This document shows, one piece after another, positions 1-64,000 of a stretch of DNA of 64,000 nucleotides. The stretch is from Chitinophaga lutea. GTDB lineage: Bacteria > Bacteroidota > Bacteroidia > Chitinophagales > Chitinophagaceae. Position numbers and translations under genes: made by a program. The notes beneath the pieces were generated by a model that saw nothing but the letters and a program-made list of their open reading frames with translations, did no database searches and was not told the DNA's origin. Numbering within the stretch: the stretch's first letter is position 1; each line of letters begins with the position of its first letter. Where the stretch lies: assembly GCF_003813775.1 (NCBI RefSeq), contig NZ_RPDH01000003.1:496001-560000 (forward strand), given 5' to 3'.

Positions 1-1
1 G

Positions 2-364
2 CACTACCTCAACATGTTCAAATCGTTCGAAAAACGCTGGACGCCCGAGAATCAGACCAACGAGCTGTACCGCGTAGGCGGCCAGGGCCCGCAGGTCTAT
101 TCGTCCCGCACCATCGAGGATGGCTCATACCTCCGCCTGAAAACGGTGGCGCTGGGTTACACCCTGCCGGCGAGCATCCTGAGAAGGGCGCATATCAAAA
201 CGCTGCGGGTATACGCGGCTGCGCAGAACCTGTACACGTGGACGAACTACACCGGCCTCGATCCGGAAGTGTCTGTCCGCCATTCGGCCCTCACGCCGGG
301 CTTCGACTGGTCTGCCTATCCGAAAGCGCGCACGCTTACCCTGGGGCTCGATCTTACTTTTTAA
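2..364 (+). CDS. SusC/RagA-family TonB-linked outer membrane protein, C-terminal fragment
   Basis: This is the last ~120 residues of a TonB-dependent outer membrane glycan transporter; the gene begins before the window and the reading frame is open to the left edge. The visible part is the end of the 22-strand barrel, with the family-typical stretches DGSYLRLKTVALGY, NLYTWTNYTG and LTPGFDW. It finishes on a terminal aromatic residue (LTF), as expected for a barrel inserted by the BAM machinery. It is clearly related to the C-terminus of the complete SusC at 43291-46479. A SusD gene follows 74 bp downstream, so the pair would form the lidded-barrel importer of a PUL. The plug and N-terminal domains cannot be judged. 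Confidence 0.93.
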   Translation, partial: HYLNMFKSFEKRWTPENQTNELYRVGGQGPQVYSSRTIEDGSYLRLKTVALGYTLPASILRRAHIKTLRVYAAAQNLYTWTNYTGLDPEVSVRHSALTPGFDWSAYPKARTLTLGLDLTF

Positions 365-438
365 TGTTTAAAAAGTGGTGTGGATGAAACCGGGTATGTT
401 CTGCGAGATTCCATCCGGCCACTGAAAAATAAATTGTT

Positions 439-2010
439 ATGATGAAACGCATCCTTATATGCTTATTACTGGCCGCCTCTACCATGAGCGCCTGTAACAA
501 GTTCCTGGAAACGGAACCGGAAGACTTTGTGACGCCGGAAAACTATTACAATACGGAAGCCGACCTGCGCCGCGCGCTGAACGGGGTGTACAACCGGCTG
601 ATCGACAACTTCGGGCGCATGTATTCCCGTGGCCTGTTTACCTACCTGTCTATCAGCGATGAGTTCTTCTTCAAAAGCATCACTATCAACAACATCCGCG
701 TGATGGAATTCGACGCGGGCCAGCTGGACATCGGGCGTTTCTGGGAAACGGCCTACCAGGGCATCGACCGGGCGAACCTCCTGCTCGAGAACATCAACAA
801 GCCGAAGATGGACGAAACCAAACGGAATGTCATCAAAGGGGAAGCGCTGTTCCTGCGAGGGTATTATTATTTCCTGCTGGTGGACAACTTTGGCGGTGTA
901 CCGCTGAAACTCGTGTCTACCAAATCACCGAATGAGGCCTTCCTGCCCCGCTCCACCGTGAAGGAAGTATACACCCAGATCCTGAAAGACATGCTGGAAG
1001 CGGAGAAACTCGTGAGCGACATCAACGGGTATACTTACAACGAAACCGTTACCCAAACCGCCGTACAGGCCATCCTGGCGAGGGTGTACCTCACCATGGC
1101 AGGGGAGCCGCTGAAGGAAACAGCGCGTTACAAGGATGCGCTGGAATATGCCGACAAGGTGATCAATTCCGGCCGCCATTCCCTCAGCCCGGACTACAAA
1201 CAGATTTTTATCAATCACTCGCAGGATAAATACGACTTGCAGGAGTGCATCTGGGAAGTGGGCATGTATGGCAACCAGCTGGGCAATGCGCAACTGGCCG
1301 GCGCCGTGGGTATCGAGAACGGCCTGGAATGCCCGGACGACAAGATCGGGTATAGCGGCGGCAGCGTGCATCCCACCGCGCGGCTGTTCAGTCTCTATGC
1401 CGCTACGGATCTGCGCCGCGACTGGGCCATCGCACCTTACCGCTATGTCACCACCAACGGCGTAACCACCAAATCGAACTACACCGCCGCGCAGATCTAT
1501 GATCGCACCTGCGGGAAATGGCGCCGGGAATATGAAATGTCCACGCCGAAAAACCGGAGCTACAACTCCACCAACTTCCCCGTTATCCGTTATGCGGATG
1601 TGCTGCTGATGAAGGCGGAAGCCGAGAATGAAGTGAACGGGCCCAGCGCTGCGGCTTACAACGCGTTGAACATGGTGAGAAGAAGGGGCTACGGCAAGCC
1701 GCTGGGCACACCGGATGCCGCGGTGGATGCGCCGGCAGGCATGGATAAAGCGGCGTTCCTCGCGTACATCCAGGATGAGCGCGCCCGTGAGCTGTCGTTT
1801 GAAGCCATGCGCAAACACGACCTGATCCGCTGGGGGCTCTATTTGTCCAAAATGCAGTCGCTTGCCGCGGAAATCACCGCCACAGCGCCTTCCGGCCTCA
1901 AATATGCAGCCAATGCCGCTAAAAATATCACGCCCAGGAACCTGGTGTTCCCTATTCCTAACACAGAACTGACGGTGAACCGCCTGATCGTTCAAAATCC
2001 GAACTGGTAA
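439..2010 (+). CDS. SusD/RagB-family glycan-binding outer membrane lipoprotein
   Basis: Surface lipoprotein of 523 residues that should bind glycan and cap the SusC barrel encoded just upstream. The N-terminus is a lipoprotein signal ending in STMSAC (lipidation Cys19), followed by the NKFLETEPED start typical of mature SusD. The N-terminal TPR region contains the family stretches ALFLRGYYYFLLVDNFGGVP and QTAVQAILARVYLTMAG. The C-terminal half carries FPVIRYADVLLMKAEAENEV and DERARELSFEAMRKHDLIRWG, and the protein ends FPIPNTELTVN...QNPNW, as in most members. Length is normal and there is no insertion, unlike the paralogue at 46558-48585. An ATG three bases later (442) is an equivalent start. 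The next gene begins 2 bp after the stop. Confidence 0.95.
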   Translation: MMKRILICLLLAASTMSACNKFLETEPEDFVTPENYYNTEADLRRALNGVYNRLIDNFGRMYSRGLFTYLSISDEFFFKSITINNIRVMEFDAGQLDIGRFWETAYQGIDRANLLLENINKPKMDETKRNVIKGEALFLRGYYYFLLVDNFGGVPLKLVSTKSPNEAFLPRSTVKEVYTQILKDMLEAEKLVSDINGYTYNETVTQTAVQAILARVYLTMAGEPLKETARYKDALEYADKVINSGRHSLSPDYKQIFINHSQDKYDLQECIWEVGMYGNQLGNAQLAGAVGIENGLECPDDKIGYSGGSVHPTARLFSLYAATDLRRDWAIAPYRYVTTNGVTTKSNYTAAQIYDRTCGKWRREYEMSTPKNRSYNSTNFPVIRYADVLLMKAEAENEVNGPSAAAYNALNMVRRRGYGKPLGTPDAAVDAPAGMDKAAFLAYIQDERARELSFEAMRKHDLIRWGLYLSKMQSLAAEITATAPSGLKYAANAAKNITPRNLVFPIPNTELTVNRLIVQNPNW

Positions 2011-2012
2011 AC

Positions 2013-2903
2013 ATGCGTAAGGTATTCTATACACTGGCTGCGGCCATGCTGCTGGCGGCCTGTAAAAAAGACAAAGTGTCGATGCCCGACTTCCAGGTGC
2101 ACACCAGCTCCCTGACTTACAAAGTGGGCGACACGGTAAAATTCATCTTCACGGGCAACCCGGACAACATCTCGTTCTTTTCCGGCGAACCGGGCCGCAA
2201 TTACGAGTTCCGGAAACGCACCAGCGCCGCGAACGACCTCCGGATTGAATTCGGCAGTTGGGTGCAGTTCGGGGTGATCTATCCCAACCTGCAACTGCTC
2301 GTATCCAACAACTACAACGGTAAAGCCACGGCGGCCGACATTCAGGCGGCTACGTGGACGGATATCAGCAGTCGCGCCAAATTCTCCACCGGCGCAGACA
2401 ATACGCCTTCCGGCCTCCTGAGCCTGAAAGAGTTTGCGCGGCCGCAAAAGGATTCCGCCATGGTTTACGTGGCGTTTCGTTACACCGATACCAAAAAAAC
2501 ACAGGGGCAAAACCGCTGGGTGATACGTACCTTCAGTGCCACGAACGTGTCTGACGACGGCGTGGTGACCCCGCTGGCCGTGATGGCCACGGGCGGCTGG
2601 CAGCAGGTGGATTTTAAGAATCCTGCGGCCGTATGGAGCATCACCACGGCGCAGCTGCTGATGTTCGGCGGCAACGCTACGGCTGACGACAATGAAGACT
2701 GGGTGATCAGCAAGGGTTTCAATCCCTGGCAGATCGCGCCCGATGCAGGAGCGGGGCTGAAAAACGTGAGCGGCGTGATGAATGAATACGCCTACGTGTA
2801 CAAGAAACCCGGCACCTATAAAGTTGTATTCGATGCGTCGAACGTGCGGTACAACGGCGAAAAACGCCTGACCCGCGAAGTTACATTAACCATTACACCA
2901 TAG
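2013..2903 (+). CDS. DUF5017-like PUL surface lipoprotein
   Basis: Predicted lipoprotein of 296 residues with signal peptide and lipobox LLAAC (Cys17), followed by KKDK. The mature part is beta-rich and has no catalytic signature I can name. It resembles the DUF5017 proteins often encoded after SusC/SusD in Bacteroidota (YKVGDTVKFIFTGNPDNISF, FSGEPGRNYEFRKRT). Its position suggests a surface glycan-binding protein, which is inference. It is homologous to the product of 48623-49543, including the N-terminal GDTxxFxFxGNxxNIxFxSGExGxxY pattern and the C-terminal NEYAYVYKKPGTYKVVF stretch. It starts 2 bp after the SusD stop and ends 8 bp before the symporter gene, so all are probably co-transcribed. 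Confidence 0.8.
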   Translation: MRKVFYTLAAAMLLAACKKDKVSMPDFQVHTSSLTYKVGDTVKFIFTGNPDNISFFSGEPGRNYEFRKRTSAANDLRIEFGSWVQFGVIYPNLQLLVSNNYNGKATAADIQAATWTDISSRAKFSTGADNTPSGLLSLKEFARPQKDSAMVYVAFRYTDTKKTQGQNRWVIRTFSATNVSDDGVVTPLAVMATGGWQQVDFKNPAAVWSITTAQLLMFGGNATADDNEDWVISKGFNPWQIAPDAGAGLKNVSGVMNEYAYVYKKPGTYKVVFDASNVRYNGEKRLTREVTLTITP

Positions 2904-2911
2904 GCAGAATT

Positions 2912-4594
2912 ATGAATGTTGCGATTGATACGTCGGTAATTGTTGTTTTCTCGGTATTTATCATGCTGGTGGGTTTTTCTTTTTCAAGAACGGGCCGTAA
3001 CCTGAAATCGTTTTTTGCAGCGGGAGAGGCGGTGCCCTGGTTTATCGGCGGCCTTTCCCTGTTTATGAGCTTTTTCTCCGCAGGCACCTTCGTGGCCTGG
3101 GGCTCCATTGCCTACAAATACGGCTGGGTGGCGGTCACCATTCAATGGACGATGTGCATCGGCGGCCTGGTAACGGGTCTCTACATCGCACCGAAATGGA
3201 AGGCCACGGGCAACCTCACCGCCGCGGAGTTTATCCGCGAACGGCTGGGCGCCGGCGTACAGCAATCGTACATCTATATCTTTATGCTGGTGTCGCTGCT
3301 GATCAAAGGATCCGTGTTGTATTCCGTGGCCAAGCTCGTGAGCTCTTCACTCGGTTTTCCGCTCATGCCGAGCACCGTGGTGCTGGGCCTCTTCATGATC
3401 GCCTACACCGCCGTGGGCGGGCTGTGGGCGGTGATGGTGACAGACATCCTGCAATTCGTGATACTGACCGCCGCCGTATTGATCATCATTCCCCTCGCAT
3501 TCGACGCCGCGGGCGGGCTGGACCAGTTCCTCCACTTTTCGCCGGAAGGTTTTTTCAGCGTGGTGAACGGGGAGTATACCTGGGGTTTCATTTTAGCCTT
3601 TGCGTTATACCATATTTTTTACATCGGCGGCAACTGGACGTTCGTGCAGCGCTATACCAGCGTGGACACGCCAAAGTCGGCTTCCAAAGTGGCTTACCTC
3701 TTCGCCGGGCTGTATATCATCAGTCCCGTTTTATGGATGCTGCCGCCCATGCTGTATAAACTGATCAATCCTTCACTGCAGGGGCTGGATGCGGAAAACG
3801 CCTACCTGATGGTGTGCAAGCATGTGCTGCCGGCGGGATTGATGGGATTGATCCTGACGGGCATGTATTTTTCCACGTCCGCTTCCGCCAATACGGCGTT
3901 GAATGTAGTGTCCGCGGTATTCACCAACGATATTTACAAAGGCCGCATCAACCCCGGCGCTTCCGATAAAAAACTGATGTTCGTGGCCCGTTTATCGTCG
4001 TGGTTCTTCGGGCTGGGCATGATCGGGATTGCACTGATCGTACCGTATATCGGCGGCATCGTGGAGTTTACCCTGAGCATCGGCGCCATTACCGGCGGAC
4101 CATTGCTGGCGCCGCCCATCTGGGCGCTGTTCTCCAAACGGCTGAACGGCAGGGCCACGTTGCTGATCACCATCATCAGCCTGGCGGCGAATTTATTATT
4201 CAAGATCATTTTACCGTTCACGTCCGACATCAGGCTCAGCCGAGCCGATGAAATGCTGGTAGGCGTGGGGCTGCCGTTTTTAATGCTGGTGGCCTACGAA
4301 ATTTACGCCCGCATGCGCGGCTCCATCAGCGAAGAATACCTGCACCTGCAGCAGGTGCGGGCCGAAAGGAAAATCGAGCGGCTTGCGCCCGATCCGGAAG
4401 AAGCGCTGGCCATTCACCAGCAGAATATTTTCGGGTTGAAAGTGATCGCTTTCTCGCTGGCGTTTATTGCCCTGCTGCTATATGTGCTTTGTTTCTTCGC
4501 CGCCGGCAGCGCCGTGCTGGTAGCGGTGATTGCGACGGTTATTCTTTTACTGGCGCTCATCCCGCTGAGGGCTTCACGGAAAAAGGCAGCTTGA
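2912..4594 (+). CDS. Sodium:solute symporter (SSS) family transporter
   Basis: Inner-membrane Na+-coupled symporter of 560 residues with about 13 hydrophobic segments. Family features include an N-terminal helix running into FSRTGRNLKSFFAAGEAVPW, the second segment GGLSLFMSFFSAGTFVAWGS, and the middle-region pattern AYTAVGGLWAVMVTDILQF, which is characteristic of SSS sugar/solute carriers. A late segment reads MYFSTSASANTALNVVSAVF. In this context it probably imports the monosaccharide or small uronate product released by the secreted enzymes encoded downstream; the substrate cannot be read from sequence. The stop codon overlaps a possible ATG of the following gene (TGATG at 4592-4596), which points to one operon. 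Confidence 0.93.
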   Translation: MNVAIDTSVIVVFSVFIMLVGFSFSRTGRNLKSFFAAGEAVPWFIGGLSLFMSFFSAGTFVAWGSIAYKYGWVAVTIQWTMCIGGLVTGLYIAPKWKATGNLTAAEFIRERLGAGVQQSYIYIFMLVSLLIKGSVLYSVAKLVSSSLGFPLMPSTVVLGLFMIAYTAVGGLWAVMVTDILQFVILTAAVLIIIPLAFDAAGGLDQFLHFSPEGFFSVVNGEYTWGFILAFALYHIFYIGGNWTFVQRYTSVDTPKSASKVAYLFAGLYIISPVLWMLPPMLYKLINPSLQGLDAENAYLMVCKHVLPAGLMGLILTGMYFSTSASANTALNVVSAVFTNDIYKGRINPGASDKKLMFVARLSSWFFGLGMIGIALIVPYIGGIVEFTLSIGAITGGPLLAPPIWALFSKRLNGRATLLITIISLAANLLFKIILPFTSDIRLSRADEMLVGVGLPFLMLVAYEIYARMRGSISEEYLHLQQVRAERKIERLAPDPEEALAIHQQNIFGLKVIAFSLAFIALLLYVLCFFAAGSAVLVAVIATVILLLALIPLRASRKKAA

Positions 4595-4692
4595 TGGATG
4601 GGAGGAACTTAAATATGATGGCCGGAGGTTTCATTGCAAGAATGTGCAAACCGGAAACGGCTGCTGAAGGTTTTATCGAAAAAGGATGGGTG

Positions 4693-7320
4693 ATGAAAGA
4701 ACGAATTTTTCATACTGTTGAAAGTTGTATTGAAAAAAGTAAGGTGGTGCGTAGCACCAAACAGCTGATTGCATCGGCAGCAGGGCGGAGATTATTCGCC
4801 CTGTTGGCATTGGTATTGACAGGATGGACTGCCTCGGCACAGATCACTGTGGAAAGCAGGGGTGTGCAATTACGCTGGGAACATTCGGAGAAGGGGTACC
4901 AGCTGAAAGGCCTCGCCGTGAAGCAGGGCGGCCGCTGGTTGCCGTTGCCGCATACGAGCGGCGAATATACCGTGTTGTATTCGGCAGAGAAACCATCTGC
5001 CACGGAGCCCATCCCGGTATATGATGCCAAAGGAGCACAGATCGATTTCCCCGAAAAAAAATATCATTACGTCATTCCCCTCTGGAAGGAGCTCACCAGT
5101 CCGGTGCAGCTCAATACCGCCGGTGAGGCCTGGCATTTTTATCCTTCTGCGGCCAGGGACGTTCATTCCCGCGCACAGGTGTTTTCTGCGGAAAACAATC
5201 GCGCGGAAATCACCGCTATGTGGATGCTGGACACGCTGTATTCTACAGATGTGCAAGTACGGATTACGCTCAAAGCGAAGGCCGACGGCTATTTTTCCGT
5301 GGCCACCCCCACGCTGGCGGTTTACCCGGAAAACAGTTTCGCCTGGGCCGGTATTCCCGGTTATTACCAGAGCAACTTTATAGAGAAAGATTTTGTGAAG
5401 GCGGCGGTGTATATGCAGGGTATCCCTGAAAAACCGTTGCTTGTGCGGGAAAGGGCGGCGTCTACGCTGTCGCCTTTTATCGAAGGCAAGAACCGTGTAA
5501 CCATGGCCGTTATCCCGGAACCGGGCACCGGCCGCGATCCCTGGGCTACCAATACCAAAACGCAGGACGCCTGGCGGTTGGGGCTTTCCCTGATGAACCG
5601 CAAAGGGCAGCTGTCGCCCACGCTCTACCATCCCGTGCTGGGGCAGGAAGGGTCTGCTTTGAAGAAGGGTGAAACGGTGGAGTTTTCTTTCCGTTATTCC
5701 CTGCAGCCCGCCAATTGGTACACCGTATACAAACATGCCATCAACGACATTTACCGCTTCCCGGATTTCCTGGCGCTGAAAGAAACCCGCCGTTCGCTGA
5801 CCGACCGCATCCTGGCGATGCATCAGTATGTGATCAGCGATTCCACGTCGCTTTGGCGCACGGAGGACTTTAACGGCATGAAAATAGGCGCCCAGGCATA
5901 TCTCGGCGGCGTATACGGCTCGGAGAAAGATGCCATGAAGAATTCTGATTACGGCGCGATGTGGATGCTGGCTTCCATTACGAACGACCCGGTATTAAAA
6001 GAAACACGGCTACCCTTCGCCCGTAATTTTAAACTGCAGCAGCAGACCACTACAGGGGGATTCTTCCGCGGCGCTGCTGCGGGACAATACTACCTGTCGA
6101 AAAGCAAGCGGTTCACGGAAGAATGGGGGCCTTACGTGGAGCCCATCGGCACCACCTATTACGTGCTGATGGATGCGGGGAATATCCTGCTCTTCAATCC
6201 CGCCGATACGGCCATGAAACATGTATTGACGGCGGCGGCAGATCGTTTGCTGGGCTGGATGGGCAGCAGCGGTAACTGGCAGGTGGCATACGACCATGCC
6301 ACGCAGGCGCCGATGTTCCGCGAAGTGGAAGACCTCCGGCCTACGTTCTACGGGTTGCTGATTGCTTACAAAATATTAAAACAGCCTAAATACCTTGCGG
6401 CTGCGAAAAAGGGCGCCGATTGGTACATACAGCATGCGGTGGATAAGGGGAGTTTCCTGGGCGTGTGCGGCGATACCCGGTTTGTGCCGGACTTCGCCAC
6501 CGGCCAGAGTGTTCAGGCATTGCTTGAATTGTTTGAACTGACAGGACAGGAAAAATACCGCGCCGCCGCTATTAAAACCGCCAGGTTTTACACCACGTCC
6601 GTGTACACGCATCCCATTCCCGACAATGCCGTCAAAACGGTGAACGGCGTGGAAAGAAAAGACTGGGAGATCAGCCAGGCCGGCCTCAGTTTCGAACACG
6701 GCGGCACCTTTGGCAGCGCCAATAAACGCGGCCCTATTCTGCTGGCGAGCCATGCCGGCTTGTTTGTGCGCATGTTCACAATCACGAAAGATTCGCTCTT
6801 CCTGCATATGGCGCGTGCCGCGGCGCTGGGCCGCGATGCATTCGTAGACCCCGCCACCGGTGTGGCGTCTTATTATTGGGATGTGATGAACAAAGGCGCC
6901 GGTCCATACCCCCATCATGCCTGGTGGCAGATCGGGTGGATTACGGATTACCTGCTGGCCGAAGCGGAATTGCGCTCCGGCGGTAAGGTGAAATTTCCGC
7001 GTGGTTTCATCACGCCGAAAGTAGGCCCGCACCAGTCGTACGGCTTTGCGCCGGGCATGGTGAACGGCACGCCCGCGCAGTTGATGCTCCGGCAGGGACT
7101 GCTGCAGACGGATTCGCCTTACCTCGATTATTACTGCGCTATCAGCGAAAAACAGAAAAAGCTATTCTTCATACTCCTGAATAACCACCACCAGGCGCTG
7201 CGCACTACCGTGAAAGCTCATTACGCCGCTGTTCCGGTAACACCCGCAAACGCTGCAACGGACATCGCGGTGCACATCAAACCCTATGGTATACAGGTTG
7301 TTGAAATAAATCTCCGGTAA
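4693..7320 (+). CDS. Large secreted alpha/alpha-toroid-like protein, paralogue A of three
   Basis: Secreted protein of ~875 residues with an N-terminal beta-rich domain (about residues 50-330), a helical region with toroid-like repeats (PTFYGLLIAYKILKQPKYL, ALLELFELTGQEKYRAAA) and a C-terminal beta domain. This layout resembles polysaccharide lyases and glycosidases with an alpha/alpha toroid, but I cannot assign a CAZy family or catalytic residues. It is related to the products of 7324-10644 and 12174-14993; all share a DYL..(E/D)....RSGGKV.FP motif (here WITDYLLAEAELRSGGKVKF). The chosen ATG gives a signal peptide with a long charged region before FALLALVLTGWTASAQ. Earlier in-frame starts at 4594, 4615 and 4618 are possible (GGAGG precedes 4615). 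The next paralogue begins 3 bp after the stop. Confidence 0.75.
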   Translation: MKERIFHTVESCIEKSKVVRSTKQLIASAAGRRLFALLALVLTGWTASAQITVESRGVQLRWEHSEKGYQLKGLAVKQGGRWLPLPHTSGEYTVLYSAEKPSATEPIPVYDAKGAQIDFPEKKYHYVIPLWKELTSPVQLNTAGEAWHFYPSAARDVHSRAQVFSAENNRAEITAMWMLDTLYSTDVQVRITLKAKADGYFSVATPTLAVYPENSFAWAGIPGYYQSNFIEKDFVKAAVYMQGIPEKPLLVRERAASTLSPFIEGKNRVTMAVIPEPGTGRDPWATNTKTQDAWRLGLSLMNRKGQLSPTLYHPVLGQEGSALKKGETVEFSFRYSLQPANWYTVYKHAINDIYRFPDFLALKETRRSLTDRILAMHQYVISDSTSLWRTEDFNGMKIGAQAYLGGVYGSEKDAMKNSDYGAMWMLASITNDPVLKETRLPFARNFKLQQQTTTGGFFRGAAAGQYYLSKSKRFTEEWGPYVEPIGTTYYVLMDAGNILLFNPADTAMKHVLTAAADRLLGWMGSSGNWQVAYDHATQAPMFREVEDLRPTFYGLLIAYKILKQPKYLAAAKKGADWYIQHAVDKGSFLGVCGDTRFVPDFATGQSVQALLELFELTGQEKYRAAAIKTARFYTTSVYTHPIPDNAVKTVNGVERKDWEISQAGLSFEHGGTFGSANKRGPILLASHAGLFVRMFTITKDSLFLHMARAAALGRDAFVDPATGVASYYWDVMNKGAGPYPHHAWWQIGWITDYLLAEAELRSGGKVKFPRGFITPKVGPHQSYGFAPGMVNGTPAQLMLRQGLLQTDSPYLDYYCAISEKQKKLFFILLNNHHQALRTTVKAHYAAVPVTPANAATDIAVHIKPYGIQVVEINLR

Positions 7321-7323
7321 CAG

Positions 7324-10300
7324 ATGAAAGGGCTCCTGATATGGATGTTGTTGGTCGCTGCGGGCATGATGCCGGCGGCCGCGCAACGCAGTTATTTCAT
7401 AGAAGCGGAAGACTTCCGCATCCGCGGCGGCTGGATAGCCGAAAAGCCGCCCGGGGTGGAGGTGTCCGGTCAGCAGATTTTGCGGGTGTTGTCGGGAGGC
7501 GTGAAGGCCGCCGATGCGCTCACCATGATCAGGATAGCAACACCCGGCACTTACACCGTTTGGGCGCGCACCATCGACTACCCGGCCGATAGGCCCGGTA
7601 CCCGTTTGTTCCGCGTACTGGTGAACGACGTGCCCATGGAAAACGAATCCGGCAAACACGGCAAAGAAGGTTACCACTGGGAAAAGGCCGGCATCGCCCG
7701 GCTTGATACCGGCGAGAACGTCATTCAGCTGCGCGATTCCCGCGGCAACTTCGCCAGGGTGGATGCCGTTTTCCTCACGGCGGAAAACATCGATCCGGCT
7801 ACCGCCAACCTGCAGCCGTATAAGACAGCACATCTCTCCATATCCACCACACCAGCACCGCAACCCGCCACACCGGTGGTGAAAATTCCTGAAGGTGCGG
7901 CGGTAGCGGCTACCCTGGAAAACGAATTCCTGAAACTGGAGTTTGTCAAAGCAGGGCATCTCGCCGCCCGCACGGCGGTGAAACAATCCGGCAGCTGGCA
8001 ATACCTCCGTGAAGGCATGGAAGAGCACCGCTTATTATTGCTCAGCGCCGATAACCCGCAGATCACCTTCGGTGGTTTTTTTCCGGGCTGGAACGGTTCG
8101 CTGGGCTTCAGCAATTTTACCTGCAGGGGAAAAAACTATACCATCATGGAGCCTGAGAACCTGCGCAATCCTTTTTTGTCCGGCACCCTCACGGCCTTTC
8201 AGGCAACGGCGGCGGAGCCCGCCGGGAAGCACCGTTTGGTGGTGACGTACCAGTCGCGTGACGGGCAAACCATCAAAGGCACCTGGGAATTATTGCCCGG
8301 CCATCGCCATCTCCAGCTGAACCTCCAATATACCGCGCCGAAAGCGGCCTATTATAGCCTGGTCGTTACCGCCTTCCAGGGCATGGCGCCGCAAAGGGTG
8401 GCTGAGATCCAGCTGCCGCCGATGTTCCAGTATCAGCGGATACCGGAGCAGCCGATGATATTAGCTTCGGCCATGATGCCGCAGCCATTGGCCATGGCGG
8501 AACTGAAGGAACAGCCGTTGACGACTTTCATCACGGGCGTGCGGGAAGGTTTTCCGCTCGACTGGGCCATGTCGGCAACATCGGTGATGGGGTTCGGCAT
8601 CAAAAATGAACGGAACGAGGTACAGCCGGTTGCGCTATCGCCGGTGCCGGGGTTGAAGGATGCTAAACTCGCCGCCGGCCAGTCGCTGCAGCGTTCTTTC
8701 GCCGTGGGCGCGATGCCCTCCGGCTGGAACGATGCGCTGGAGTATATTTCAGACAGCATTTATGCGGTGAAAGACTATCGCCGCCAGCAATTGTCGCTGA
8801 CGGAAACGATGTTCAATATCACCGATCTCCTGCGCAACGACACGGCCGCCGGCTGGGCGCCTGCGCTGAAAGGATTTTATGATATCGAAGCCGATCCCCA
8901 TGCTGCGCCTACCGTCGTGCAGTCGGCCCCGTTAGCGGTGGTAGCCACGGCCATCCTGGGCCGTGATGAGGATTTTTACATCCGCCGCGCATTGCCGACG
9001 ATTGAATATACCCTCAGCCGCAGCGGTTTCCGCTGGGCACAGAAAGGCATGAGCAAAAAGGCCGGCACCCTGAGCCCTTATGGTTCCCAGTATACCACAG
9101 CGTATTATGAAGGTTTGTACCGGCTGCTGGGGGAAACCAATCCCTGGCTGAAAAAAATAGCCCTGCCCAACAATAGCATCCGCGATGCGAAAGGGTATTC
9201 GGTGGTCATTCCCGCATGGACGCAGGAACTGGCCGCATACCGCCTCACCGGCCAGCGCAGCTGGCTGGACGCCGCGGCTGCTCATGCGGATGCGTTCATC
9301 AGTAGTGAAGTGCATGGGACCAAGACGGTGCCGCTCAGCAAACAGCCATTTTACAATACATCGTTTTACGCCTACTGGTGGGATTTCACCGATCTCTTTG
9401 ACGCCACCGGCAATACGGCCTATCTCAAAGCCGCTGCTGATGCCGCATTCCATACGCTGGCCGGCGTGCGCAGTTACCCGGCCATCAAGGACACGCTGCA
9501 AACCATTCACCCCGGTAACGTGTACGAAGGCAATACCACCATGTGGTGGAAAGGTGGCGTCCGGTACCGGCTCGGGTTCCCGCGCCGTGCCGGTGATGCA
9601 CCGGAGAAAAAAGTGCCCGAATCGCTGGTGTCGCCGGTGGGTTTGGGATTCGAACAGCCTTTCACATTTTTTGATCCGGGTAAGCTGGTACGGCATGTAT
9701 TCATGAGCAACTGGGCGCCGCACCTGTTGCGGCTGCACGCGCAGGCGCCGCGGAAGATATTTGAAACCTACGCCCGCAATGCGGTGATCGGCCGGTTTAC
9801 GAACTACCCGGGTTATTACGCCACCGGCTTCACAGACATCACCATGCAGCCGGATTTCCCGTACAAAGGCCCGGACGTCAGCTCCATCTACTATCATCAT
9901 ATTCCGCCCCATCTCGCTTTTACGATGGATTACCTGGTAACGGAAATCATGCAGCGAAGCGGCGGGAAAGTGCGCTTTCCTTATGCCAAGCAGGATGGTT
10001 TCGTATGGTTCAACAACCGGATTTTCGGGGCAGGAAAAGGGACGGTGATGGACGACGCCGGTGTGAGCCTCTGGCTGAAGCGCGGCCTGGTCACCATCGA
10101 TAACCCCGCCGTCAATTACGTGACGGCCGTATCGGATAAACGTTTCTGGATATTGCTGACGAGTGAAGCGGATGAAGCATTGTCGTGCAACATCACCCTC
10201 GGCAACGAAGCGCCGGTGGCGGACAATGCCGCCCCCACGGCTTATCAGACCGAATCGGCTGTGACAGGCCGCAAAGTGACGGTAAACGTGGGCGCAAAAG

Positions 10301-10644
10301 GATTTGCGGCAGTGAGCTTTCCGCTGAACGGTAAAAGAGCCCCGGCGAAAATCAGCGTGCTGAAAGAAGGGATGCAGTCGGTCGATTTCGGGCCGGGCAT
10401 CGGTATGTGCTACGTTTTCCGTATCCGTTCGCCTTTCGGCTGGGATTCGATATACGGTTATCTCGAATCCACCTTGTCCGACGGCGCAAAAGTAACCGTC
10501 AACATGAACCACAGTGAAGACACGCTGACGGCGTACCCGTTTGAATGGTCGTTCCACCCGTTGCAGGCAGGAGAGGAGGCGAACGTGAAAGTGGTGGTGA
10601 CAACGAAAGACGGCAGAACATTTGAAAAGAACCTGATACTCTGA
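7324..10644 (+). CDS. Large secreted alpha/alpha-toroid-like protein with N-terminal CBM6/35-like module, paralogue B
   Basis: Secreted protein of 1106 residues with a clear signal peptide (LLIWMLLVAAGMMPAAAQ). Residues ~20-160 resemble a carbohydrate-binding beta-sandwich of the CBM6/CBM35 type (start YFIEAEDFRIRGGW, then TPGTYTVWARTID and a Cys-free core). A beta-rich domain follows, then a helical toroid-like region (~480-900) and a C-terminal beta region. The motif MDYLVTEIMQRSGGKVRFP matches paralogues A and C; the stretches SNWAPHLLRL and GRFTNYPGYY match C more closely (NYAPWMLRI, GRYRSFPGYH). Enzyme activity on an acidic or esterified glycan is inferred from context only. It lies between paralogue A (3 bp gap) and the SGNH hydrolase (20 bp gap). 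Confidence 0.75.
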   Translation: MKGLLIWMLLVAAGMMPAAAQRSYFIEAEDFRIRGGWIAEKPPGVEVSGQQILRVLSGGVKAADALTMIRIATPGTYTVWARTIDYPADRPGTRLFRVLVNDVPMENESGKHGKEGYHWEKAGIARLDTGENVIQLRDSRGNFARVDAVFLTAENIDPATANLQPYKTAHLSISTTPAPQPATPVVKIPEGAAVAATLENEFLKLEFVKAGHLAARTAVKQSGSWQYLREGMEEHRLLLLSADNPQITFGGFFPGWNGSLGFSNFTCRGKNYTIMEPENLRNPFLSGTLTAFQATAAEPAGKHRLVVTYQSRDGQTIKGTWELLPGHRHLQLNLQYTAPKAAYYSLVVTAFQGMAPQRVAEIQLPPMFQYQRIPEQPMILASAMMPQPLAMAELKEQPLTTFITGVREGFPLDWAMSATSVMGFGIKNERNEVQPVALSPVPGLKDAKLAAGQSLQRSFAVGAMPSGWNDALEYISDSIYAVKDYRRQQLSLTETMFNITDLLRNDTAAGWAPALKGFYDIEADPHAAPTVVQSAPLAVVATAILGRDEDFYIRRALPTIEYTLSRSGFRWAQKGMSKKAGTLSPYGSQYTTAYYEGLYRLLGETNPWLKKIALPNNSIRDAKGYSVVIPAWTQELAAYRLTGQRSWLDAAAAHADAFISSEVHGTKTVPLSKQPFYNTSFYAYWWDFTDLFDATGNTAYLKAAADAAFHTLAGVRSYPAIKDTLQTIHPGNVYEGNTTMWWKGGVRYRLGFPRRAGDAPEKKVPESLVSPVGLGFEQPFTFFDPGKLVRHVFMSNWAPHLLRLHAQAPRKIFETYARNAVIGRFTNYPGYYATGFTDITMQPDFPYKGPDVSSIYYHHIPPHLAFTMDYLVTEIMQRSGGKVRFPYAKQDGFVWFNNRIFGAGKGTVMDDAGVSLWLKRGLVTIDNPAVNYVTAVSDKRFWILLTSEADEALSCNITLGNEAPVADNAAPTAYQTESAVTGRKVTVNVGAKGFAAVSFPLNGKRAPAKISVLKEGMQSVDFGPGIGMCYVFRIRSPFGWDSIYGYLESTLSDGAKVTVNMNHSEDTLTAYPFEWSFHPLQAGEEANVKVVVTTKDGRTFEKNLIL

Positions 10645-10664
10645 CATTGCAGAAACACATCACC

Positions 10665-12053
10665 ATGAGCCACACAAGGATAATCGGGAGCATCATGCTG
10701 TTGCTGGCATCCGGCGCTGCGTTGGCGCAGGGCAATAACGATCTGATTGCCGCTTCGCAGGCAGGGGCGTCGCCGTTGTACTTCCAGCCCGCGGCCAATA
10801 CCGCACTGGTGAGCCCCGGTGCATTTTACAACGAAAAGGAATGTGCCCCGCGCAACGGGTTGCCTGCGTTCTTCAAAAAAGCGGCGGCCGGTAAACCGTT
10901 GCTGATCGGCTTCATCGGCGGCAGTATTACCCAGGGCAACGCCGGTTACCGCCCGCAAACGCTGCGGTATATACAGGCCATGTATCCGGGAACCGATATC
11001 AAAGCACTGAATGCCGGCGTGTCCGGTACCGGCACCGACCTTGGCGCCTGCCGCGTGAAAGAACAATTGCTGCAACACCGCCCCGACCTGGTGTTCGTGG
11101 AATTCGCCGTGAACGGCGCCTATGCGGAAGGCATGGAAGGCATCGTGCGGCAGGTGAAAAAAAGCGGGGCGGAAGTTTGCCTGATTTATACCATCACCGG
11201 TGCACATACAAAAATATACGCAGCAGGGAAGGTGCCAGAGAATGTGGCGGGTCTGGAGAAGATCGCCGCGCATTACGGCGTGCCGTCCATTCATCTCGGT
11301 ATGGAAGCCTCCATGCTGGAGCAGCAGGGGCGCCTGTTGTGGAAAGGAGCAGCCGGCGATACGGCCGGTCATATCCTTTTTTCGACAGATGGTGTGCACC
11401 CCCTCGATGCCGGCGGCAATTTGTATGCGGCCGCCATTGCGAGAGGGATGGAGAAAATCAAGAAGGAAAAACCCACCGGCGGCAACAAACAGTTGCCCGC
11501 GCCGGTTTTTGCAGATAATTGGGAGGATGCGGGCATGTATGCGCCGCGCGACATCGCTGTTTTCAGCAAAGGCTGGGAACCGGTGATCATCCAACAGTTT
11601 GCGCCCTGGTTCCCCCAAATCGAAAAAGCATCCACGCCCGGTGAATCTTTCACGTTCCGCTTCAGGGGAACCGGCTTCGGCATTTTTGATGTGGGCGGAC
11701 CGGAAGCAGGGCAGGTCACCATCGAAGTGAACGGCAAGTCGATGCAGGTGCAGCCGCCCCTGGTGCCGGGCACGCAGGTGTACCGGCTGGCGGAAGGCGA
11801 CAGCCTGCCCGTGAACCGTTTCAACGTGTATTGCAACAACCGTTACCGCGGCCAGCACCAGTTTTTTACGCTGCCCTCCGGCGATTACACCGTCACCATC
11901 CGCCTATCGGGCCGGAAAGCAGATAAGCGCACCATACTGGGTCCGGAACAGGTGGACGATATTACGAAGCATCCCGAGAAGTACGACCAGACGGTATTGT
12001 ACCTCGGCAGGATACTCATTAAAGGAACGCTGCAGTTAAACGGAAACCGGTGA
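10665..12053 (+). CDS. Secreted SGNH/GDSL-type hydrolase (probable carbohydrate esterase)
   Basis: Exported protein of 462 residues whose N-terminal ~270 residues form an SGNH hydrolase. Block I reads IGFIGGSITQG (nucleophile Ser87), the GxND-like block is FVEFAVNGAYA, and block V reads STDGVHPLDAGG (Asp242 and His245 of the triad). The remaining ~190 residues form a beta-rich domain with FRFRGTGFGIFDVGG, probably a sandwich that helps bind the substrate. Family members in PULs often remove acetyl or similar ester groups from glycans, and this would fit a role beside the toroid proteins. ATG 10665 gives the signal peptide SIMLLLASGAALAQ; a TTG start 18 bp earlier is less likely. It probably ends the first transcription unit of the locus. 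Confidence 0.88.
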   Translation: MSHTRIIGSIMLLLASGAALAQGNNDLIAASQAGASPLYFQPAANTALVSPGAFYNEKECAPRNGLPAFFKKAAAGKPLLIGFIGGSITQGNAGYRPQTLRYIQAMYPGTDIKALNAGVSGTGTDLGACRVKEQLLQHRPDLVFVEFAVNGAYAEGMEGIVRQVKKSGAEVCLIYTITGAHTKIYAAGKVPENVAGLEKIAAHYGVPSIHLGMEASMLEQQGRLLWKGAAGDTAGHILFSTDGVHPLDAGGNLYAAAIARGMEKIKKEKPTGGNKQLPAPVFADNWEDAGMYAPRDIAVFSKGWEPVIIQQFAPWFPQIEKASTPGESFTFRFRGTGFGIFDVGGPEAGQVTIEVNGKSMQVQPPLVPGTQVYRLAEGDSLPVNRFNVYCNNRYRGQHQFFTLPSGDYTVTIRLSGRKADKRTILGPEQVDDITKHPEKYDQTVLYLGRILIKGTLQLNGNR

Positions 12054-12062
12054 CAACAATGG

Positions 12063-12097
12063 TTGGGAATGCTCCCATAAATTGGGAATGTTCCCAC
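12063..12097. promoter_or_regulatory. Two tandem dyads, operator-like
   Basis: Two copies of a dyad lie head-to-tail: TTGGGAATGCTCCCAT (12063-12078) and TTGGGAATGTTCCCAC (12082-12097). Their 19-bp periodicity is close to two helical turns. The inner TGGGAA-TG-TTCCCA is a perfect dyad around a 2-base centre. They lie in the 120-bp gap between the SGNH gene and paralogue C, upstream of a -7 element at 12143, so binding by a dimeric regulator is plausible. The regulator is unknown. Confidence 0.45.
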
Positions 12098-12142
12098 CTT
12101 GTTGAGGACATGGTTTGTATGACAATGCTGTACGCGCAGTAT

Positions 12143-12150
12143 TAAATTTG
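12143..12150 (+). promoter_or_regulatory. Bacteroidota-type -7 element TAAATTTG
   Basis: TAAATTTG matches the Bacteroidota sigma-ABfr -7 consensus TAnnTTTG exactly. A TTTG at 12114-12117 could serve as the -33 element, although the 25-bp spacer is longer than the usual ~20. It would place a transcription start about 17 bp before the ATG at 12174 and make paralogue C plus the oxidoreductase a separate unit. Confidence 0.5.
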
Positions 12151-12173
12151 ACTTTCAGTTGGAAACGCACTTT

Positions 12174-14993
12174 ATGAAAAACGGATCTCCACGTATGATA
12201 ACCTGTCTTTTGTTGCTGAGCCTTGGCGCACAGGCGCAGGTACGCGTGTCGTCCGGCAGCGAAGGAGTTAAGATTACATCGGCTGGTCGTACCTACACAT
12301 TTACGCCCGCTTTCCGGATCCTGTATAATGCCGCCGATCCCGCGATGGCGCTTAAACCGGCCGGCATCCGTAAAGTAGAATACAATGTGCTCACCTGGAA
12401 AGTGACAGACAGCAGCAAAGCGGATTTCATTCAAAAGAAAGTCAATGCCTCGGTGGCCGGCGACGGATTCGACGACCGGATTCTGCGCGCGAAAAGCGAG
12501 TGGCGCACGGCCAGTATTTACAACGCGGGCGAAAGTGTATCACTGCAGGCGAACGGTTTCCGGCAAAATAAAGACACTGTATTTTTTTCATATCCATATA
12601 CCGATGGTTCGCTGAGCGCTTACGTGGCGCTTTCAGCGAAACCATACCCCGTATTGCATTTTACCTTCAGGCCGGGCAAGAGTGGCTATTACAGCATCGG
12701 TTACACCGGCGCGCCTGCTTTCACGAAAGAACAGGTTGCCGGCCTCTGGCAGCCGCTCATCTGGCAGGAGAAACGGGTGCCTGATGCGGCGTATCTCACC
12801 CCGGCATTCATGGCGCCGCTGCCGCTCACCATGGTGAACGACGGCCGCAATACGCTGGGCGTACTCGCCTCGCCGGAACATCTGCCCTTCCAACCTTTGC
12901 CCATGCTGCCCAACAGCCAGTTCGGTGTTGCTGTTAGAAACGAAGAAGGTAAGCTGCAGCCGCAGGTGTATGCGCCCATCCCCGGTGGCGCCGGTTCGCA
13001 CATGAGCAAAGGCGATGTGTTCTCTTTTTCCATGCAACTGGTTGCCGAACCGCAGGATATCACCCATACTTACCAGCATATCGCGCAAAAGATATTCGGT
13101 TTCCGCGACTACCGCCGCAACGATATTGCTTCGCTCAACACGGTGCTGGATAATATGACGGCCTATGCGATGACGCACTACGCCTGGTTTGTAGACAGTC
13201 TCAAAGGGTTCGCCTATTCTACCGATGTACCGGGCGCCGTAAAAAACGTATCGAGCCTCAACCCGCTGGAATTGGCCCTGGTGCGTGACGATTCGGTGAT
13301 GTTCGAAAAACGGGCCTATCCGCTCACGGAGTTTATGCTCAGCCGGGAGAAATTCCTCTTCAGCCTCGACAGCCTGCAGAAAATACAAAGCCCCTCCCGC
13401 CGCCTGAAAGGTCCGGTAGCGCCGCTTTCCGAGCTGGGCGCCCTTTATGCCGTATTCGGTCAATCCAATTCCTTTTACCTGCGCATGATGGAGCGGGAAT
13501 ACAACACGGAGCGCGTACGTAACCTCGACGTGAAAGAAAAAGGCGCCAGCTGGATAAACGCCATGCATCTCTATAAAGCCACCGGCAAACAGGCATATCT
13601 CGCCGCCGCCAGAACGAAGGCAGACGAATACCTGCGGCAGCGGGTGCGGCAGCCGCAAACGGCATTCAACGATCCGTTCGCAGGCAGTTTCTTTTTCTGG
13701 CCGGCCTACACGAACCGCTGGATTGAACTAAGCCAGCTGTACGAGCTGACGGGCGATACGGCCTATCTTAACGCGGCCGTTCAGGGTGCGAGGAATTACA
13801 CCATGTTTACGTGGATGGGCCCGAAGATACCGGACAGCAGTATCACCGTGAACAAAGGCGGCAAAGCGCCGATGTACTGGTACCTGCGTTCGAAAGGCCA
13901 TGCGCAGATGTATTATCCTGAAGAACAGGCGCCGGCGTGGCGTTTGTCGGAAATCGGCCTGACCCCGGAGTCTTCCGGTACGTCCACCGGCCACCGCGGC
14001 ATCTTTATGACCAACTATGCACCCTGGATGCTCCGCATCGGGTATTATGCGAAGGACACCTTCCTGATGAACGTTGCGAAAGCGGCGGTGGTAGGGCGGT
14101 ACAGGAGCTTTCCCGGTTATCATATCAACACGGAAAGGACCACCGCCTATGAGCAGGAAAACTTTCCGCTGCACGACCATAAAGCACAAAGCGTCAATTC
14201 ATTCCACTATAACCACATCCTGCCGATGGCGTCGATGCTGATCGATTACCTCGTGACGGATGCGTTCGTGAAAAGTCGCGGACAGATCAGCTTCCCGGCG
14301 GAATACATCGAAGGGTACGCGTACCTGCAGAACAAGTTGTACGGCAGCGCGCCCGGTAAGTTTTATAACGTCGAGGGCGCACAGCTGTGGATGCCGGCAA
14401 AGCTGTTGTCTGCCACCAGCAAGGAACTGAATTACATTGCCGCACGCAAAGGCAACCGGTTGTTGCTGGCATTTACGAACCAGAGCGCGGCGGCAGCGGA
14501 GAGCGGTATCACACTGAACCCCGCGTTGGTAAAAACTGGTGACGGAACGCGCATCACACCGCTCAACGGCGTGAAGGCGGCAGGGAAGGGGAATACTTTC
14601 CGCTTCACCGTACCGCCGAACGGCATCGCGGTGTTTGCGGTGGAAAACGTAACGCCCGTTGTACAGTTCCAGGATAAGATACTGGCAACGGCGAAGGATA
14701 ACGGGAACGACTACGCGGAAATCCCGACGGGCCGGGCCAAAGCCCTGCTGTTTAAGCTGGGCGCATATGGGCGGCGGCTGTTCGTGTACCTGGAAGACGA
14801 TGATAATCAGTGGCGCAGTGTGCGCCTGCATTATACCGATGCGGCCGGCAAAGAGCAGGCGCTGCACGATACCGCCTACCCGTTCGAGTTCACCGTGCCC
14901 CTGCAGCGGGCGTACCCGCTGCAATGCCGGCTGACACTCACCAGGCCGGATGGCTCCGTTGTAACAAGTGAAAAAATAACCATAGGCAATTAA
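12174..14993 (+). CDS. Large secreted alpha/alpha-toroid-like protein, paralogue C
   Basis: Secreted protein of 939 residues with signal peptide MITCLLLLSLGAQAQ after a short charged start. An N-terminal beta-rich domain precedes a helical toroid-like region (AYLAAARTKADEYLRQRV, IELSQLYELTGDTAYLNAA) and a C-terminal beta region. It shares with paralogues A and B the IDYLVTD...SRGQISFP motif, and with B the NYAPWMLRI and GRYRSFPGYH stretches. No CAZy family or catalytic residue can be assigned from reading alone. ATG 12174 is preferred over the in-frame TTG at 12159 because it lies behind the promoter-like element and starts the signal peptide. The FAD-dependent oxidoreductase follows after 9 bp, so the two are probably expressed together. 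Confidence 0.75.
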   Translation: MKNGSPRMITCLLLLSLGAQAQVRVSSGSEGVKITSAGRTYTFTPAFRILYNAADPAMALKPAGIRKVEYNVLTWKVTDSSKADFIQKKVNASVAGDGFDDRILRAKSEWRTASIYNAGESVSLQANGFRQNKDTVFFSYPYTDGSLSAYVALSAKPYPVLHFTFRPGKSGYYSIGYTGAPAFTKEQVAGLWQPLIWQEKRVPDAAYLTPAFMAPLPLTMVNDGRNTLGVLASPEHLPFQPLPMLPNSQFGVAVRNEEGKLQPQVYAPIPGGAGSHMSKGDVFSFSMQLVAEPQDITHTYQHIAQKIFGFRDYRRNDIASLNTVLDNMTAYAMTHYAWFVDSLKGFAYSTDVPGAVKNVSSLNPLELALVRDDSVMFEKRAYPLTEFMLSREKFLFSLDSLQKIQSPSRRLKGPVAPLSELGALYAVFGQSNSFYLRMMEREYNTERVRNLDVKEKGASWINAMHLYKATGKQAYLAAARTKADEYLRQRVRQPQTAFNDPFAGSFFFWPAYTNRWIELSQLYELTGDTAYLNAAVQGARNYTMFTWMGPKIPDSSITVNKGGKAPMYWYLRSKGHAQMYYPEEQAPAWRLSEIGLTPESSGTSTGHRGIFMTNYAPWMLRIGYYAKDTFLMNVAKAAVVGRYRSFPGYHINTERTTAYEQENFPLHDHKAQSVNSFHYNHILPMASMLIDYLVTDAFVKSRGQISFPAEYIEGYAYLQNKLYGSAPGKFYNVEGAQLWMPAKLLSATSKELNYIAARKGNRLLLAFTNQSAAAAESGITLNPALVKTGDGTRITPLNGVKAAGKGNTFRFTVPPNGIAVFAVENVTPVVQFQDKILATAKDNGNDYAEIPTGRAKALLFKLGAYGRRLFVYLEDDDNQWRSVRLHYTDAAGKEQALHDTAYPFEFTVPLQRAYPLQCRLTLTRPDGSVVTSEKITIGN

Positions 14994-15002
14994 AAGACTC
15001 AT

Positions 15003-17279
15003 ATGATAAAGCTGGAAGCGACCGGGCGCCGTTCATTCCCGGAAAAAAACATTGTTGTTGACCTCGTGATCACCGGTGGCGGCCTCTCCGGCGTATGCGC
15101 CGCCATTACCGCCGCGCGCCAGGGACTGAAAGTAGTGTTGGTGCAGGACAGATCTGTGCTCGGCGGAAACGCCAGCAGTGAAGTGAGACTGTGGATCCTC
15201 GGCGCCACCTCGCACATGGGCAATAATAACCGTTGGGCCCGGGAAGGCGGGCTGGTAGACGAAATACTCGTGGAAAACACCTACCGAAACCCCGAAGGCA
15301 ACCCGGTGATCTTCGATATGATCCTGCTCGATAAAGTGGCGCAGGAGCCCAATATCACCCTGCTGCTCAATACCACGGTATATGAGGTGCAGAAAAAGAA
15401 CGACGCCGAAATCAGTGCGTTAAAAGCGTTCTGTAGCCAGAACCAGACGGAATATCTCCTCAGTGCGCCGTTGTTCATCGACGCTTCCGGCGACGGGGTG
15501 GTGGGTTTCCTGGCCGGCGCTGCATTCCGGATGGGCGCCGAGAAAAAAGAAGAACTCGGGGAGCTGTTTGCCCCCTCTGAAGAATATGGCGAACTGCTGG
15601 GCCACAGCCTGTATTTCTACAGCAAGGACACCGGCCGTCCTGTAACGTTCACCCCGCCCGCCTTTGCGCTGGATGATATTACGAAAGTGCCCCGCTATCG
15701 CAGCTTCAACGCGAAGGAATACGGCTGCAAGCTCTGGTGGATTGAATATGGCGGCCGGCTCGATACCGTGCACGACACGGAAACCATCAAATGGGAGCTC
15801 TGGAAAGTAGTCTACGGCGTATGGAACCACATCAAAAACTCCGGTGAGTTTCCCGAAGCGGAAAACCTCACGCTGGAATGGGTGGGCATGATACCCGGCA
15901 AACGCGAAAGCCGCCGCTTCGAGGGGGATTACATGATGCGCCAGCAGGACATTGTGGAACAGCGCGAACATGAAGATGCCGTGGCCTTCGGCGGCTGGTC
16001 GATCGATCTGCACCCGGCCGACGGTGTGTTCAGTGAAAAACCGGGCTGCAACCAGTGGCACAGCAAGGGCATCTACCAGATACCGTACCGCTCCCTGTAC
16101 AGCCGCAACATCAACAACCTGCTCCTGGGCGGCCGCACCATCAGCGCGTCGCACGTGGCGTACGGCTCCACCCGCGTGATGGCCACTGCTGCCCATGTAA
16201 CGCAGGCGGCGGCCATGGCGGCGGTGCTCTGTAAGGAAAACGGGCTGCTCCCCGCCGACATTATCCGCAAAGGCTATACGAAAGAACTGCAGCTGCGCCT
16301 CCTCCGTACCGGCCAGTACATCCCGGGCCTGCGCTACCAGTCCCCGCTCGATCATGCTGCAACCGCCACTATTACGGCCAGCAGCGAGCTGGTGCTGAAC
16401 GAGTTCCCCGGGCAGCCCCTGCTCAAGCCGCTGGAGATTTCCGTGGCGCAGATGATCCCGCTGGCCGCTGGCAAAGTGCCGGAAATGGCTTTCCACGCGG
16501 AAGCAACGGGCAACACCACACTGGAAGTGGAATTGCGCGTCAGCGGCAAAAACGGCAATCATACCCCGGACGAAACCCTCGCCCGGCAAACGATACAGCT
16601 GCACCCCGGCAGAAACTGCCTCCGCCTGCAATTCAACGCGGAGATGAAAGCAGCCGGATATGCATTCGTTACCTTCTTCAAGAACCCGGCTGTGCTGCTC
16701 CACTTCACCGACAAACGCGTCACGGGCATCTTGTCTGTTTTTAACACGGTCAACAAAGCAGTATCCAACTACGGAAAACAAACTCCGCCGGAAGATATCG
16801 GCATGGATGCGTTCGAGTTCTGGTGCCCGCGGCGCCGCCCGGAAGGCCATAATGTGGACTTTAAAGTAGCGGAAGGTCTGAAGATGTTCAGCCCCGAGAA
16901 CGTGCGCAACGGCCTGGAAAGGCCCGTTTCGCAACCGAATGCCTGGGTGGCCGGCTGGGACGACCCGAAGCCCGCCCTCACCTTGTCGTGGAACGAGCCG
17001 AAAGCCATCAGCGACATCGAGCTGTTCTTCGACACGGACTATGATCATCCCATGGAATCGGTATTGATGACGCACCCCGAAACAGCGATGCCTTTCTGCG
17101 TCAGGAAGTACCGGGTGAAAGACGAGGCGGGCAACATCCTGGCGGAAAAAACGGACAACTACCAGGCTTACAACCGTATTCAATTGGCCGCCCCGCTGCA
17201 TACCCGCAGGCTGGTGATCGAAGTGGAGCACCCGTCTGACAAGGTGCCGGCGGCAATTTGTGCGGTTAGGTGTTATTAA
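15003..17279 (+). CDS. FAD-dependent oxidoreductase (FAD_oxidored type)
   Basis: Protein of 758 residues with an N-terminal FAD-binding Rossmann motif (DLVITGGGLSGVCAAITAAR, ending near an acidic residue after VVLVQ) and the subfamily hallmark LGGNASSEVRLWILGA. A second FAD contact is FIDASGDGVVGFLAGA, and the GGRTISASHVAYGSTRVMAT stretch resembles the C-terminal part of the cofactor domain. Residues after ~480 are beta-rich and look like a discoidin-type sandwich. No signal peptide is visible, so a cytoplasmic location is likely. Such oxidoreductases are frequent in Bacteroidota and Planctomycetota glycan loci but their reactions are mostly unknown; oxidation of an imported sugar or uronate is inference. 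It ends region 1. Confidence 0.85.
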   Translation: MIKLEATGRRSFPEKNIVVDLVITGGGLSGVCAAITAARQGLKVVLVQDRSVLGGNASSEVRLWILGATSHMGNNNRWAREGGLVDEILVENTYRNPEGNPVIFDMILLDKVAQEPNITLLLNTTVYEVQKKNDAEISALKAFCSQNQTEYLLSAPLFIDASGDGVVGFLAGAAFRMGAEKKEELGELFAPSEEYGELLGHSLYFYSKDTGRPVTFTPPAFALDDITKVPRYRSFNAKEYGCKLWWIEYGGRLDTVHDTETIKWELWKVVYGVWNHIKNSGEFPEAENLTLEWVGMIPGKRESRRFEGDYMMRQQDIVEQREHEDAVAFGGWSIDLHPADGVFSEKPGCNQWHSKGIYQIPYRSLYSRNINNLLLGGRTISASHVAYGSTRVMATAAHVTQAAAMAAVLCKENGLLPADIIRKGYTKELQLRLLRTGQYIPGLRYQSPLDHAATATITASSELVLNEFPGQPLLKPLEISVAQMIPLAAGKVPEMAFHAEATGNTTLEVELRVSGKNGNHTPDETLARQTIQLHPGRNCLRLQFNAEMKAAGYAFVTFFKNPAVLLHFTDKRVTGILSVFNTVNKAVSNYGKQTPPEDIGMDAFEFWCPRRRPEGHNVDFKVAEGLKMFSPENVRNGLERPVSQPNAWVAGWDDPKPALTLSWNEPKAISDIELFFDTDYDHPMESVLMTHPETAMPFCVRKYRVKDEAGNILAEKTDNYQAYNRIQLAAPLHTRRLVIEVEHPSDKVPAAICAVRCY

Positions 17280-17368
17280 TTAATGGCGGTTACCGGGGAA
17301 ACGGAAAATGTCAGAATCACCCCCCTGGAATGTCGCGAACACCGACCATCGCGTTCATGGATTGATCC

Positions 17369-17376
17369 TAAGTTTG
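17369..17376 (+). promoter_or_regulatory. Bacteroidota-type -7 element TAAGTTTG
   Basis: TAAGTTTG fits the TAnnTTTG consensus exactly and lies 32 bp before the ATG of the DoxX-like gene, giving a leader of about 25-30 bases. No TTTG is visible at the -33 position. It supports ATG 17409 as the start. Confidence 0.5.
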
Positions 17377-17408
17377 TACCATCAACACAAACACTAAAAA
17401 AGATTACC

Positions 17409-17819
17409 ATGAAACCGAAAACAATTAGAATAACGTATTGGATCGCCACCGGCATTTTCGCATTATTGATGATCGCGGACGGCATCGCCGGCGTTACCCG
17501 CCAGCAGGCAGGGATAGACGCAATGGGCATGCTGGGTTACCCGGTGTATTTCCTGAGCATCGTGGGCGGCGCCAAATTACTGGGAGCCGTGGCCATCCTG
17601 CAGAACAGATTCCGCCTGATCAAGGAATGGGCCTACGCGGGATTTACCTTTAATTTCCTGGCGGCCTCTGTATCGTGGGCATTTGCCGGATTCGGCGCCT
17701 TCGAAACCACCTTTCCGCTGATCATCCTGGGCATCATGTGCGTCCCGTATTTTTTCTGGAAAAAATACAACCGCGTGCAGCACGATAAAGGGTATTCATC
17801 GGACTTCGCCATCGCTTAA
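17409..17819 (+). CDS. DoxX-like small integral membrane protein
   Basis: Membrane protein of 136 residues with four hydrophobic segments (ITYWIATGIFALLMIADGIA, PVYFLSIVGGAKLLGAVAIL, AYAGFTFNFLAASVSWAFAG, TFPLIILGIMCVPYFF). The order and the GGAKLLGA and KEWAYAGF stretches match the DoxX-like family (PF13564 type), whose role in Bacteroidota is unclear. ATG 17409 is chosen because it follows the promoter-like element; the frame is open upstream to 17283 but that part has no membrane or signal character. It stands alone between the oxidoreductase and the CoA-transferase gene and is followed by a terminator hairpin. Confidence 0.8.
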   Translation: MKPKTIRITYWIATGIFALLMIADGIAGVTRQQAGIDAMGMLGYPVYFLSIVGGAKLLGAVAILQNRFRLIKEWAYAGFTFNFLAASVSWAFAGFGAFETTFPLIILGIMCVPYFFWKKYNRVQHDKGYSSDFAIA

Positions 17820-17842
17820 CATATTTTTCGGGATAAAAGGCC

Positions 17843-17880
17843 GCGGCCCGCTGGTGCAATACCGGCGGGCCGCACTGTTT
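17843..17880 (+). terminator. Probable intrinsic terminator after the DoxX-like gene
   Basis: A 9-bp GC-rich stem, GCGGCCCGC (17843-17851) with GCGGGCCGC (17865-17873), encloses a 13-base loop and is followed by a short T stretch (TGTTTT). It lies 24 bp after the stop codon at 17819. Confidence 0.65.
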
Positions 17881-17964
17881 TCCTGAACTTATCCGCCGCA
17901 CGTCTTGTTGTGGATTAGGCCCGGCGATGACGGCCGTCATCTTTCGTGCCCGCCGGGCAGGGTA

Positions 17965-17990
17965 ATTTTATAAATCGTATATTATAAAAT
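17965..17990. promoter_or_regulatory. AT-rich perfect dyad upstream of the CoA-transferase gene
   Basis: ATTTTATAA (17965-17973) and TTATAAAAT (17982-17990) form a perfect 9-bp inverted repeat with an 8-base spacer. The dyad ends 16 bp before the ATG at 18007, a position suited to an operator. It is AT-rich in an otherwise GC-rich window, so it may also be the promoter core. Confidence 0.45.
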
Positions 17991-18006
17991 AAAATCGTCA
18001 GCACCC

Positions 18007-19278
18007 ATGCATTATCAATCGGCGGAAGAAGCAGTAAAGGTGGTCCAAAGCGGCCAGCGCGTTTTTATTCACGGCAGCGCGGCAACCCCGCTCGCCCTGC
18101 TGGATGCCCTGTTCAAACGCGGCCCGGAATTAAGGAATGTAGAACTGGTGAGCATCACCACCCTGGGCGATGCGGCTTTTAATAATCCGGATTTCGGCCG
18201 CAGCTTTTTTATGAATTCCCTGTTCGTATCGAAAAATGTACGGGATTTGGTGAACAGTCCGCATGGCGACTACGTGCCCATTTTCCTCAGCGATATTCCC
18301 CAGCTGTTCGAAAAGGGCGTGCTGCCGGTGGATGTGGCGCTGGTGCATGTGTCGCCGCCCGATAAACATGGCTACTGTACGTTCGGTACTTCGGTAGACA
18401 TTGCCCGCTCCGCGGTAAAATACGCCCGCCACGTCATCGCGCAGGTGAACCCGCGCATGCCGCGCACACATGGCGACGGCATCATTCATGTGAGCCGGAT
18501 CAATGCTTTCGTGGAAAGCCGCCAGGAATTGCCGGAAGTGAGCTACCAGCGGCAGATCAGCGAAACGGCGCTGACGATCGGGCGTTATTGTGCGGAATTG
18601 ATCGAAGACCGCTCCACCCTGCAAATGGGCATCGGCGCTATCCCTGACGCGGTGCTTTCGTGCCTGCATAATCACAAAGACCTCGGCATCCACACGGAAA
18701 TGTTTTCCGATGGCGTGATTCCCCTCGTGGAAAAAGGCATCGTGACCAACAAATACAAAAACAAACACCGCGGCAAAATCGTGACCGGCTTTGCCATCGG
18801 CACCCGTAAACTCTATGATTTTGTAGACGATAATCCCATGGTGGCCTTTCTCGATATCGACTATGTGAACGATACCAAGGTGATCCGTACCAATCCCAGG
18901 GCGGTGGCCATCAACTCCGCCATCGAAATCGATATCACCGGCCAGATCTGTGCAGATTCCATCGGCACTTACCAGTATTCCGGCGTAGGCGGCCAGATGG
19001 ATTTCATGCGGGGCGCAGCTTTATCGGAAGGCGGCAAGCCCATCATCGCACTCAACGCCATCACCAAAAGCGGCGCGTCGAAAATAGTGCCGTTCCTCAA
19101 GGAGGGCGCGGGCGTGGTGACCACGCGGGCGCATGTGCGGTATGTGGTCACGGAGTTCGGGGTAGCCGACCTGTTCGGCAAAAACCTCCGGCAACGAGCA
19201 CGGGCGCTGATGAACATCGCCCATCCCGATCATCACGAATGGCTCGATAAACACATCACCGAACGCTTCGGCAGTTAG
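18007..19278 (+). CDS. Acetyl-CoA hydrolase/transferase family protein (4-hydroxybutyrate CoA-transferase type)
   Basis: Cytoplasmic enzyme of 423 residues that moves CoA between acyl-CoA and a carboxylate, or hydrolyses acetyl-CoA. The catalytic glutamate is in GIHTEMFSDG (Glu231), where the family forms a glutamyl-CoA thioester. Other family stretches are LQMGIGAIPDAV, the HVSPPDKHGYCTFGTSVD segment and the late SGVGGQMDFMRGA. Length and order are normal for the 4-hydroxybutyrate/acetate CoA-transferase group; the exact acyl substrate cannot be told. It is a single gene, preceded by the dyad at 17965-17990. Its stop is only 14 bp from the stop of the convergent 2795-residue gene. Confidence 0.92.
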   Translation: MHYQSAEEAVKVVQSGQRVFIHGSAATPLALLDALFKRGPELRNVELVSITTLGDAAFNNPDFGRSFFMNSLFVSKNVRDLVNSPHGDYVPIFLSDIPQLFEKGVLPVDVALVHVSPPDKHGYCTFGTSVDIARSAVKYARHVIAQVNPRMPRTHGDGIIHVSRINAFVESRQELPEVSYQRQISETALTIGRYCAELIEDRSTLQMGIGAIPDAVLSCLHNHKDLGIHTEMFSDGVIPLVEKGIVTNKYKNKHRGKIVTGFAIGTRKLYDFVDDNPMVAFLDIDYVNDTKVIRTNPRAVAINSAIEIDITGQICADSIGTYQYSGVGGQMDFMRGAALSEGGKPIIALNAITKSGASKIVPFLKEGAGVVTTRAHVRYVVTEFGVADLFGKNLRQRARALMNIAHPDHHEWLDKHITERFGS

Positions 19279-19292
19279 CTGTTATCACTCCA

Positions 19293-22200
19293 TCAGTCAG
19301 ACAAATTGCTCAGCAGCAGGTACAACGGCACCTGCAGCACGGGCCGGCTATTGTCGTCCGAAAATACCGTCAACGCGAAAGTGAATTGCCCGGCGTTGCT
19401 TTCCGGATCATGCCCTTTCAGCCACAGATCGAGTGCGCCGGCGATAATAGCCGCCATGGCCGCGCCATGATCTTTGGCCGTAACGGTAGCGCTGGGCAGC
19501 AACAACACCGGCAATTGCACGTTGAAGGCGGCATTCGCCATCGTGTACTGGTATTCCGCATGGAACTTGATCAGCAGATCGGCGCTCACATCCTGCATGA
19601 GCGCGGCGAACAGCTGGGTTATGTTGTCCAGCATCGTGCGCACCTGTGGTGCGGGGAATATGTTGCTGTTGATGGTAGACACATCTACCGCCTGGTTGCT
19701 GCTCAGCAGCGGGATCAGCCGGTCGTAGAACCGTATCCACGGTGTTTGATAGATGAACCTCGGGTTGGTCGGCAGCCACTGCCCATCACGATCCTGCAAC
19801 AAATACTGGTTGCGTATCACGCTGGCGCCGGCCCAGCTGTTCTGCAATTGCAGGATGTCCAGCGGGGTCATGCGCACCGTCCGGTCGGGCTCCGTATTGC
19901 GGTCCGCAAACAGGAGGTAATCGCCATCCTTGTTTTTATACACGTACGTATTGTCCGCACCGCTAACCGCTTCGGCGGTGTACCCATCGATATCTACTGC
20001 AGGCATCATCGCCAGGGGATTGCCGGCATCGGCGATCACGGTCACGAGCAAACGTTCCGTATCGGTCTGGGCGCTTTCGGTGATGATATACGACAGGGTC
20101 ACGTCTGCCAGCGGCAACTGGCGGGCGGCATTGGACCTTTTGACCGCCTTGCGCGGGTTCACCTGGTTCCAGTTGCTCCATGCCGTAGCCACACCGGACA
20201 CGATGGTCAAAAACGCCTGCACGGCATTGTTGGCGGCCTGTGCGGTGCTGTTATTGTCTTGGACGTCCTGCGCGGTCAATGGCAGCAGGTAGGTCAGGAA
20301 GTCGGCGTGAATGGCGTCGTACACCGCCATGAACTGCGCCAGCGCCTGGTCGAGCGTGGGCGTATCATCGAGGGCTTTTCTTCTCGCGGCCACATTCGAG
20401 AGCGGTACGTTGAACTGCACCTGCGTATGAATGGTATCCTGCGCGGCGGAGAGGTTCTGGTACGTGTACCGGTAGTTCCATGTTCTCACCTGCGGAATGG
20501 TGATAGGCGGCACCGCTCCGTCGTTCACCGGGTATTCGGATGCCTGTGAAAGGATCGACGGCGGGGTGGGATAGGCCCGCAGCGGCACGGGAATGTCTAC
20601 CGGGCCGATGTCTCCCATCAGCGGGTCGAGCGGTATGATGAAGGTGAGCCACGATGACGCGAGGTAGCCGGTGATGCCCGGTACGGTATGAATGTCGCGC
20701 TCGATATGGCTGACGTTGTAACGCATCTGTTTGAATGAGAAACTGCGGCTGGCGGCCATATCCCGCGCTTCGAACATGTACGTCAACCACGAAGGGCCAT
20801 TGCCGAGCGGCACCTTGGCGGTGGAAAGCGTATACTCGGTGCTGGCGGGATCCGTGATGGGCAGCGACGGATCGGTGCCTTTCATGGAACCATAGAGTTG
20901 CGGTACGTACGGCGCTTCGGGCGGCTGATTGTTGCTGCCTTCCCAGCCGGAGTTGATCGTCACCGGTGTTTGTACCGCCGCCGTATAACGATAGGCGTTC
21001 GCCAGCGCAATCAGCGTGAGTTGTTTCCATTTGTCCTGCGCATTGCCGATGTTGGCTTTCGCCGTGCTGCCGGGCGTGATGATATAATCGATCGTTCCTT
21101 CTATCGCTTCCGCCAGTTGCTGTTTCTGATCCAGCACCTTCTGCAGCGTAACCCCATTGTCCAGCAAAAAGGCCGGCACCGCATAGGCGGGGCTCAGGAA
21201 GGCGTCTGCCGCTTCGAGGAACTGCAGTCCCCAGCTGTCGAGGTCGATGCTGCTGAAATGCTGCGTCACCGCCGCCCCGGAAGGATATGCTTTCCCGCTG
21301 CTGTAAGGCGATATGCCGGCATTGAAAGTGAGCAGCGTATTGGCCAGCGGGATGGGCGCGTAATAAAACACGGCACTGTTATCGAACGTATACCGGATGC
21401 CGCTGGCCCCGGTACTATCCATCCGCACCACCCACAACGCAGGCAGGTTGTCCGGGCCGGCCTGTTGTGTACCGGCAGCTACTTTCAGCAGAATGCCTTT
21501 TGTGGGCTGGTCTTTAAACGCGGCTTCAAACAACTGGGCAAAGGGCGTAAGGGAGAGGTAGCCGGAGTCGGTATCCGCGGTTTGTCCGCACGGCACGCCC
21601 TGCGACTGCGGTGGCACCGTAGTACCGGCACTGGCCACGCCCGGCGTTTGCGCAAAGGCGGGATCAACATGGGCCGTGCGTTCCATGGTTACCGACAGGG
21701 TGAGCGGGAAGGTGTCCGAATAGGCGGCAATCGTGGAAGGCTGCACCGCTGAAGTGAGCGTATACGGTACCGGCACGCCGGAAACACTGCTACCGGCCAG
21801 AATGCCTTTCAGGTACGCGATGATTGGCTGTACCAGTTCGCTGCTCAGCCTGCCGACATCGATCGTTCTTTTGCTGCCTCCGGGAGCGGCTTCCGTGCCA
21901 TCGATGGAGCAGTTGAAATACATCGCCATATCGGCGCCCAGCTGGTAATACAACCGCATGTAGGTCTGGAGGTCGATGGATGCCCGGTCTTTGGCGCTGT
22001 CGCCTTTGTAGCGGGAGGTGTCGAAACAGAAACTGAGCTGTATTTCCGGCGTGCCGTCCGGGTTGCCGAACTGATAATACACGCTCATCGACGGCCATTG
22101 CGATACGGCCGCGATCTGGTCGGTGTACAGCAATGCCATGCCTAACGTCAAGGGCGATACGTTGCTCATGGGCATGTTGCCGAACATATCCTGCCAGTTG

Positions 22201-25200
22201 AGCTGCATCTGCACCGTGGTGCCGGTCCCGGCGTAGGGGTTGGGATAGTCCTTATCGGTGCCGGACGCCTGCACGTATTTGTAGTAAGGGATCACCGCGG
22301 AATAGTTCCAGGTGTCTTCCGGCAGGTCGAGCGTTTTGCCGGCGCGCAGGTCGGCGATCTGCTGATCGTCGAGCGAATCGGCCGGGCCGGTGGGCAGCAG
22401 GTTCTGGTAAGCGCTGATACCCGGCAGCAAGGCGCCCAGCAGATTGAACTGGTTTTGCAGGTACACCTGGTCTTCCGCGATCGTCGGCGGTAACTTGGCG
22501 GGGTTGTATTCCCCGGGATTGTTGCGCAGCACAGAGTAACCGACGGTGCCCGCCGGAATGCTCGCAATACGGGTGATGATGTTGGCGCTTTGCGCGTATA
22601 CGCTGGTTTTGGAGGTGTCGATCCCGTCGCCGGTAATCACACTGTTTACGAACGATTCTACCGGCAGGGTTTTGTACGTGATCACCAATGTGAGCATGGC
22701 GGTGCCGTCTTCATTGAACAGGTAGTCCGGCAGGCCGCTGCCGTCGTCCGCACGATAATAAACATAATACCCGCCTGAGCGCACGATGCTGTTTTCCCAC
22801 AGCAGCTGGACGAAGTTGCCCGGCGTATTCAGCGTATTGTAACCCGTTGCCGCCACGGCTTTGGCCGCCATCATGGATGGATGTGTTTCCGTGCTCAGGT
22901 TTGCCTGTACGATGGCGAACTGCACCGCGCCGTTGGCTGCAGACACGAAACCGCCCGTGCTTGTATCGACAGGGTTGGGCTGGAAGAGCAGCTGCACCTG
23001 GTCGATAAACGCATCACTGCCATGCTGCTGGTCCTGGATGTAAGTCAGCAGGTCCTGCAGCAATATCACGCCGGCATCGTCGGCGCCGGTGAGGTTGAAC
23101 ATGTTGCCTGCCAGCGGTGTACCTGGCGCCAAGCCCGCCGTTATTTTCTGCGCGGTAATGGTGATGGCGGTGCCCCAGCGGTATTGCGAAACCGTCCCTT
23201 TTTTGTTGGTGCTGCCTTCCGGGGTGATGGTCTGTATGGAGAAGGGCAGCGCCTGGCCGGCATGCGCGGCGAATACGGCCGTCAGGTTGGCCGGCACCAG
23301 CCACAATACGGGCGGGTTTTGCAGGCCGGGGAAATATTCCCCGGGGTAATGCCATTGGGCGGGACTGTTCAGCGTAAAAGACTGCGGCGCATCGGTGTAG
23401 TTAACGATGGCCGACGGGGAACCTGCCTGCAGCGAAGGTTGCAGTACGATGTTGCGCATGTCGTTGATGCGCTGGATCTCATCGTTATTGATGGTCACCG
23501 TGAGCGTATCGCCGGTAACGCCGTTGAAGGTGATCCAGGTGTCGGCCGCCTGTTTGGTCAGCAGCACGGAGTAGGCTTCGTCTTTCGCGAGATTGGCCGG
23601 CAGGGGGAATTGTTGCCCCGTAAGCAGGTAGAGCGGCGTGATCGCCCCGGCAGACGCATCCGGCGGTGCGGGGAGGCGCAGGCCGTGCAGCAGGAAGCGC
23701 GAAGCCATGCCGCCTATTTCACTGGTATTCGCTTCGGTGATCACGGCGTTGACGAGATCCACCGCTTTCATCGTCGTCTTATCGTTGTCCTGCATGTAAT
23801 CGAGCGCATCCTGCAATACCGATTTCGCTACCAGCGCAATAAAATCCGTGAACATAAACGTGGGCATGCTCAGGTTGGGCTGCACTTCATAGTTGGGGTC
23901 GCTTACCTGCGTGCAGTCGTTACCGTAGTAAGCGGCCGTCAGCGCGTTCTCCGCGTCGATGCTCAGCATGCGGAGCAGGGCGGTGATATCGGTCACGTAA
24001 TGGGAGTCGCCCGTCATGCTCTGCGTGGCGAAATTCACCAGCGGGCCTTTGGTGCCTTTGTAATCGGTCTGCAATTGCAGCGCGGGCAATGCCGGGAACA
24101 CGGCCGCCTGCAGATCCTGCTGGGTGGCCGGGTCGGCGGCGGTAATCTTTATGGAGAAGAATGTTTTCAGGAAACTCAGGATGTCATACTGTTTGCTGTT
24201 CTGGTAGTTGAAAGGCGCCACGTTATCGGGCCGGTTGGAGAAATAACAGAGCAGCAGCGCCAGCTGGTCGGCCGTCACTTCCTGTTCATTCAGCCAGCTC
24301 AGTTTGATATCCGTTTTGCCATTGGTGAGCAATGCGCTGATGCACCAGTACAATGTACCCGTGGCCAGCGCTTTCACGCCATTGACAGTATTGGCAATTC
24401 CCGCGTCCGCCGTATCGATGTAAAACATGGCGCTGTACTGCGGGCCGGGCGTGCCATCCCCGGAGAGCGTGAGCTGCGGGATGAAATAGAGGTCCAGCAG
24501 GTAAGTGGTGCCGGTATCCGGCGTTACCGGTTGCCAGCAGAGCGTTACCGGCGTATCCAGCAAACGGCGGCGTTTGGCGGCGGGCGGGAGTACGCACTGG
24601 TTCCACATCGCGTCCTGTGTATGGTTTTCGCCGATGACAAACGCGGCTTTGACCATTGCCTTGAAACTGAGCGATATCCTGATCTTGAACAGGCCCAGAT
24701 TGATGGTCACCTTCAGCGAAACGGATACGCCGGCTTCGAAAGTAATGGGTATTTCCATGTAGCTTTCGATGGTGATGCTCACGTACACATACGCGAGGAT
24801 ATCCACGCGCGCGGAAATGATCGCGAAGTTCACTTCCCCGTAAATATGCCCAACCAGCCCGAATGTGCCCTGCAGCTTGTAGTAGATGTCGTCCGTCAGC
24901 GGTTCGCCATTGGCCCTTTTCAAGCCCTTCGTGGGCCTGAAAAATGCCAGCACACCCTGGAAGATGCCCACGGCGGTGAGGTACAGCCCGGCTTTCAGAA
25001 TGCCCTCGTCGACCGTTTTGCCCACGCCCAGTTGCAGCCCCAGCCCGAAAGATATCACGGGGTTGAAGATGCCGCATTGGGTAGTGGGTATATTGGTGGC
25101 GGTAGCGCCGCTCAGGTAACCGAAATAGAATCCGCCCGCCCCGATAAAAGGAAATACCTGCACGGTAAAGGAACGGGAGAAGTCGGTGATGCTGGCGGGG

Positions 25201-27680
25201 AAACCGAAGTCGAGGTAAAAGTTGCCGTTGGTGTAGATCTTGATCCCGATCAGCGGCAGGGTGATGGACACCTCGCCGAATTCAAGATGCCTGAATTCAT
25301 CGGGCAGCTGCAGGTCTATCTGATAAACACCGATGCTGTCGTTGACTTTTTTGTACAAAATCTCGAAATACAGGTTGCCGAAATACTCCGCCGTTTTATC
25401 GACGGAGATCATCATGCCGTACAGTTCCGGGTCGTTGAACACGGCGGCGAGGCGGTAAAACTTGGCGACGGTGAAATCGGCCCCCATCAGCCAGTGACTG
25501 TTCTGGTCGAAACTGAGCGCACCCGCGCCGTTGGGTTTGATGGGCACGGTGTTAGGCTGGCTGTTGGTATCGGAAAAAGCGGACCGCATCACGGTGATGG
25601 CCGTCTGGATATTGTTGATGTTCTGCGGCTGGGTGAAAGCGACGTGCTGCCCCATGCCGAGGAAGTGCAGGTTGAAGAACTGGTCGCCCATGCCCGGTAC
25701 GCCCGGCATGTTGCGCACCTCGCTGCCCTTGCCTGCCAGCGGCGCCGTGTCCGGATTGCCGCTGTCGATTTTCATGCCGAGGAAACTGCCTTCGAATCCG
25801 AGGTACACACCGGTCTCGTCTTTGGTAAGCGTCACGGCGCTCACTTTCAGGAACCCGAGGTCGATGTTGCTCTGGTAAATCACCTGCATGCTGTCTTTCG
25901 ACGTATCGTTCAGGTTGCGGACGTACTGCAGCGACAGCCCGTTGAGGCTGATGCTGTTCAATACCTTCCACGGCGCAGACAAAGTGAAGCCGGGGTCGAA
26001 GGAGGCGATCAGGTGGGTGATGATATCGCCGAGCGACATGCTGCCGAACGTAATGGTAATGATGTCCTGGTTCTTCACACTGTCGTGCACGTACTTGCAA
26101 ACGATGCCTTCCCATTCCAGGTACACTTCCGTGTCCGGCGTGCCGAACTTGTAGCCCACTTTGAACAGCATCCCGAGGAACAGCGCTTCTCCGGCGATGG
26201 TGCCGGATGTTTTGCCGTTGCTGTAAACAATGTCTACGCTGGCTTTGAGGTTCAGGTTAAAACTGTTATAGTTCAGCGTCCACAGCACTGAGCCGCCCGT
26301 ATTGTAGGTGGCGGGCTTGCCGGTGCTGCTGTTGGGCACATTGGCGGTGAGGTAGAGGTTGCTGACGCTCAGGCCCACGCCGTTCACCCACGACGGCAGG
26401 TTTTCCATGCCGAAGGGTTTCAGGAAGGTGAATGCAATGTCGATGAGCGATATCTGCTGGTCCGCGCCGGTTTTGGCGCCGTAACTCCAGCCGCTGCCGT
26501 CGTAGCCGGCAAATACGGTGAGGTCTACGCCCTGGTCGGGCAGTTTGGGGCCGATGTGGAAGGTGCCGCTGAACTGACCCGTAGTGCTGCCCTGCTGGCT
26601 GCTGATCATCAACGCCAGCGCCGTCAGCGTCAGCGAAAAATCATTGTTGACGGTGAGGAAGGTCCAGTCGGCCTTCACGCCGCAACTGATGCTGTAACTC
26701 TGTGACGAAGGCGCCACCTGCATGCTGAAGCTGGTGATGGCCGATTGCAGGTCGAGCGTAACATCGGGGAGGAACATCGTCACCAGGTCGCCGAGCTGTA
26801 TCTCGCCCTCGGTCAGCGTTACGCTTGCTACAAAGTTCGGAACGGTAGCGGAAACGGTCAGCGTATTGGAACCCGCCGGTCCGATGGTGAAATTACCGGT
26901 GATGGTAAACGACACGGTGCGGTTTGCGGGGTCGCCGGGGGCGGTCACAAAACATGCGATGCTGATGCCGGTCACGGCCAGCTTCGGCAGCAGCTGCCAT
27001 TGATAAGTGGGAGAGGTGCTGATGGTAAGCCCGAAATAACTGATGGAGGACGCCGTTGCATCGTAGAGGATATCGATCTCTTTCAACCCCAGGTCGGTGA
27101 GGGTGCTGAAAGGCTGCGGTAACAACGTGGTCAGGTTCACGCCGCCCACCAGCTGGAAGAAATTGGAGATGCTGGGATAGGGATCGAGAAAGTTACCCTG
27201 GAACAGCCATTTGTTATCGACGATGGGAAAGGCCATCCTTACTTCCAGCGTAGTACCTGCTTCAATCTTTCCGCTGACCCAACCCGTCACCGGCAAAGGC
27301 GATTCCGGCGCCGTCACCATGAAGGCAGGATCCTTCACGGCAAACCAGTCCACGCCCGGCAGGCCCAACTGCTGGCCTACAGGCGCCAGGTCCAGTTGTG
27401 CGTACAGGATGCTCTGGTTGAGGTGCAGCCGGATTTCGGAAGGAGCGGCAGCGAACGTGAACGAATCCGTGGTGCCTTTGATCAGGATGGTATCGGCATC
27501 CGGCATGCTGAGCGCCGCCTTGTCGATGATCAGTTGTTTGTCCGGCACAATCTGCGTATAGGCGCTGGCGATACCAGGCAGCTGCAGGGTGGCGGCGGCC
27601 GAAATAAACGGCAGCTGATCCTGGCTGTTCACCTGTTGCTGGAATCCTTCGTACAGTTGTTGCAATTGCTGCGGCGTCAT
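19293..27680 (-). CDS. Giant 2795-residue beta-rich protein of unknown function
   Basis: I do not recognise this protein with certainty. The N-terminal ~1050 residues are a long series of amphipathic beta strands with recurring short motifs (e.g. ITGNFTIGPAG, FSGTFHIGPKLPDQG, FEGSFLGMKID), ending in strongly hydrophobic alternating stretches around residues 880-1040 (SFGLGLQLGVGKTVDEG, VTINLGLFKIRISLSFKAMV). They recall large bacterial and fungal proteins of the DUF6603 kind, but that is memory only. The remaining ~1700 residues are mixed, with FQPNPVDTSTGGFVSAANG and YYVYYRADDGSGLPDYLFN. No signal peptide, transmembrane helix, T9SS tail or catalytic motif is seen. It is the last gene of a six-gene run, 30 bp after the 502-residue paralogue, and converges on the CoA-transferase gene. 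Confidence 0.85.
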   Translation of the reverse strand: MTPQQLQQLYEGFQQQVNSQDQLPFISAAATLQLPGIASAYTQIVPDKQLIIDKAALSMPDADTILIKGTTDSFTFAAAPSEIRLHLNQSILYAQLDLAPVGQQLGLPGVDWFAVKDPAFMVTAPESPLPVTGWVSGKIEAGTTLEVRMAFPIVDNKWLFQGNFLDPYPSISNFFQLVGGVNLTTLLPQPFSTLTDLGLKEIDILYDATASSISYFGLTISTSPTYQWQLLPKLAVTGISIACFVTAPGDPANRTVSFTITGNFTIGPAGSNTLTVSATVPNFVASVTLTEGEIQLGDLVTMFLPDVTLDLQSAITSFSMQVAPSSQSYSISCGVKADWTFLTVNNDFSLTLTALALMISSQQGSTTGQFSGTFHIGPKLPDQGVDLTVFAGYDGSGWSYGAKTGADQQISLIDIAFTFLKPFGMENLPSWVNGVGLSVSNLYLTANVPNSSTGKPATYNTGGSVLWTLNYNSFNLNLKASVDIVYSNGKTSGTIAGEALFLGMLFKVGYKFGTPDTEVYLEWEGIVCKYVHDSVKNQDIITITFGSMSLGDIITHLIASFDPGFTLSAPWKVLNSISLNGLSLQYVRNLNDTSKDSMQVIYQSNIDLGFLKVSAVTLTKDETGVYLGFEGSFLGMKIDSGNPDTAPLAGKGSEVRNMPGVPGMGDQFFNLHFLGMGQHVAFTQPQNINNIQTAITVMRSAFSDTNSQPNTVPIKPNGAGALSFDQNSHWLMGADFTVAKFYRLAAVFNDPELYGMMISVDKTAEYFGNLYFEILYKKVNDSIGVYQIDLQLPDEFRHLEFGEVSITLPLIGIKIYTNGNFYLDFGFPASITDFSRSFTVQVFPFIGAGGFYFGYLSGATATNIPTTQCGIFNPVISFGLGLQLGVGKTVDEGILKAGLYLTAVGIFQGVLAFFRPTKGLKRANGEPLTDDIYYKLQGTFGLVGHIYGEVNFAIISARVDILAYVYVSITIESYMEIPITFEAGVSVSLKVTINLGLFKIRISLSFKAMVKAAFVIGENHTQDAMWNQCVLPPAAKRRRLLDTPVTLCWQPVTPDTGTTYLLDLYFIPQLTLSGDGTPGPQYSAMFYIDTADAGIANTVNGVKALATGTLYWCISALLTNGKTDIKLSWLNEQEVTADQLALLLCYFSNRPDNVAPFNYQNSKQYDILSFLKTFFSIKITAADPATQQDLQAAVFPALPALQLQTDYKGTKGPLVNFATQSMTGDSHYVTDITALLRMLSIDAENALTAAYYGNDCTQVSDPNYEVQPNLSMPTFMFTDFIALVAKSVLQDALDYMQDNDKTTMKAVDLVNAVITEANTSEIGGMASRFLLHGLRLPAPPDASAGAITPLYLLTGQQFPLPANLAKDEAYSVLLTKQAADTWITFNGVTGDTLTVTINNDEIQRINDMRNIVLQPSLQAGSPSAIVNYTDAPQSFTLNSPAQWHYPGEYFPGLQNPPVLWLVPANLTAVFAAHAGQALPFSIQTITPEGSTNKKGTVSQYRWGTAITITAQKITAGLAPGTPLAGNMFNLTGADDAGVILLQDLLTYIQDQQHGSDAFIDQVQLLFQPNPVDTSTGGFVSAANGAVQFAIVQANLSTETHPSMMAAKAVAATGYNTLNTPGNFVQLLWENSIVRSGGYYVYYRADDGSGLPDYLFNEDGTAMLTLVITYKTLPVESFVNSVITGDGIDTSKTSVYAQSANIITRIASIPAGTVGYSVLRNNPGEYNPAKLPPTIAEDQVYLQNQFNLLGALLPGISAYQNLLPTGPADSLDDQQIADLRAGKTLDLPEDTWNYSAVIPYYKYVQASGTDKDYPNPYAGTGTTVQMQLNWQDMFGNMPMSNVSPLTLGMALLYTDQIAAVSQWPSMSVYYQFGNPDGTPEIQLSFCFDTSRYKGDSAKDRASIDLQTYMRLYYQLGADMAMYFNCSIDGTEAAPGGSKRTIDVGRLSSELVQPIIAYLKGILAGSSVSGVPVPYTLTSAVQPSTIAAYSDTFPLTLSVTMERTAHVDPAFAQTPGVASAGTTVPPQSQGVPCGQTADTDSGYLSLTPFAQLFEAAFKDQPTKGILLKVAAGTQQAGPDNLPALWVVRMDSTGASGIRYTFDNSAVFYYAPIPLANTLLTFNAGISPYSSGKAYPSGAAVTQHFSSIDLDSWGLQFLEAADAFLSPAYAVPAFLLDNGVTLQKVLDQKQQLAEAIEGTIDYIITPGSTAKANIGNAQDKWKQLTLIALANAYRYTAAVQTPVTINSGWEGSNNQPPEAPYVPQLYGSMKGTDPSLPITDPASTEYTLSTAKVPLGNGPSWLTYMFEARDMAASRSFSFKQMRYNVSHIERDIHTVPGITGYLASSWLTFIIPLDPLMGDIGPVDIPVPLRAYPTPPSILSQASEYPVNDGAVPPITIPQVRTWNYRYTYQNLSAAQDTIHTQVQFNVPLSNVAARRKALDDTPTLDQALAQFMAVYDAIHADFLTYLLPLTAQDVQDNNSTAQAANNAVQAFLTIVSGVATAWSNWNQVNPRKAVKRSNAARQLPLADVTLSYIITESAQTDTERLLVTVIADAGNPLAMMPAVDIDGYTAEAVSGADNTYVYKNKDGDYLLFADRNTEPDRTVRMTPLDILQLQNSWAGASVIRNQYLLQDRDGQWLPTNPRFIYQTPWIRFYDRLIPLLSSNQAVDVSTINSNIFPAPQVRTMLDNITQLFAALMQDVSADLLIKFHAEYQYTMANAAFNVQLPVLLLPSATVTAKDHGAAMAAIIAGALDLWLKGHDPESNAGQFTFALTVFSDDNSRPVLQVPLYLLLSNLSD

Positions 27681-27710
27681 AACATATCGGTTATTAAGCG
27701 AATGATGGAA

Positions 27711-29219
27711 TTAGTTCTGCGTGTTCACATACCCGAGGAAAAAAAGCAAACCGAGTATCAGTTTGTCTTCCTCCTCGTTATGAAAAAAGGCGCTCAGGCC
27801 CGCAAAGTATTGGTACATCTGGGTGGTGTTGTCGTAAGAATCTTCTATCTGCTGGCTCACTTCGGTTACACTGTTGACGACCGCCTGGCCGGCGAGCGCA
27901 GTGTTTAACAATCCGGCTGCCGTGTTCATACATTTGGCCCTGCGCGTTGCCAGCACGGACATTGGTGACTGCTGTGCATGCAGCGGCAGGGTGGGATAGG
28001 TAGTAGTTGATTTGATCACGTTGAGGTACGGCATGTTGAGGTTCATTACCAGGTTGGCGGTTCCCTTACCTTCAAATACACACGGCAGCGTACTGCAACT
28101 GTAGAGATAGTTGAACGTAGCGATGGTCAGCCCGCCCATATTGATCACCAGGATATGATTGTTCGCGTTCGGAAGCGCATTGATCGCCTGCTGGAGCGTT
28201 GGCGCAGTATAGGCCAGTACCGACACGCGTTGCGGGATCTGGTTACCGTTGATGTAGCCGTTCAGGGCGGCCATATTGTCTGCGTTGCCGCTGAGAAAAG
28301 ATGCAAGGTTCTGATATGGGCCGGGACTGATGGTGGCGGCTACCAGGATGATGGCGGACCGCCGCAACCGCTGAACGTTGGAGGTTTGCTGCCTGTCCGC
28401 CACGGCGCAGATAAGGTTGAGCAGTACGCTCTCCGGCCGGATGCTGGGATCAGCTTCCACAAAACCGGGAAAATCTGCATTGTCGCCGATACCATATACC
28501 GGCAATAAATTCACGTTGGCGTTATGGCCGGTGGTAACGGCCAGTACATCCTGGTAAGGCTGCTGTTTACCGGGGAATGTACTGTTCAGGTCAATGAGGT
28601 CCTGATGCGTCAGTTGCGGTGCGGGGAGGAAGTAGCCGCGCTTCCGGTAGGTGATATTCCCCAAAGCCTGCTGCTGCTCCAGTACCGGCCAGGTATTCCG
28701 TAAGGAACTTTTCCGTTGCACGGCATTTTGTTTGCTCCATTCAAACGGTTGCAGTTTCAGGAAGAACGTTACGTTCACCTTGTCCGCCAGGTTGACGCTG
28801 TCGTTATCATAACCGCCGGTGAATCCGAAACCGAGTTCGGGGAAGTTGTTGGGATTGGTTTCAAAGAATTCGAGCGTGTAAAAGGTCAACGTGGCGTTGT
28901 TGATGACGACGGGCGCATTGGTGGCCGGGTTAAAGCCCGGGATGAGCCGTTTGAGCTTGTTGCCCGTGTTATCGTCGGAATCGTCGTAAATCACCTGTAC
29001 GGTTTGCTGAAAGCCGAGCGATATCAGGCGGTACAGCATGTTTACCGATGTGGCCTGGTGCCCCACGCCGCTCACCGCCGGCACAAACAGGCGGATAATC
29101 GCGTTTTCCTGCTGGTCGGAAAGGAAGTTGCGGATAAGGGTGAGCTTTTGCTGGAATCCTCCGGCAAAAACGTCGTTCACGTTCGTGAGTAGTTGTTTTA
29201 TGAATTGAATAAAAGGCAT
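27711..29219 (-). CDS. 502-residue protein of unknown function, paralogue of the upstream 506-residue protein
   Basis: Uncharacterised protein without signal peptide. Near residue 42 it has IIRLFVPAVSGVGHQATS then MLYRLISLGF and VQVIYDD, a strand-glycine loop-helix-strand pattern like the N-terminal Rossmann half of GT-B enzymes. Later it has LPCVFEGKGTANLVMNL followed by MPYL, which recalls the donor-binding EG..TA segment of such enzymes. The neighbouring 506-residue protein has matching stretches in the same order: VPATSNFGNQTS, ITGGWDG against FTGGYDN, LQPYLWS against LQPFEWS, and LEGMSTASLVLNLGTPF. Both end in a hydrophobic segment (DKLILGLLFFLGYV here). The GT-B reading is a hypothesis. 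It lies 19 bp after its paralogue and 30 bp before the giant gene. Confidence 0.85.
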   Translation of the reverse strand: MPFIQFIKQLLTNVNDVFAGGFQQKLTLIRNFLSDQQENAIIRLFVPAVSGVGHQATSVNMLYRLISLGFQQTVQVIYDDSDDNTGNKLKRLIPGFNPATNAPVVINNATLTFYTLEFFETNPNNFPELGFGFTGGYDNDSVNLADKVNVTFFLKLQPFEWSKQNAVQRKSSLRNTWPVLEQQQALGNITYRKRGYFLPAPQLTHQDLIDLNSTFPGKQQPYQDVLAVTTGHNANVNLLPVYGIGDNADFPGFVEADPSIRPESVLLNLICAVADRQQTSNVQRLRRSAIILVAATISPGPYQNLASFLSGNADNMAALNGYINGNQIPQRVSVLAYTAPTLQQAINALPNANNHILVINMGGLTIATFNYLYSCSTLPCVFEGKGTANLVMNLNMPYLNVIKSTTTYPTLPLHAQQSPMSVLATRRAKCMNTAAGLLNTALAGQAVVNSVTEVSQQIEDSYDNTTQMYQYFAGLSAFFHNEEEDKLILGLLFFLGYVNTQN

Positions 29220-29238
29220 CGTCGGGATTTAGGATTGT

Positions 29239-30759
29239 TCAGCTATCCGCATACTCGAGTATGCAGAACAGCCCGGCCAGTAGTTTGTCGTTTTGCTGGT
29301 TGCTGAAGAAGGATTTCATTAACAGGAAATTGAAAGACGTAAATGTAAACGGCGTCACCGCGGTGTTGATGAAACGCCCCAGTACGCCGGAAGGCAGGAA
29401 GTCCGGTCCCAGTTGCGGATCGTTGAGGATACCTTCCCACATCCGCTGGGTGTAGCCCAGTACGTCAGAATGATTATTGCAGAAGTTGGAAAACGGTGTG
29501 ACGTTCTGCTGCGGAGGCGGCAACCGGTAAATGTTGACGGTCTGGTTCGACTGAAGATGAAAAAACGGTGTGCCCAGGTTCAGCACAAGGCTGGCGGTAG
29601 ACATGCCTTCGAGCACATTCAGCAGGGTGGTGCGGCTGAACACATAGTCGAACACCACTTTCGGCTCCCGCCTGATCGCGGCCACGATCACATCATAACT
29701 GCCGCTGGTGGCAAAGAGCGTAATGTTCCGCCCGATGCAGTTGTCGTCCGTATCAAGCAGCAGCACTCTCTTGAATGCGGTCAGATAGCCGTTGGTGGAC
29801 AGGTATTCATAGCGCTTCGGCAATGTTCTGCCGTCCAGCCGCGTACCGGACGGATTGAACAACGAGCCCTGCAGCAGCAGGCGCAACCGGTTGTAATCGC
29901 CGGGGTCGGTACCGGCCAGCATGGGAATGATGGTAGGTTTCGTCAACCCCAATGCCTTGTTCCGGAAAATGATGCCGCAGATCACGTTGAAGAATATATC
30001 CGGGAAGCGGGCCAATGGCCTGCCGGGGGAAAAATAAATGGGCATCATTTCGGCGATACCCCTGTCCAGCAGATCATCGATGGCCCTGATGCAGCCTTCC
30101 TGCCTGGGATACAATTGTTTGAAAAGCAGCCAGTCGTTGGTGGTCAGCGCCGGAGGAGGAACATAATACGCCTTCCTGGTAATATCCACTCCGTTGGGGA
30201 AGTTCAGGGTGACGGGCATATCCGGCCCGCCGACGTACATCACGTTGGTGCCCTGGGCAAGCTGTGCGCCGCTCCATAGATACGGCTGCAGGCAGCAGAA
30301 ATTCGAGGTTTGCAGCTTGGTGCAGATGGCGGCCGAATTGCCGTCCCAGCCGCCGGTAATGCCCAGCCTTACCACCGTGGTAGGATTGAAGCCCGCCTGT
30401 TCGGAAAAGTACACATTCGCATTGCCGATCTGGAAAACGGTGGGCGGCGTATCGGGCAGCCCCAGGATCAATATCTGCAGTTTTCTCCATGCAACGCCCG
30501 GCCCGTCAGGGTCCTGGTCTACCCAGATGATGCGCAGGTTCAACGCGCCCATGCTGATCAGGCGGTACATGATCATAATGGTGCTGGTCTGGTTCCCGAA
30601 ATTACTGGTGGCTGGCACCCATATGCGAATCTCCTCGTTCGCGGTGTTCAGTTTTTGCAGGAACGTGTTCAGCCTCAGCATGGAGGCATCGAAGTTCACC
30701 GTGGAAGCGCTTGCGCTCCCCTGCGATAACGTTTCCAGTGTTTTTTTACCGCCGCACAT
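29239..30759 (-). CDS. 506-residue protein of unknown function, paralogue of the 502-residue protein
   Basis: Uncharacterised protein without signal peptide. After a ~40-residue leader it reads EIRIWVPATSNFGNQTS, MIMYRLISMGA and LRIIWVDQDPDG, the first of several blocks shared with the next gene product. Other shared blocks are GITGGWDGNS, CCLQPYLWSG, RKAYYVPPPALTTNDWLLF, FFNVICGII, LLNVLEGMSTASLVLNLG and the C-terminal NDKLLAGLFCILEY. The blocks are collinear across the whole length, so the two genes arose by duplication and then diverged strongly. A GT-B-like fold is possible but no conserved catalytic residue can be asserted. It starts 21 bp after the 1142-residue gene. Confidence 0.85.
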   Translation of the reverse strand: MCGGKKTLETLSQGSASASTVNFDASMLRLNTFLQKLNTANEEIRIWVPATSNFGNQTSTIMIMYRLISMGALNLRIIWVDQDPDGPGVAWRKLQILILGLPDTPPTVFQIGNANVYFSEQAGFNPTTVVRLGITGGWDGNSAAICTKLQTSNFCCLQPYLWSGAQLAQGTNVMYVGGPDMPVTLNFPNGVDITRKAYYVPPPALTTNDWLLFKQLYPRQEGCIRAIDDLLDRGIAEMMPIYFSPGRPLARFPDIFFNVICGIIFRNKALGLTKPTIIPMLAGTDPGDYNRLRLLLQGSLFNPSGTRLDGRTLPKRYEYLSTNGYLTAFKRVLLLDTDDNCIGRNITLFATSGSYDVIVAAIRREPKVVFDYVFSRTTLLNVLEGMSTASLVLNLGTPFFHLQSNQTVNIYRLPPPQQNVTPFSNFCNNHSDVLGYTQRMWEGILNDPQLGPDFLPSGVLGRFINTAVTPFTFTSFNFLLMKSFFSNQQNDKLLAGLFCILEYADS

Positions 30760-30780
30760 AATGTTTGTTTTAAGACCGCT

Positions 30781-33700
30781 TTATTTGGCAGCATAAGCCG
30801 CATACCATCCCAAGCTCTCGGGTGGCGCCTGGTCGTCGGGATTGCCGAACAGGAAAAAGCCGATGTTGGCATTGGATGGAAACGACAGGCTCAGCAGCTT
30901 CAATACGATTTTGTTGATCCGCATGAGGTATTGCATGTTACCGGGACTACTGCCCGTGGCGAGGCTGAGGGTAATGGTGCCGATGTCTAGCTTCAGTACG
31001 CCCTGCAAACTGAAAGATGGGGCCTGCGGGTTGACGCCGGGGAGTTTCATGGCGGCGGAAGCGCCGGTGGCACCTGCTTTCCAGCCGGCCATGAAAGTGG
31101 TGTTGAACCCTGCCGCACTGGCGAGCGCGCCGGGTGTGCCCATGTTCAGCGAAAACAATAATCCGTACCAGTCGTCGCTGATGCCCTGCTGTTGTTGCAG
31201 CGTGGGCAACAGCACATTCAGATAGCCCTGCTTGTCGGGCGTATTGTCTTTATTCCCCGTGGCCATGCCCGTCAGCTGCAGCGGGAAGTGCCGGTACAGG
31301 CTGTCGTTGCGCGCCGAGCTCTGCCCGATGTCGAACGCGATCTGCCCCACATCGAATGTGTAGGTTTGCGTGGTAGGCGTGTCCAGCGGGAAACTCAGGT
31401 GCAGGTACATGTTGGAAAATGAAATACCCCGGTTGTTGGGCGTTTCGCCGGGCTCGTTGCCGAACGACAATAAATCAAATCCCTGTAGTTCGAAGAAGTT
31501 GAGGTATCCCCAGAAAGAGAATACCGCCTCCACGTTCTGCGCGCCCTGCTGCGGACTGGAAGTGCTGAAACTGGATTTTAGTATTTCCACATCCTGCACA
31601 ACGGTGCTGTTCAGGTAAAGCAGATGGTCACCGCCGGCGTTGAAGGTGTAGGACGGAATGCCGTCGTGGTTTTCATACGCGCCCTGCAATACCAGCAGGT
31701 TCTGGCGATTGTCGCTGTTCACCACCTCACCGAACAGCCGGTTCACCGTCAGCGCAATGTAACTGTTGAAGTTGCGGATCTTGGAATTGGTAAAAGCGAT
31801 TTTGAGGAGTAGCACCACAAAGGAATATTCCACCGACTGGTTGATGGCCACCTGTTGCTCGTAGACGGTAACATTGCTGCCCAGTGCGGCGAACACCGCG
31901 TCTTTATAATCGATGAGCCCGAACAGCGAGCTGGTGGGGAGCATGGACAATACGCCGCCGTCGTTCTGTACCACGTTCATGTCTATGCCGAAGTGATGCG
32001 CCTTGAAACGGGCGAGGTCGATACCGGCCAGCAGGCCCTGTAAATCCGGCGGGAACTCCTGCAGGTCGATGTCCACACCCAGCGATATCACACCCTGCCA
32101 CATCGGGTCGGTGGCGATGGAGTAGAATTTATAGTAGTCTTCATCGTGGTTGATAACATACTGGTCGATGCCGTCCTGTATGTATTGCTGCAGCCACATG
32201 CCGAGGTTGGGGATGCCGTTGTCTGCCGTGTTGTTGAACTCCTCCGGCATGGTCCACAGCTGCGGATTTTGCACGTTGTCGAGCAGCGTGCCGCTGCGGA
32301 ATTTGAAGATGATCACGTTGTTGTACTGCCCGAAAGTGTTTTTGTCCGGCACACGGAGAATGAACGGCCAGCCTTCGATGTACATCTCGTTCTCGAATTC
32401 TCCCAGCACCGGTACGCCATCCTTGATGGGGTTATAGGAAATGACGAGGAACAGCTGGTTCGACTGGAAAGCCGTTTGCAGCACTACGGGCAGGTTCTTA
32501 AAGGCCATACGGTACACGGGAGACAGCTGCCCGTCGTTTTCCAGGAACTGGTTGCTGGCGAGTTGCAGCAGGGTCCAGGCGCCGGTGTTTTGATCGATCT
32601 CGATATAGAAACCCTGCGGACTGGTGGACGGAATGATGTTTTGATCGTTTTTTCGCTCTATTTTTCTCAATTGCGCCTGCGCGGCTACACCGATGGCGGA
32701 TTTCCGGGCAGGACTGAGAATTTGCGCCTCAAACGCGCCTGCTTCGGTAGCCGCCGCTTCGTTGCTGTAAGCCGCCAGCGGAAAACATACGGCAGGCGAG
32801 GAGTTGGAAAGAATACCCGCATCCGGCGTCAGGTACCCCAGCAATTGTTTATCCGATGCAAATACATCCTGCCCCGCAGCGAACAGCGCTGCGCCCTGCG
32901 GTTGGGCGTGGTAAACCACGGCCGCATTGGTGGTGTTGCCCTGCACGATGCCCGCCCACGCCGTGAGGTAGGTTTCATCCAGCAGCGGCCGCACCTGCGC
33001 ACCGCCGGCGGTATTGCCGGCAGGCGTCACCGGGAATTGCAGCGCGTAGGCCGCATGGCCGGGGTAGAAACAGATGAAATCGCCGGTACTGCCGCTGACC
33101 TGCGGTGTGAAGCTGATGGACTCTGTACCTGCAAGGCCACAGAGCAGACGCATTTGCCCGGCGCTGTCGCGGTAATCGGCATACGCCGCATCAATGGCAA
33201 GGGTGTACTGCCCGGCGGGCGACATGTACCACACAGCCCCCGGCACCGTGGTGGTCCTTTGTGTGAATACGAGCAGCGCGCTGCCGGCGGTGGGGAAGTT
33301 GGCGCTGCCGTTGATGGTTTCCATCAACACGAAAGGTTGCAGCATCAGCGGGTAGCCGTAGTCGGTCGTAAAAAAGGCGGGCAGGATGGTGGGGCGTTGC
33401 TGTTGTGTGCCGGTGTTCAGCGTTTGCCCGGTGAGCGCCAGGTAAGTGACCGTAGTGTTCAGCAGATCAGGCGGGTAAATACTGGCCTGGCAAAGAACGA
33501 GGTCGTTGAGGTTGCCGTTGGGGAACAGCGGGTAATTCTGCATGGCCAGCTGCAACTTCTTTTTGTCCGGGTAGAAGTATTTGATGGCGGTATCGAAGGC
33601 CGTGAAATCGGTGGCGCTGTTCAGCCCGATCACAAAACGCATGCAGCCCATGCCGGGGCCGGTGAAGGGAATGTCTAACGGTGGCGGCTGCACTTTTGTA

Positions 33701-34209
33701 TTGGAGTTGATCTGGTCTGCCCGCAGCGCAATCGCCTGCGCCTGGTCGGGGCCGCTGAGCTGGAAGCGGTTGTTGGTATCGTCGATCCTGATATTGACGT
33801 TCTGGTTATTGATGAACAGGGAAGCATAATTACCCCCGAAATGGAAATTGAATTGCCGCAACACCGAAAACCCGCCGCCCTGTTGCAGGAGAAATAGCCC
33901 GGCCACATTGCTGTCGCCGAGCGCGTTGTCGGGCTGCAACAGCCAGAGTATGGCATTGGTGGGCGGGAAGGGTTGTGTGATGCCGGCCATGTAGGCCCAC
34001 ACGTTTTGCACCAGCGCATCCGCCGTGATGGTGGGGCCGGCAGCTGCAAAGAGATAGAACCCTTTCAGGGCGGCCGTTTCGGCCAGTGTGAGCGAAGGGT
34101 TGGCGCTGGTGTTTTGGGCCAGTACAAAAGCGCCCCAGCCGTTGTCTGCTGGAATCAGGTACAATGATGCATTGCCGGAAGATGCATTGCTGAAGGCAAA
34201 CGTACTCAT
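30781..34209 (-). CDS. 1142-residue beta-rich protein of unknown function
   Basis: I do not recognise this protein. It starts MSTFAFSNASSGNASLYLIP with no signal peptide, and the N-terminal ~550 residues are beta-rich, low in charge and rich in Asn, Gln, Ala and Thr. A short charged stretch (LRKIERKNDQN) separates this from the C-terminal half, which contains IKDGVPVLGEFENEMYIEGW and strand-rich segments. The C-terminus reads INKIVLKLLSLSFPSNANIG, FLFGNPDDQ and LGWYAAYAAK. The composition resembles the giant protein encoded at the end of the same run, suggesting they form one structure. It lies 6 bp after a small secreted-protein gene and 21 bp before the paralogue pair. Confidence 0.85.
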   Translation of the reverse strand: MSTFAFSNASSGNASLYLIPADNGWGAFVLAQNTSANPSLTLAETAALKGFYLFAAAGPTITADALVQNVWAYMAGITQPFPPTNAILWLLQPDNALGDSNVAGLFLLQQGGGFSVLRQFNFHFGGNYASLFINNQNVNIRIDDTNNRFQLSGPDQAQAIALRADQINSNTKVQPPPLDIPFTGPGMGCMRFVIGLNSATDFTAFDTAIKYFYPDKKKLQLAMQNYPLFPNGNLNDLVLCQASIYPPDLLNTTVTYLALTGQTLNTGTQQQRPTILPAFFTTDYGYPLMLQPFVLMETINGSANFPTAGSALLVFTQRTTTVPGAVWYMSPAGQYTLAIDAAYADYRDSAGQMRLLCGLAGTESISFTPQVSGSTGDFICFYPGHAAYALQFPVTPAGNTAGGAQVRPLLDETYLTAWAGIVQGNTTNAAVVYHAQPQGAALFAAGQDVFASDKQLLGYLTPDAGILSNSSPAVCFPLAAYSNEAAATEAGAFEAQILSPARKSAIGVAAQAQLRKIERKNDQNIIPSTSPQGFYIEIDQNTGAWTLLQLASNQFLENDGQLSPVYRMAFKNLPVVLQTAFQSNQLFLVISYNPIKDGVPVLGEFENEMYIEGWPFILRVPDKNTFGQYNNVIIFKFRSGTLLDNVQNPQLWTMPEEFNNTADNGIPNLGMWLQQYIQDGIDQYVINHDEDYYKFYSIATDPMWQGVISLGVDIDLQEFPPDLQGLLAGIDLARFKAHHFGIDMNVVQNDGGVLSMLPTSSLFGLIDYKDAVFAALGSNVTVYEQQVAINQSVEYSFVVLLLKIAFTNSKIRNFNSYIALTVNRLFGEVVNSDNRQNLLVLQGAYENHDGIPSYTFNAGGDHLLYLNSTVVQDVEILKSSFSTSSPQQGAQNVEAVFSFWGYLNFFELQGFDLLSFGNEPGETPNNRGISFSNMYLHLSFPLDTPTTQTYTFDVGQIAFDIGQSSARNDSLYRHFPLQLTGMATGNKDNTPDKQGYLNVLLPTLQQQQGISDDWYGLLFSLNMGTPGALASAAGFNTTFMAGWKAGATGASAAMKLPGVNPQAPSFSLQGVLKLDIGTITLSLATGSSPGNMQYLMRINKIVLKLLSLSFPSNANIGFFLFGNPDDQAPPESLGWYAAYAAK

Positions 34210-34215
34210 GGCAGA

Positions 34216-34650
34216 TCAGGGATTTATGGCTCGTACATACCAGGCCGTTAGTGCGCCCTGGAATGTGAACCGGGTGTTGTTCGCTTCTACCGAATAGAGG
34301 AAGTTACCGGTAAGCGTGCTGGCTCCGCCAGACGCTTCCAGGTTTAAAGTGATATAGCCGTTTGAATAGCTGTTGCCCAGTTTTACGTTGAACTGGTAAC
34401 TGTTATTGGTGGCGGTTAACGTGCAAACGCCCACGGGTTGCGTAGCGAGCAGCAGCACGCAGGTCACAACGGTACCCGTGCTGTCCAGTGCAAAACCCAC
34501 CAGCAGGTCGCCCAGCTGGCGGTTTTTGCATTGGCCGGGCTGCATGAATGCCCGGGGAAAACAGGTCGTGTCATTCACTGCTCGTTTGCCCGTTTGCGCA
34601 TGCGTGAGCACCGCCGGTAACAGACACAGCAGGAGCAGCGCTGTTTTCAT
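34216..34650 (-). CDS. Small secreted beta-rich protein of unknown function
   Basis: Protein of 144 residues with a clear signal peptide, ALLLLCLLPAVLTHAQ, so it is the only member of the six-gene run with an export signal. The mature ~125 residues are predicted beta strands rich in Thr, Asn and Gly (TLTATNNSYQFNVKLGNS, SGGASTLTGNFLYSVEANN) and contain four cysteines (CFPR, QCKN, TCVL, VCTL) that could form disulfides in the periplasm. No family is recognised. Its end, FTFQGALTAWYV, faintly resembles the end of the next upstream product (FNAQIASWSN). It lies between the 111-residue gene (35 bp) and the 1142-residue gene (6 bp). Confidence 0.75.
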   Translation of the reverse strand: MKTALLLLCLLPAVLTHAQTGKRAVNDTTCFPRAFMQPGQCKNRQLGDLLVGFALDSTGTVVTCVLLLATQPVGVCTLTATNNSYQFNVKLGNSYSNGYITLNLEASGGASTLTGNFLYSVEANNTRFTFQGALTAWYVRAINP

Positions 34651-34685
34651 GAAAAATGTCCGGTTACGATCTGCCTGTACCGGTC

Positions 34686-35021
34686 TTAATTGGACCAGCT
34701 GGCGATCTGTGCATTAAAAGGAGTTTTGTTTTTCCCGTCCTGGTCGGTAGCCTCGCCCTCACAGGTAACCTGCCCGGTCTCGAACCCGAAGGCCGCACGG
34801 AAGCTGATCGTCTGGATGAACACAACCTGGTTGCCGCGTTTGAATTCGATGTTGTTCGCAGTGGGTTGTACAGGAGATAAAGTGATTTGTCCCAACAGGC
34901 CGGAAGGATTGTTGAAACTGATCTGGGCTACCTGCATGCCGCCATTCAGGGATACTACGGTGTTGGTGGTCACGCTGTTGACGAGGTTTGCCGACTGCGT
35001 GTAGGGGTACTGTGTTGCCAT
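34686..35021 (-). CDS. Small beta-rich protein of unknown function, first gene of the run
   Basis: Protein of 111 residues, predicted all-beta, without signal peptide (MATQYPYTQSANLVNSV). It contains VSLNGGMQVAQISFNNPSG and FRAAFGFETGQVTCEGEA and ends FNAQIASWSN. No family is recognised. ATG 35021 is preferred to the in-frame start at 35045 because the extra eight residues (MILQILLH) add no recognisable feature and 35021 lies further behind the promoter-like element at 35089-35096. As the first gene of the run it may be a chaperone-like or structural partner of the large proteins, which is a guess. Confidence 0.7.
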   Translation of the reverse strand: MATQYPYTQSANLVNSVTTNTVVSLNGGMQVAQISFNNPSGLLGQITLSPVQPTANNIEFKRGNQVVFIQTISFRAAFGFETGQVTCEGEATDQDGKNKTPFNAQIASWSN

Positions 35022-35088
35022 GTGTAATAGGATTTGAAGGATCAATTGAGCGTTCTAAATTAATGCAGCAACAGACAGAAGGAAATGG

Positions 35089-35120
35089 TAAATCTACGAT
35101 GAGAGCTGCGTAATATTACG
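35089..35120 (-). promoter_or_regulatory. Possible promoter with overlapping 12-bp perfect palindrome
   Basis: On the - strand TAGATTTA (35096-35089) differs by one base from the TAnnTTTG -7 consensus. Its centre is 22 bp from the centre of CGTAATATTACG (35109-35120), a perfect 12-bp palindrome that would overlap the spacer and -33 region. This gap lies between the response regulator stop and the first gene of the run, so the palindrome is a candidate operator for the six-gene unit. Confidence 0.4.
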
Positions 35121-35128
35121 TGGTATGT

Positions 35129-35779
35129 TTACAGGGAACAAATGTGGTGCCTGATCGCGTAGATGACCATGCCGGCGGTGCCTTTGACATTCATCTTTTC
35201 CATGATGCGCAGCCGGTACGCTTCCACGGTTCTGCTGCTCAATCGCAGCCGCGCCGCGATTTCCTTGGCGCTCAGATCTTCACAGGTGAGCCGGATGATC
35301 GCCGTTTCCTTTTCGCTGAACGCGATGGTTTGCGGCCCCAGCAAACCCTGCGCCGCCAGCTGTAGCAGTTTGCCGGAAACGGCACGGCTGTAATACGGCT
35401 GCTTGTTATGCACCGTGCGGATGGCCTCCAGTATCTCAGCCAGCGGCGCCGTTTTGATCAGGTAACCCTGGATGCCGGCCCTCAGCATGGCCACAGCATG
35501 ATCGACTTCTTCCTGCAGCGATAGCACGATGATATTCACCGCGGGGAAAGACGACTGTACATATTCGACCAGCGTATGGCCGTTGTGGAACGGGAGCGTT
35601 GCGTCTGCCAGTAAAATGTCTGGATGAGATGCCTGCAACAGGGAAGGGAGCTCGTGGCCGCCGGACGTTGCGCCCGCCACATCTATCCCGGGCTCGCCCG
35701 CCAGCATCTGAACAAGGCCTTCCCGGAAAATGTCCTGGCTATCCGCAATCACCAGCTTAATAGGGGGATAACTTTTCAT
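35129..35779 (-). CDS. NarL/FixJ-type response regulator
   Basis: DNA-binding response regulator of 216 residues. The receiver domain (about 7-125) has phosphoacceptor Asp59 in ILLADATLP and the conserved lysine in GYLIKTAP. The usual acidic pair near the N-terminus is only Asp13 followed by Ser14 (ADSQD), with Asp16 two residues on. The C-terminal LuxR-type helix-turn-helix is complete: FSEKETAIIRLTCEDLSAKE then IAARLRLSSRTVEAYRLRI. No histidine kinase gene is adjacent, so it is an orphan. It is encoded on the same strand as the six-gene run, 107 bp upstream of it, and is the natural candidate regulator. Confidence 0.93.
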   Translation of the reverse strand: MKSYPPIKLVIADSQDIFREGLVQMLAGEPGIDVAGATSGGHELPSLLQASHPDILLADATLPFHNGHTLVEYVQSSFPAVNIIVLSLQEEVDHAVAMLRAGIQGYLIKTAPLAEILEAIRTVHNKQPYYSRAVSGKLLQLAAQGLLGPQTIAFSEKETAIIRLTCEDLSAKEIAARLRLSSRTVEAYRLRIMEKMNVKGTAGMVIYAIRHHICSL

Positions 35780-36009
35780 ATCGCAGTTCCGGGTATTTTC
35801 ATAAGGACCACAGGAGTAACCGGAAAATAGGGTGGCAGGTCTTTCCTGCGGGTAACACCGGGTACTTCATTACAAAAAAGGGAAAGTCAGCAATATACGA
35901 ACTATCGTTCACATTCGCCGCCTGCCGGGACGGCCGGCGCAGGAATGAACAGGGGCATGGGCGTACCTCCGCGCTGCAGCGGGTTTGACGGCGCGCGCAA
36001 CATAAAAAA

Positions 36010-36033
36010 AACAGGCCCGGGAAAGGGCCTGTT
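36010..36033 (-). terminator. Intrinsic terminator of the PL8 gene
   Basis: A perfect 9-bp stem, AACAGGCCC (36010-36018) with GGGCCTGTT (36025-36033), has a 6-base loop. On the - strand it is followed by seven Ts; on the + strand it is followed by CATTTTTT, so it could work both ways. It lies 33 bp after the PL8 stop. The rest of the gap 35780-36065 shows no gene. Confidence 0.85.
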
Positions 36034-36065
36034 CATTTTTTGACACGGTTTGTTACAGGGTATGG

Positions 36066-38960
36066 TTATAGTTTGATCACTTTTTTTGTTGCCTTCCCTT
36101 GCGCTCCGCTGAGTTGTAAAATGTACACGCCGCTTTTTACAGCCTGGAGGTTGATCTCGAACTGCCGTTTACCGTCGAGGGTTTCGGCCCGGATGATTTT
36201 ACCGGTGGCATCCCTGAGCTCGGCTTTGTGATAGACGGATGCCGTTTCCACGCGGATGAACGCGCTGGCGGGATTGGGGAATACGCGGACCCCATCTTCC
36301 ACCACGGTTTCCTGCGTGGGCATTTTTGAAAGAAGACCGGAGTCTGTCGTGACCTGGAGCGCCGGGCGCTGCTCCACGGTGCCGCTTTCACGGGAACTGA
36401 AAGAAGCGTCCGTTGTGCTGCCGGTAGCATTGGCAACGATCTTCAGCGTCAGGAACCCGTCGCCCTGCTGCTGCGCGAGCGCCACATTGGTGACATCCCA
36501 CTCCACGTAATTGCCCACGCCCGCACCGTTGGTGGTATCCACGTTGGAGGTGACGATCGGCATGTTGTTGAAGTTGATGCCTGTTTCGGTCCAGCTGTTG
36601 TTACTCACGTATTGCGCAATCCACGGTACGTTGGCCACGCCGGTGTTGGCGTAATTCACGTACAGCCGCAGTTTCACCTGGCTGGTAAGAGCCGGGAGCG
36701 CGGATACGTCGAACTTGAAAAACACCTCCCGGTTATAGCCGGTGCCGTCTTTTTTGATGACGAGCGAAGTGGCCGTGCCGTAATTGTTGGCGGCATAGGT
36801 GCCGTTGCGAACGTATGCGTCCGCCACGGCGGGAACGGGGCTGGCGGAATAAACGGGTGTGGACAGGTTCACGGTAAACGCCGCACTGGAGCCTGCATAA
36901 TTGCCGGAAGGCATGGTACAGGAAAGATGGCGGGTTTGCGGGATGTTGGGCAGTGTGAGGTATACGTTCACCGGCGCGGACGACTGCGCCGGGTCTGCCA
37001 CCGACACCTGCACGTTCGTGCTGCCTACCTGTTTCAGCATCAGCACGCAGGCACGGTCTACGGTCACCGAAACGGAATCGGTGGCGAAGGTGCCCGCCTG
37101 GTAAAATACGATCTGCCAGATATTGAGCCCCTTGTGCCGCACGGCCTGTACGTTGGCGTTGTTCTGTTCGATGCGGATGGCGGTAGTGTCGTACTGCGGC
37201 ATGTTCGCGCCAGGGATCACATAATAGGCATAGCTGCCGCCGGTGGGCTGCGTGCCGTGATTGAACCAGAGCTGGAACACGTTCATGGTCTGTGTGGTGG
37301 TGGTGCCGCCGTTGTTGATGCTCTTCCAGGTACCGCTCTGCGCCACGGTGCTCAACTGCACGTTGCCGCCGGCCGGGAAATAATAACCGACGCCGTTATG
37401 CGATATCCATTTGAGGGTGTTGTTGTAGCTGTAAGTGCCGGCGGATACATTGCTTTGTGTGCCGTTGTCAAGCACCGTTACCGTGCCGTTGAGCAGGCAC
37501 TGGTTCACCGTGGTGTTGATGGGCTGCGTGGCGGTGGAGGTAATGTTCGCGCCGAGGCAAACCACCTCATTGTCAAAGAAGAACCACGCCTTCCGCGCCT
37601 GCGTATTGTAATCGTTGAACGCAAGGGCGGTGGCGCCGTACAGGGAATCGGTCACCCCACCGGAGAAGGCGGCGGTGCCGTAGTTGCCGCCCCAGGCCGC
37701 ACGCAGCGGAAACGTAGTGATATAAGGCACCGTGGTGCCAGGTATACGGCTCCAGTCCCACACCGGCTGGATGTTGTAATATTCGTTGCCATTGATAGCG
37801 ATGTTGGTGGCGCCTTCGGACAGGTAATACCCTTTCAGGTTCTCGCCGTTCCCGTTTTCGGATTTGGACGTACGGGGCGACACATTCCGGAGCCCGAAGA
37901 AATACCCCGGCCGGTGATGCACCGTATAATCGGAATGCCAGTACTGGGTATGCGTGGGCGTGATCATGTACGACGGCGGCTGTGTGCCCTGGATGCGGGC
38001 TATCGCCTGGTCGTACGCCGTTATATACGCGGTGTCGAGCTGTTTGAGTTTGCCGAGCTGGCTGTTCACCCCGCTTTGCGAAAGGTTGTTGACCCGGCTG
38101 ATGCTGCGCCCGTTCACGCTGAAGTCGATGTACTTTCCCCGCATCGATTGCAGGTAGCCGTTACGCACGAAGTTGCTGAAAAGGGAGAGTTTGGTGCCGG
38201 ACAGGGCGTAGGACGTTTGGCGCAGGTAATGCGCTACTTTGATCTCGCCGCCGACCAGTACGGAGCCATACCCGAACACGTACAGTTGCGGGCCGTGCTG
38301 CTGGTACGACAGGTCGTACTGTATGCCCTCGGCCGTCGTGTAGGAAATGGGCTGGAAGGCCTCTGTTACGCCGGTCTGCATCAGGGTGGTGTCGGCCGTG
38401 AGGCAGGCGCGGTAGATGAAGTGGGTGGCCACATCGAGTTTGTTGGCGCCGGTCTGGGCGGCGGGGTTGCCCCGGTTCATTTGCGACAGCAGGTTGCTGC
38501 GCAGGGTAGCGGGCAGCGTTTGCGGCGTGTTGTACAGCAGTATCATGATCTCGCCCAGCATCTGCGGGTTGGAGATCTGGTTATGATACCAGTTCCAGCT
38601 CTGCGGGTCGGCCGTGTCCCAGTACCCCAGGGCGCTGACGATGGCGTTAAACACGGTGGTGCTCTGGTAATGGGTGCTGCCGGAGTGGCAATAGGCCAGG
38701 GCGAAGTTCTTGACCCGGATAACGTGCTGATCGGCCGTATAGGTGGTGGAACTGTAAGCGTAACTGATGTCGGGCCAGGACCCGTTGGTTTGCAGGGTGG
38801 CCAGGGTGGATGTTACGCCGTTGTCGAGGGTGGTGACGCCGGGCGCGCTGGCCAGTAAATCGGCCTTGACGCGGTCCATGATCGTGGTGAATTCTGTTTG
38901 TGCCTTTAACGGGCCGGTGCTCAGGACTAAGAACACAAAAAAGAGTAACGAGTTCTTCAT
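36066..38960 (-). CDS. PL8-family polysaccharide lyase with DNRLRE module and T9SS sorting domain
   Basis: Secreted lyase of 964 residues that cleaves uronate-containing chains by beta-elimination (chondroitin AC, hyaluronan or xanthan lyase family). Signal peptide LLFFVFLVLSTGPLKAQ. The catalytic toroid has WNWYHNQISNPQMLGEIMIL, Asn173 in TGANKLD, His222 and Tyr231 in HGPQLYVFGY, and Arg285/Arg289 in NGRSISR, matching the spacing of chondroitinase AC from Pedobacter heparinus. The central beta domains include ENLKGYYLSEGAT and IQPVWDWSRIPGTT. A DNRLRE-like beta-sandwich (VADAYVRNGTYAANNYGTAT) follows at about residues 700-880. The C-terminal ~75 residues, VFPNPASAFIRVETASVY onward, are a T9SS type A sorting signal, so the enzyme should be exported to the surface. 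ATG 38960 is preferred to 39005. Confidence 0.93.
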   Translation of the reverse strand: MKNSLLFFVFLVLSTGPLKAQTEFTTIMDRVKADLLASAPGVTTLDNGVTSTLATLQTNGSWPDISYAYSSTTYTADQHVIRVKNFALAYCHSGSTHYQSTTVFNAIVSALGYWDTADPQSWNWYHNQISNPQMLGEIMILLYNTPQTLPATLRSNLLSQMNRGNPAAQTGANKLDVATHFIYRACLTADTTLMQTGVTEAFQPISYTTAEGIQYDLSYQQHGPQLYVFGYGSVLVGGEIKVAHYLRQTSYALSGTKLSLFSNFVRNGYLQSMRGKYIDFSVNGRSISRVNNLSQSGVNSQLGKLKQLDTAYITAYDQAIARIQGTQPPSYMITPTHTQYWHSDYTVHHRPGYFFGLRNVSPRTSKSENGNGENLKGYYLSEGATNIAINGNEYYNIQPVWDWSRIPGTTVPYITTFPLRAAWGGNYGTAAFSGGVTDSLYGATALAFNDYNTQARKAWFFFDNEVVCLGANITSTATQPINTTVNQCLLNGTVTVLDNGTQSNVSAGTYSYNNTLKWISHNGVGYYFPAGGNVQLSTVAQSGTWKSINNGGTTTTQTMNVFQLWFNHGTQPTGGSYAYYVIPGANMPQYDTTAIRIEQNNANVQAVRHKGLNIWQIVFYQAGTFATDSVSVTVDRACVLMLKQVGSTNVQVSVADPAQSSAPVNVYLTLPNIPQTRHLSCTMPSGNYAGSSAAFTVNLSTPVYSASPVPAVADAYVRNGTYAANNYGTATSLVIKKDGTGYNREVFFKFDVSALPALTSQVKLRLYVNYANTGVANVPWIAQYVSNNSWTETGINFNNMPIVTSNVDTTNGAGVGNYVEWDVTNVALAQQQGDGFLTLKIVANATGSTTDASFSSRESGTVEQRPALQVTTDSGLLSKMPTQETVVEDGVRVFPNPASAFIRVETASVYHKAELRDATGKIIRAETLDGKRQFEINLQAVKSGVYILQLSGAQGKATKKVIKL

Positions 38961-39015
38961 AACTGATGATTTTGGTGGAAGAAAAGCGCGTGGAACATAC
39001 AACACCGTGTCATTA

Positions 39016-39023
39016 CAAATCTA
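39016..39023 (-). promoter_or_regulatory. Bacteroidota-type -7 element of the PL8 gene
   Basis: On the - strand TAGATTTG fits TAnnTTTG exactly, 56 bp before the chosen ATG at 38960. No TTTG is visible at the -33 position. It places the transcription start between the HTCS stop and the lyase start and supports separate transcription of PL8. Confidence 0.5.
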
Positions 39024-39081
39024 ACTGACCTATACGGGCAGCAGGGGAGAATATCCTAAATAAATGGGGGGATTTTTATAA

Positions 39082-43074
<3,993 letters not shown>

Positions 43075-43235
43075 GGCCCCAATATAAGCATTAGATAAGA
43101 ATGTGCGGCGCGGAGGAGGGGGAATTTTCCAATTATTATTTTCCCATGATGTTGAAAATCAGTCTATTAAACGGTGGTTTATAAAATTCACCCCAATCAT
43201 TTATAATTATCACCCCCTGTTCTTCCCCCCGATCC

Positions 43236-43244
43236 TAATATTTG
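43236..43244 (+). promoter_or_regulatory. Possible promoter of the second susC operon
   Basis: TAATATTTG is one base longer than the TAnnTTTG consensus and lies 46 bp before the ATG at 43291. The 216-bp gap between the divergent HTCS and susC genes must hold both promoters and probably the HTCS binding site; no clear repeat for the latter is visible. Confidence 0.3.
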
Positions 43245-43290
43245 TGAACATGTGATTTGAAATTCCACCTATTCCACCAAAATCATTGTT

Positions 43291-46200
43291 ATGCGTTTGA
43301 AAATTGATGTTGAAAATTCCCGTTATGCCTTAAAGTATTTTTTGGGGACAATTTGGGTGCTACTCTTTCCTTTAATGCTTTCGGCCCAGCAAAAAGCGGT
43401 GACGGGAACCGTCAAAGACGAAAGCGGACAACCATTACAGGGCGTCACCGTGACGGTAAAAAACGGTAAGGCCGGCGCCAGTACCGACGCCGCCGGCAAA
43501 TTTTCCCTCCAGGCCACCCCGGGCGCCATCCTCGTATTTACCTTCATCGGGTTTGAAAGAGTGGAGACGACCGTGAACGATCGCGCCGCATATAACGTGG
43601 TGCTGAAAGAAAAAGCGGGCCAACTCAGCGACGTGGTGGTGGTAGGCTACGCCACCCAGAAACGGAAAGACCTGACCGGCGCCGTGGGCAGCGTGAACAT
43701 GAAGGACTTCGAGAAGGCGCCGGTGAAGTCGTTCGACGAAGCCCTGGCCGGCCGTGTGGCGGGTGTGGCCGTAGCGAGCAACGACGGGCAGCCGGGCTCC
43801 ATCGCCAACATCGTGATCCGCGGGGCGGGCTCCATTACACAGGATAACTCGCCGCTTTACGTGATCGACGGGTTTCCCACGGAAGCTTCCAACGCCAACG
43901 CCATCAGCCCGGCAGACATCGAAAGCATCGACGTGCTGAAAGACGCCTCCGCCACCGCCATTTACGGCGCCCGCGGTTCCAACGGGGTTATCCTCATCAC
44001 CACCAAAAAAGGCAAAACAGGGCCGCCGCAGGTCACCTACAACGGGTATTACGGCTGGCAGCAGGTGCCGGAAAAGGTGGAACTGATGAGCCCGTATGAA
44101 TTCGTGCGGTACGTAGGGGAAATCAACCCCGGCATCCGCGATTCCATCTACCTGGCCAAAGGCATCAAGCTGGAGGATTATAAAAACGTACAGGGCACGG
44201 ACTTCCAGGACTACATTTACCAGACCGGCCAGAACCAGAACCACGACATTTCCGTGAGAGGCGGCAACGACAAAACACGGTACTCCCTCTCCGGCAACTT
44301 CAACAACCAGAAAGGCATCATCATCAACGGTGGCTTCAAACGCTACCAGGGCCGTTTTACGCTCGACCAGACGGTGAACAGCAAACTGAAGGTGGGCATC
44401 AACGTAAACTATGCGTATAACGAGTCGTACGGCATCCCGGTATCGGCCACCAACTTCTACGCCTCCGCCACCACGCTGTATTCCGTATGGGGCGCCAGGC
44501 CTACCACCAGCCTGTCAGGCCGCGACAGCGCGGTGAGCCTCGTGGACGAGTTTTATGATCCCACCAACGAGCTGGCCAACAACCAGGACTATCGCGTGAA
44601 CCCGTTGCAGAACATCCGCAACCAGATCACCATTAATAAAAGGAATACCCTGCTGGCTAACGCCTATGCGGAGTACGCCCTTTCAAAATCGTTGTCGCTG
44701 CGCATATCCGGCGGTATCAACACCCTGAGCAACGAAACCAATATTTTCAACAACTCCAGGACCCAGTCCGGCAGCAAATGGAGCTCCAGCGGCGTGAACG
44801 GCGCGATCTGGAACCAGCCTTCTTCGATCTGGCGGAGCGAGAACATGCTCACCTACCGGAAGCAGTTTTCCAAAAAACACAACTTCACCGCGCTGGGCGT
44901 GTTTGAAGCGCAGGGGGCAAGAAACGCCGACCGCCGCCTCACCGCCACGCAGATCCCCAACGAAGAACTGGGCCTCGATGCGATAGACCAGGCGCCGGCC
45001 GCGAACACTTCGCTTACCTCCTGGAGCAGCCGCTGGACGATGGCCTCCCTGCTGGCGCGCGTGAATTACGATTACATGGGTAAATACCTGGTGACGGCTT
45101 CCATCCGTGCGGACGGCTCCTCCAAATTCGCGCCCGGCAACAAATGGGGGTATTTCCCCTCTGCGTCAGTAGCCTGGCGTTTCAGCAGCGAGCAGTTCAT
45201 GAAAGACCTGAAGTTCGTGTCGGACGCCAAACTGCGCGTAGGGTACGGTTCTTCCGGCAATAACCGGGTGGGGGACTTCGCCTACATGTCGCAGCTGCAG
45301 TTTACCAACCTGCATTACTGGTATTCCGCCGGCAATGCGCCCACCACCCTGGGCGGTGTGATCACTTCTTCCGGCAACAACAACCTGCGCTGGGAAACCA
45401 ACGATCAGACCAACCTCGGCCTCGACCTGGCTTTCCTCAAGAACCGCCTCACCCTCACGGTGGATGCATACCAGCGTACCACGCGCGACCTGCTGCTCAG
45501 TGCCGCGCTGCCGTACATGCAGGGCGTTGAAAGCTCCACCGGCGTGAAAAACGTAGGCAGGCTCGAAAACAAGGGGCTGGAATTCACCGTTACCGGCGTG
45601 ATCGTCGATAACCGGCAGTTCAGCTGGAACAGCAACTTCAACATCAGCTTCAACCGCAATAAAATACTGGCGTTAACAGAAGGGCAGAATTCCATTCTCA
45701 GCGGATCCGGCACTTTCTTTAACACCACTTACTCCGGCCTGTTCCCGTACATTTCCGTGATCGGGCGTCCGTTGGGTGAGATGTACGGCCTTGTGTTCGA
45801 CGGCGTGTACCAGTTCTCCGACTTCGACGTGATGCCCAACGGCACCTACCAGCTGAAGCCGGACGTTACTACGAACGGTTCCGCCCGTAACGCCGTGCGC
45901 CCGGGTGATATCAAATACAAAGACCTGAACGGCGACCTCCAGGTGAACAACCAGGACTACACCATCATCGGCAGCGGCCTGCCCAAACACACCGGCGGTT
46001 TCAGCAACGATTTCCGCTACCGCAATTTCGATCTGAATATATTATTGCAATGGTCGTACGGCAACGACATCATCAATGCCAACCGTTATGTGTTCGAAGG
46101 CGGCATCGTCAACAACCCGAACCTGAACCAGTTCGCCAGCTACGCCAACCGCTGGACGCCCGACAATCCCAGCAACTCCATGTTCCGCGCAGGCGGGATG

Positions 46201-46479
46201 GGTAATGCGGCGTATTCTTCCCGTGTGGTGGAAGACGGCTCGTACCTGAAGCTGCGCACGGTATCGCTGGGGTATAACGTAACGAAGGAATTGCTGCGCC
46301 GCGCCAGGATACAGAACATGCGCGTATATGCATCCGCGCAGAACCTGTATACCTGGACGAATTACTCCGGCAAGGATCCCGAGGTGAGCGGCCGTCATAC
46401 CAACCTCACACCCGGTTTCGACTACGCCGTGTACCCGCACTCCCTGAGTTATGTAGTGGGCCTGAATGTAACTTTCTGA
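43291..46479 (+). CDS. SusC/RagA-family TonB-linked outer membrane transporter
   Basis: Complete TonB-dependent glycan importer of 1062 residues. A long signal peptide (YFLGTIWVLLFPLMLSAQQ) is followed by a carboxypeptidase-regulatory-like beta-sandwich (TGTVKDESGQPLQGVTVTV), the family box VVVVGYATQKRKDLTGAV, a plug domain with PLYVIDGFP and DVLKDASATAIYGARGSNGV, and the barrel. The barrel ends in LNVTF. It moves oligosaccharides across the outer membrane with energy from TonB-ExbBD. The C-terminal ~110 residues are clearly related to the fragment at 2-364. The SusD partner begins 78 bp downstream and the HTCS gene is divergent upstream. Confidence 0.96.
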   Translation: MRLKIDVENSRYALKYFLGTIWVLLFPLMLSAQQKAVTGTVKDESGQPLQGVTVTVKNGKAGASTDAAGKFSLQATPGAILVFTFIGFERVETTVNDRAAYNVVLKEKAGQLSDVVVVGYATQKRKDLTGAVGSVNMKDFEKAPVKSFDEALAGRVAGVAVASNDGQPGSIANIVIRGAGSITQDNSPLYVIDGFPTEASNANAISPADIESIDVLKDASATAIYGARGSNGVILITTKKGKTGPPQVTYNGYYGWQQVPEKVELMSPYEFVRYVGEINPGIRDSIYLAKGIKLEDYKNVQGTDFQDYIYQTGQNQNHDISVRGGNDKTRYSLSGNFNNQKGIIINGGFKRYQGRFTLDQTVNSKLKVGINVNYAYNESYGIPVSATNFYASATTLYSVWGARPTTSLSGRDSAVSLVDEFYDPTNELANNQDYRVNPLQNIRNQITINKRNTLLANAYAEYALSKSLSLRISGGINTLSNETNIFNNSRTQSGSKWSSSGVNGAIWNQPSSIWRSENMLTYRKQFSKKHNFTALGVFEAQGARNADRRLTATQIPNEELGLDAIDQAPAANTSLTSWSSRWTMASLLARVNYDYMGKYLVTASIRADGSSKFAPGNKWGYFPSASVAWRFSSEQFMKDLKFVSDAKLRVGYGSSGNNRVGDFAYMSQLQFTNLHYWYSAGNAPTTLGGVITSSGNNNLRWETNDQTNLGLDLAFLKNRLTLTVDAYQRTTRDLLLSAALPYMQGVESSTGVKNVGRLENKGLEFTVTGVIVDNRQFSWNSNFNISFNRNKILALTEGQNSILSGSGTFFNTTYSGLFPYISVIGRPLGEMYGLVFDGVYQFSDFDVMPNGTYQLKPDVTTNGSARNAVRPGDIKYKDLNGDLQVNNQDYTIIGSGLPKHTGGFSNDFRYRNFDLNILLQWSYGNDIINANRYVFEGGIVNNPNLNQFASYANRWTPDNPSNSMFRAGGMGNAAYSSRVVEDGSYLKLRTVSLGYNVTKELLRRARIQNMRVYASAQNLYTWTNYSGKDPEVSGRHTNLTPGFDYAVYPHSLSYVVGLNVTF

Positions 46480-46557
46480 TCAACGCAACATCCACGACGG
46501 TAAACCGGGTATCACACCGGGTTCCGTCCGACATTGAACATTAAAATCATTACCGGA

Positions 46558-48585
46558 ATGAAACGAATTTGCATCATAGCGTGTTTGGCAATGGCAGGGC
46601 TGACTTCCTGTAAAAAATTCCTCGACACCAAACAGACCGATTTTTATAGCCCGGATGCTTATTATAAAACCGAAGCACAGTTGCAGCAGGCCCTGAACGG
46701 GGTGTATGGCGACCTGATGCGGCCTGAGCTGTATGCACAGGTGATGGGCTTCAACTTTGTGTCCGGCACCGACGAGCTGCTCTCCAACCGTGGCGCCGAC
46801 GGCGACGCCCGCGGCCTGCGGTATAATTACGACGCATCCCTCGTGCATGTGGCCGGCATCTGGCGCTATTGTTACGTAGGCATCGGCAACCTCAACTCGC
46901 TGCTGGAGAATATCGACAAAGCCAGCGTGGACGAAGCCCGCCGCAACATCATCAAAGGGCAGGCCCTGTTCCTGCGCGGCTATTTTTATTTCCTGCTCAC
47001 CAGCAACTACGGCGATGTGCCGCTGGTGCTGCGCTCACTGGCGATCAACGAAGTGAACATGCCCGCCACGCCGCAGAAAGGCGTGTACGAGCAGATCGTG
47101 AAAGACATGAAAGAAGCGGAAACGCTCCTGGCCGGGCATACCTCCAGCAAACTCGGGTATAACGACGTGGTGACGCAAACCGCCGTGCAGGCCGTACTGG
47201 CGAGAGTGTACCTCTACTGGGCCGGTTATCCGCAAAACGATATGACGAAGTATGCGGACGTGATCACGTACACCGACAAGGTGATCAATTCCGGCCTGCA
47301 TGCCCTCCATCCCGATTACCGGCAGGTGTTCATCAACCTCAGCCAGGATCTGTACGACGTGAAAGAAAATATCTGGGAGATCGGCTCCGCCGGCGCAGCT
47401 GCGGGTGTGGTCAACAAATCCGGGAACGACATCGGCAACTTCGTGGGTATCCAGTCCGGCCTCGTGGCTACGGATCCTACGTCTTATTCCGCCGCCGCCT
47501 GGGTATGGCCCACGCGCAAACTGTTCGAAACCTACGAGGCCGACGCGTCCAACACCGCCACACCATTTAAGTCGTCGCCTGATGTGCGCCGCGACTGGAA
47601 CTGCGCCAACTTTATCTATGGCGGCACGCCGCGCGCCAAACAGGCGCGTGTGAACGTATGGCAGCTGAGCGCCGGCAAGTTCAGGCGGGAGTATTGCCCG
47701 CAGTCCATCCGAAATACCAACGGGGTAGGTGGTACTTACAACATCAACTGGCCGGTGATCCGTTATTCCGATGTGCTGCTGATGCGTGCCGAAGCGGAGA
47801 ATTTTGTGAACGGGCCCGGTAACGCCTATACGTATATCAACCAGGTGAGGAAAAGAGCATACGGTATCCAGAATGGCAACGTGGTGAAGTCCGTTACCGT
47901 GGTGAACCAGGGTACCGGTTATACGGTAGCGCCCGTGGTGACGATTACGGGAGGAGGTGGCGCAGGCGCTACTGCCACCGCGGTGATCGCCGGCGGTAAA
48001 GTGACCGGCATCTACCTGAGCAGCCCCGGCGCGCTCACGGCCGGCTCTTATTATTCTTCCGCGCCCACCGTGGTGATCGGCACCGCATGGTCTGCCGGTA
48101 CCGCCTATACGGCCAACCAGCAGATCGCCAACGGCGGTAATCTTTATACCGTGACTACCGCAGGTACCGCTACCAGCACGCCGCCCACGCATACATCGGG
48201 CGCTTCCAGCGCGGCGGTAACCGGCGCGGTATTTACTTACGCGGGTACAGTTGCAACGGCCACCGCCGCTATCACGACCGGTACGGAAGCCGACCTGCCG
48301 GCCGGCTTCAGCCGCGAAGCCTTCCAGCTGGCCATCCGCGACGAAAGGATGCGGGAGCTGTGTTTTGAAGCGCTCCGCAAAGCGGACCTTATCCGCTGGG
48401 GCAATTTTGTGGGCGACATGCAGACGTTCGCCGCCTGGGCCGCCGCCAACGGCGCAGGGCTGGCCAGCGGCAACGCCAACGGTTTGCAGGGCCTGCAGAA
48501 CATCAGCGCAAGGCACGTGCTGCTGCCCAAACCGACGTATGAACTGAACCTTAACCGCGACCTGGTGCAAAACCCGGGATGGTAA
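46558..48585 (+). CDS. SusD/RagB-family lipoprotein with a large inserted module
   Basis: Surface glycan-binding lipoprotein of 675 residues with signal and lipobox CLAMAGLTSC (Cys18). TPR-type family stretches are GQALFLRGYFYFLLTSNYGD and QTAVQAVLARVYLYWAG. The C-terminal half has WPVIRYSDVLLMRAEAENFV and DERMRELCFEALRKADLIRWG, ending in LNRDLVQNPGW. It is about 150 residues longer than the SusD at 439-2010, because residues ~440-577 are an inserted repeat module between KRAYG and the DLPAGFSREAF segment. ATG 46558 is the natural start; an in-frame TTG at 46534 adds eight residues and no feature. The upstream SusC is its expected partner. Confidence 0.95.
   Translation: MKRICIIACLAMAGLTSCKKFLDTKQTDFYSPDAYYKTEAQLQQALNGVYGDLMRPELYAQVMGFNFVSGTDELLSNRGADGDARGLRYNYDASLVHVAGIWRYCYVGIGNLNSLLENIDKASVDEARRNIIKGQALFLRGYFYFLLTSNYGDVPLVLRSLAINEVNMPATPQKGVYEQIVKDMKEAETLLAGHTSSKLGYNDVVTQTAVQAVLARVYLYWAGYPQNDMTKYADVITYTDKVINSGLHALHPDYRQVFINLSQDLYDVKENIWEIGSAGAAAGVVNKSGNDIGNFVGIQSGLVATDPTSYSAAAWVWPTRKLFETYEADASNTATPFKSSPDVRRDWNCANFIYGGTPRAKQARVNVWQLSAGKFRREYCPQSIRNTNGVGGTYNINWPVIRYSDVLLMRAEAENFVNGPGNAYTYINQVRKRAYGIQNGNVVKSVTVVNQGTGYTVAPVVTITGGGGAGATATAVIAGGKVTGIYLSSPGALTAGSYYSSAPTVVIGTAWSAGTAYTANQQIANGGNLYTVTTAGTATSTPPTHTSGASSAAVTGAVFTYAGTVATATAAITTGTEADLPAGFSREAFQLAIRDERMRELCFEALRKADLIRWGNFVGDMQTFAAWAAANGAGLASGNANGLQGLQNISARHVLLPKPTYELNLNRDLVQNPGW
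47880..48290 (+). other. Inserted phage-tail-like repeat module inside SusD
   Basis: This segment encodes ~138 residues that break the SusD fold between KRAYGIQNGN and EADLPAGFSREAF. The first half has NQGTGYTVAPVVTITGGGG, AGATATAVIAGGKVTGI and YYSSAPTVVIG. This matches the GxGYxxAPxVxxxGGGGxGAxAxA repeat that I know mainly from phage tail and other adhesive proteins. The second half, SAGTAYTANQQIANGGNLYT then VTTAGTATSTPPTHTSGASS, resembles a second small phage-type carbohydrate-binding-like unit. The reading frame is intact through both ends. Confidence 0.7.
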
Positions 48586-48622
48586 TCGTGCAAGCATTCA
48601 ATCATCCCTTAAAACAGCACAC

Positions 48623-49543
48623 ATGAAAAAACACATCATCATTATAACGGCAGGCCTGGGCATGATGGCCGCATCCTGCAGCAAAAACATGGAGGTGGAC
48701 AACCCCACCTTTTCGGTGAGCCTCGACCGGTCCAAACTCGTGGCAGATACGTTTACCTACAAACTGGGCGATACCACCCGCTTCCTCTTTGCGGGGAATG
48801 CGGGCAACATCGCCTTTTATTCCGGCGAAAACGGGAAGAAGTACGCCAACCGCCAGGTATCGTGGACGCTGGGGACGCTGGAACTGTCGTTTGATTCCAA
48901 AGCAGAATTCGGCACCCAGACCAACACCTTACAGGTACTGGCCACCAACAAACTGACGGCTTTCGATTCCGCGTCGGTGGTGGGGGCCGCGTGGACCGAC
49001 ATCACGGCCAAAGCCAGACTCGCCACCAGCGCCACCGTGGTGTCTTCCGGGGCGATCAGCCTGAACGGGCTGATGGCCAATGAAAAAGATTCGCTCTTCA
49101 TCGCTTTCAAATACACCGGCGTAACGGGCAGCACCCAGCGTACGTGGACGATCACGAACTTCTTCGTGCGGAATACGGTAGACGGAATGGCTTACACCGC
49201 CGCCTCGCTGGCCAACGACGCATCGTACTGGACGCGTTACGGCAATGTATGGACGCCCGCAGCAGCCCGCTGGACGGCCACGGCAAGCGATCTTAAAATC
49301 ACGGGTGGCGGGGCAACCGCGCCTTCCAACACCAGCTGGATCATCAGCAAGCCCATGTACGCCGGCCGCCTGGCGCCCGATGTGAGCGTGGGCATCAAGA
49401 GCATCAACGAACCCGCAAAAACGGAATACGCCTACAAGTATGCCGCACCCGGCGTATATAAAGCTACTTTTGTGGCCTTTAACCACACGCTCGATGAAGA
49501 AAAGAGCACCACGCACGAATTAATCATTAAAGTGATACCATAA
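48623..49543 (+). CDS. DUF5017-like PUL surface lipoprotein
   Basis: Predicted lipoprotein of 306 residues (signal IIIITAGLGMMAASC, Cys19) with a beta-rich mature part. It is homologous to the product of 2013-2903: YKLGDTTRFLFAGNAGNIAF, YSGENGKKYANRQVS, AAWTDITAKARLAT, SWIISKPMYAGRLAPD and TEYAYKYAAPGVYKATFVA align in order. It is probably a surface glycan-binding protein of the PUL. It sits 37 bp after susD and 2 bp before the GH88 gene, so it is part of the same operon. No catalytic motif is visible. Confidence 0.8.
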   Translation: MKKHIIIITAGLGMMAASCSKNMEVDNPTFSVSLDRSKLVADTFTYKLGDTTRFLFAGNAGNIAFYSGENGKKYANRQVSWTLGTLELSFDSKAEFGTQTNTLQVLATNKLTAFDSASVVGAAWTDITAKARLATSATVVSSGAISLNGLMANEKDSLFIAFKYTGVTGSTQRTWTITNFFVRNTVDGMAYTAASLANDASYWTRYGNVWTPAAARWTATASDLKITGGGATAPSNTSWIISKPMYAGRLAPDVSVGIKSINEPAKTEYAYKYAAPGVYKATFVAFNHTLDEEKSTTHELIIKVIP

Positions 49544-49545
49544 AT

Positions 49546-50778
49546 ATGAGAACTGTATTGTATTCCATTGTGCTGGTTAGCCTGCTGGCTTTTACGGCAG
49601 ACAGGAAAGACGAGGGATTTGTCAACAGCAATTTTTCTTTCGTGCAGCAGCAGCTGAAGTTCATGCTGAAGGAAACGGAAACGCGGAACAAGCTCGCTTT
49701 CCCGCGCACCACCGATGCCTCCGGCAAAATGACCACGACGAACATGTACGACTGGACGCCCGGTTTTTTCCCCGGCAGCCTCTGGTATGCGTATGAGTAC
49801 AGCAAAGACCCTGCGCTGCAGCAGGAAGCCGTGGCCTGGACGGAGAAGCTGGAGCCGCTGAAGGATTTTACCCAACACCACGACCTCGGTTTTATGGTGT
49901 ATTGCAGCTACGGGAACGCTTACCGCCTCACCGGCAACAAAGCGTACCGCGACATCCTGATCCAGAGCGCCCGCTCCCTGAGCACGCGTTTCAGCCCTGT
50001 GACCGGCAGCATCAAATCGTGGAACCAGTTTAAATCCTGGCACGGCGACAAGCGGTATTATTACCCGGTGATCATCGACAACATGATGAACCTGGAGCTG
50101 CTGTTTTTCGCGGCCCGCGAAACCGGCGACACCAGCTTCCGCCACATCGCGGTGACCCATGCGGCCACGGCCATGAAGAACCAGATCCGGAAAGATTACA
50201 GTTCTTATCATGTGGTGTGTTACGATTCGCTGACCGGTAAAGTGGAAGGCCGCGAAACCGCGCAGGGGTATGCGGACAATTCCACCTGGGCGAGGGGACA
50301 GGCATGGGGCATCTATGGTTTTACCATGGTGTACCGCGAAACGAAAGATCCCCGCTTCCTCAAAACGGCGGAGGGCATGGCAGACTTTTTCCTCGATCAT
50401 AAAAACCTGCCGGCGGATAAAGTGCCGTACTGGGACTTTAATGCCGGTGAAAAAGGGTACGAGCCCGGCGTGAATTCCAACGCCCTGAAAGTGACCACCA
50501 GATACCGCGACGCTTCCGCCGCCGCCATCACCGCTTCCGCGTTGTTCGAGCTGAGCGGTTATGTAAAAGGCAAAGAACAGAAGTACCGCAAGGCGGCTAT
50601 CCGGATGCTGCGTACGCTCGGGAGCCCCGCTTACAGGGCGCCGGCCGGCGGTAACGGTAACTTCGTGCTGATGCACAGCGTGGGCAGCATCCCGCATAAA
50701 AGCGAGATCGATGTGCCCCTGGTATATGCGGATTATTATTTCGCAGAGGCATTGCAGCGCTACCGCGCTTCGTTATAA
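49546..50778 (+). CDS. GH88 unsaturated glucuronyl hydrolase
   Basis: Enzyme of 410 residues that removes 4,5-unsaturated glucuronate from oligosaccharides made by lyases, by hydration of the double bond. It has the alpha/alpha toroid family stretches YDWTPGFFPGSLWYAYEYS, HHDLGFMVYCSYGNAYRLTG, YYPVIIDNMMNLELLFFAA and YADNSTWARGQAWGIYGF. Asp113 (HHDLGF) and Asp178 (IIDNMM) correspond to the two catalytic aspartates of the Bacillus enzyme. A hydrophobic N-terminus (LYSIVLVSLLAFTA) suggests export to the periplasm. It is a logical partner for the PL8 lyase. The operon ends at the terminator at 50813-50845. Confidence 0.93.
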   Translation: MRTVLYSIVLVSLLAFTADRKDEGFVNSNFSFVQQQLKFMLKETETRNKLAFPRTTDASGKMTTTNMYDWTPGFFPGSLWYAYEYSKDPALQQEAVAWTEKLEPLKDFTQHHDLGFMVYCSYGNAYRLTGNKAYRDILIQSARSLSTRFSPVTGSIKSWNQFKSWHGDKRYYYPVIIDNMMNLELLFFAARETGDTSFRHIAVTHAATAMKNQIRKDYSSYHVVCYDSLTGKVEGRETAQGYADNSTWARGQAWGIYGFTMVYRETKDPRFLKTAEGMADFFLDHKNLPADKVPYWDFNAGEKGYEPGVNSNALKVTTRYRDASAAAITASALFELSGYVKGKEQKYRKAAIRMLRTLGSPAYRAPAGGNGNFVLMHSVGSIPHKSEIDVPLVYADYYFAEALQRYRASL

Positions 50779-50812
50779 TACTTTTTGAGTAAGGTACAGG
50801 AGTCAAAAAGGG

Positions 50813-50845
50813 GGAGCGTTCCGGGGGGAACGCTCCTTTTGTTTT
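50813..50845 (+). terminator. Intrinsic terminator after GH88
   Basis: A perfect 10-bp stem, GGAGCGTTCC (50813-50822) with GGAACGCTCC (50827-50836), has a GGGG loop and is followed by TTTTGTTTT. It is preceded by a run of As, so it may also act on the opposite strand. It ends the susCD-GH88 transcript. Confidence 0.9.
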
Positions 50846-50869
50846 GACTTGGATATGCAGGGATATGTT
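50838..50869 (+). promoter_or_regulatory. Possible promoter of the GH5-like gene
   Basis: TTTG (50838-50841) and TATATTGG (50862-50869) are spaced by 20 bp, the usual -33/-7 distance. TATATTGG differs by one base from TAnnTTTG. The -33 element overlaps the T tract of the GH88 terminator. A start near 50876 would leave a leader of ~35 bases before ATG 50911. Confidence 0.4.
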
Positions 50870-50910
50870 TCTATATTGGATGCGTCCACGCAATCACCTA
50901 AACGTAAATT

Positions 50911-52041
50911 ATGTATAAACAATTCCTCGTTGCCTTGTCTGCAGCCGCTCTTTTCAGCTGCGGGCAGCCTCAAACAAAAGAAACGGAAACCGCTCAAACA
51001 GGTGTCTGGGACGCCGCCAAAGCCAATGAATGGTACGCAAAACAGGGATGGCTCGTAGGGGCCAACTACATCACCGGCTCGGCCATTAACCAGCTGGAAA
51101 TGTGGCAGGCCGAAACCTTCGATACCGCCGCCGTCGACCGCGAACTGGGCCTGGCCGCAGGCATCGGTATGAATACCATGCGCGTGTTCCTGCACGACCT
51201 GCTGCACCAGCAGGACCCGGAGGGGTACTTCAAACGCATGGAGCAATTCCTGCAGATCGCTGACAAACACAAAATCCGCATCATGTTCGTGCTGTTCGAT
51301 TCCGTATGGGACCCGAATCCCGTAGCCGGTAAACAGCGCGATCCCAGACCGCATGTGCACAACTCCGGCTGGGTGCAGAGCCCGGGTATCAAAGTGCTTC
51401 AGGATAGCACCCAATATCCCCGCCTGGAAAAATACGTAACGGAAACGGTGAAGAAATTCGCCAACGATCCGCGCGTGGTGTGCTGGGATGTATGGAACGA
51501 GCCGGATAATCCCAATGTAAGTGCATACGGTCCCGTCGAACTGAAAAACAAAGTGGATTACGTATTGCCGCTGCTGGGCAAGGTATTCGCCTGGGCGCGC
51601 GCCGCAGCGCCGGTACAACCGCTGACCAGCGGGGTATGGGCCGGTAACTGGGAAGCCGATTCCACGCTGAAACCCATCGAACGGTTAATGATCGCCGAAT
51701 CTGACGTGATCTCGTTCCACACGTACGACGACAGCACGGAAGTGGAAAAACGCATCGCGCAGCTGAAACGCTATCAGAAACCGCTCATCTGTACCGAATA
51801 CATGGCGCGGCCGCGCAACAGCACTTTCGAAAGCATCCTGCCCATCTTTAAAAAACATAAAGTGGCGGCCTATAACTGGGGCTTCATCGAAGGCAAGTCG
51901 CAAACCAATTATCCCTGGGATACCTGGACCAAACAGTACACCGCCGAGCCGGAGCTTTGGTTCCATGATATTTTCCGGAAAAACGGGGAACCGTACCGGC
52001 AAACGGAAGTCGATTTTATCAGGCAGATCACGAAACAATAA
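50911..52041 (+). CDS. GH5-like (cellulase-family) lipoprotein glycosidase
   Basis: Lipoprotein of 376 residues (lipobox ALFSC, Cys17) with a TIM-barrel glycosidase of clan GH-A. The start of the barrel reads GANYITGSAINQLEMW, with IGMNTMRVFLHDLLH at strand 2. The acid/base is in CWDVWNEPDNPN (Glu197) and the nucleophile is in KPLICTEYMARP (Glu296), the spacing expected for GH5. Bacteroidota homologues are usually called cellulase-family or endo-1,4-beta-mannosidase/xylanase without proof of substrate. In the context of PL8 and GH88 it may cut the glucan-type backbone or a side chain of an acidic polysaccharide. Its stop codon lies in a long hairpin. Confidence 0.88.
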   Translation: MYKQFLVALSAAALFSCGQPQTKETETAQTGVWDAAKANEWYAKQGWLVGANYITGSAINQLEMWQAETFDTAAVDRELGLAAGIGMNTMRVFLHDLLHQQDPEGYFKRMEQFLQIADKHKIRIMFVLFDSVWDPNPVAGKQRDPRPHVHNSGWVQSPGIKVLQDSTQYPRLEKYVTETVKKFANDPRVVCWDVWNEPDNPNVSAYGPVELKNKVDYVLPLLGKVFAWARAAAPVQPLTSGVWAGNWEADSTLKPIERLMIAESDVISFHTYDDSTEVEKRIAQLKRYQKPLICTEYMARPRNSTFESILPIFKKHKVAAYNWGFIEGKSQTNYPWDTWTKQYTAEPELWFHDIFRKNGEPYRQTEVDFIRQITKQ

Positions 52042-52081
52042 GAAGATGGGCCATCTCAAAGAAGAGATGGCCCATCTTCTT
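52040..52081 (+). terminator. 18-bp perfect hairpin overlapping the stop codon of the GH5-like gene
   Basis: AAGAAGATGGGCCATCTC (52040-52057) and its exact reverse complement (52064-52081) form an 18-bp stem with a 6-base loop AAAGAA. The stop codon TAA at 52039-52041 overlaps the first base pairs. No long T run follows, so it may act as an mRNA 3' stabiliser or weak terminator rather than a classical one. Confidence 0.6.
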
Positions 52082-52330
52082 TCTCTGATAATGCGGCGGC
52101 AGCGATGGATAAAGTAAATGGAACTATCGAAGTGATCACCAAACTCAAAGAAAGAGACGTCCATTCTCTTTCTCTGATAATGCGGCGGCAGCTATGGATA
52201 AAGTAAATGGAACTATCGAAGTGATCACCAACCTAAAAGAAAGAGATGGTCGATTTTCTTTCCTCCGATAATATTGCGGCGTCGATGGATAAAAGTAAAT
52301 GAGAGCTATCGACTTCATCATCAATATTAG
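52058..52330 (+). repeat. Three tandem copies of a ~89-bp intergenic repeat
   Basis: Copy 1 is 52058-52146, copy 2 is 52147-52235 and copy 3 is about 52236-52330. Copies 1 and 2 are nearly identical over most of the unit; copy 3 has diverged with small insertions. Each unit starts with an imperfect hairpin (AAAGAAAGAGA... pairing with ...TCTCTTT) and continues with GATAATGCGGCGGCAGC and GGAACTATCGAAGTGATCAC. Each unit contains an ATGGATAAA that could open a short frame. The period is not a multiple of three, so the array is not a coding repeat. Confidence 0.8.
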
Positions 52331-52340
52331 TTGCAGGAAG

Positions 52341-52370
52341 CAGCGGTCTGAAACAGGGCCGCTGTTTTTT
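52341..52370 (+). terminator. Intrinsic terminator after the tandem repeats
   Basis: CAGCGG (52341-52346) pairs with CCGCTG (52359-52364); inside, CTG-AAA-CAG extends the stem imperfectly. Six Ts follow directly (52365-52370). It should end the GH5-like transcript. The rest of the gap up to 52594 is AT-rich and holds a promoter-like element. Confidence 0.7.
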
Positions 52371-52459
52371 GTTTGAGCACATGGCAAACCTTTGCACAAA
52401 TAATAATCTAACAATTAAATCAGTAAAAACAATACCATTTATTCATTTTACGAATAATT

Positions 52460-52467
52460 TACATTTG
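52460..52467 (+). promoter_or_regulatory. Bacteroidota-type -7 element TACATTTG
   Basis: TACATTTG fits TAnnTTTG exactly, 135 bp before the ATG at 52595 in the AT-rich part of the 553-bp gap. No clear -33 element is seen. If used, it would give a leader of about 120 bases. Confidence 0.35.
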
Positions 52468-52594
52468 ATCTTCCCGGTAACCGGCGGTTGTCTGCCTTTT
52501 GTATTTTCCCTCCCGCATACATACTAACTGCTGTTTCCCTGCTTAATTTCTACCTGATATATTGCACGTTCCATTGTCACTCAAACCTAAATCG

Positions 52595-55500
52595 ATGAAA
52601 AAACTATTGCTACTGTTTTTGTTTGTACTATTCGCATGCCCTGTTGTTAACGCCCAGTTCCCCGGTGTTAAACAGAACGTCAACGATCCCTCGCTTCCGC
52701 ACTGGGCCAAACTCATGTACGCGGACGACCCTAACGTCTGGGAGGTGGACAAGGCATATGAAGCTTACTTCCGGGAACATCCTTTCGTCAAAACCACGCA
52801 TACCCAGTATTACAAACACTGGCGCGCGTATGTCGACAAATTCGTCAATGAAAAAGGGTTCGCCGTTTATCCTACGAACGCTGCGCTGGAAGAGAAAGCC
52901 CGGCTGTTCCGGTCGCGGCAGGCCAGGGAGGAAAACGCCCGGGTAGCCGCCGCCGCTGCGGTTTCCGGCGTATCGGCATGGACTTTTGCCGGGCCCAACG
53001 AAACGTACTTCATAGATGAAGGCGGGGCGCCCAACACCAACAAGCCCGTTTCATGGCACGCCAACATCTATTCGTTCGACCGTTCGCTCTCCAACCCCCA
53101 GATCGCGTATTGCGGCGCGGAAGGCGGCGGGATGTACAAAACAACCAACAAAGGGCAGACCTGGACCTTCATTACGCCCAACCTCAACATGTCTACCGCC
53201 AAAACGGTGAAGGTGCATCCCGCCAACCCGGATGTATTCTTTTTTGGCGGCAACGGCAACCTGTACAAAAGCACGGATGGCGGCAGCACCTACAGTACCG
53301 TGGGCACCGGCATGGGCGAAGTGCGCGACATCAATTTCGTTGGCACCTCGTCGAACATGCTGGTAGCCGCGCAGAACGGGATCTACCGCTCTACGGACAA
53401 CGGCAATTCATTTTCGCTGGTACAGGCGGGCAGCTCCTGGAACGTAACCGCCAAGGCGAACGATTCTTCGGTTATTTTCGCGTTGGTGTATAACGCCGCG
53501 TCCAAGCTCACGCAGTTTTACAAGTCCACCAACAGCGGCGCCTCCTTCACCCTCAAGAGCACGGGCTGGTTCAGCATCGGCGCCGGTGAAGACAACCCTG
53601 GCGGACGGCTGGCCGTAACGCCCGCCGCGCCTAACAAGGTGTACGCCCTGCTGGTGGGCAGCGCCGCCAGTCCCTCCACCCGCGCGTTCAACGGATTTAT
53701 CGGCACCTACGTCAGCAGCGACGCCGGCGAAACCTGGACGCTGCCGCAGAACTACCTGGGCGCGCCCTACGATAACACCGAGAACCCGGACGGCACCCGC
53801 AAACGTCCCAACCTGATGAACTTCCCCTGGGAGCCTGCCGGAGGGTACAACCAGATCCTCTACAACACCTGGATCGCCGCTTCAACGCTGGACTCCAACA
53901 AGGTGCTGATAGGAGGGCTCAGTCTTTACCGTTCAGACAATGGCGCCGCGGGATATAAAACGGTCGGCGGGTACGCCGGCAGTATCAGCGGCATCCACCC
54001 CGACGTGCAGACCATCAAGGTGTACAACACCGGCGCTTCCAGCGAAGAAACCTGGCTGACGACAGACGGCGGCATCAATTATTCCACCGATTTCTTCACC
54101 ACCAATAACCACGTGGCGATCAACTACGGCATCTATGCGGGTGAGTTCTGGGGTTTCGGGCAGGGATGGAACGAAGACGTGATGGTGGGCGGTAAATACC
54201 ACACCGGTAACGGCGGGTATTTCCAGGACTATCCTGACAGGAAGTTCCTGCGGCTGGGAGGAGCGGAATCGCCAACGGGATACGTCAACCCGGCGGAAAA
54301 CCGGAAAACGTATTTTTCCGATGTGAACGGGCGCATCCTGCCCACCACCATGGAAGGCTCCCTCGGCAACTTCGGAATGAACATCGATCCCAACGAAAGC
54401 TACGGCGCGGTGGAAAGTTCCACGCTGGCCTTTGACCCGCGTTGTTACAATACCGTATTCACCGGTTACCAGAACAAGATTTACAAAAGCGTGGATGGTG
54501 GCAGCGTGTTCAACGTGTTATACACCTTTGGCACCGCCACCAACGATCCCATCCGGTGGATCGAAATATCCCGCGTCAATCCCGATGTGATATTCGCTTT
54601 TCAGAAAGTCGGCTCCGCCGGCAAACTCTGGAAAAGCACCAATGCCGGCGTCAGCTGGGCGGAGGTGACGCTGCCGCTGACAGATCAGCAGCGGATGTCG
54701 TTTACCCTGAGCGGCAACAGCGCCGACGAACTGTGGATTGCGTTCCGCTACGGGAAAACAGGGCAGCGGGTATACCGCACCACCAATGGCGGCGGCAGCT
54801 GGACCAATCTCACCACCACTGCCGTGGATGATGAACTGCGTGGCATCGTTCACCAGCTGGGCACGAACGGCGGGGTTTACCTTTACACCAAAAACAAGGG
54901 CATCCACTATCGCAACGATGCCCTTGGCGACTGGACGCCATATGGCAACGGCATACCGGTCATTTTCGACCTCACGAAATCCATTCCTTTTTACCGCGAT
55001 GAGAAACTGCGCGCAGCCTCCTACGGTACCGGCATCTGGGAAACGCCTTTTTATGAATCGTCTGCCGTGAAAGCACAAATCACGGTGGACAAACGCACCG
55101 CCAATTGCGGCGCCATGGAAATTCCGCAATTCCGGTTCTCCAGTTATTCCGTCAACAAGGCAGGCGCTACGTTTGCCTGGTCGTTTCCCGGCGGCACACC
55201 GGATACTTCCAACGCCGTTAATCCTGTGGTGACCTACAAAAACGCCGGCAACTACAATGTAACGCTCACGGTGACCAATCCCGGCGGCGCGGCTAACACG
55301 CAGACCTATACGAATTTCATCACCGTTACAGGCAACTGCAGCTTCCTGCTGCGCACGCCGGAGAACCCGCTGAACCCGGCAACCGGCCTGAACTACCGCT
55401 ACTTTGAAGGCACCTGGACGGCGCTGCCGGATTTCAACGCGCTCACCGCTGCTGAAACGGGAACGGTCACCCAGCCGGACCTGGCGCCCCGCAACAGGAA

Positions 55501-57040
55501 CGATAATTTCGGTTTTGAATTCAAGGGGTATGTGGATGTGCCGACAGACGGCATCTACACCTTTTACCTCAACTCCGACGACGGCAGCCGGTTATACATC
55601 GGCAGCACGCTGGTGGTGGACCACGACGGGCTTCACGGCGCCACGGAAAAATCCGGCACCATCGGTCTGAAGGCTGGCAAACACGCGGTCACCATCAAAT
55701 ACTTTGAAGCCACCGGTGCGGAAAGCCTGGCGGTCAGCTATGCCGGCCCCGGCATCGCCAGGCAGGCCATCCCCGCGGGCGCGTATTACAGGGATGCAAC
55801 CGCTTCCTGCACCACGCCGGCTCCCATCAGTAAAGCGGCCTGGACCGTCTACTCCTTCAGCAGCCAGGAAACAACCGGGGAAGGCGCCAATAACGGCCGC
55901 GCCATTCATGCCATAGACGGCAACACCACTACTTTCTGGCACACGAAGTGGAGCGGTGGCAGCGACCCGTTGCCGCATGAGATACAGATCGATCTCGGAA
56001 CGACCTATGCGTTGAGCAGCCTGCAATACCTGCCGCGCCAGGACGGCGGGACCAACGGCATTGCCAGGAACTATGAAATATATGTCAGCAACGATCCCGC
56101 CAACTGGGGCGCAGCCGTGGCTACCGGCACCTTTGCCGCCACCACTGCGGAAAAAACAGCGACGTTCACCGCCAAAAACGGCCGCTACGTACGCTTCCGC
56201 GTGCTGACCTCCAACGCCACGCCTTATGTGTCCGCCGCTGAAATCGGCCTTACGGGGTGCCCGCTGGCTACGGCTTGTTCCGCTACCGGCAACATCCTGC
56301 GGGAACGCTGGAGTAACCGCGGTAACGTAACGCTGTCTTCATTCGACTTCACGCAGGCGCCGGACAGCATCAGTCAGCCGACTATTTTCGAAGGCCCCAC
56401 CAACGCGGGCGACAGTTACGTGAGCCGTATCAGGGGATATATCTGCGCGCCGCAAACCGGTAATTACACGTTCTGGATCGCCAGCGACGACGATAGTGAT
56501 CTCTACCTCAGCACGGACGATAACCCGGCCAACAAAACCCGCATCGCCTATATTGCCAATAACTACGCCGGCGTGCGGGAATGGACGAAACTTTCCACCC
56601 AGCAGTCGGCCGCCGTTCCATTAGTAGCCGGCAAGCGGTACTACATCGAAGCGGTGCATAAAGAAGGCGGTGGCGGCGATAACCTGGCCGTAGGCTGGCA
56701 GCTCCCGGACGCAACCATGGAAAGGCCGATCGCGGGCAGCAGGCTGTCTCCCGCCACAGCGCTGCAACTGTATACGAAGAATCCGGCGGAGAGCAAACTT
56801 GCGGACGGAATTTCCCTGTATCCCACACTGATCAGGAGAGGACAACCGGTGCGCGTGGTATCCGGCAAAGCGGAAAAGATAGCCGTGAGGGTATTCAACA
56901 TGCAAGGGAAACAGGTATGGACAGGGCGCATGGAATCCGGCGGCGACATCCCGACGGATGGTTTGGTGCCCGGCATCTATATCTGCAACATCCGTTCTGA
57001 CAGGCAGATCATGAACGTCAGGTTCATTGTGACGGACTAA
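52595..57040 (+). CDS. Large T9SS-exported BNR/sortilin-like protein with PKD, PA14 and F5/8C modules
   Basis: Secreted multidomain protein of 1481 residues. Signal peptide MKKLLLLFLFVLFACPVVNA. Residues ~120-820 are BNR/sortilin-type propeller repeats (GGGMYKTTNKGQTWTFITP, GNLYKSTDGGSTYSTVG, KIYKSVDGGSVFNVLYTF). A PKD domain follows (~830-915, FAWSFPGGTPDTSNAVNP), then PA14 (~918-1068, IYTFYLNSDDGSRLYIGST), an F5/8 type C sandwich (~1072-1222, AIDGNTTTFWHTKW), a second PA14-like domain (YTFWIASDDDSDLYLSTDD) and a T9SS sorting tail (ISLYPTLIRRGQPVRVVSG onward). It is probably a surface carbohydrate-binding or glycosidase-like protein; the propeller could be catalytic, but no catalytic residue is assigned. 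An in-frame TTG at 52562 was rejected. It stands alone. Confidence 0.9.
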   Translation: MKKLLLLFLFVLFACPVVNAQFPGVKQNVNDPSLPHWAKLMYADDPNVWEVDKAYEAYFREHPFVKTTHTQYYKHWRAYVDKFVNEKGFAVYPTNAALEEKARLFRSRQAREENARVAAAAAVSGVSAWTFAGPNETYFIDEGGAPNTNKPVSWHANIYSFDRSLSNPQIAYCGAEGGGMYKTTNKGQTWTFITPNLNMSTAKTVKVHPANPDVFFFGGNGNLYKSTDGGSTYSTVGTGMGEVRDINFVGTSSNMLVAAQNGIYRSTDNGNSFSLVQAGSSWNVTAKANDSSVIFALVYNAASKLTQFYKSTNSGASFTLKSTGWFSIGAGEDNPGGRLAVTPAAPNKVYALLVGSAASPSTRAFNGFIGTYVSSDAGETWTLPQNYLGAPYDNTENPDGTRKRPNLMNFPWEPAGGYNQILYNTWIAASTLDSNKVLIGGLSLYRSDNGAAGYKTVGGYAGSISGIHPDVQTIKVYNTGASSEETWLTTDGGINYSTDFFTTNNHVAINYGIYAGEFWGFGQGWNEDVMVGGKYHTGNGGYFQDYPDRKFLRLGGAESPTGYVNPAENRKTYFSDVNGRILPTTMEGSLGNFGMNIDPNESYGAVESSTLAFDPRCYNTVFTGYQNKIYKSVDGGSVFNVLYTFGTATNDPIRWIEISRVNPDVIFAFQKVGSAGKLWKSTNAGVSWAEVTLPLTDQQRMSFTLSGNSADELWIAFRYGKTGQRVYRTTNGGGSWTNLTTTAVDDELRGIVHQLGTNGGVYLYTKNKGIHYRNDALGDWTPYGNGIPVIFDLTKSIPFYRDEKLRAASYGTGIWETPFYESSAVKAQITVDKRTANCGAMEIPQFRFSSYSVNKAGATFAWSFPGGTPDTSNAVNPVVTYKNAGNYNVTLTVTNPGGAANTQTYTNFITVTGNCSFLLRTPENPLNPATGLNYRYFEGTWTALPDFNALTAAETGTVTQPDLAPRNRNDNFGFEFKGYVDVPTDGIYTFYLNSDDGSRLYIGSTLVVDHDGLHGATEKSGTIGLKAGKHAVTIKYFEATGAESLAVSYAGPGIARQAIPAGAYYRDATASCTTPAPISKAAWTVYSFSSQETTGEGANNGRAIHAIDGNTTTFWHTKWSGGSDPLPHEIQIDLGTTYALSSLQYLPRQDGGTNGIARNYEIYVSNDPANWGAAVATGTFAATTAEKTATFTAKNGRYVRFRVLTSNATPYVSAAEIGLTGCPLATACSATGNILRERWSNRGNVTLSSFDFTQAPDSISQPTIFEGPTNAGDSYVSRIRGYICAPQTGNYTFWIASDDDSDLYLSTDDNPANKTRIAYIANNYAGVREWTKLSTQQSAAVPLVAGKRYYIEAVHKEGGGGDNLAVGWQLPDATMERPIAGSRLSPATALQLYTKNPAESKLADGISLYPTLIRRGQPVRVVSGKAEKIAVRVFNMQGKQVWTGRMESGGDIPTDGLVPGIYICNIRSDRQIMNVRFIVTD

Positions 57041-57055
57041 AAACGGATCAAGCTG

Positions 57056-57111
57056 AACAGGCCACCTGGCGCGCCCGGAAAGCGAGCGTGCCGGGTGGCT
57101 TGTTATTTTTT
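57056..57111 (+). terminator. Intrinsic terminator after the BNR/PA14 gene
   Basis: AACAGGCCACCTGGC (from 57056) pairs, with few mismatches, with GCCGGGTGGCTTGTT (57090-57104), and six Ts follow. It lies 15 bp after the stop at 57040 and reaches the stop of the convergent NmrA-like gene, so it may serve both. Confidence 0.75.
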
Positions 57112-58000
57112 ACCGCTTCGTTAATACCTCCGGCAGGAATGCTTCCGCATAGTCTTCCACGAACCTGTTGAAATCCCGTGCAGCCCTGCCCGTTACCGCT
57201 TCGATATCGCCCGATACTTCCGCCGCCTCGCCACGCCCGTAATGCGCGTAGTCTTCGATCAGTCCTGCTGCCTGCCATTCAGGGAAGCCGGCCGCGATGA
57301 GCGCCTGGTGCATTGCATCCGGCGGTACGTCGATGTACTGGATATCGCGGCCCAGTGCGGCAGACAGGGTGGCTGCGATCTGCCGGTGCGTGATGGCCTG
57401 CGGGCCGGTGAGGGTATAGATTCTGTTTTCATGTACGGGATTGGTGAGCGCAGCGGCGGCCACTTCGGCAATGTCGCGGATATCCACGAGGCTCACCGGC
57501 GCCTCGCCGATGGTGGCGAAGAATTTTCCCTGTTGCATGATGGGCTCGCGAAAACCCAGCAATCCCTGCATGAAAAGATTGGGCCGCAGGAACGTGTATG
57601 CCATGCCGGAAGCCAGTATTTTTTCTTCCACCGCCGCGTGGTACCGGAGGAAACGCACCGGCGAATCCCTGTGCGCAGCGTATTGAGAAAGTTTGACAAT
57701 GTGCTGCACACCCGCCGCCTTCGCCGCATCGACGAACGCAATTTGAAGCGATTCCGCCTCCGGGCTTGAGTTGGTGAGGAGGAAGGCTCGCTCGATGCCC
57801 GATAGGGCGTTTTTGAGGCTCTTTTGGTCGTTTAAATCGCCTTCGACGACCTCCGCACCCGGGATGTGCGGCGTGGCACCGGTGGGGCGCACGAGGGCGC
57901 GGAAGGGGGTGCCTTTTTCTGCAAGCAGCTTCGCGAGTGCGGAACCGATGGTGCCGGTAGCGCCGGAAACCAGTATGGCCGGTAGTTTCGTGGTAGTCAT
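57110..58000 (-). CDS. NmrA-like NAD(P)-binding protein (atypical SDR)
   Basis: Protein of 296 residues with an N-terminal Rossmann motif, VSGATGTIGSALAKLL (glycine-rich GATGTIG), and NmrA-like stretches FRALVRPTG, VEGDLNDQKSL and FLRPNLFMQGLLGF. The usual SDR YxxxK catalytic pair is not evident, in line with NmrA/HSCARG-type proteins, which sense or use NADP(H) or act as quinone reductases of the QOR2 type. ATG 58000 is chosen because it starts six residues before the first strand; the frame is open upstream to 58126 but that part looks non-coding. It is a single gene, convergent with the BNR/PA14 gene. Confidence 0.88.
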   Translation of the reverse strand: MTTTKLPAILVSGATGTIGSALAKLLAEKGTPFRALVRPTGATPHIPGAEVVEGDLNDQKSLKNALSGIERAFLLTNSSPEAESLQIAFVDAAKAAGVQHIVKLSQYAAHRDSPVRFLRYHAAVEEKILASGMAYTFLRPNLFMQGLLGFREPIMQQGKFFATIGEAPVSLVDIRDIAEVAAAALTNPVHENRIYTLTGPQAITHRQIAATLSAALGRDIQYIDVPPDAMHQALIAAGFPEWQAAGLIEDYAHYGRGEAAEVSGDIEAVTGRAARDFNRFVEDYAEAFLPEVLTKR

Positions 58001-58536
58001 ATTCGTTTGTTTTAATGCCCCAAAATTATTCCCCGGTGCGCCGCCGGCCTTGTAAGAAAACGAAAACAGGCTCCCCGAAAAGAAGGGGAATCCCCCGTAA
58101 CCTGCATGAAACATTCGCCGTGCCATACCCTTTTCCCGCTACACCAAAGCGTTTTCCCTGCGGCTCTATAGGTCTTCGCTACCCTTCCGATACGGATACG
58201 TTACCCCTATAGGAGGTAACGTATAGGTGGCTTATAGATGGCGAACAGGTGGCGTAAGGGTATCGTTCCTTGAATGAAATCCTTTGTGGTAGCATGTTTA
58301 GCCCAGGTTTTTTCAGGCATTTTTGCCTGTTTCGGATATTGGGCGCCTCGTTTGGGTTGATAATGAGTGGGTTGTGATATTCCCCGGGCACTGCGGTTTT
58401 GAGGCGTTCGGAACCGGGACAGCATTCTTTTCCCGATGGCATTGGAGTGTGTCGAAGTGTAAAATGATTGGTTGATAGTCGTGAGCGTTCCCGGCAGTTA
58501 TTTTAAAAGTCTAGCGGTTTTGTAGACAAAAGCCCC
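58001..58536. other. Intergenic region with an isolated hairpin
   Basis: This ~540-bp stretch between the divergent NmrA-like and metN genes shows no convincing gene. It holds a perfect 10-bp hairpin, ATACGTTACC (58196-58205) with GGTAACGTAT (58215-58224), around the 9-base loop CCTATAGGA, and short related words (TATAGG, GGTGGC) around it. No riboswitch of a known class could be recognised by eye. Confidence 0.5.
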
Positions 58537-58544
58537 TATCTTTG
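58537..58544 (+). promoter_or_regulatory. Bacteroidota-type -7 element TATCTTTG of the met operon
   Basis: TATCTTTG fits TAnnTTTG exactly. A TTTG at 58519-58522 is only 14 bp upstream, shorter than usual. Transcription would start near 58551, just before the leader hairpin at 58560. Confidence 0.55.
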
Positions 58545-58559
58545 TGCCCGCGTATGTAG

Positions 58560-58595
58560 AAGTCTTTCCATGGGAACATGAAAAGGCTTTTTTTG
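58560..58595 (+). terminator. Terminator-like hairpin in the metN leader (possible attenuator)
   Basis: AAGTCTTTCCATG (58560-58572) pairs with CATGAAAAGGCTT (58577-58589) over 13 positions with one mismatch and one G-U pair. The loop is GGAA. Seven Ts follow (58588-58594), partly in the stem. It ends 15 bp before the metN ATG and downstream of the -7 element, so it lies within the leader. Confidence 0.6.
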
Positions 58596-58609
58596 TTACA
58601 ACATCAGCT

Positions 58610-59641
58610 ATGATTGAATTAAAAGGCATTACCAAAAAGTTTTACCAGCAAAACCGCGAGATCACCGCGCTGCGCGATGTGGACCTCACGGTGCCGCAGG
58701 GGAAAATATTCGGCGTGGTGGGCGCATCCGGCGCCGGCAAAAGCACGCTGATCCGCTGCGTCAACCTGCTGGAGAGGCCTACGGCGGGGCAGGTGATCGT
58801 GAATGGCCGCGACCTGACGTTACTTTCCGCCGCGGAACTGGCGAAGGAAAGAAAGCAGATCGGTATGATCTTCCAGCATTTTAACCTGCTCTCGTCCCGC
58901 ACGGTGGCGCAGAACGTGGCGTTCCCGCTGGAGCTCGTCAATATGCCGCGCGCCGCGGTGCAGCAGCGGGTAACCGAACTGCTGGGGCTCGTGGGGCTGT
59001 CGGAGAAAGCGAACGATTACCCGGCCAGTTTGTCCGGCGGGCAGAAACAGCGCGTCGCCATCGCCCGCACGCTGGCCGGCAACCCGAAGGTGCTGCTCTG
59101 CGACGAGGCCACCAGCGCACTGGATCCCGGCACCACGCGGTCTATCCTCCAGTTGCTGAAACGCATCAACGAAGAGCTGCACATCACCATGCTGCTCATC
59201 ACCCACGAAATGGAAGTAGTGAAATCGATTTGTGATAACGTGGCGGTGATCAGCGAAGGGCAGCTCATCGAACAGGGCACGGTGGCGGAAGTGTTCGCGC
59301 ATCCCAAAACCGGACTGGCCCGGCAGTTCATCGCTTCGTCGCTGCACGTGGAGATTCCCGCCGTGTACCGGCAGCGCCTCCAGGCGCACGATACCGGCAA
59401 TGGTCAGCCGCTGCTGCGCCTGGCGCTCACGGGCAAAACGGTAGACGAGCCGGTATTGTCCGACGCGGCCCGCCGCTTCAATATCGGCGCCAGCATCATC
59501 AGCGCGCAGATGGACCATGCCGGCAGCATCAGCTACGGCGTGATGCTCGTCAAACTCACCGGCAACCGCGACGCATTTGCCGATGCCATCCAGTATTTCA
59601 AAGACAAACATATTCAGGTAGAAATCGCAGGTTATGTCTGA
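58610..59641 (+). CDS. metN: Methionine ABC transporter ATP-binding protein MetN
   Basis: ATPase of 343 residues driving D/L-methionine import. Walker A is GASGAGKST, the signature is [19 protein letters not shown] and Walker B is [13 protein letters not shown]; the H-loop is [10 protein letters not shown]. The C-terminal ~75 residues are the NIL domain of MetN ([30 protein letters not shown]), which binds methionine and inhibits the transporter when the cytoplasmic pool is high. ATG 58610 is chosen because it begins the domain ([13 protein letters not shown]) and follows the leader hairpin. The end overlaps metI by 8 bp, so the subunits are translationally linked. Confidence 0.96.
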
Positions 59642-60287
59642 TCCCGTTATTTTATTATTGCTCAAAGGCACGTGGGAAACCATCGTGATGACCTTCGTAT
59701 CCGGCTTCTTCGGCTTCCTGCTGGGGCTGCCCGCCGGGGTGATGCTGTTCATGACCCGTACGGGGCAGGTGCTCGAAAACCGCGCCGTGAACCGCACGCT
59801 GTCGGTCATCGTGAACGTGTTCCGTTCCATTCCTTTTATCATCCTCATCGTATGGATGATTCCTTTCACCCGTGCCGTCGTGGGCACCTCCATCGGCGTG
59901 AGCGCGGCACTGGTGCCTTTAAGCATCGGGGCGGCGCCTTTCATTGCCCGCATGGTGGAAAACAGCCTGATCGAAGTGCCCAACGGCCTGATCGAGGCGG
60001 CAAGGGCCATGGGCGCCTCGCCGTTCCAGATCGTGTACAAGGTATTGCTGCCCGAAGCATTGCCGTCGCTGGTGAACTGCGCGGCCATCACGCTCATTAT
60101 GCTCGTGGGATATTCCGCCATGGGCGGCGCGGTAGGAGCGGGCGGGCTCGGGCAGATCGGCTACCAGTACGGGTATATCGGGTACGATGCCGTGATCATG
60201 AACATCGTGCTGGTGCTGCTCGTGCTGCTCGTATTCCTCATCCAGTTTACCGGCGACGCCATCGCCCGCCGCGTGAACCATCGTTAA
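59634..60287 (+). CDS. metI: Methionine ABC transporter permease MetI
   Basis: Inner-membrane permease of 217 residues with five predicted helices. The cytoplasmic EAA loop that contacts MetN reads [20 protein letters not shown], then [34 protein letters not shown] and [20 protein letters not shown] are typical of MetI. It begins 8 bp before the metN stop and is followed after 19 bp by the substrate-binding lipoprotein. Confidence 0.96.
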
Positions 60288-60306
60288 GGCTTTCAAAAAC
60301 CAACAT

Positions 60307-61116
60307 ATGACACACACAACAAGATTACCGTTCCTGCTGCTGGTCCTCACGGCGTTGTGGAGCTGCGGCGGCGCAAAAAAGAACGACCCGAACTTCGTGA
60401 AAGTCGGCGTATCGTCCGGCCCCGAATTCCAGGTGGCCCAGGTGGCGCAAAAGGTAGCCAAAGAAAAATACGGGCTGGAAGTGGAGCTGGTGGCGTTCAA
60501 CGATTACGTGATCCCCAATGAGGCGCTGAACCAGGGAGACATCGACATCAACGTGTACCAGCACAAACCTTATCTCCAGGAACAAAGCCGCCAGCGCGGT
60601 TATCAACTCGCCGTGGTGGGCAATACCTTCGTGTATCCCATCGCCGGGTATTCCAAAAAGATCAGATCGCTGGCGGATCTGCAGCCCGGCAGCACCATCG
60701 TGATACCCAACGACCCCACCAACGGCGGGCGCTCGTTGCTGCTGCTGCAAAGGAACGGTCTGCTCACGCTGAAAGAAGGCACCGGTCTTTTACCGAAAGT
60801 GACCGACATCACCGATAACCCCAAAGCATTGAAAATCCTCGAACTCGAAGCGCCGCAATTGCCCCGCGCGCTCGACGACGACGATGTGACCATCGCCATC
60901 ATCAACAACACCTTCGCCGCGCAGGCCAACCTGGTGCCGGGCCGCGACGGGCTGTTCGTGGAAGATAAGGAGTCGCCTTACGTGAACGTGGTAGTGGCCA
61001 GGGAAAACAACAAAAACGAAGAAAAAGTGAAGAAGTTCGTGCAGGCGTACCAGAGCGCCGAGGTGGAAAAAGCGGCCGCCGACGCATTCAGGGGAGGCGC
61101 CATCAAAGGCTGGTAA
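60307..61116 (+). CDS. metQ: Methionine-binding lipoprotein MetQ
   Basis: Periplasmic methionine-binding lipoprotein of 269 residues (NlpA family). Signal peptide with lipobox LTALWSC (Cys20). Family stretches are KVGVSSGPEFQVAQVAQKVA, VELVAFNDYVIPNEALNQGD, INVYQHKPYLQEQ, GSTIVIPNDPTNGGRSLLLL and TIAIINNTFAAQANLVPGRD. It delivers methionine to MetNI. It is the last gene of the operon and is followed by a strong terminator. Confidence 0.96.
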   Translation: MTHTTRLPFLLLVLTALWSCGGAKKNDPNFVKVGVSSGPEFQVAQVAQKVAKEKYGLEVELVAFNDYVIPNEALNQGDIDINVYQHKPYLQEQSRQRGYQLAVVGNTFVYPIAGYSKKIRSLADLQPGSTIVIPNDPTNGGRSLLLLQRNGLLTLKEGTGLLPKVTDITDNPKALKILELEAPQLPRALDDDDVTIAIINNTFAAQANLVPGRDGLFVEDKESPYVNVVVARENNKNEEKVKKFVQAYQSAEVEKAAADAFRGGAIKGW

Positions 61117-61137
61117 TTAACCAATCCGTATAACCGG

Positions 61138-61169
61138 GGCGCTGTTTACGGACAGCGCCTTTTTATTTT
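61138..61169 (+). terminator. Intrinsic terminator of the met operon
   Basis: A perfect 8-bp stem, GGCGCTGT (61138-61145) with ACAGCGCC (61152-61159), has a 6-base loop TTACGG and is followed by TTTTTATTTT. It lies 21 bp after the metQ stop. Confidence 0.9.
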
Positions 61170-61199
61170 CGGGGATAATGAGTACTTTTCGAATACATC

Positions 61200-62132
61200 A
61201 TGAAACACATCTTCCTATCACTGCTCTGCATATGCACCATGCTGGCCAAGGCGCAGGACTCCGGCGCCGTTCACCTCGCCGACCCCGCCATTTTCCTGCA
61301 TAACGGCATGTATTACCTGTACGGGACCGTGGAGGGGCGCGCGGGAGAGGGGTTTCAGGTTTACACGTCCACCGGCCTGGCGCAATGGACGCTCTCCGCC
61401 AAAAACGGCGGATACGCCCTGAAGAAAGGGGATGCTTTCGGCACCGCAGGTTTCTGGGCGCCGCAGGTGTTTCAATACCGCGATTCGTTTTACATGGCGT
61501 ATGTGGCCAATGAAAGCATCGCCGTGGCGGTGGCCACCGATCCGCTGGGGCCTTTCACGCAGCGGGTCAAAGAACCGCTGGCCGCGCCGGTGAGGCAGAT
61601 CGATCCCTTTGTGTTCATGGATGAAGGGAAGATATACCTCTACCATGTGCGCCTCACAGGCGGCAACAAGATTTTTGTGGCGGAGATGACGGACGACCTC
61701 GCGGCCATCAGGCCGGAAACGCTCCGGGAAAGCATCATCGCCACGGATCAGTGGGAAAACACCGCCAACACGAAATGGCCCGTTACGGAAGGCCCTTCCG
61801 TATTCAAACATAACGGGCTGTATTACCTTGTATATACCGCCAATGATTTCCGGCACCCGGACTACGCCGTGGGATACGCCACCAGCAAAAGCCCGCTCGG
61901 CCCCTGGGAGAAATACAGCGGCAATCCCGTCCTGCATAAAAACATGATCAGCCAGCATGGCACCGGCCATGGCGATTTTTTCAGGGACAACAACGGCGGG
62001 CTGCAGTATGTGTTCCACACGCATTATTCGCTGACGAAAGTAGGGCCGCGCAGAACGGCCATACTGAAAGCCTCCCTGAACGGTAACCGCCTCGTGATGG
62101 ACGCGGGCTCTTTTCAATTCCTGAAACAATAG
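61200..62132 (+). CDS. GH43-family glycosidase
   Basis: Exported five-bladed beta-propeller glycosidase of 310 residues; family members are alpha-L-arabinofuranosidases, beta-xylosidases and related enzymes. Signal peptide IFLSLLCICTMLAKAQ. The three catalytic acids of GH43 are visible: Asp28 in HLADPAIF (base), Asp135 in RQIDPFVF (pKa modulator) and Glu197 in VTEGPSVF (acid). Length is that of a single-domain member without an extra binding module. It starts ~30 bp after the met terminator and ends 5 bp before an AraC-type regulator gene, so the two are probably co-transcribed. The substrate cannot be read from sequence. Confidence 0.92.
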   Translation: MKHIFLSLLCICTMLAKAQDSGAVHLADPAIFLHNGMYYLYGTVEGRAGEGFQVYTSTGLAQWTLSAKNGGYALKKGDAFGTAGFWAPQVFQYRDSFYMAYVANESIAVAVATDPLGPFTQRVKEPLAAPVRQIDPFVFMDEGKIYLYHVRLTGGNKIFVAEMTDDLAAIRPETLRESIIATDQWENTANTKWPVTEGPSVFKHNGLYYLVYTANDFRHPDYAVGYATSKSPLGPWEKYSGNPVLHKNMISQHGTGHGDFFRDNNGGLQYVFHTHYSLTKVGPRRTAILKASLNGNRLVMDAGSFQFLKQ

Positions 62133-62137
62133 TCCCT

Positions 62138-62743
62138 ATGATCGTGCAGTTCGAAAACTTCAACCGTAAAAAGGCCCATGTGAATTTGTTGTACGCGCAG
62201 GAAGGCGTGCACATCGCGCATTGCCGGTACGACAAACCTTCGGAAGACGAATTTTTCATGCCGCACGCGGCCATCACCTGCGTGAAGCAGGGCCGGAAGG
62301 TGGTGTTCCTCAACGGTTACAAACACGAAATGCGGGCCGGCGATGCCTTGTACATCCCGAAAAACGCCATCATCTATTCCGATATCCCCGTCAGGAAAGA
62401 AGCGTTCATCAGCGTGAACATGACGCTGCATAACAGGGAAGAGGAGAGCCCCCTGGCGCCGCTGGCCTGCAGGGTAACGGACAACCTGCCGCTGAAGGAA
62501 CTGGCCGCGGAGCAGTACATGAGCCTGAGCACCTTCAAACGCTGGTTCCACCGGCATACCGGCGCCAGCCCGCTGCAATGGATGATCGACAGGCGGCTCG
62601 AAAGGGCGCGGTACCTGTTACAGCATAAACACCGGCCGGTGGCGGAAGCCTGCTTTGCCAGCGGGTTCCAGGATGTGTCGTATTTCATCCGCCGGTACAG
62701 GCAGCGCTTTGGCGTAACGCCGGGCGCGGCGTTTTCAGATTGA
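62138..62743 (+). CDS. Short AraC-family transcriptional regulator
   Basis: DNA-binding regulator of 201 residues, shorter than the usual ~280. The first ~105 residues look like a reduced cupin-type sensor (PHAAITCVKQGRKVVFLNGY, MRAGDALYIPKNAIIYSD). The C-terminal ~90 residues are an AraC double helix-turn-helix: LKELAAEQYMSLSTFKRWF and VAEACFASGFQDVSYFIRRY, ending FGVTPGAAF. It lies 5 bp after the GH43 gene and probably controls it or a related sugar response. Confidence 0.92.
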   Translation: MIVQFENFNRKKAHVNLLYAQEGVHIAHCRYDKPSEDEFFMPHAAITCVKQGRKVVFLNGYKHEMRAGDALYIPKNAIIYSDIPVRKEAFISVNMTLHNREEESPLAPLACRVTDNLPLKELAAEQYMSLSTFKRWFHRHTGASPLQWMIDRRLERARYLLQHKHRPVAEACFASGFQDVSYFIRRYRQRFGVTPGAAFSD

Positions 62744-62800
62744 GCTTTTTGTCCTACTCCTGCATTGCACCCGCCACTATCTTCGCATAAAAAACTGACT

Positions 62801-63157
62801 ATGATTACGCGCCAGCAGGCTTTAGATTTTGCACACGAATGGGTGAGCGCCTGGAATGCCCACGACCTCGACAGGGTGCTCAGCCACTACACAGACGATT
62901 TTGAAATGAGCAGCCCGTTCATCGTAGCCATGGGCATCGAGCCGTCCGGCACCTTGAAGGGGAAAGACAAAGTAGGGGACTACTGGCGCAAGGCCATGGT
63001 GAAATATCCCGATCTTCATTTCGGGCTGATCGAAACATTTTCCTGCGTGAACACCATCATCATTTATTACACCAGCATCGCCGGTAAAAAAGCGGCGGAG
63101 TTTTTTACCCTCAACGAAGAAGGCAAGGTGTACAAAGCCATGGGACATTACGATTGA
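62801..63157 (+). CDS. SnoaL-like/NTF2-fold protein
   Basis: Protein of 118 residues with the cone-shaped SnoaL/NTF2 fold: ALDFAHEWVSAWNAHDLDRV, LSHYTDDFEMSSPF, the middle GTLKGKDKVGDYWRKAM and the C-terminal strand pair ending KVYKAMGHYD. Members are small ketosteroid-isomerase-like enzymes or binding proteins and the role is rarely known. ATG 62801 is preferred to the in-frame TTG at 62765, which adds no fold element. A possible weak promoter (TATCTTCG at 62778) precedes it. It is followed after 24 bp by another AraC-type gene. Confidence 0.85.
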   Translation: MITRQQALDFAHEWVSAWNAHDLDRVLSHYTDDFEMSSPFIVAMGIEPSGTLKGKDKVGDYWRKAMVKYPDLHFGLIETFSCVNTIIIYYTSIAGKKAAEFFTLNEEGKVYKAMGHYD

Positions 63158-63181
63158 GAATGTATCCGTAACTTCGTCGCC

Positions 63182-64000
63182 ATGGCGAAAAAAAAGACCG
63201 ATATTCCTTTCTATTCGCTCGATGCCGGCGCCAAAGCCGGCATCGAGATCAAACGCCTCACGGAGCTGGGAACGGAGGAAATCCCCTTCAACACCGCGCA
63301 CCGCGACGATCATTATATTTTTATATTCCAGGAAAGCGGCGAAGGCACGATGGTAGTCGATTTCAAGGAAGTGCACGTGCAGGGGCGCGGTATCTTCTGC
63401 ATCCTGCCGGGGCAGGTGCACTACGGCGTGGTGGTGGAAAGTGCCGTTGTTTGGTTCCTTGCGTTGGATAACGCGCTGGTCGGCGAACAGTTCAGGCCCG
63501 CCTTTGAAGGGCGCCAGCAACTGGTCGCCATCGACGATGCGGCGGCGCACCGGCTGCGGTCGTGCATACAGCTGGTACACGACCTGCACCAGGTGTTGGG
63601 AGAGGACCGCTTTCAGCATGCCGTGCTGCGCTCGCTGATCGACGCGTACATCGGTCTGTTCGCCGGCATTTTTTCGGAAGAGAACCGCCTGGCGGACGAC
63701 ACAACGTCGCGCACCGGTATTATCACCCGTCAGTTCAAAACATTGCTGGCTGCGAGTTTCCGGCAGATGAAAAAGCCCGCCGCATATGCCGCCGCATTGA
63801 ATATTTCCCCCTCATACCTCAACGAAGCCGTCAAAGCCGTCACCGGCATGCCGGTCAGCTACTGGATACAGGAAGAAGTGATGACGGAAGCGCGCCGCCT
63901 GCTGCACTACACCGATCATACCGTCAAACAGATATCGGACGACCTGGGGTTCGACGATCATACCTATTTTTCAAGGAGTTTTACCAGAACCGCCGGCATG
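63182..64000 (+). CDS. AraC-family transcriptional regulator, 3' end outside the window
   Basis: The frame is open from ATG 63182 to the right edge, 273 codons, and the gene is cut there. The N-terminal part is a cupin-like sensor (HRDDHYIFIFQESGEGTMVV, FCILPGQVHYGVVVESA). The C-terminal part is the AraC helix-turn-helix pair: AYAAALNISPSYLNEAVKAV and VKQISDDLGFDDHTYFSRSF, then TRTAGM at the edge. Only about 15-20 residues should be missing. It is on the same strand as, and 24 bp from, the SnoaL-like gene. Confidence 0.9.
   Translation, partial: MAKKKTDIPFYSLDAGAKAGIEIKRLTELGTEEIPFNTAHRDDHYIFIFQESGEGTMVVDFKEVHVQGRGIFCILPGQVHYGVVVESAVVWFLALDNALVGEQFRPAFEGRQQLVAIDDAAAHRLRSCIQLVHDLHQVLGEDRFQHAVLRSLIDAYIGLFAGIFSEENRLADDTTSRTGIITRQFKTLLAASFRQMKKPAAYAAALNISPSYLNEAVKAVTGMPVSYWIQEEVMTEARRLLHYTDHTVKQISDDLGFDDHTYFSRSFTRTAGM

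Follow-up and report, generated by a model that had tools for sequence, protein, structure and literature searches.

A candidate modular assembly of Chitinophaga lutea that combines a constant two-protein chassis with exchangeable enzyme heads

We analyzed a stretch of 64,000 nucleotides from Chitinophaga lutea (hereafter, the window) and found that a run of six genes on its minus strand (Table 1) probably encodes a modular, polymorphic enzyme-carrying assembly, in which an exchangeable enzyme cassette is combined with a constant chassis and which may serve a role in conflict. Sequence comparisons among related loci indicate that P0003 (the core) and most of P0006 (the giant) constitute the constant chassis and are inherited together, and that the enzyme (the head; here P0005 and its divergent paralogue P0004) behaves as a cassette, its place being taken in sister loci by enzymes of unrelated fold. 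The same comparisons indicate that, in loci with glycosyltransferase (GT)-type heads, the cassette is exchanged together with giant residues 1-100, and that about 460 residues were involved in the swap nearest the window. The original prediction, that these genes form an undescribed assembly of jointly acting products, is partly supported.

Table 1. Features of the six-gene run and its putative regulator (positions in the window)
Feature	Position	Strand	Description	Remark
P0007	35129..35779	(-)	NarL/LuxR-type response regulator (by eye)	likely regulator of the unit
P0001	34686..35021	(-)	111 aa, accessory protein without signal peptide	
P0002	34216..34650	(-)	144 aa, accessory protein, signal-peptide-like N-terminus (by eye)	
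P0003	30781..34209	(-)	1142 aa, core protein, part 1 of the constant chassis	
P0004	29239..30759	(-)	506 aa, second GT-like head, divergent	
P0005	27711..29219	(-)	502 aa, GT-B, EarP-like enzyme head	
P0006	19293..27680	(-)	2795 aa, giant chassis protein	
P0006 residues 1-100	27381..27680	(-)	proposed docking segment exchanged with the head	identity tracks head identity, 7 loci
P0006 residues 1-460	26301..27680	(-)	stretch differing between the window and its metallo-beta-lactamase-type relatives	window versus L092 identity

All six open reading frames (ORFs) are present with the sizes originally given and are separated by gaps of 35, 6, 21, 19 and 30 bp, and most homologues of P0001 begin at the same place as its ATG start. 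The predicted paralogy of P0004 and P0005 was confirmed (28% identity, E 1.9e-27), P0002 has a hydrophobic N-terminal stretch resembling a signal peptide (by eye), in line with the description of one small protein as exported, and P0003 is mostly beta in its AlphaFold model, in agreement with the description of a beta-rich giant. Signal peptides were not seen by eye in P0003, P0004, P0005 or P0006, as had been stated for the two giants. A response regulator of 215 or 216 aa, similar by eye to P0007, occupies the same position in all three of the closest loci (L092, L093 and L094), and another response regulator lies upstream in L041; the P0007 gene may be part of the unit. Just upstream of P0007, a gene at 36066-39005 (-) encodes a chondroitinase AC-type polysaccharide lyase of family 8 with CBM96 and a T9SS sorting tail, and a gene at 39082-43074 (-) encodes a 1330-aa hybrid two-component regulator (by eye) with sensor repeats, a kinase, a receiver and an AraC-like end, a domain make-up that is presumably that found in polysaccharide-utilisation loci.

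None of the six proteins matched Pfam, NCBIfam or PADLOC above the cut-offs (best sub-threshold Pfam match, E 0.07), and two PHROG matches, both below the cut-off, were to families of unknown function (E 0.049 and 0.062). A PDB sequence search with P0003, P0005 and P0006 returned no match at E up to 1. In Pfam and NCBIfam, no known secretion or trafficking module was matched above the cut-off in P0003 or P0006, and phage-tail-like injection families (eCIS, T6SS and tailocin; sheath, tube and baseplate) gave no match to the six proteins other than weak ones below the cut-off (Pfam, E 0.07-0.27). LysM repeats were not detected in P0006 by Pfam at E up to 1. In the libraries and open-access literature searched, there is no family or described system for the chassis.

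We next consider how the unit recurs in other genomes. A profile of the P0005 family detected seven loci among named genomes, and the order of the P0001-P0002-P0003-P0005-P0006 homologues is conserved in six of them (L031-L036; Mucilaginibacter, Pedobacter and Flavobacterium), with about 48-52% identity for the P0003 and P0006 homologues. Because of this conserved order, the arrangement is not attributable to chance. Homologues of P0002 were found in all six of these unfused loci and in all three of L092-L094; those of P0001 were found in the same six, and in one of the three, where the ORF filter can hide small genes.

In 13 of 14 other same-genus genomes, a single fused ORF of about 3900-4100 residues comprises an N-terminal P0005-like domain and a P0006-like remainder; the exception is G014, where two ORFs encode the giant. 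A fused head-giant ORF of 3521 residues was also found in Diplocloster agilis (Clostridia), and a P0003-like gene precedes the fused ORF in all 14 same-genus genomes and in Diplocloster. Relatives of P0006 fused to a GT head occur in loci of the genus and in Azospirillum, Mycetohabitans and Diplocloster, and such fusions are direct evidence for a joint function of head and giant. In L046, L056, L058 and L059, two adjacent genes make up the giant, and in L056 the split follows about the first 600 giant-profile positions.

Among 79 genomes of the genus, the core was detected in 24; P0006 was detected in these and in two more, 26 in total, the two additional matches being weak (E about 5e-6). In all 24 core-positive genomes, a single contig carried both the core and the giant match, at most about 3.5 kb from each other. 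At the level of the phylum, the unit is rare and was found in 4 of 395 genomes, one of which is that of the window. A tblastn search with P0003 matched 8 of 72,556 plasmid records, from four phyla (Azospirillum (2), Lysinibacillus, Mycetohabitans, Nostoc, Paenibacillus, Tistrella and Embleya), and no phage record among the 50,697 searched. With a fused giant as the query, 108 proteins were recovered, the sources of which include Pseudovibrio, Dickeya, Rhodopseudomonas, Pyxidicoccus, Oscillatoria and Burkholderia. In one genome (G033, contig C44), a locus with metallo-beta-lactamase-like heads (L093) and a locus with a fused GT head (L024) lie about 130 kb apart.

The exchange of heads was examined on a core tree of 42 loci (a quick search with long branches, the deep joins of which are unsure). 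These loci comprised 26 with a GT-like head, 7 with metallo-beta-lactamase-like heads, 3 with EEP-like heads, 2 with paired HNH heads and 4 with no recognisable head; separate head genes, two of them in the window, were present in 7 of the GT-type loci, and in the other 19 the head formed one ORF with the giant or at least with its first part. The core of L022 was kept in this tree, and its giant, which is in two ORFs, was left out of the giant alignment. In L092, L093 and L094, which belong to the same genus, two metallo-beta-lactamase-like genes with signal-peptide-like N-termini replace the two GT-like genes, with cores 57% and giants 61-62% identical to those of the window. The window is sister to these three loci (support, 100), and the clade that includes them comprises 7 GT and 3 metallo-beta-lactamase rows. 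Over the whole tree, the five head labels required 9 changes (minimum possible, 4), or 6 without the headless loci, compared with 15.3 on average for shuffled labels; therefore, the heads are clustered but not fixed.

Many of the non-GT head assignments are weak. For 11 non-GT heads compared with Pfam, matches had E values from 1.4e-7 to 0.026, of which 3 passed the curated cut-off; the head of L059 (Tistrella) gave no match and was assigned by eye, and for the heads of L093, L094 and L098 and for one HNH gene of L096 the assignment came from the alignment only. In the alignments of the metallo-beta-lactamase-, EEP- and HNH-type heads, catalytic motifs can be recognised (HxHxDH with HHGS, GDFN with SDH, and paired Cys with EH). 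The first is present in a partial form, HxxxDH, in L097, L098 and L059, and SNH replaces SDH in L044.

We further compared the head with successive parts of the giant. Between the window and L092, the identity of P0006 was 10-41% per 20 residues over residues 1-460, then 50-85% up to residue 680, and it was 76-90% per 100 residues over residues 501-1000. With L031, a GT locus of lower overall similarity, the window's giant shared 47% identity over the first and 66% over the second hundred residues. Within Flavobacterium, the GT-type loci L033 and L036 have cores 78% identical, heads 29% identical and giant residues 1-100 only 18% identical, compared with 73-97% per 100 residues beyond residue 200, except for two steps of 67%. 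Across the 21 pairs of seven GT loci, head identity correlated with that of giant residues 1-100 (r=0.96; Mantel test, 2 of 5040 permutations as high), although this result comes from seven loci and leans on the split between L035/L036 and the rest. The corresponding values were r=0.36 for giant residues 101-600, r=0.18 for residues 601-2795 (Mantel test, 1023 of 5040) and r=0.19 for the core, and giant residues 601-2795 followed core identity closely (r=0.98). Metallo-beta-lactamase-type loci, the heads of which are not homologous, and P0004 were left out of this comparison, P0005 standing for the window. Over the first two hundred residues of the giant, the distant metallo-beta-lactamase-type locus L042 was 26% and 31% identical to L092, and 23% and 22% identical to the window; since L042 is hardly more similar to L092 than to the window, the rule of co-exchange is not simple between head types.

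The fused giants were also compared, using the 94 of the 108 matches that have 3700-4300 residues. Head identity correlated with that of the next segment and of residues 651-1150 (r=0.86 for both) and less with the body from residue 1151 on (r=0.58-0.63), whereas body regions correlated with one another at 0.92-0.96. Body identity reached 70% or more in 62 pairs, 13 of which had heads less than 40% identical; head identity reached 70% or more in 30 pairs, and in none of these was the body below 50%. For example, P0060 and P0075 have bodies 95% identical and heads 29% identical (23-36% in steps of 60 residues as far as residue 900), and P0082 and P0120 have bodies 92% identical and an N-terminal stretch of 14-48%. 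Near-identical bodies with divergent heads thus point to a constant chassis with a hypervariable N-terminal head, for which recombination would be the simplest explanation.

Such hypervariable heads on near-identical bodies could also belong to an adhesive particle, extracellular or cell-bound, whose heads are binding modules rather than enzymes and vary under receptor selection; collagen-like and LamG neighbours at some loci agree with this, as does the loss of GT motifs from some heads (among the 94 fused heads, a loose GHQ pattern was present in 66 and an EGxxT-like pattern in 57, so that neither is universal). However, the aligned HNH, EEP and metallo-beta-lactamase-like heads keep catalytic motifs, and, among 122 rows, the GT head retains E383 in 90%, G384 in 94% and T387 in 85%, which makes heads that merely bind very improbable.

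In the structural model of P0005, a GT-B fold was matched over both halves, the nearest structure being EarP. When 21 members were scanned against Pfam, EarP gave no match at E up to 1, and profile-profile comparison with MurG/GT28 by hhalign, from which three wrongly chosen MurG rows were dropped, gave a probability of 0.3%. P0004 is 24-26% identical to P0005 and six other heads and has Asn at the position of His54 of P0005; it keeps most of the C-terminal motif of the head family, with GNQ instead of GHQ near residue 56. Judging from these differences, the P0004 and P0005 heads may not be equivalent. EarP is a protein-arginine rhamnosyltransferase in which D13, D17 and E273 are invariant and D13 and D17 essential (PMC5615199). 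P0005 is 9-12% identical to EarP, and D13 and D17 appear, judged by sequence position, to lack an acidic counterpart in P0005 residues 47-60, which contain neither Asp nor Glu; E383 is conserved. Unlike EarP, moreover, P0005 is carried by or beside a giant chassis. On the basis of the model, the chemistry of P0005 would be sugar transfer to a protein, perhaps to arginine.

A GT-B fold might also operate in a machine for the cell's own surface, in which GT-like proteins make or trim a glycan and the giants act as scaffold or conduit. The LysM repeats of many fused giants, the polysaccharide lyase that adjoins the unit in the window and the gene upstream of the core in L024, L029 and L030, which is glycosyltransferase-like by eye, are in line with such a machine. 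However, other enzyme types fill the slot in the sister loci with metallo-beta-lactamase-like heads, despite the similarity of their chassis to that of the window, and the window's lyase found matches in 21 other loci to its sorting tail only; we consider a glycan machine quite unlikely.

The small genes upstream of the core differ among loci. P0001/P0002 are replaced by collagen-like repeat proteins directly upstream of the core in L095:15749-17032, L029:14656-15903, L030 and L096 (PF01391 in two of four scanned), and by a paralogous pair of 226-267 aa with a motif like LPGNQPxxYxN...IPWN in L017-L023 and L025-L028 (one copy in L037); three proteins of the latter type gave no Pfam match above the cut-off. 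Hint-domain proteins lie near cores with EEP- or metallo-beta-lactamase-like heads (L044:4828-6483, L097:17506-19149 and L059:10963-12708). In the loci read, the stretch between head and giant contained no candidate for an immunity gene, except that this role might fall to the second copy of a pair.

Some related loci carry Hint, LysM, LamG and collagen-like proteins, which, together with a patchy spread and plasmid records in four phyla, lend the unit the flavour of a conflict system. The patchy, partly plasmid-borne spread might instead reflect intracellular defence, in which an invader in the cell would be sensed by the chassis, and the nucleic acid or translation apparatus of the invader would be destroyed or modified by the exchangeable enzyme, be it nuclease-like or glycosyltransferase-like. 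EEP, HNH and metallo-beta-lactamase folds, which make up three of the four head types, are common among nucleases, and the lack of signal peptides by eye in P0003, P0004, P0005 and P0006 would suit an intracellular site. Nevertheless, anti-phage defence models of PADLOC matched none of the six proteins at E up to 1, and Pfam showed no ATPase or nucleotide-signal domain in them; P0002 and the heads of L092-L094 have signal-peptide-like N-termini, and the Hint, LysM, LamG and collagen-like proteins fit roles outside the cell or in its envelope. Intracellular defence therefore appears unlikely. Because P0003 and P0006 lack signal peptides, whereas P0002 and the L092-L094 heads look exported, the parts of the unit are possibly located in different compartments.

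In the enzyme-carrying assembly that we favour, the N-terminal segment of the giant would dock or cage the enzyme, and P0001/P0002 and the other small proteins would be accessory or surface parts. The giant may hold the enzyme until a target is reached, which could be a competitor, a predator, a host cell or an invading phage, and the enzyme would modify a macromolecule there; export without a signal peptide might occur by lysis or by an unknown route. More tentatively, and with somewhat less than even confidence, we suggest that the unit represents a hitherto unrecognised class of conflict system spread over several phyla, in which two giants cage an interchangeable N-terminal head (EarP-like protein glycosyltransferase, EEP, HNH or metallo-beta-lactamase) that is swapped like a cartridge together with its docking segment, the version in the window delivering a protein-glycosylating toxin of an undescribed kind. 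If this is correct, a system of several phyla whose proteins have so far been annotated as 'hypothetical protein' or 'LysM domain-containing protein' becomes open to experiment; for example, P0006 residues 1-100 are predicted to bind P0005 but no head from another locus. With its capacity to take up unrelated enzymes, the chassis would also be a natural platform to hold and move cargo proteins, and, given the EarP-like head, protein glycosylation by GT-B enzymes of the EarP-like kind would no longer be confined to the translation factor EF-P.

Several fused P0006 homologues (from Chitinophaga, Pseudovibrio, Dickeya and others) bear the label 'LysM peptidoglycan-binding domain-containing protein', which covers the short LysM repeats only, the head, the core and the modularity lying outside it. 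As giants that could cage an exchangeable enzyme and need no immunity gene, the proteins of the unit are presumably comparable to Tc/Rhs-type cocoon toxins. Unlike those toxins, P0003 and P0006 contain no RHS/YD repeats and no SpvB, TcA or TcB family (Pfam and NCBIfam, E up to 1), and the head is at the other end. Polymorphic toxin systems consist of a large constant protein to which many unrelated enzyme modules are joined by recombination, with the toxin at the C-terminus and an adjoining immunity gene (PMC3482391). With these systems, the unit has in common the swapping of unrelated enzyme domains on a constant carrier and the presence of Hint and LysM/LamG nearby; it differs in that the variable module is N-terminal or a separate upstream gene rather than C-terminal, in that no known trafficking module was matched in its chassis and in that its chassis families are unnamed in the libraries searched. 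Since it shares the defining features of polymorphic toxin systems only in part, we describe the unit as working like one, without calling it a member.
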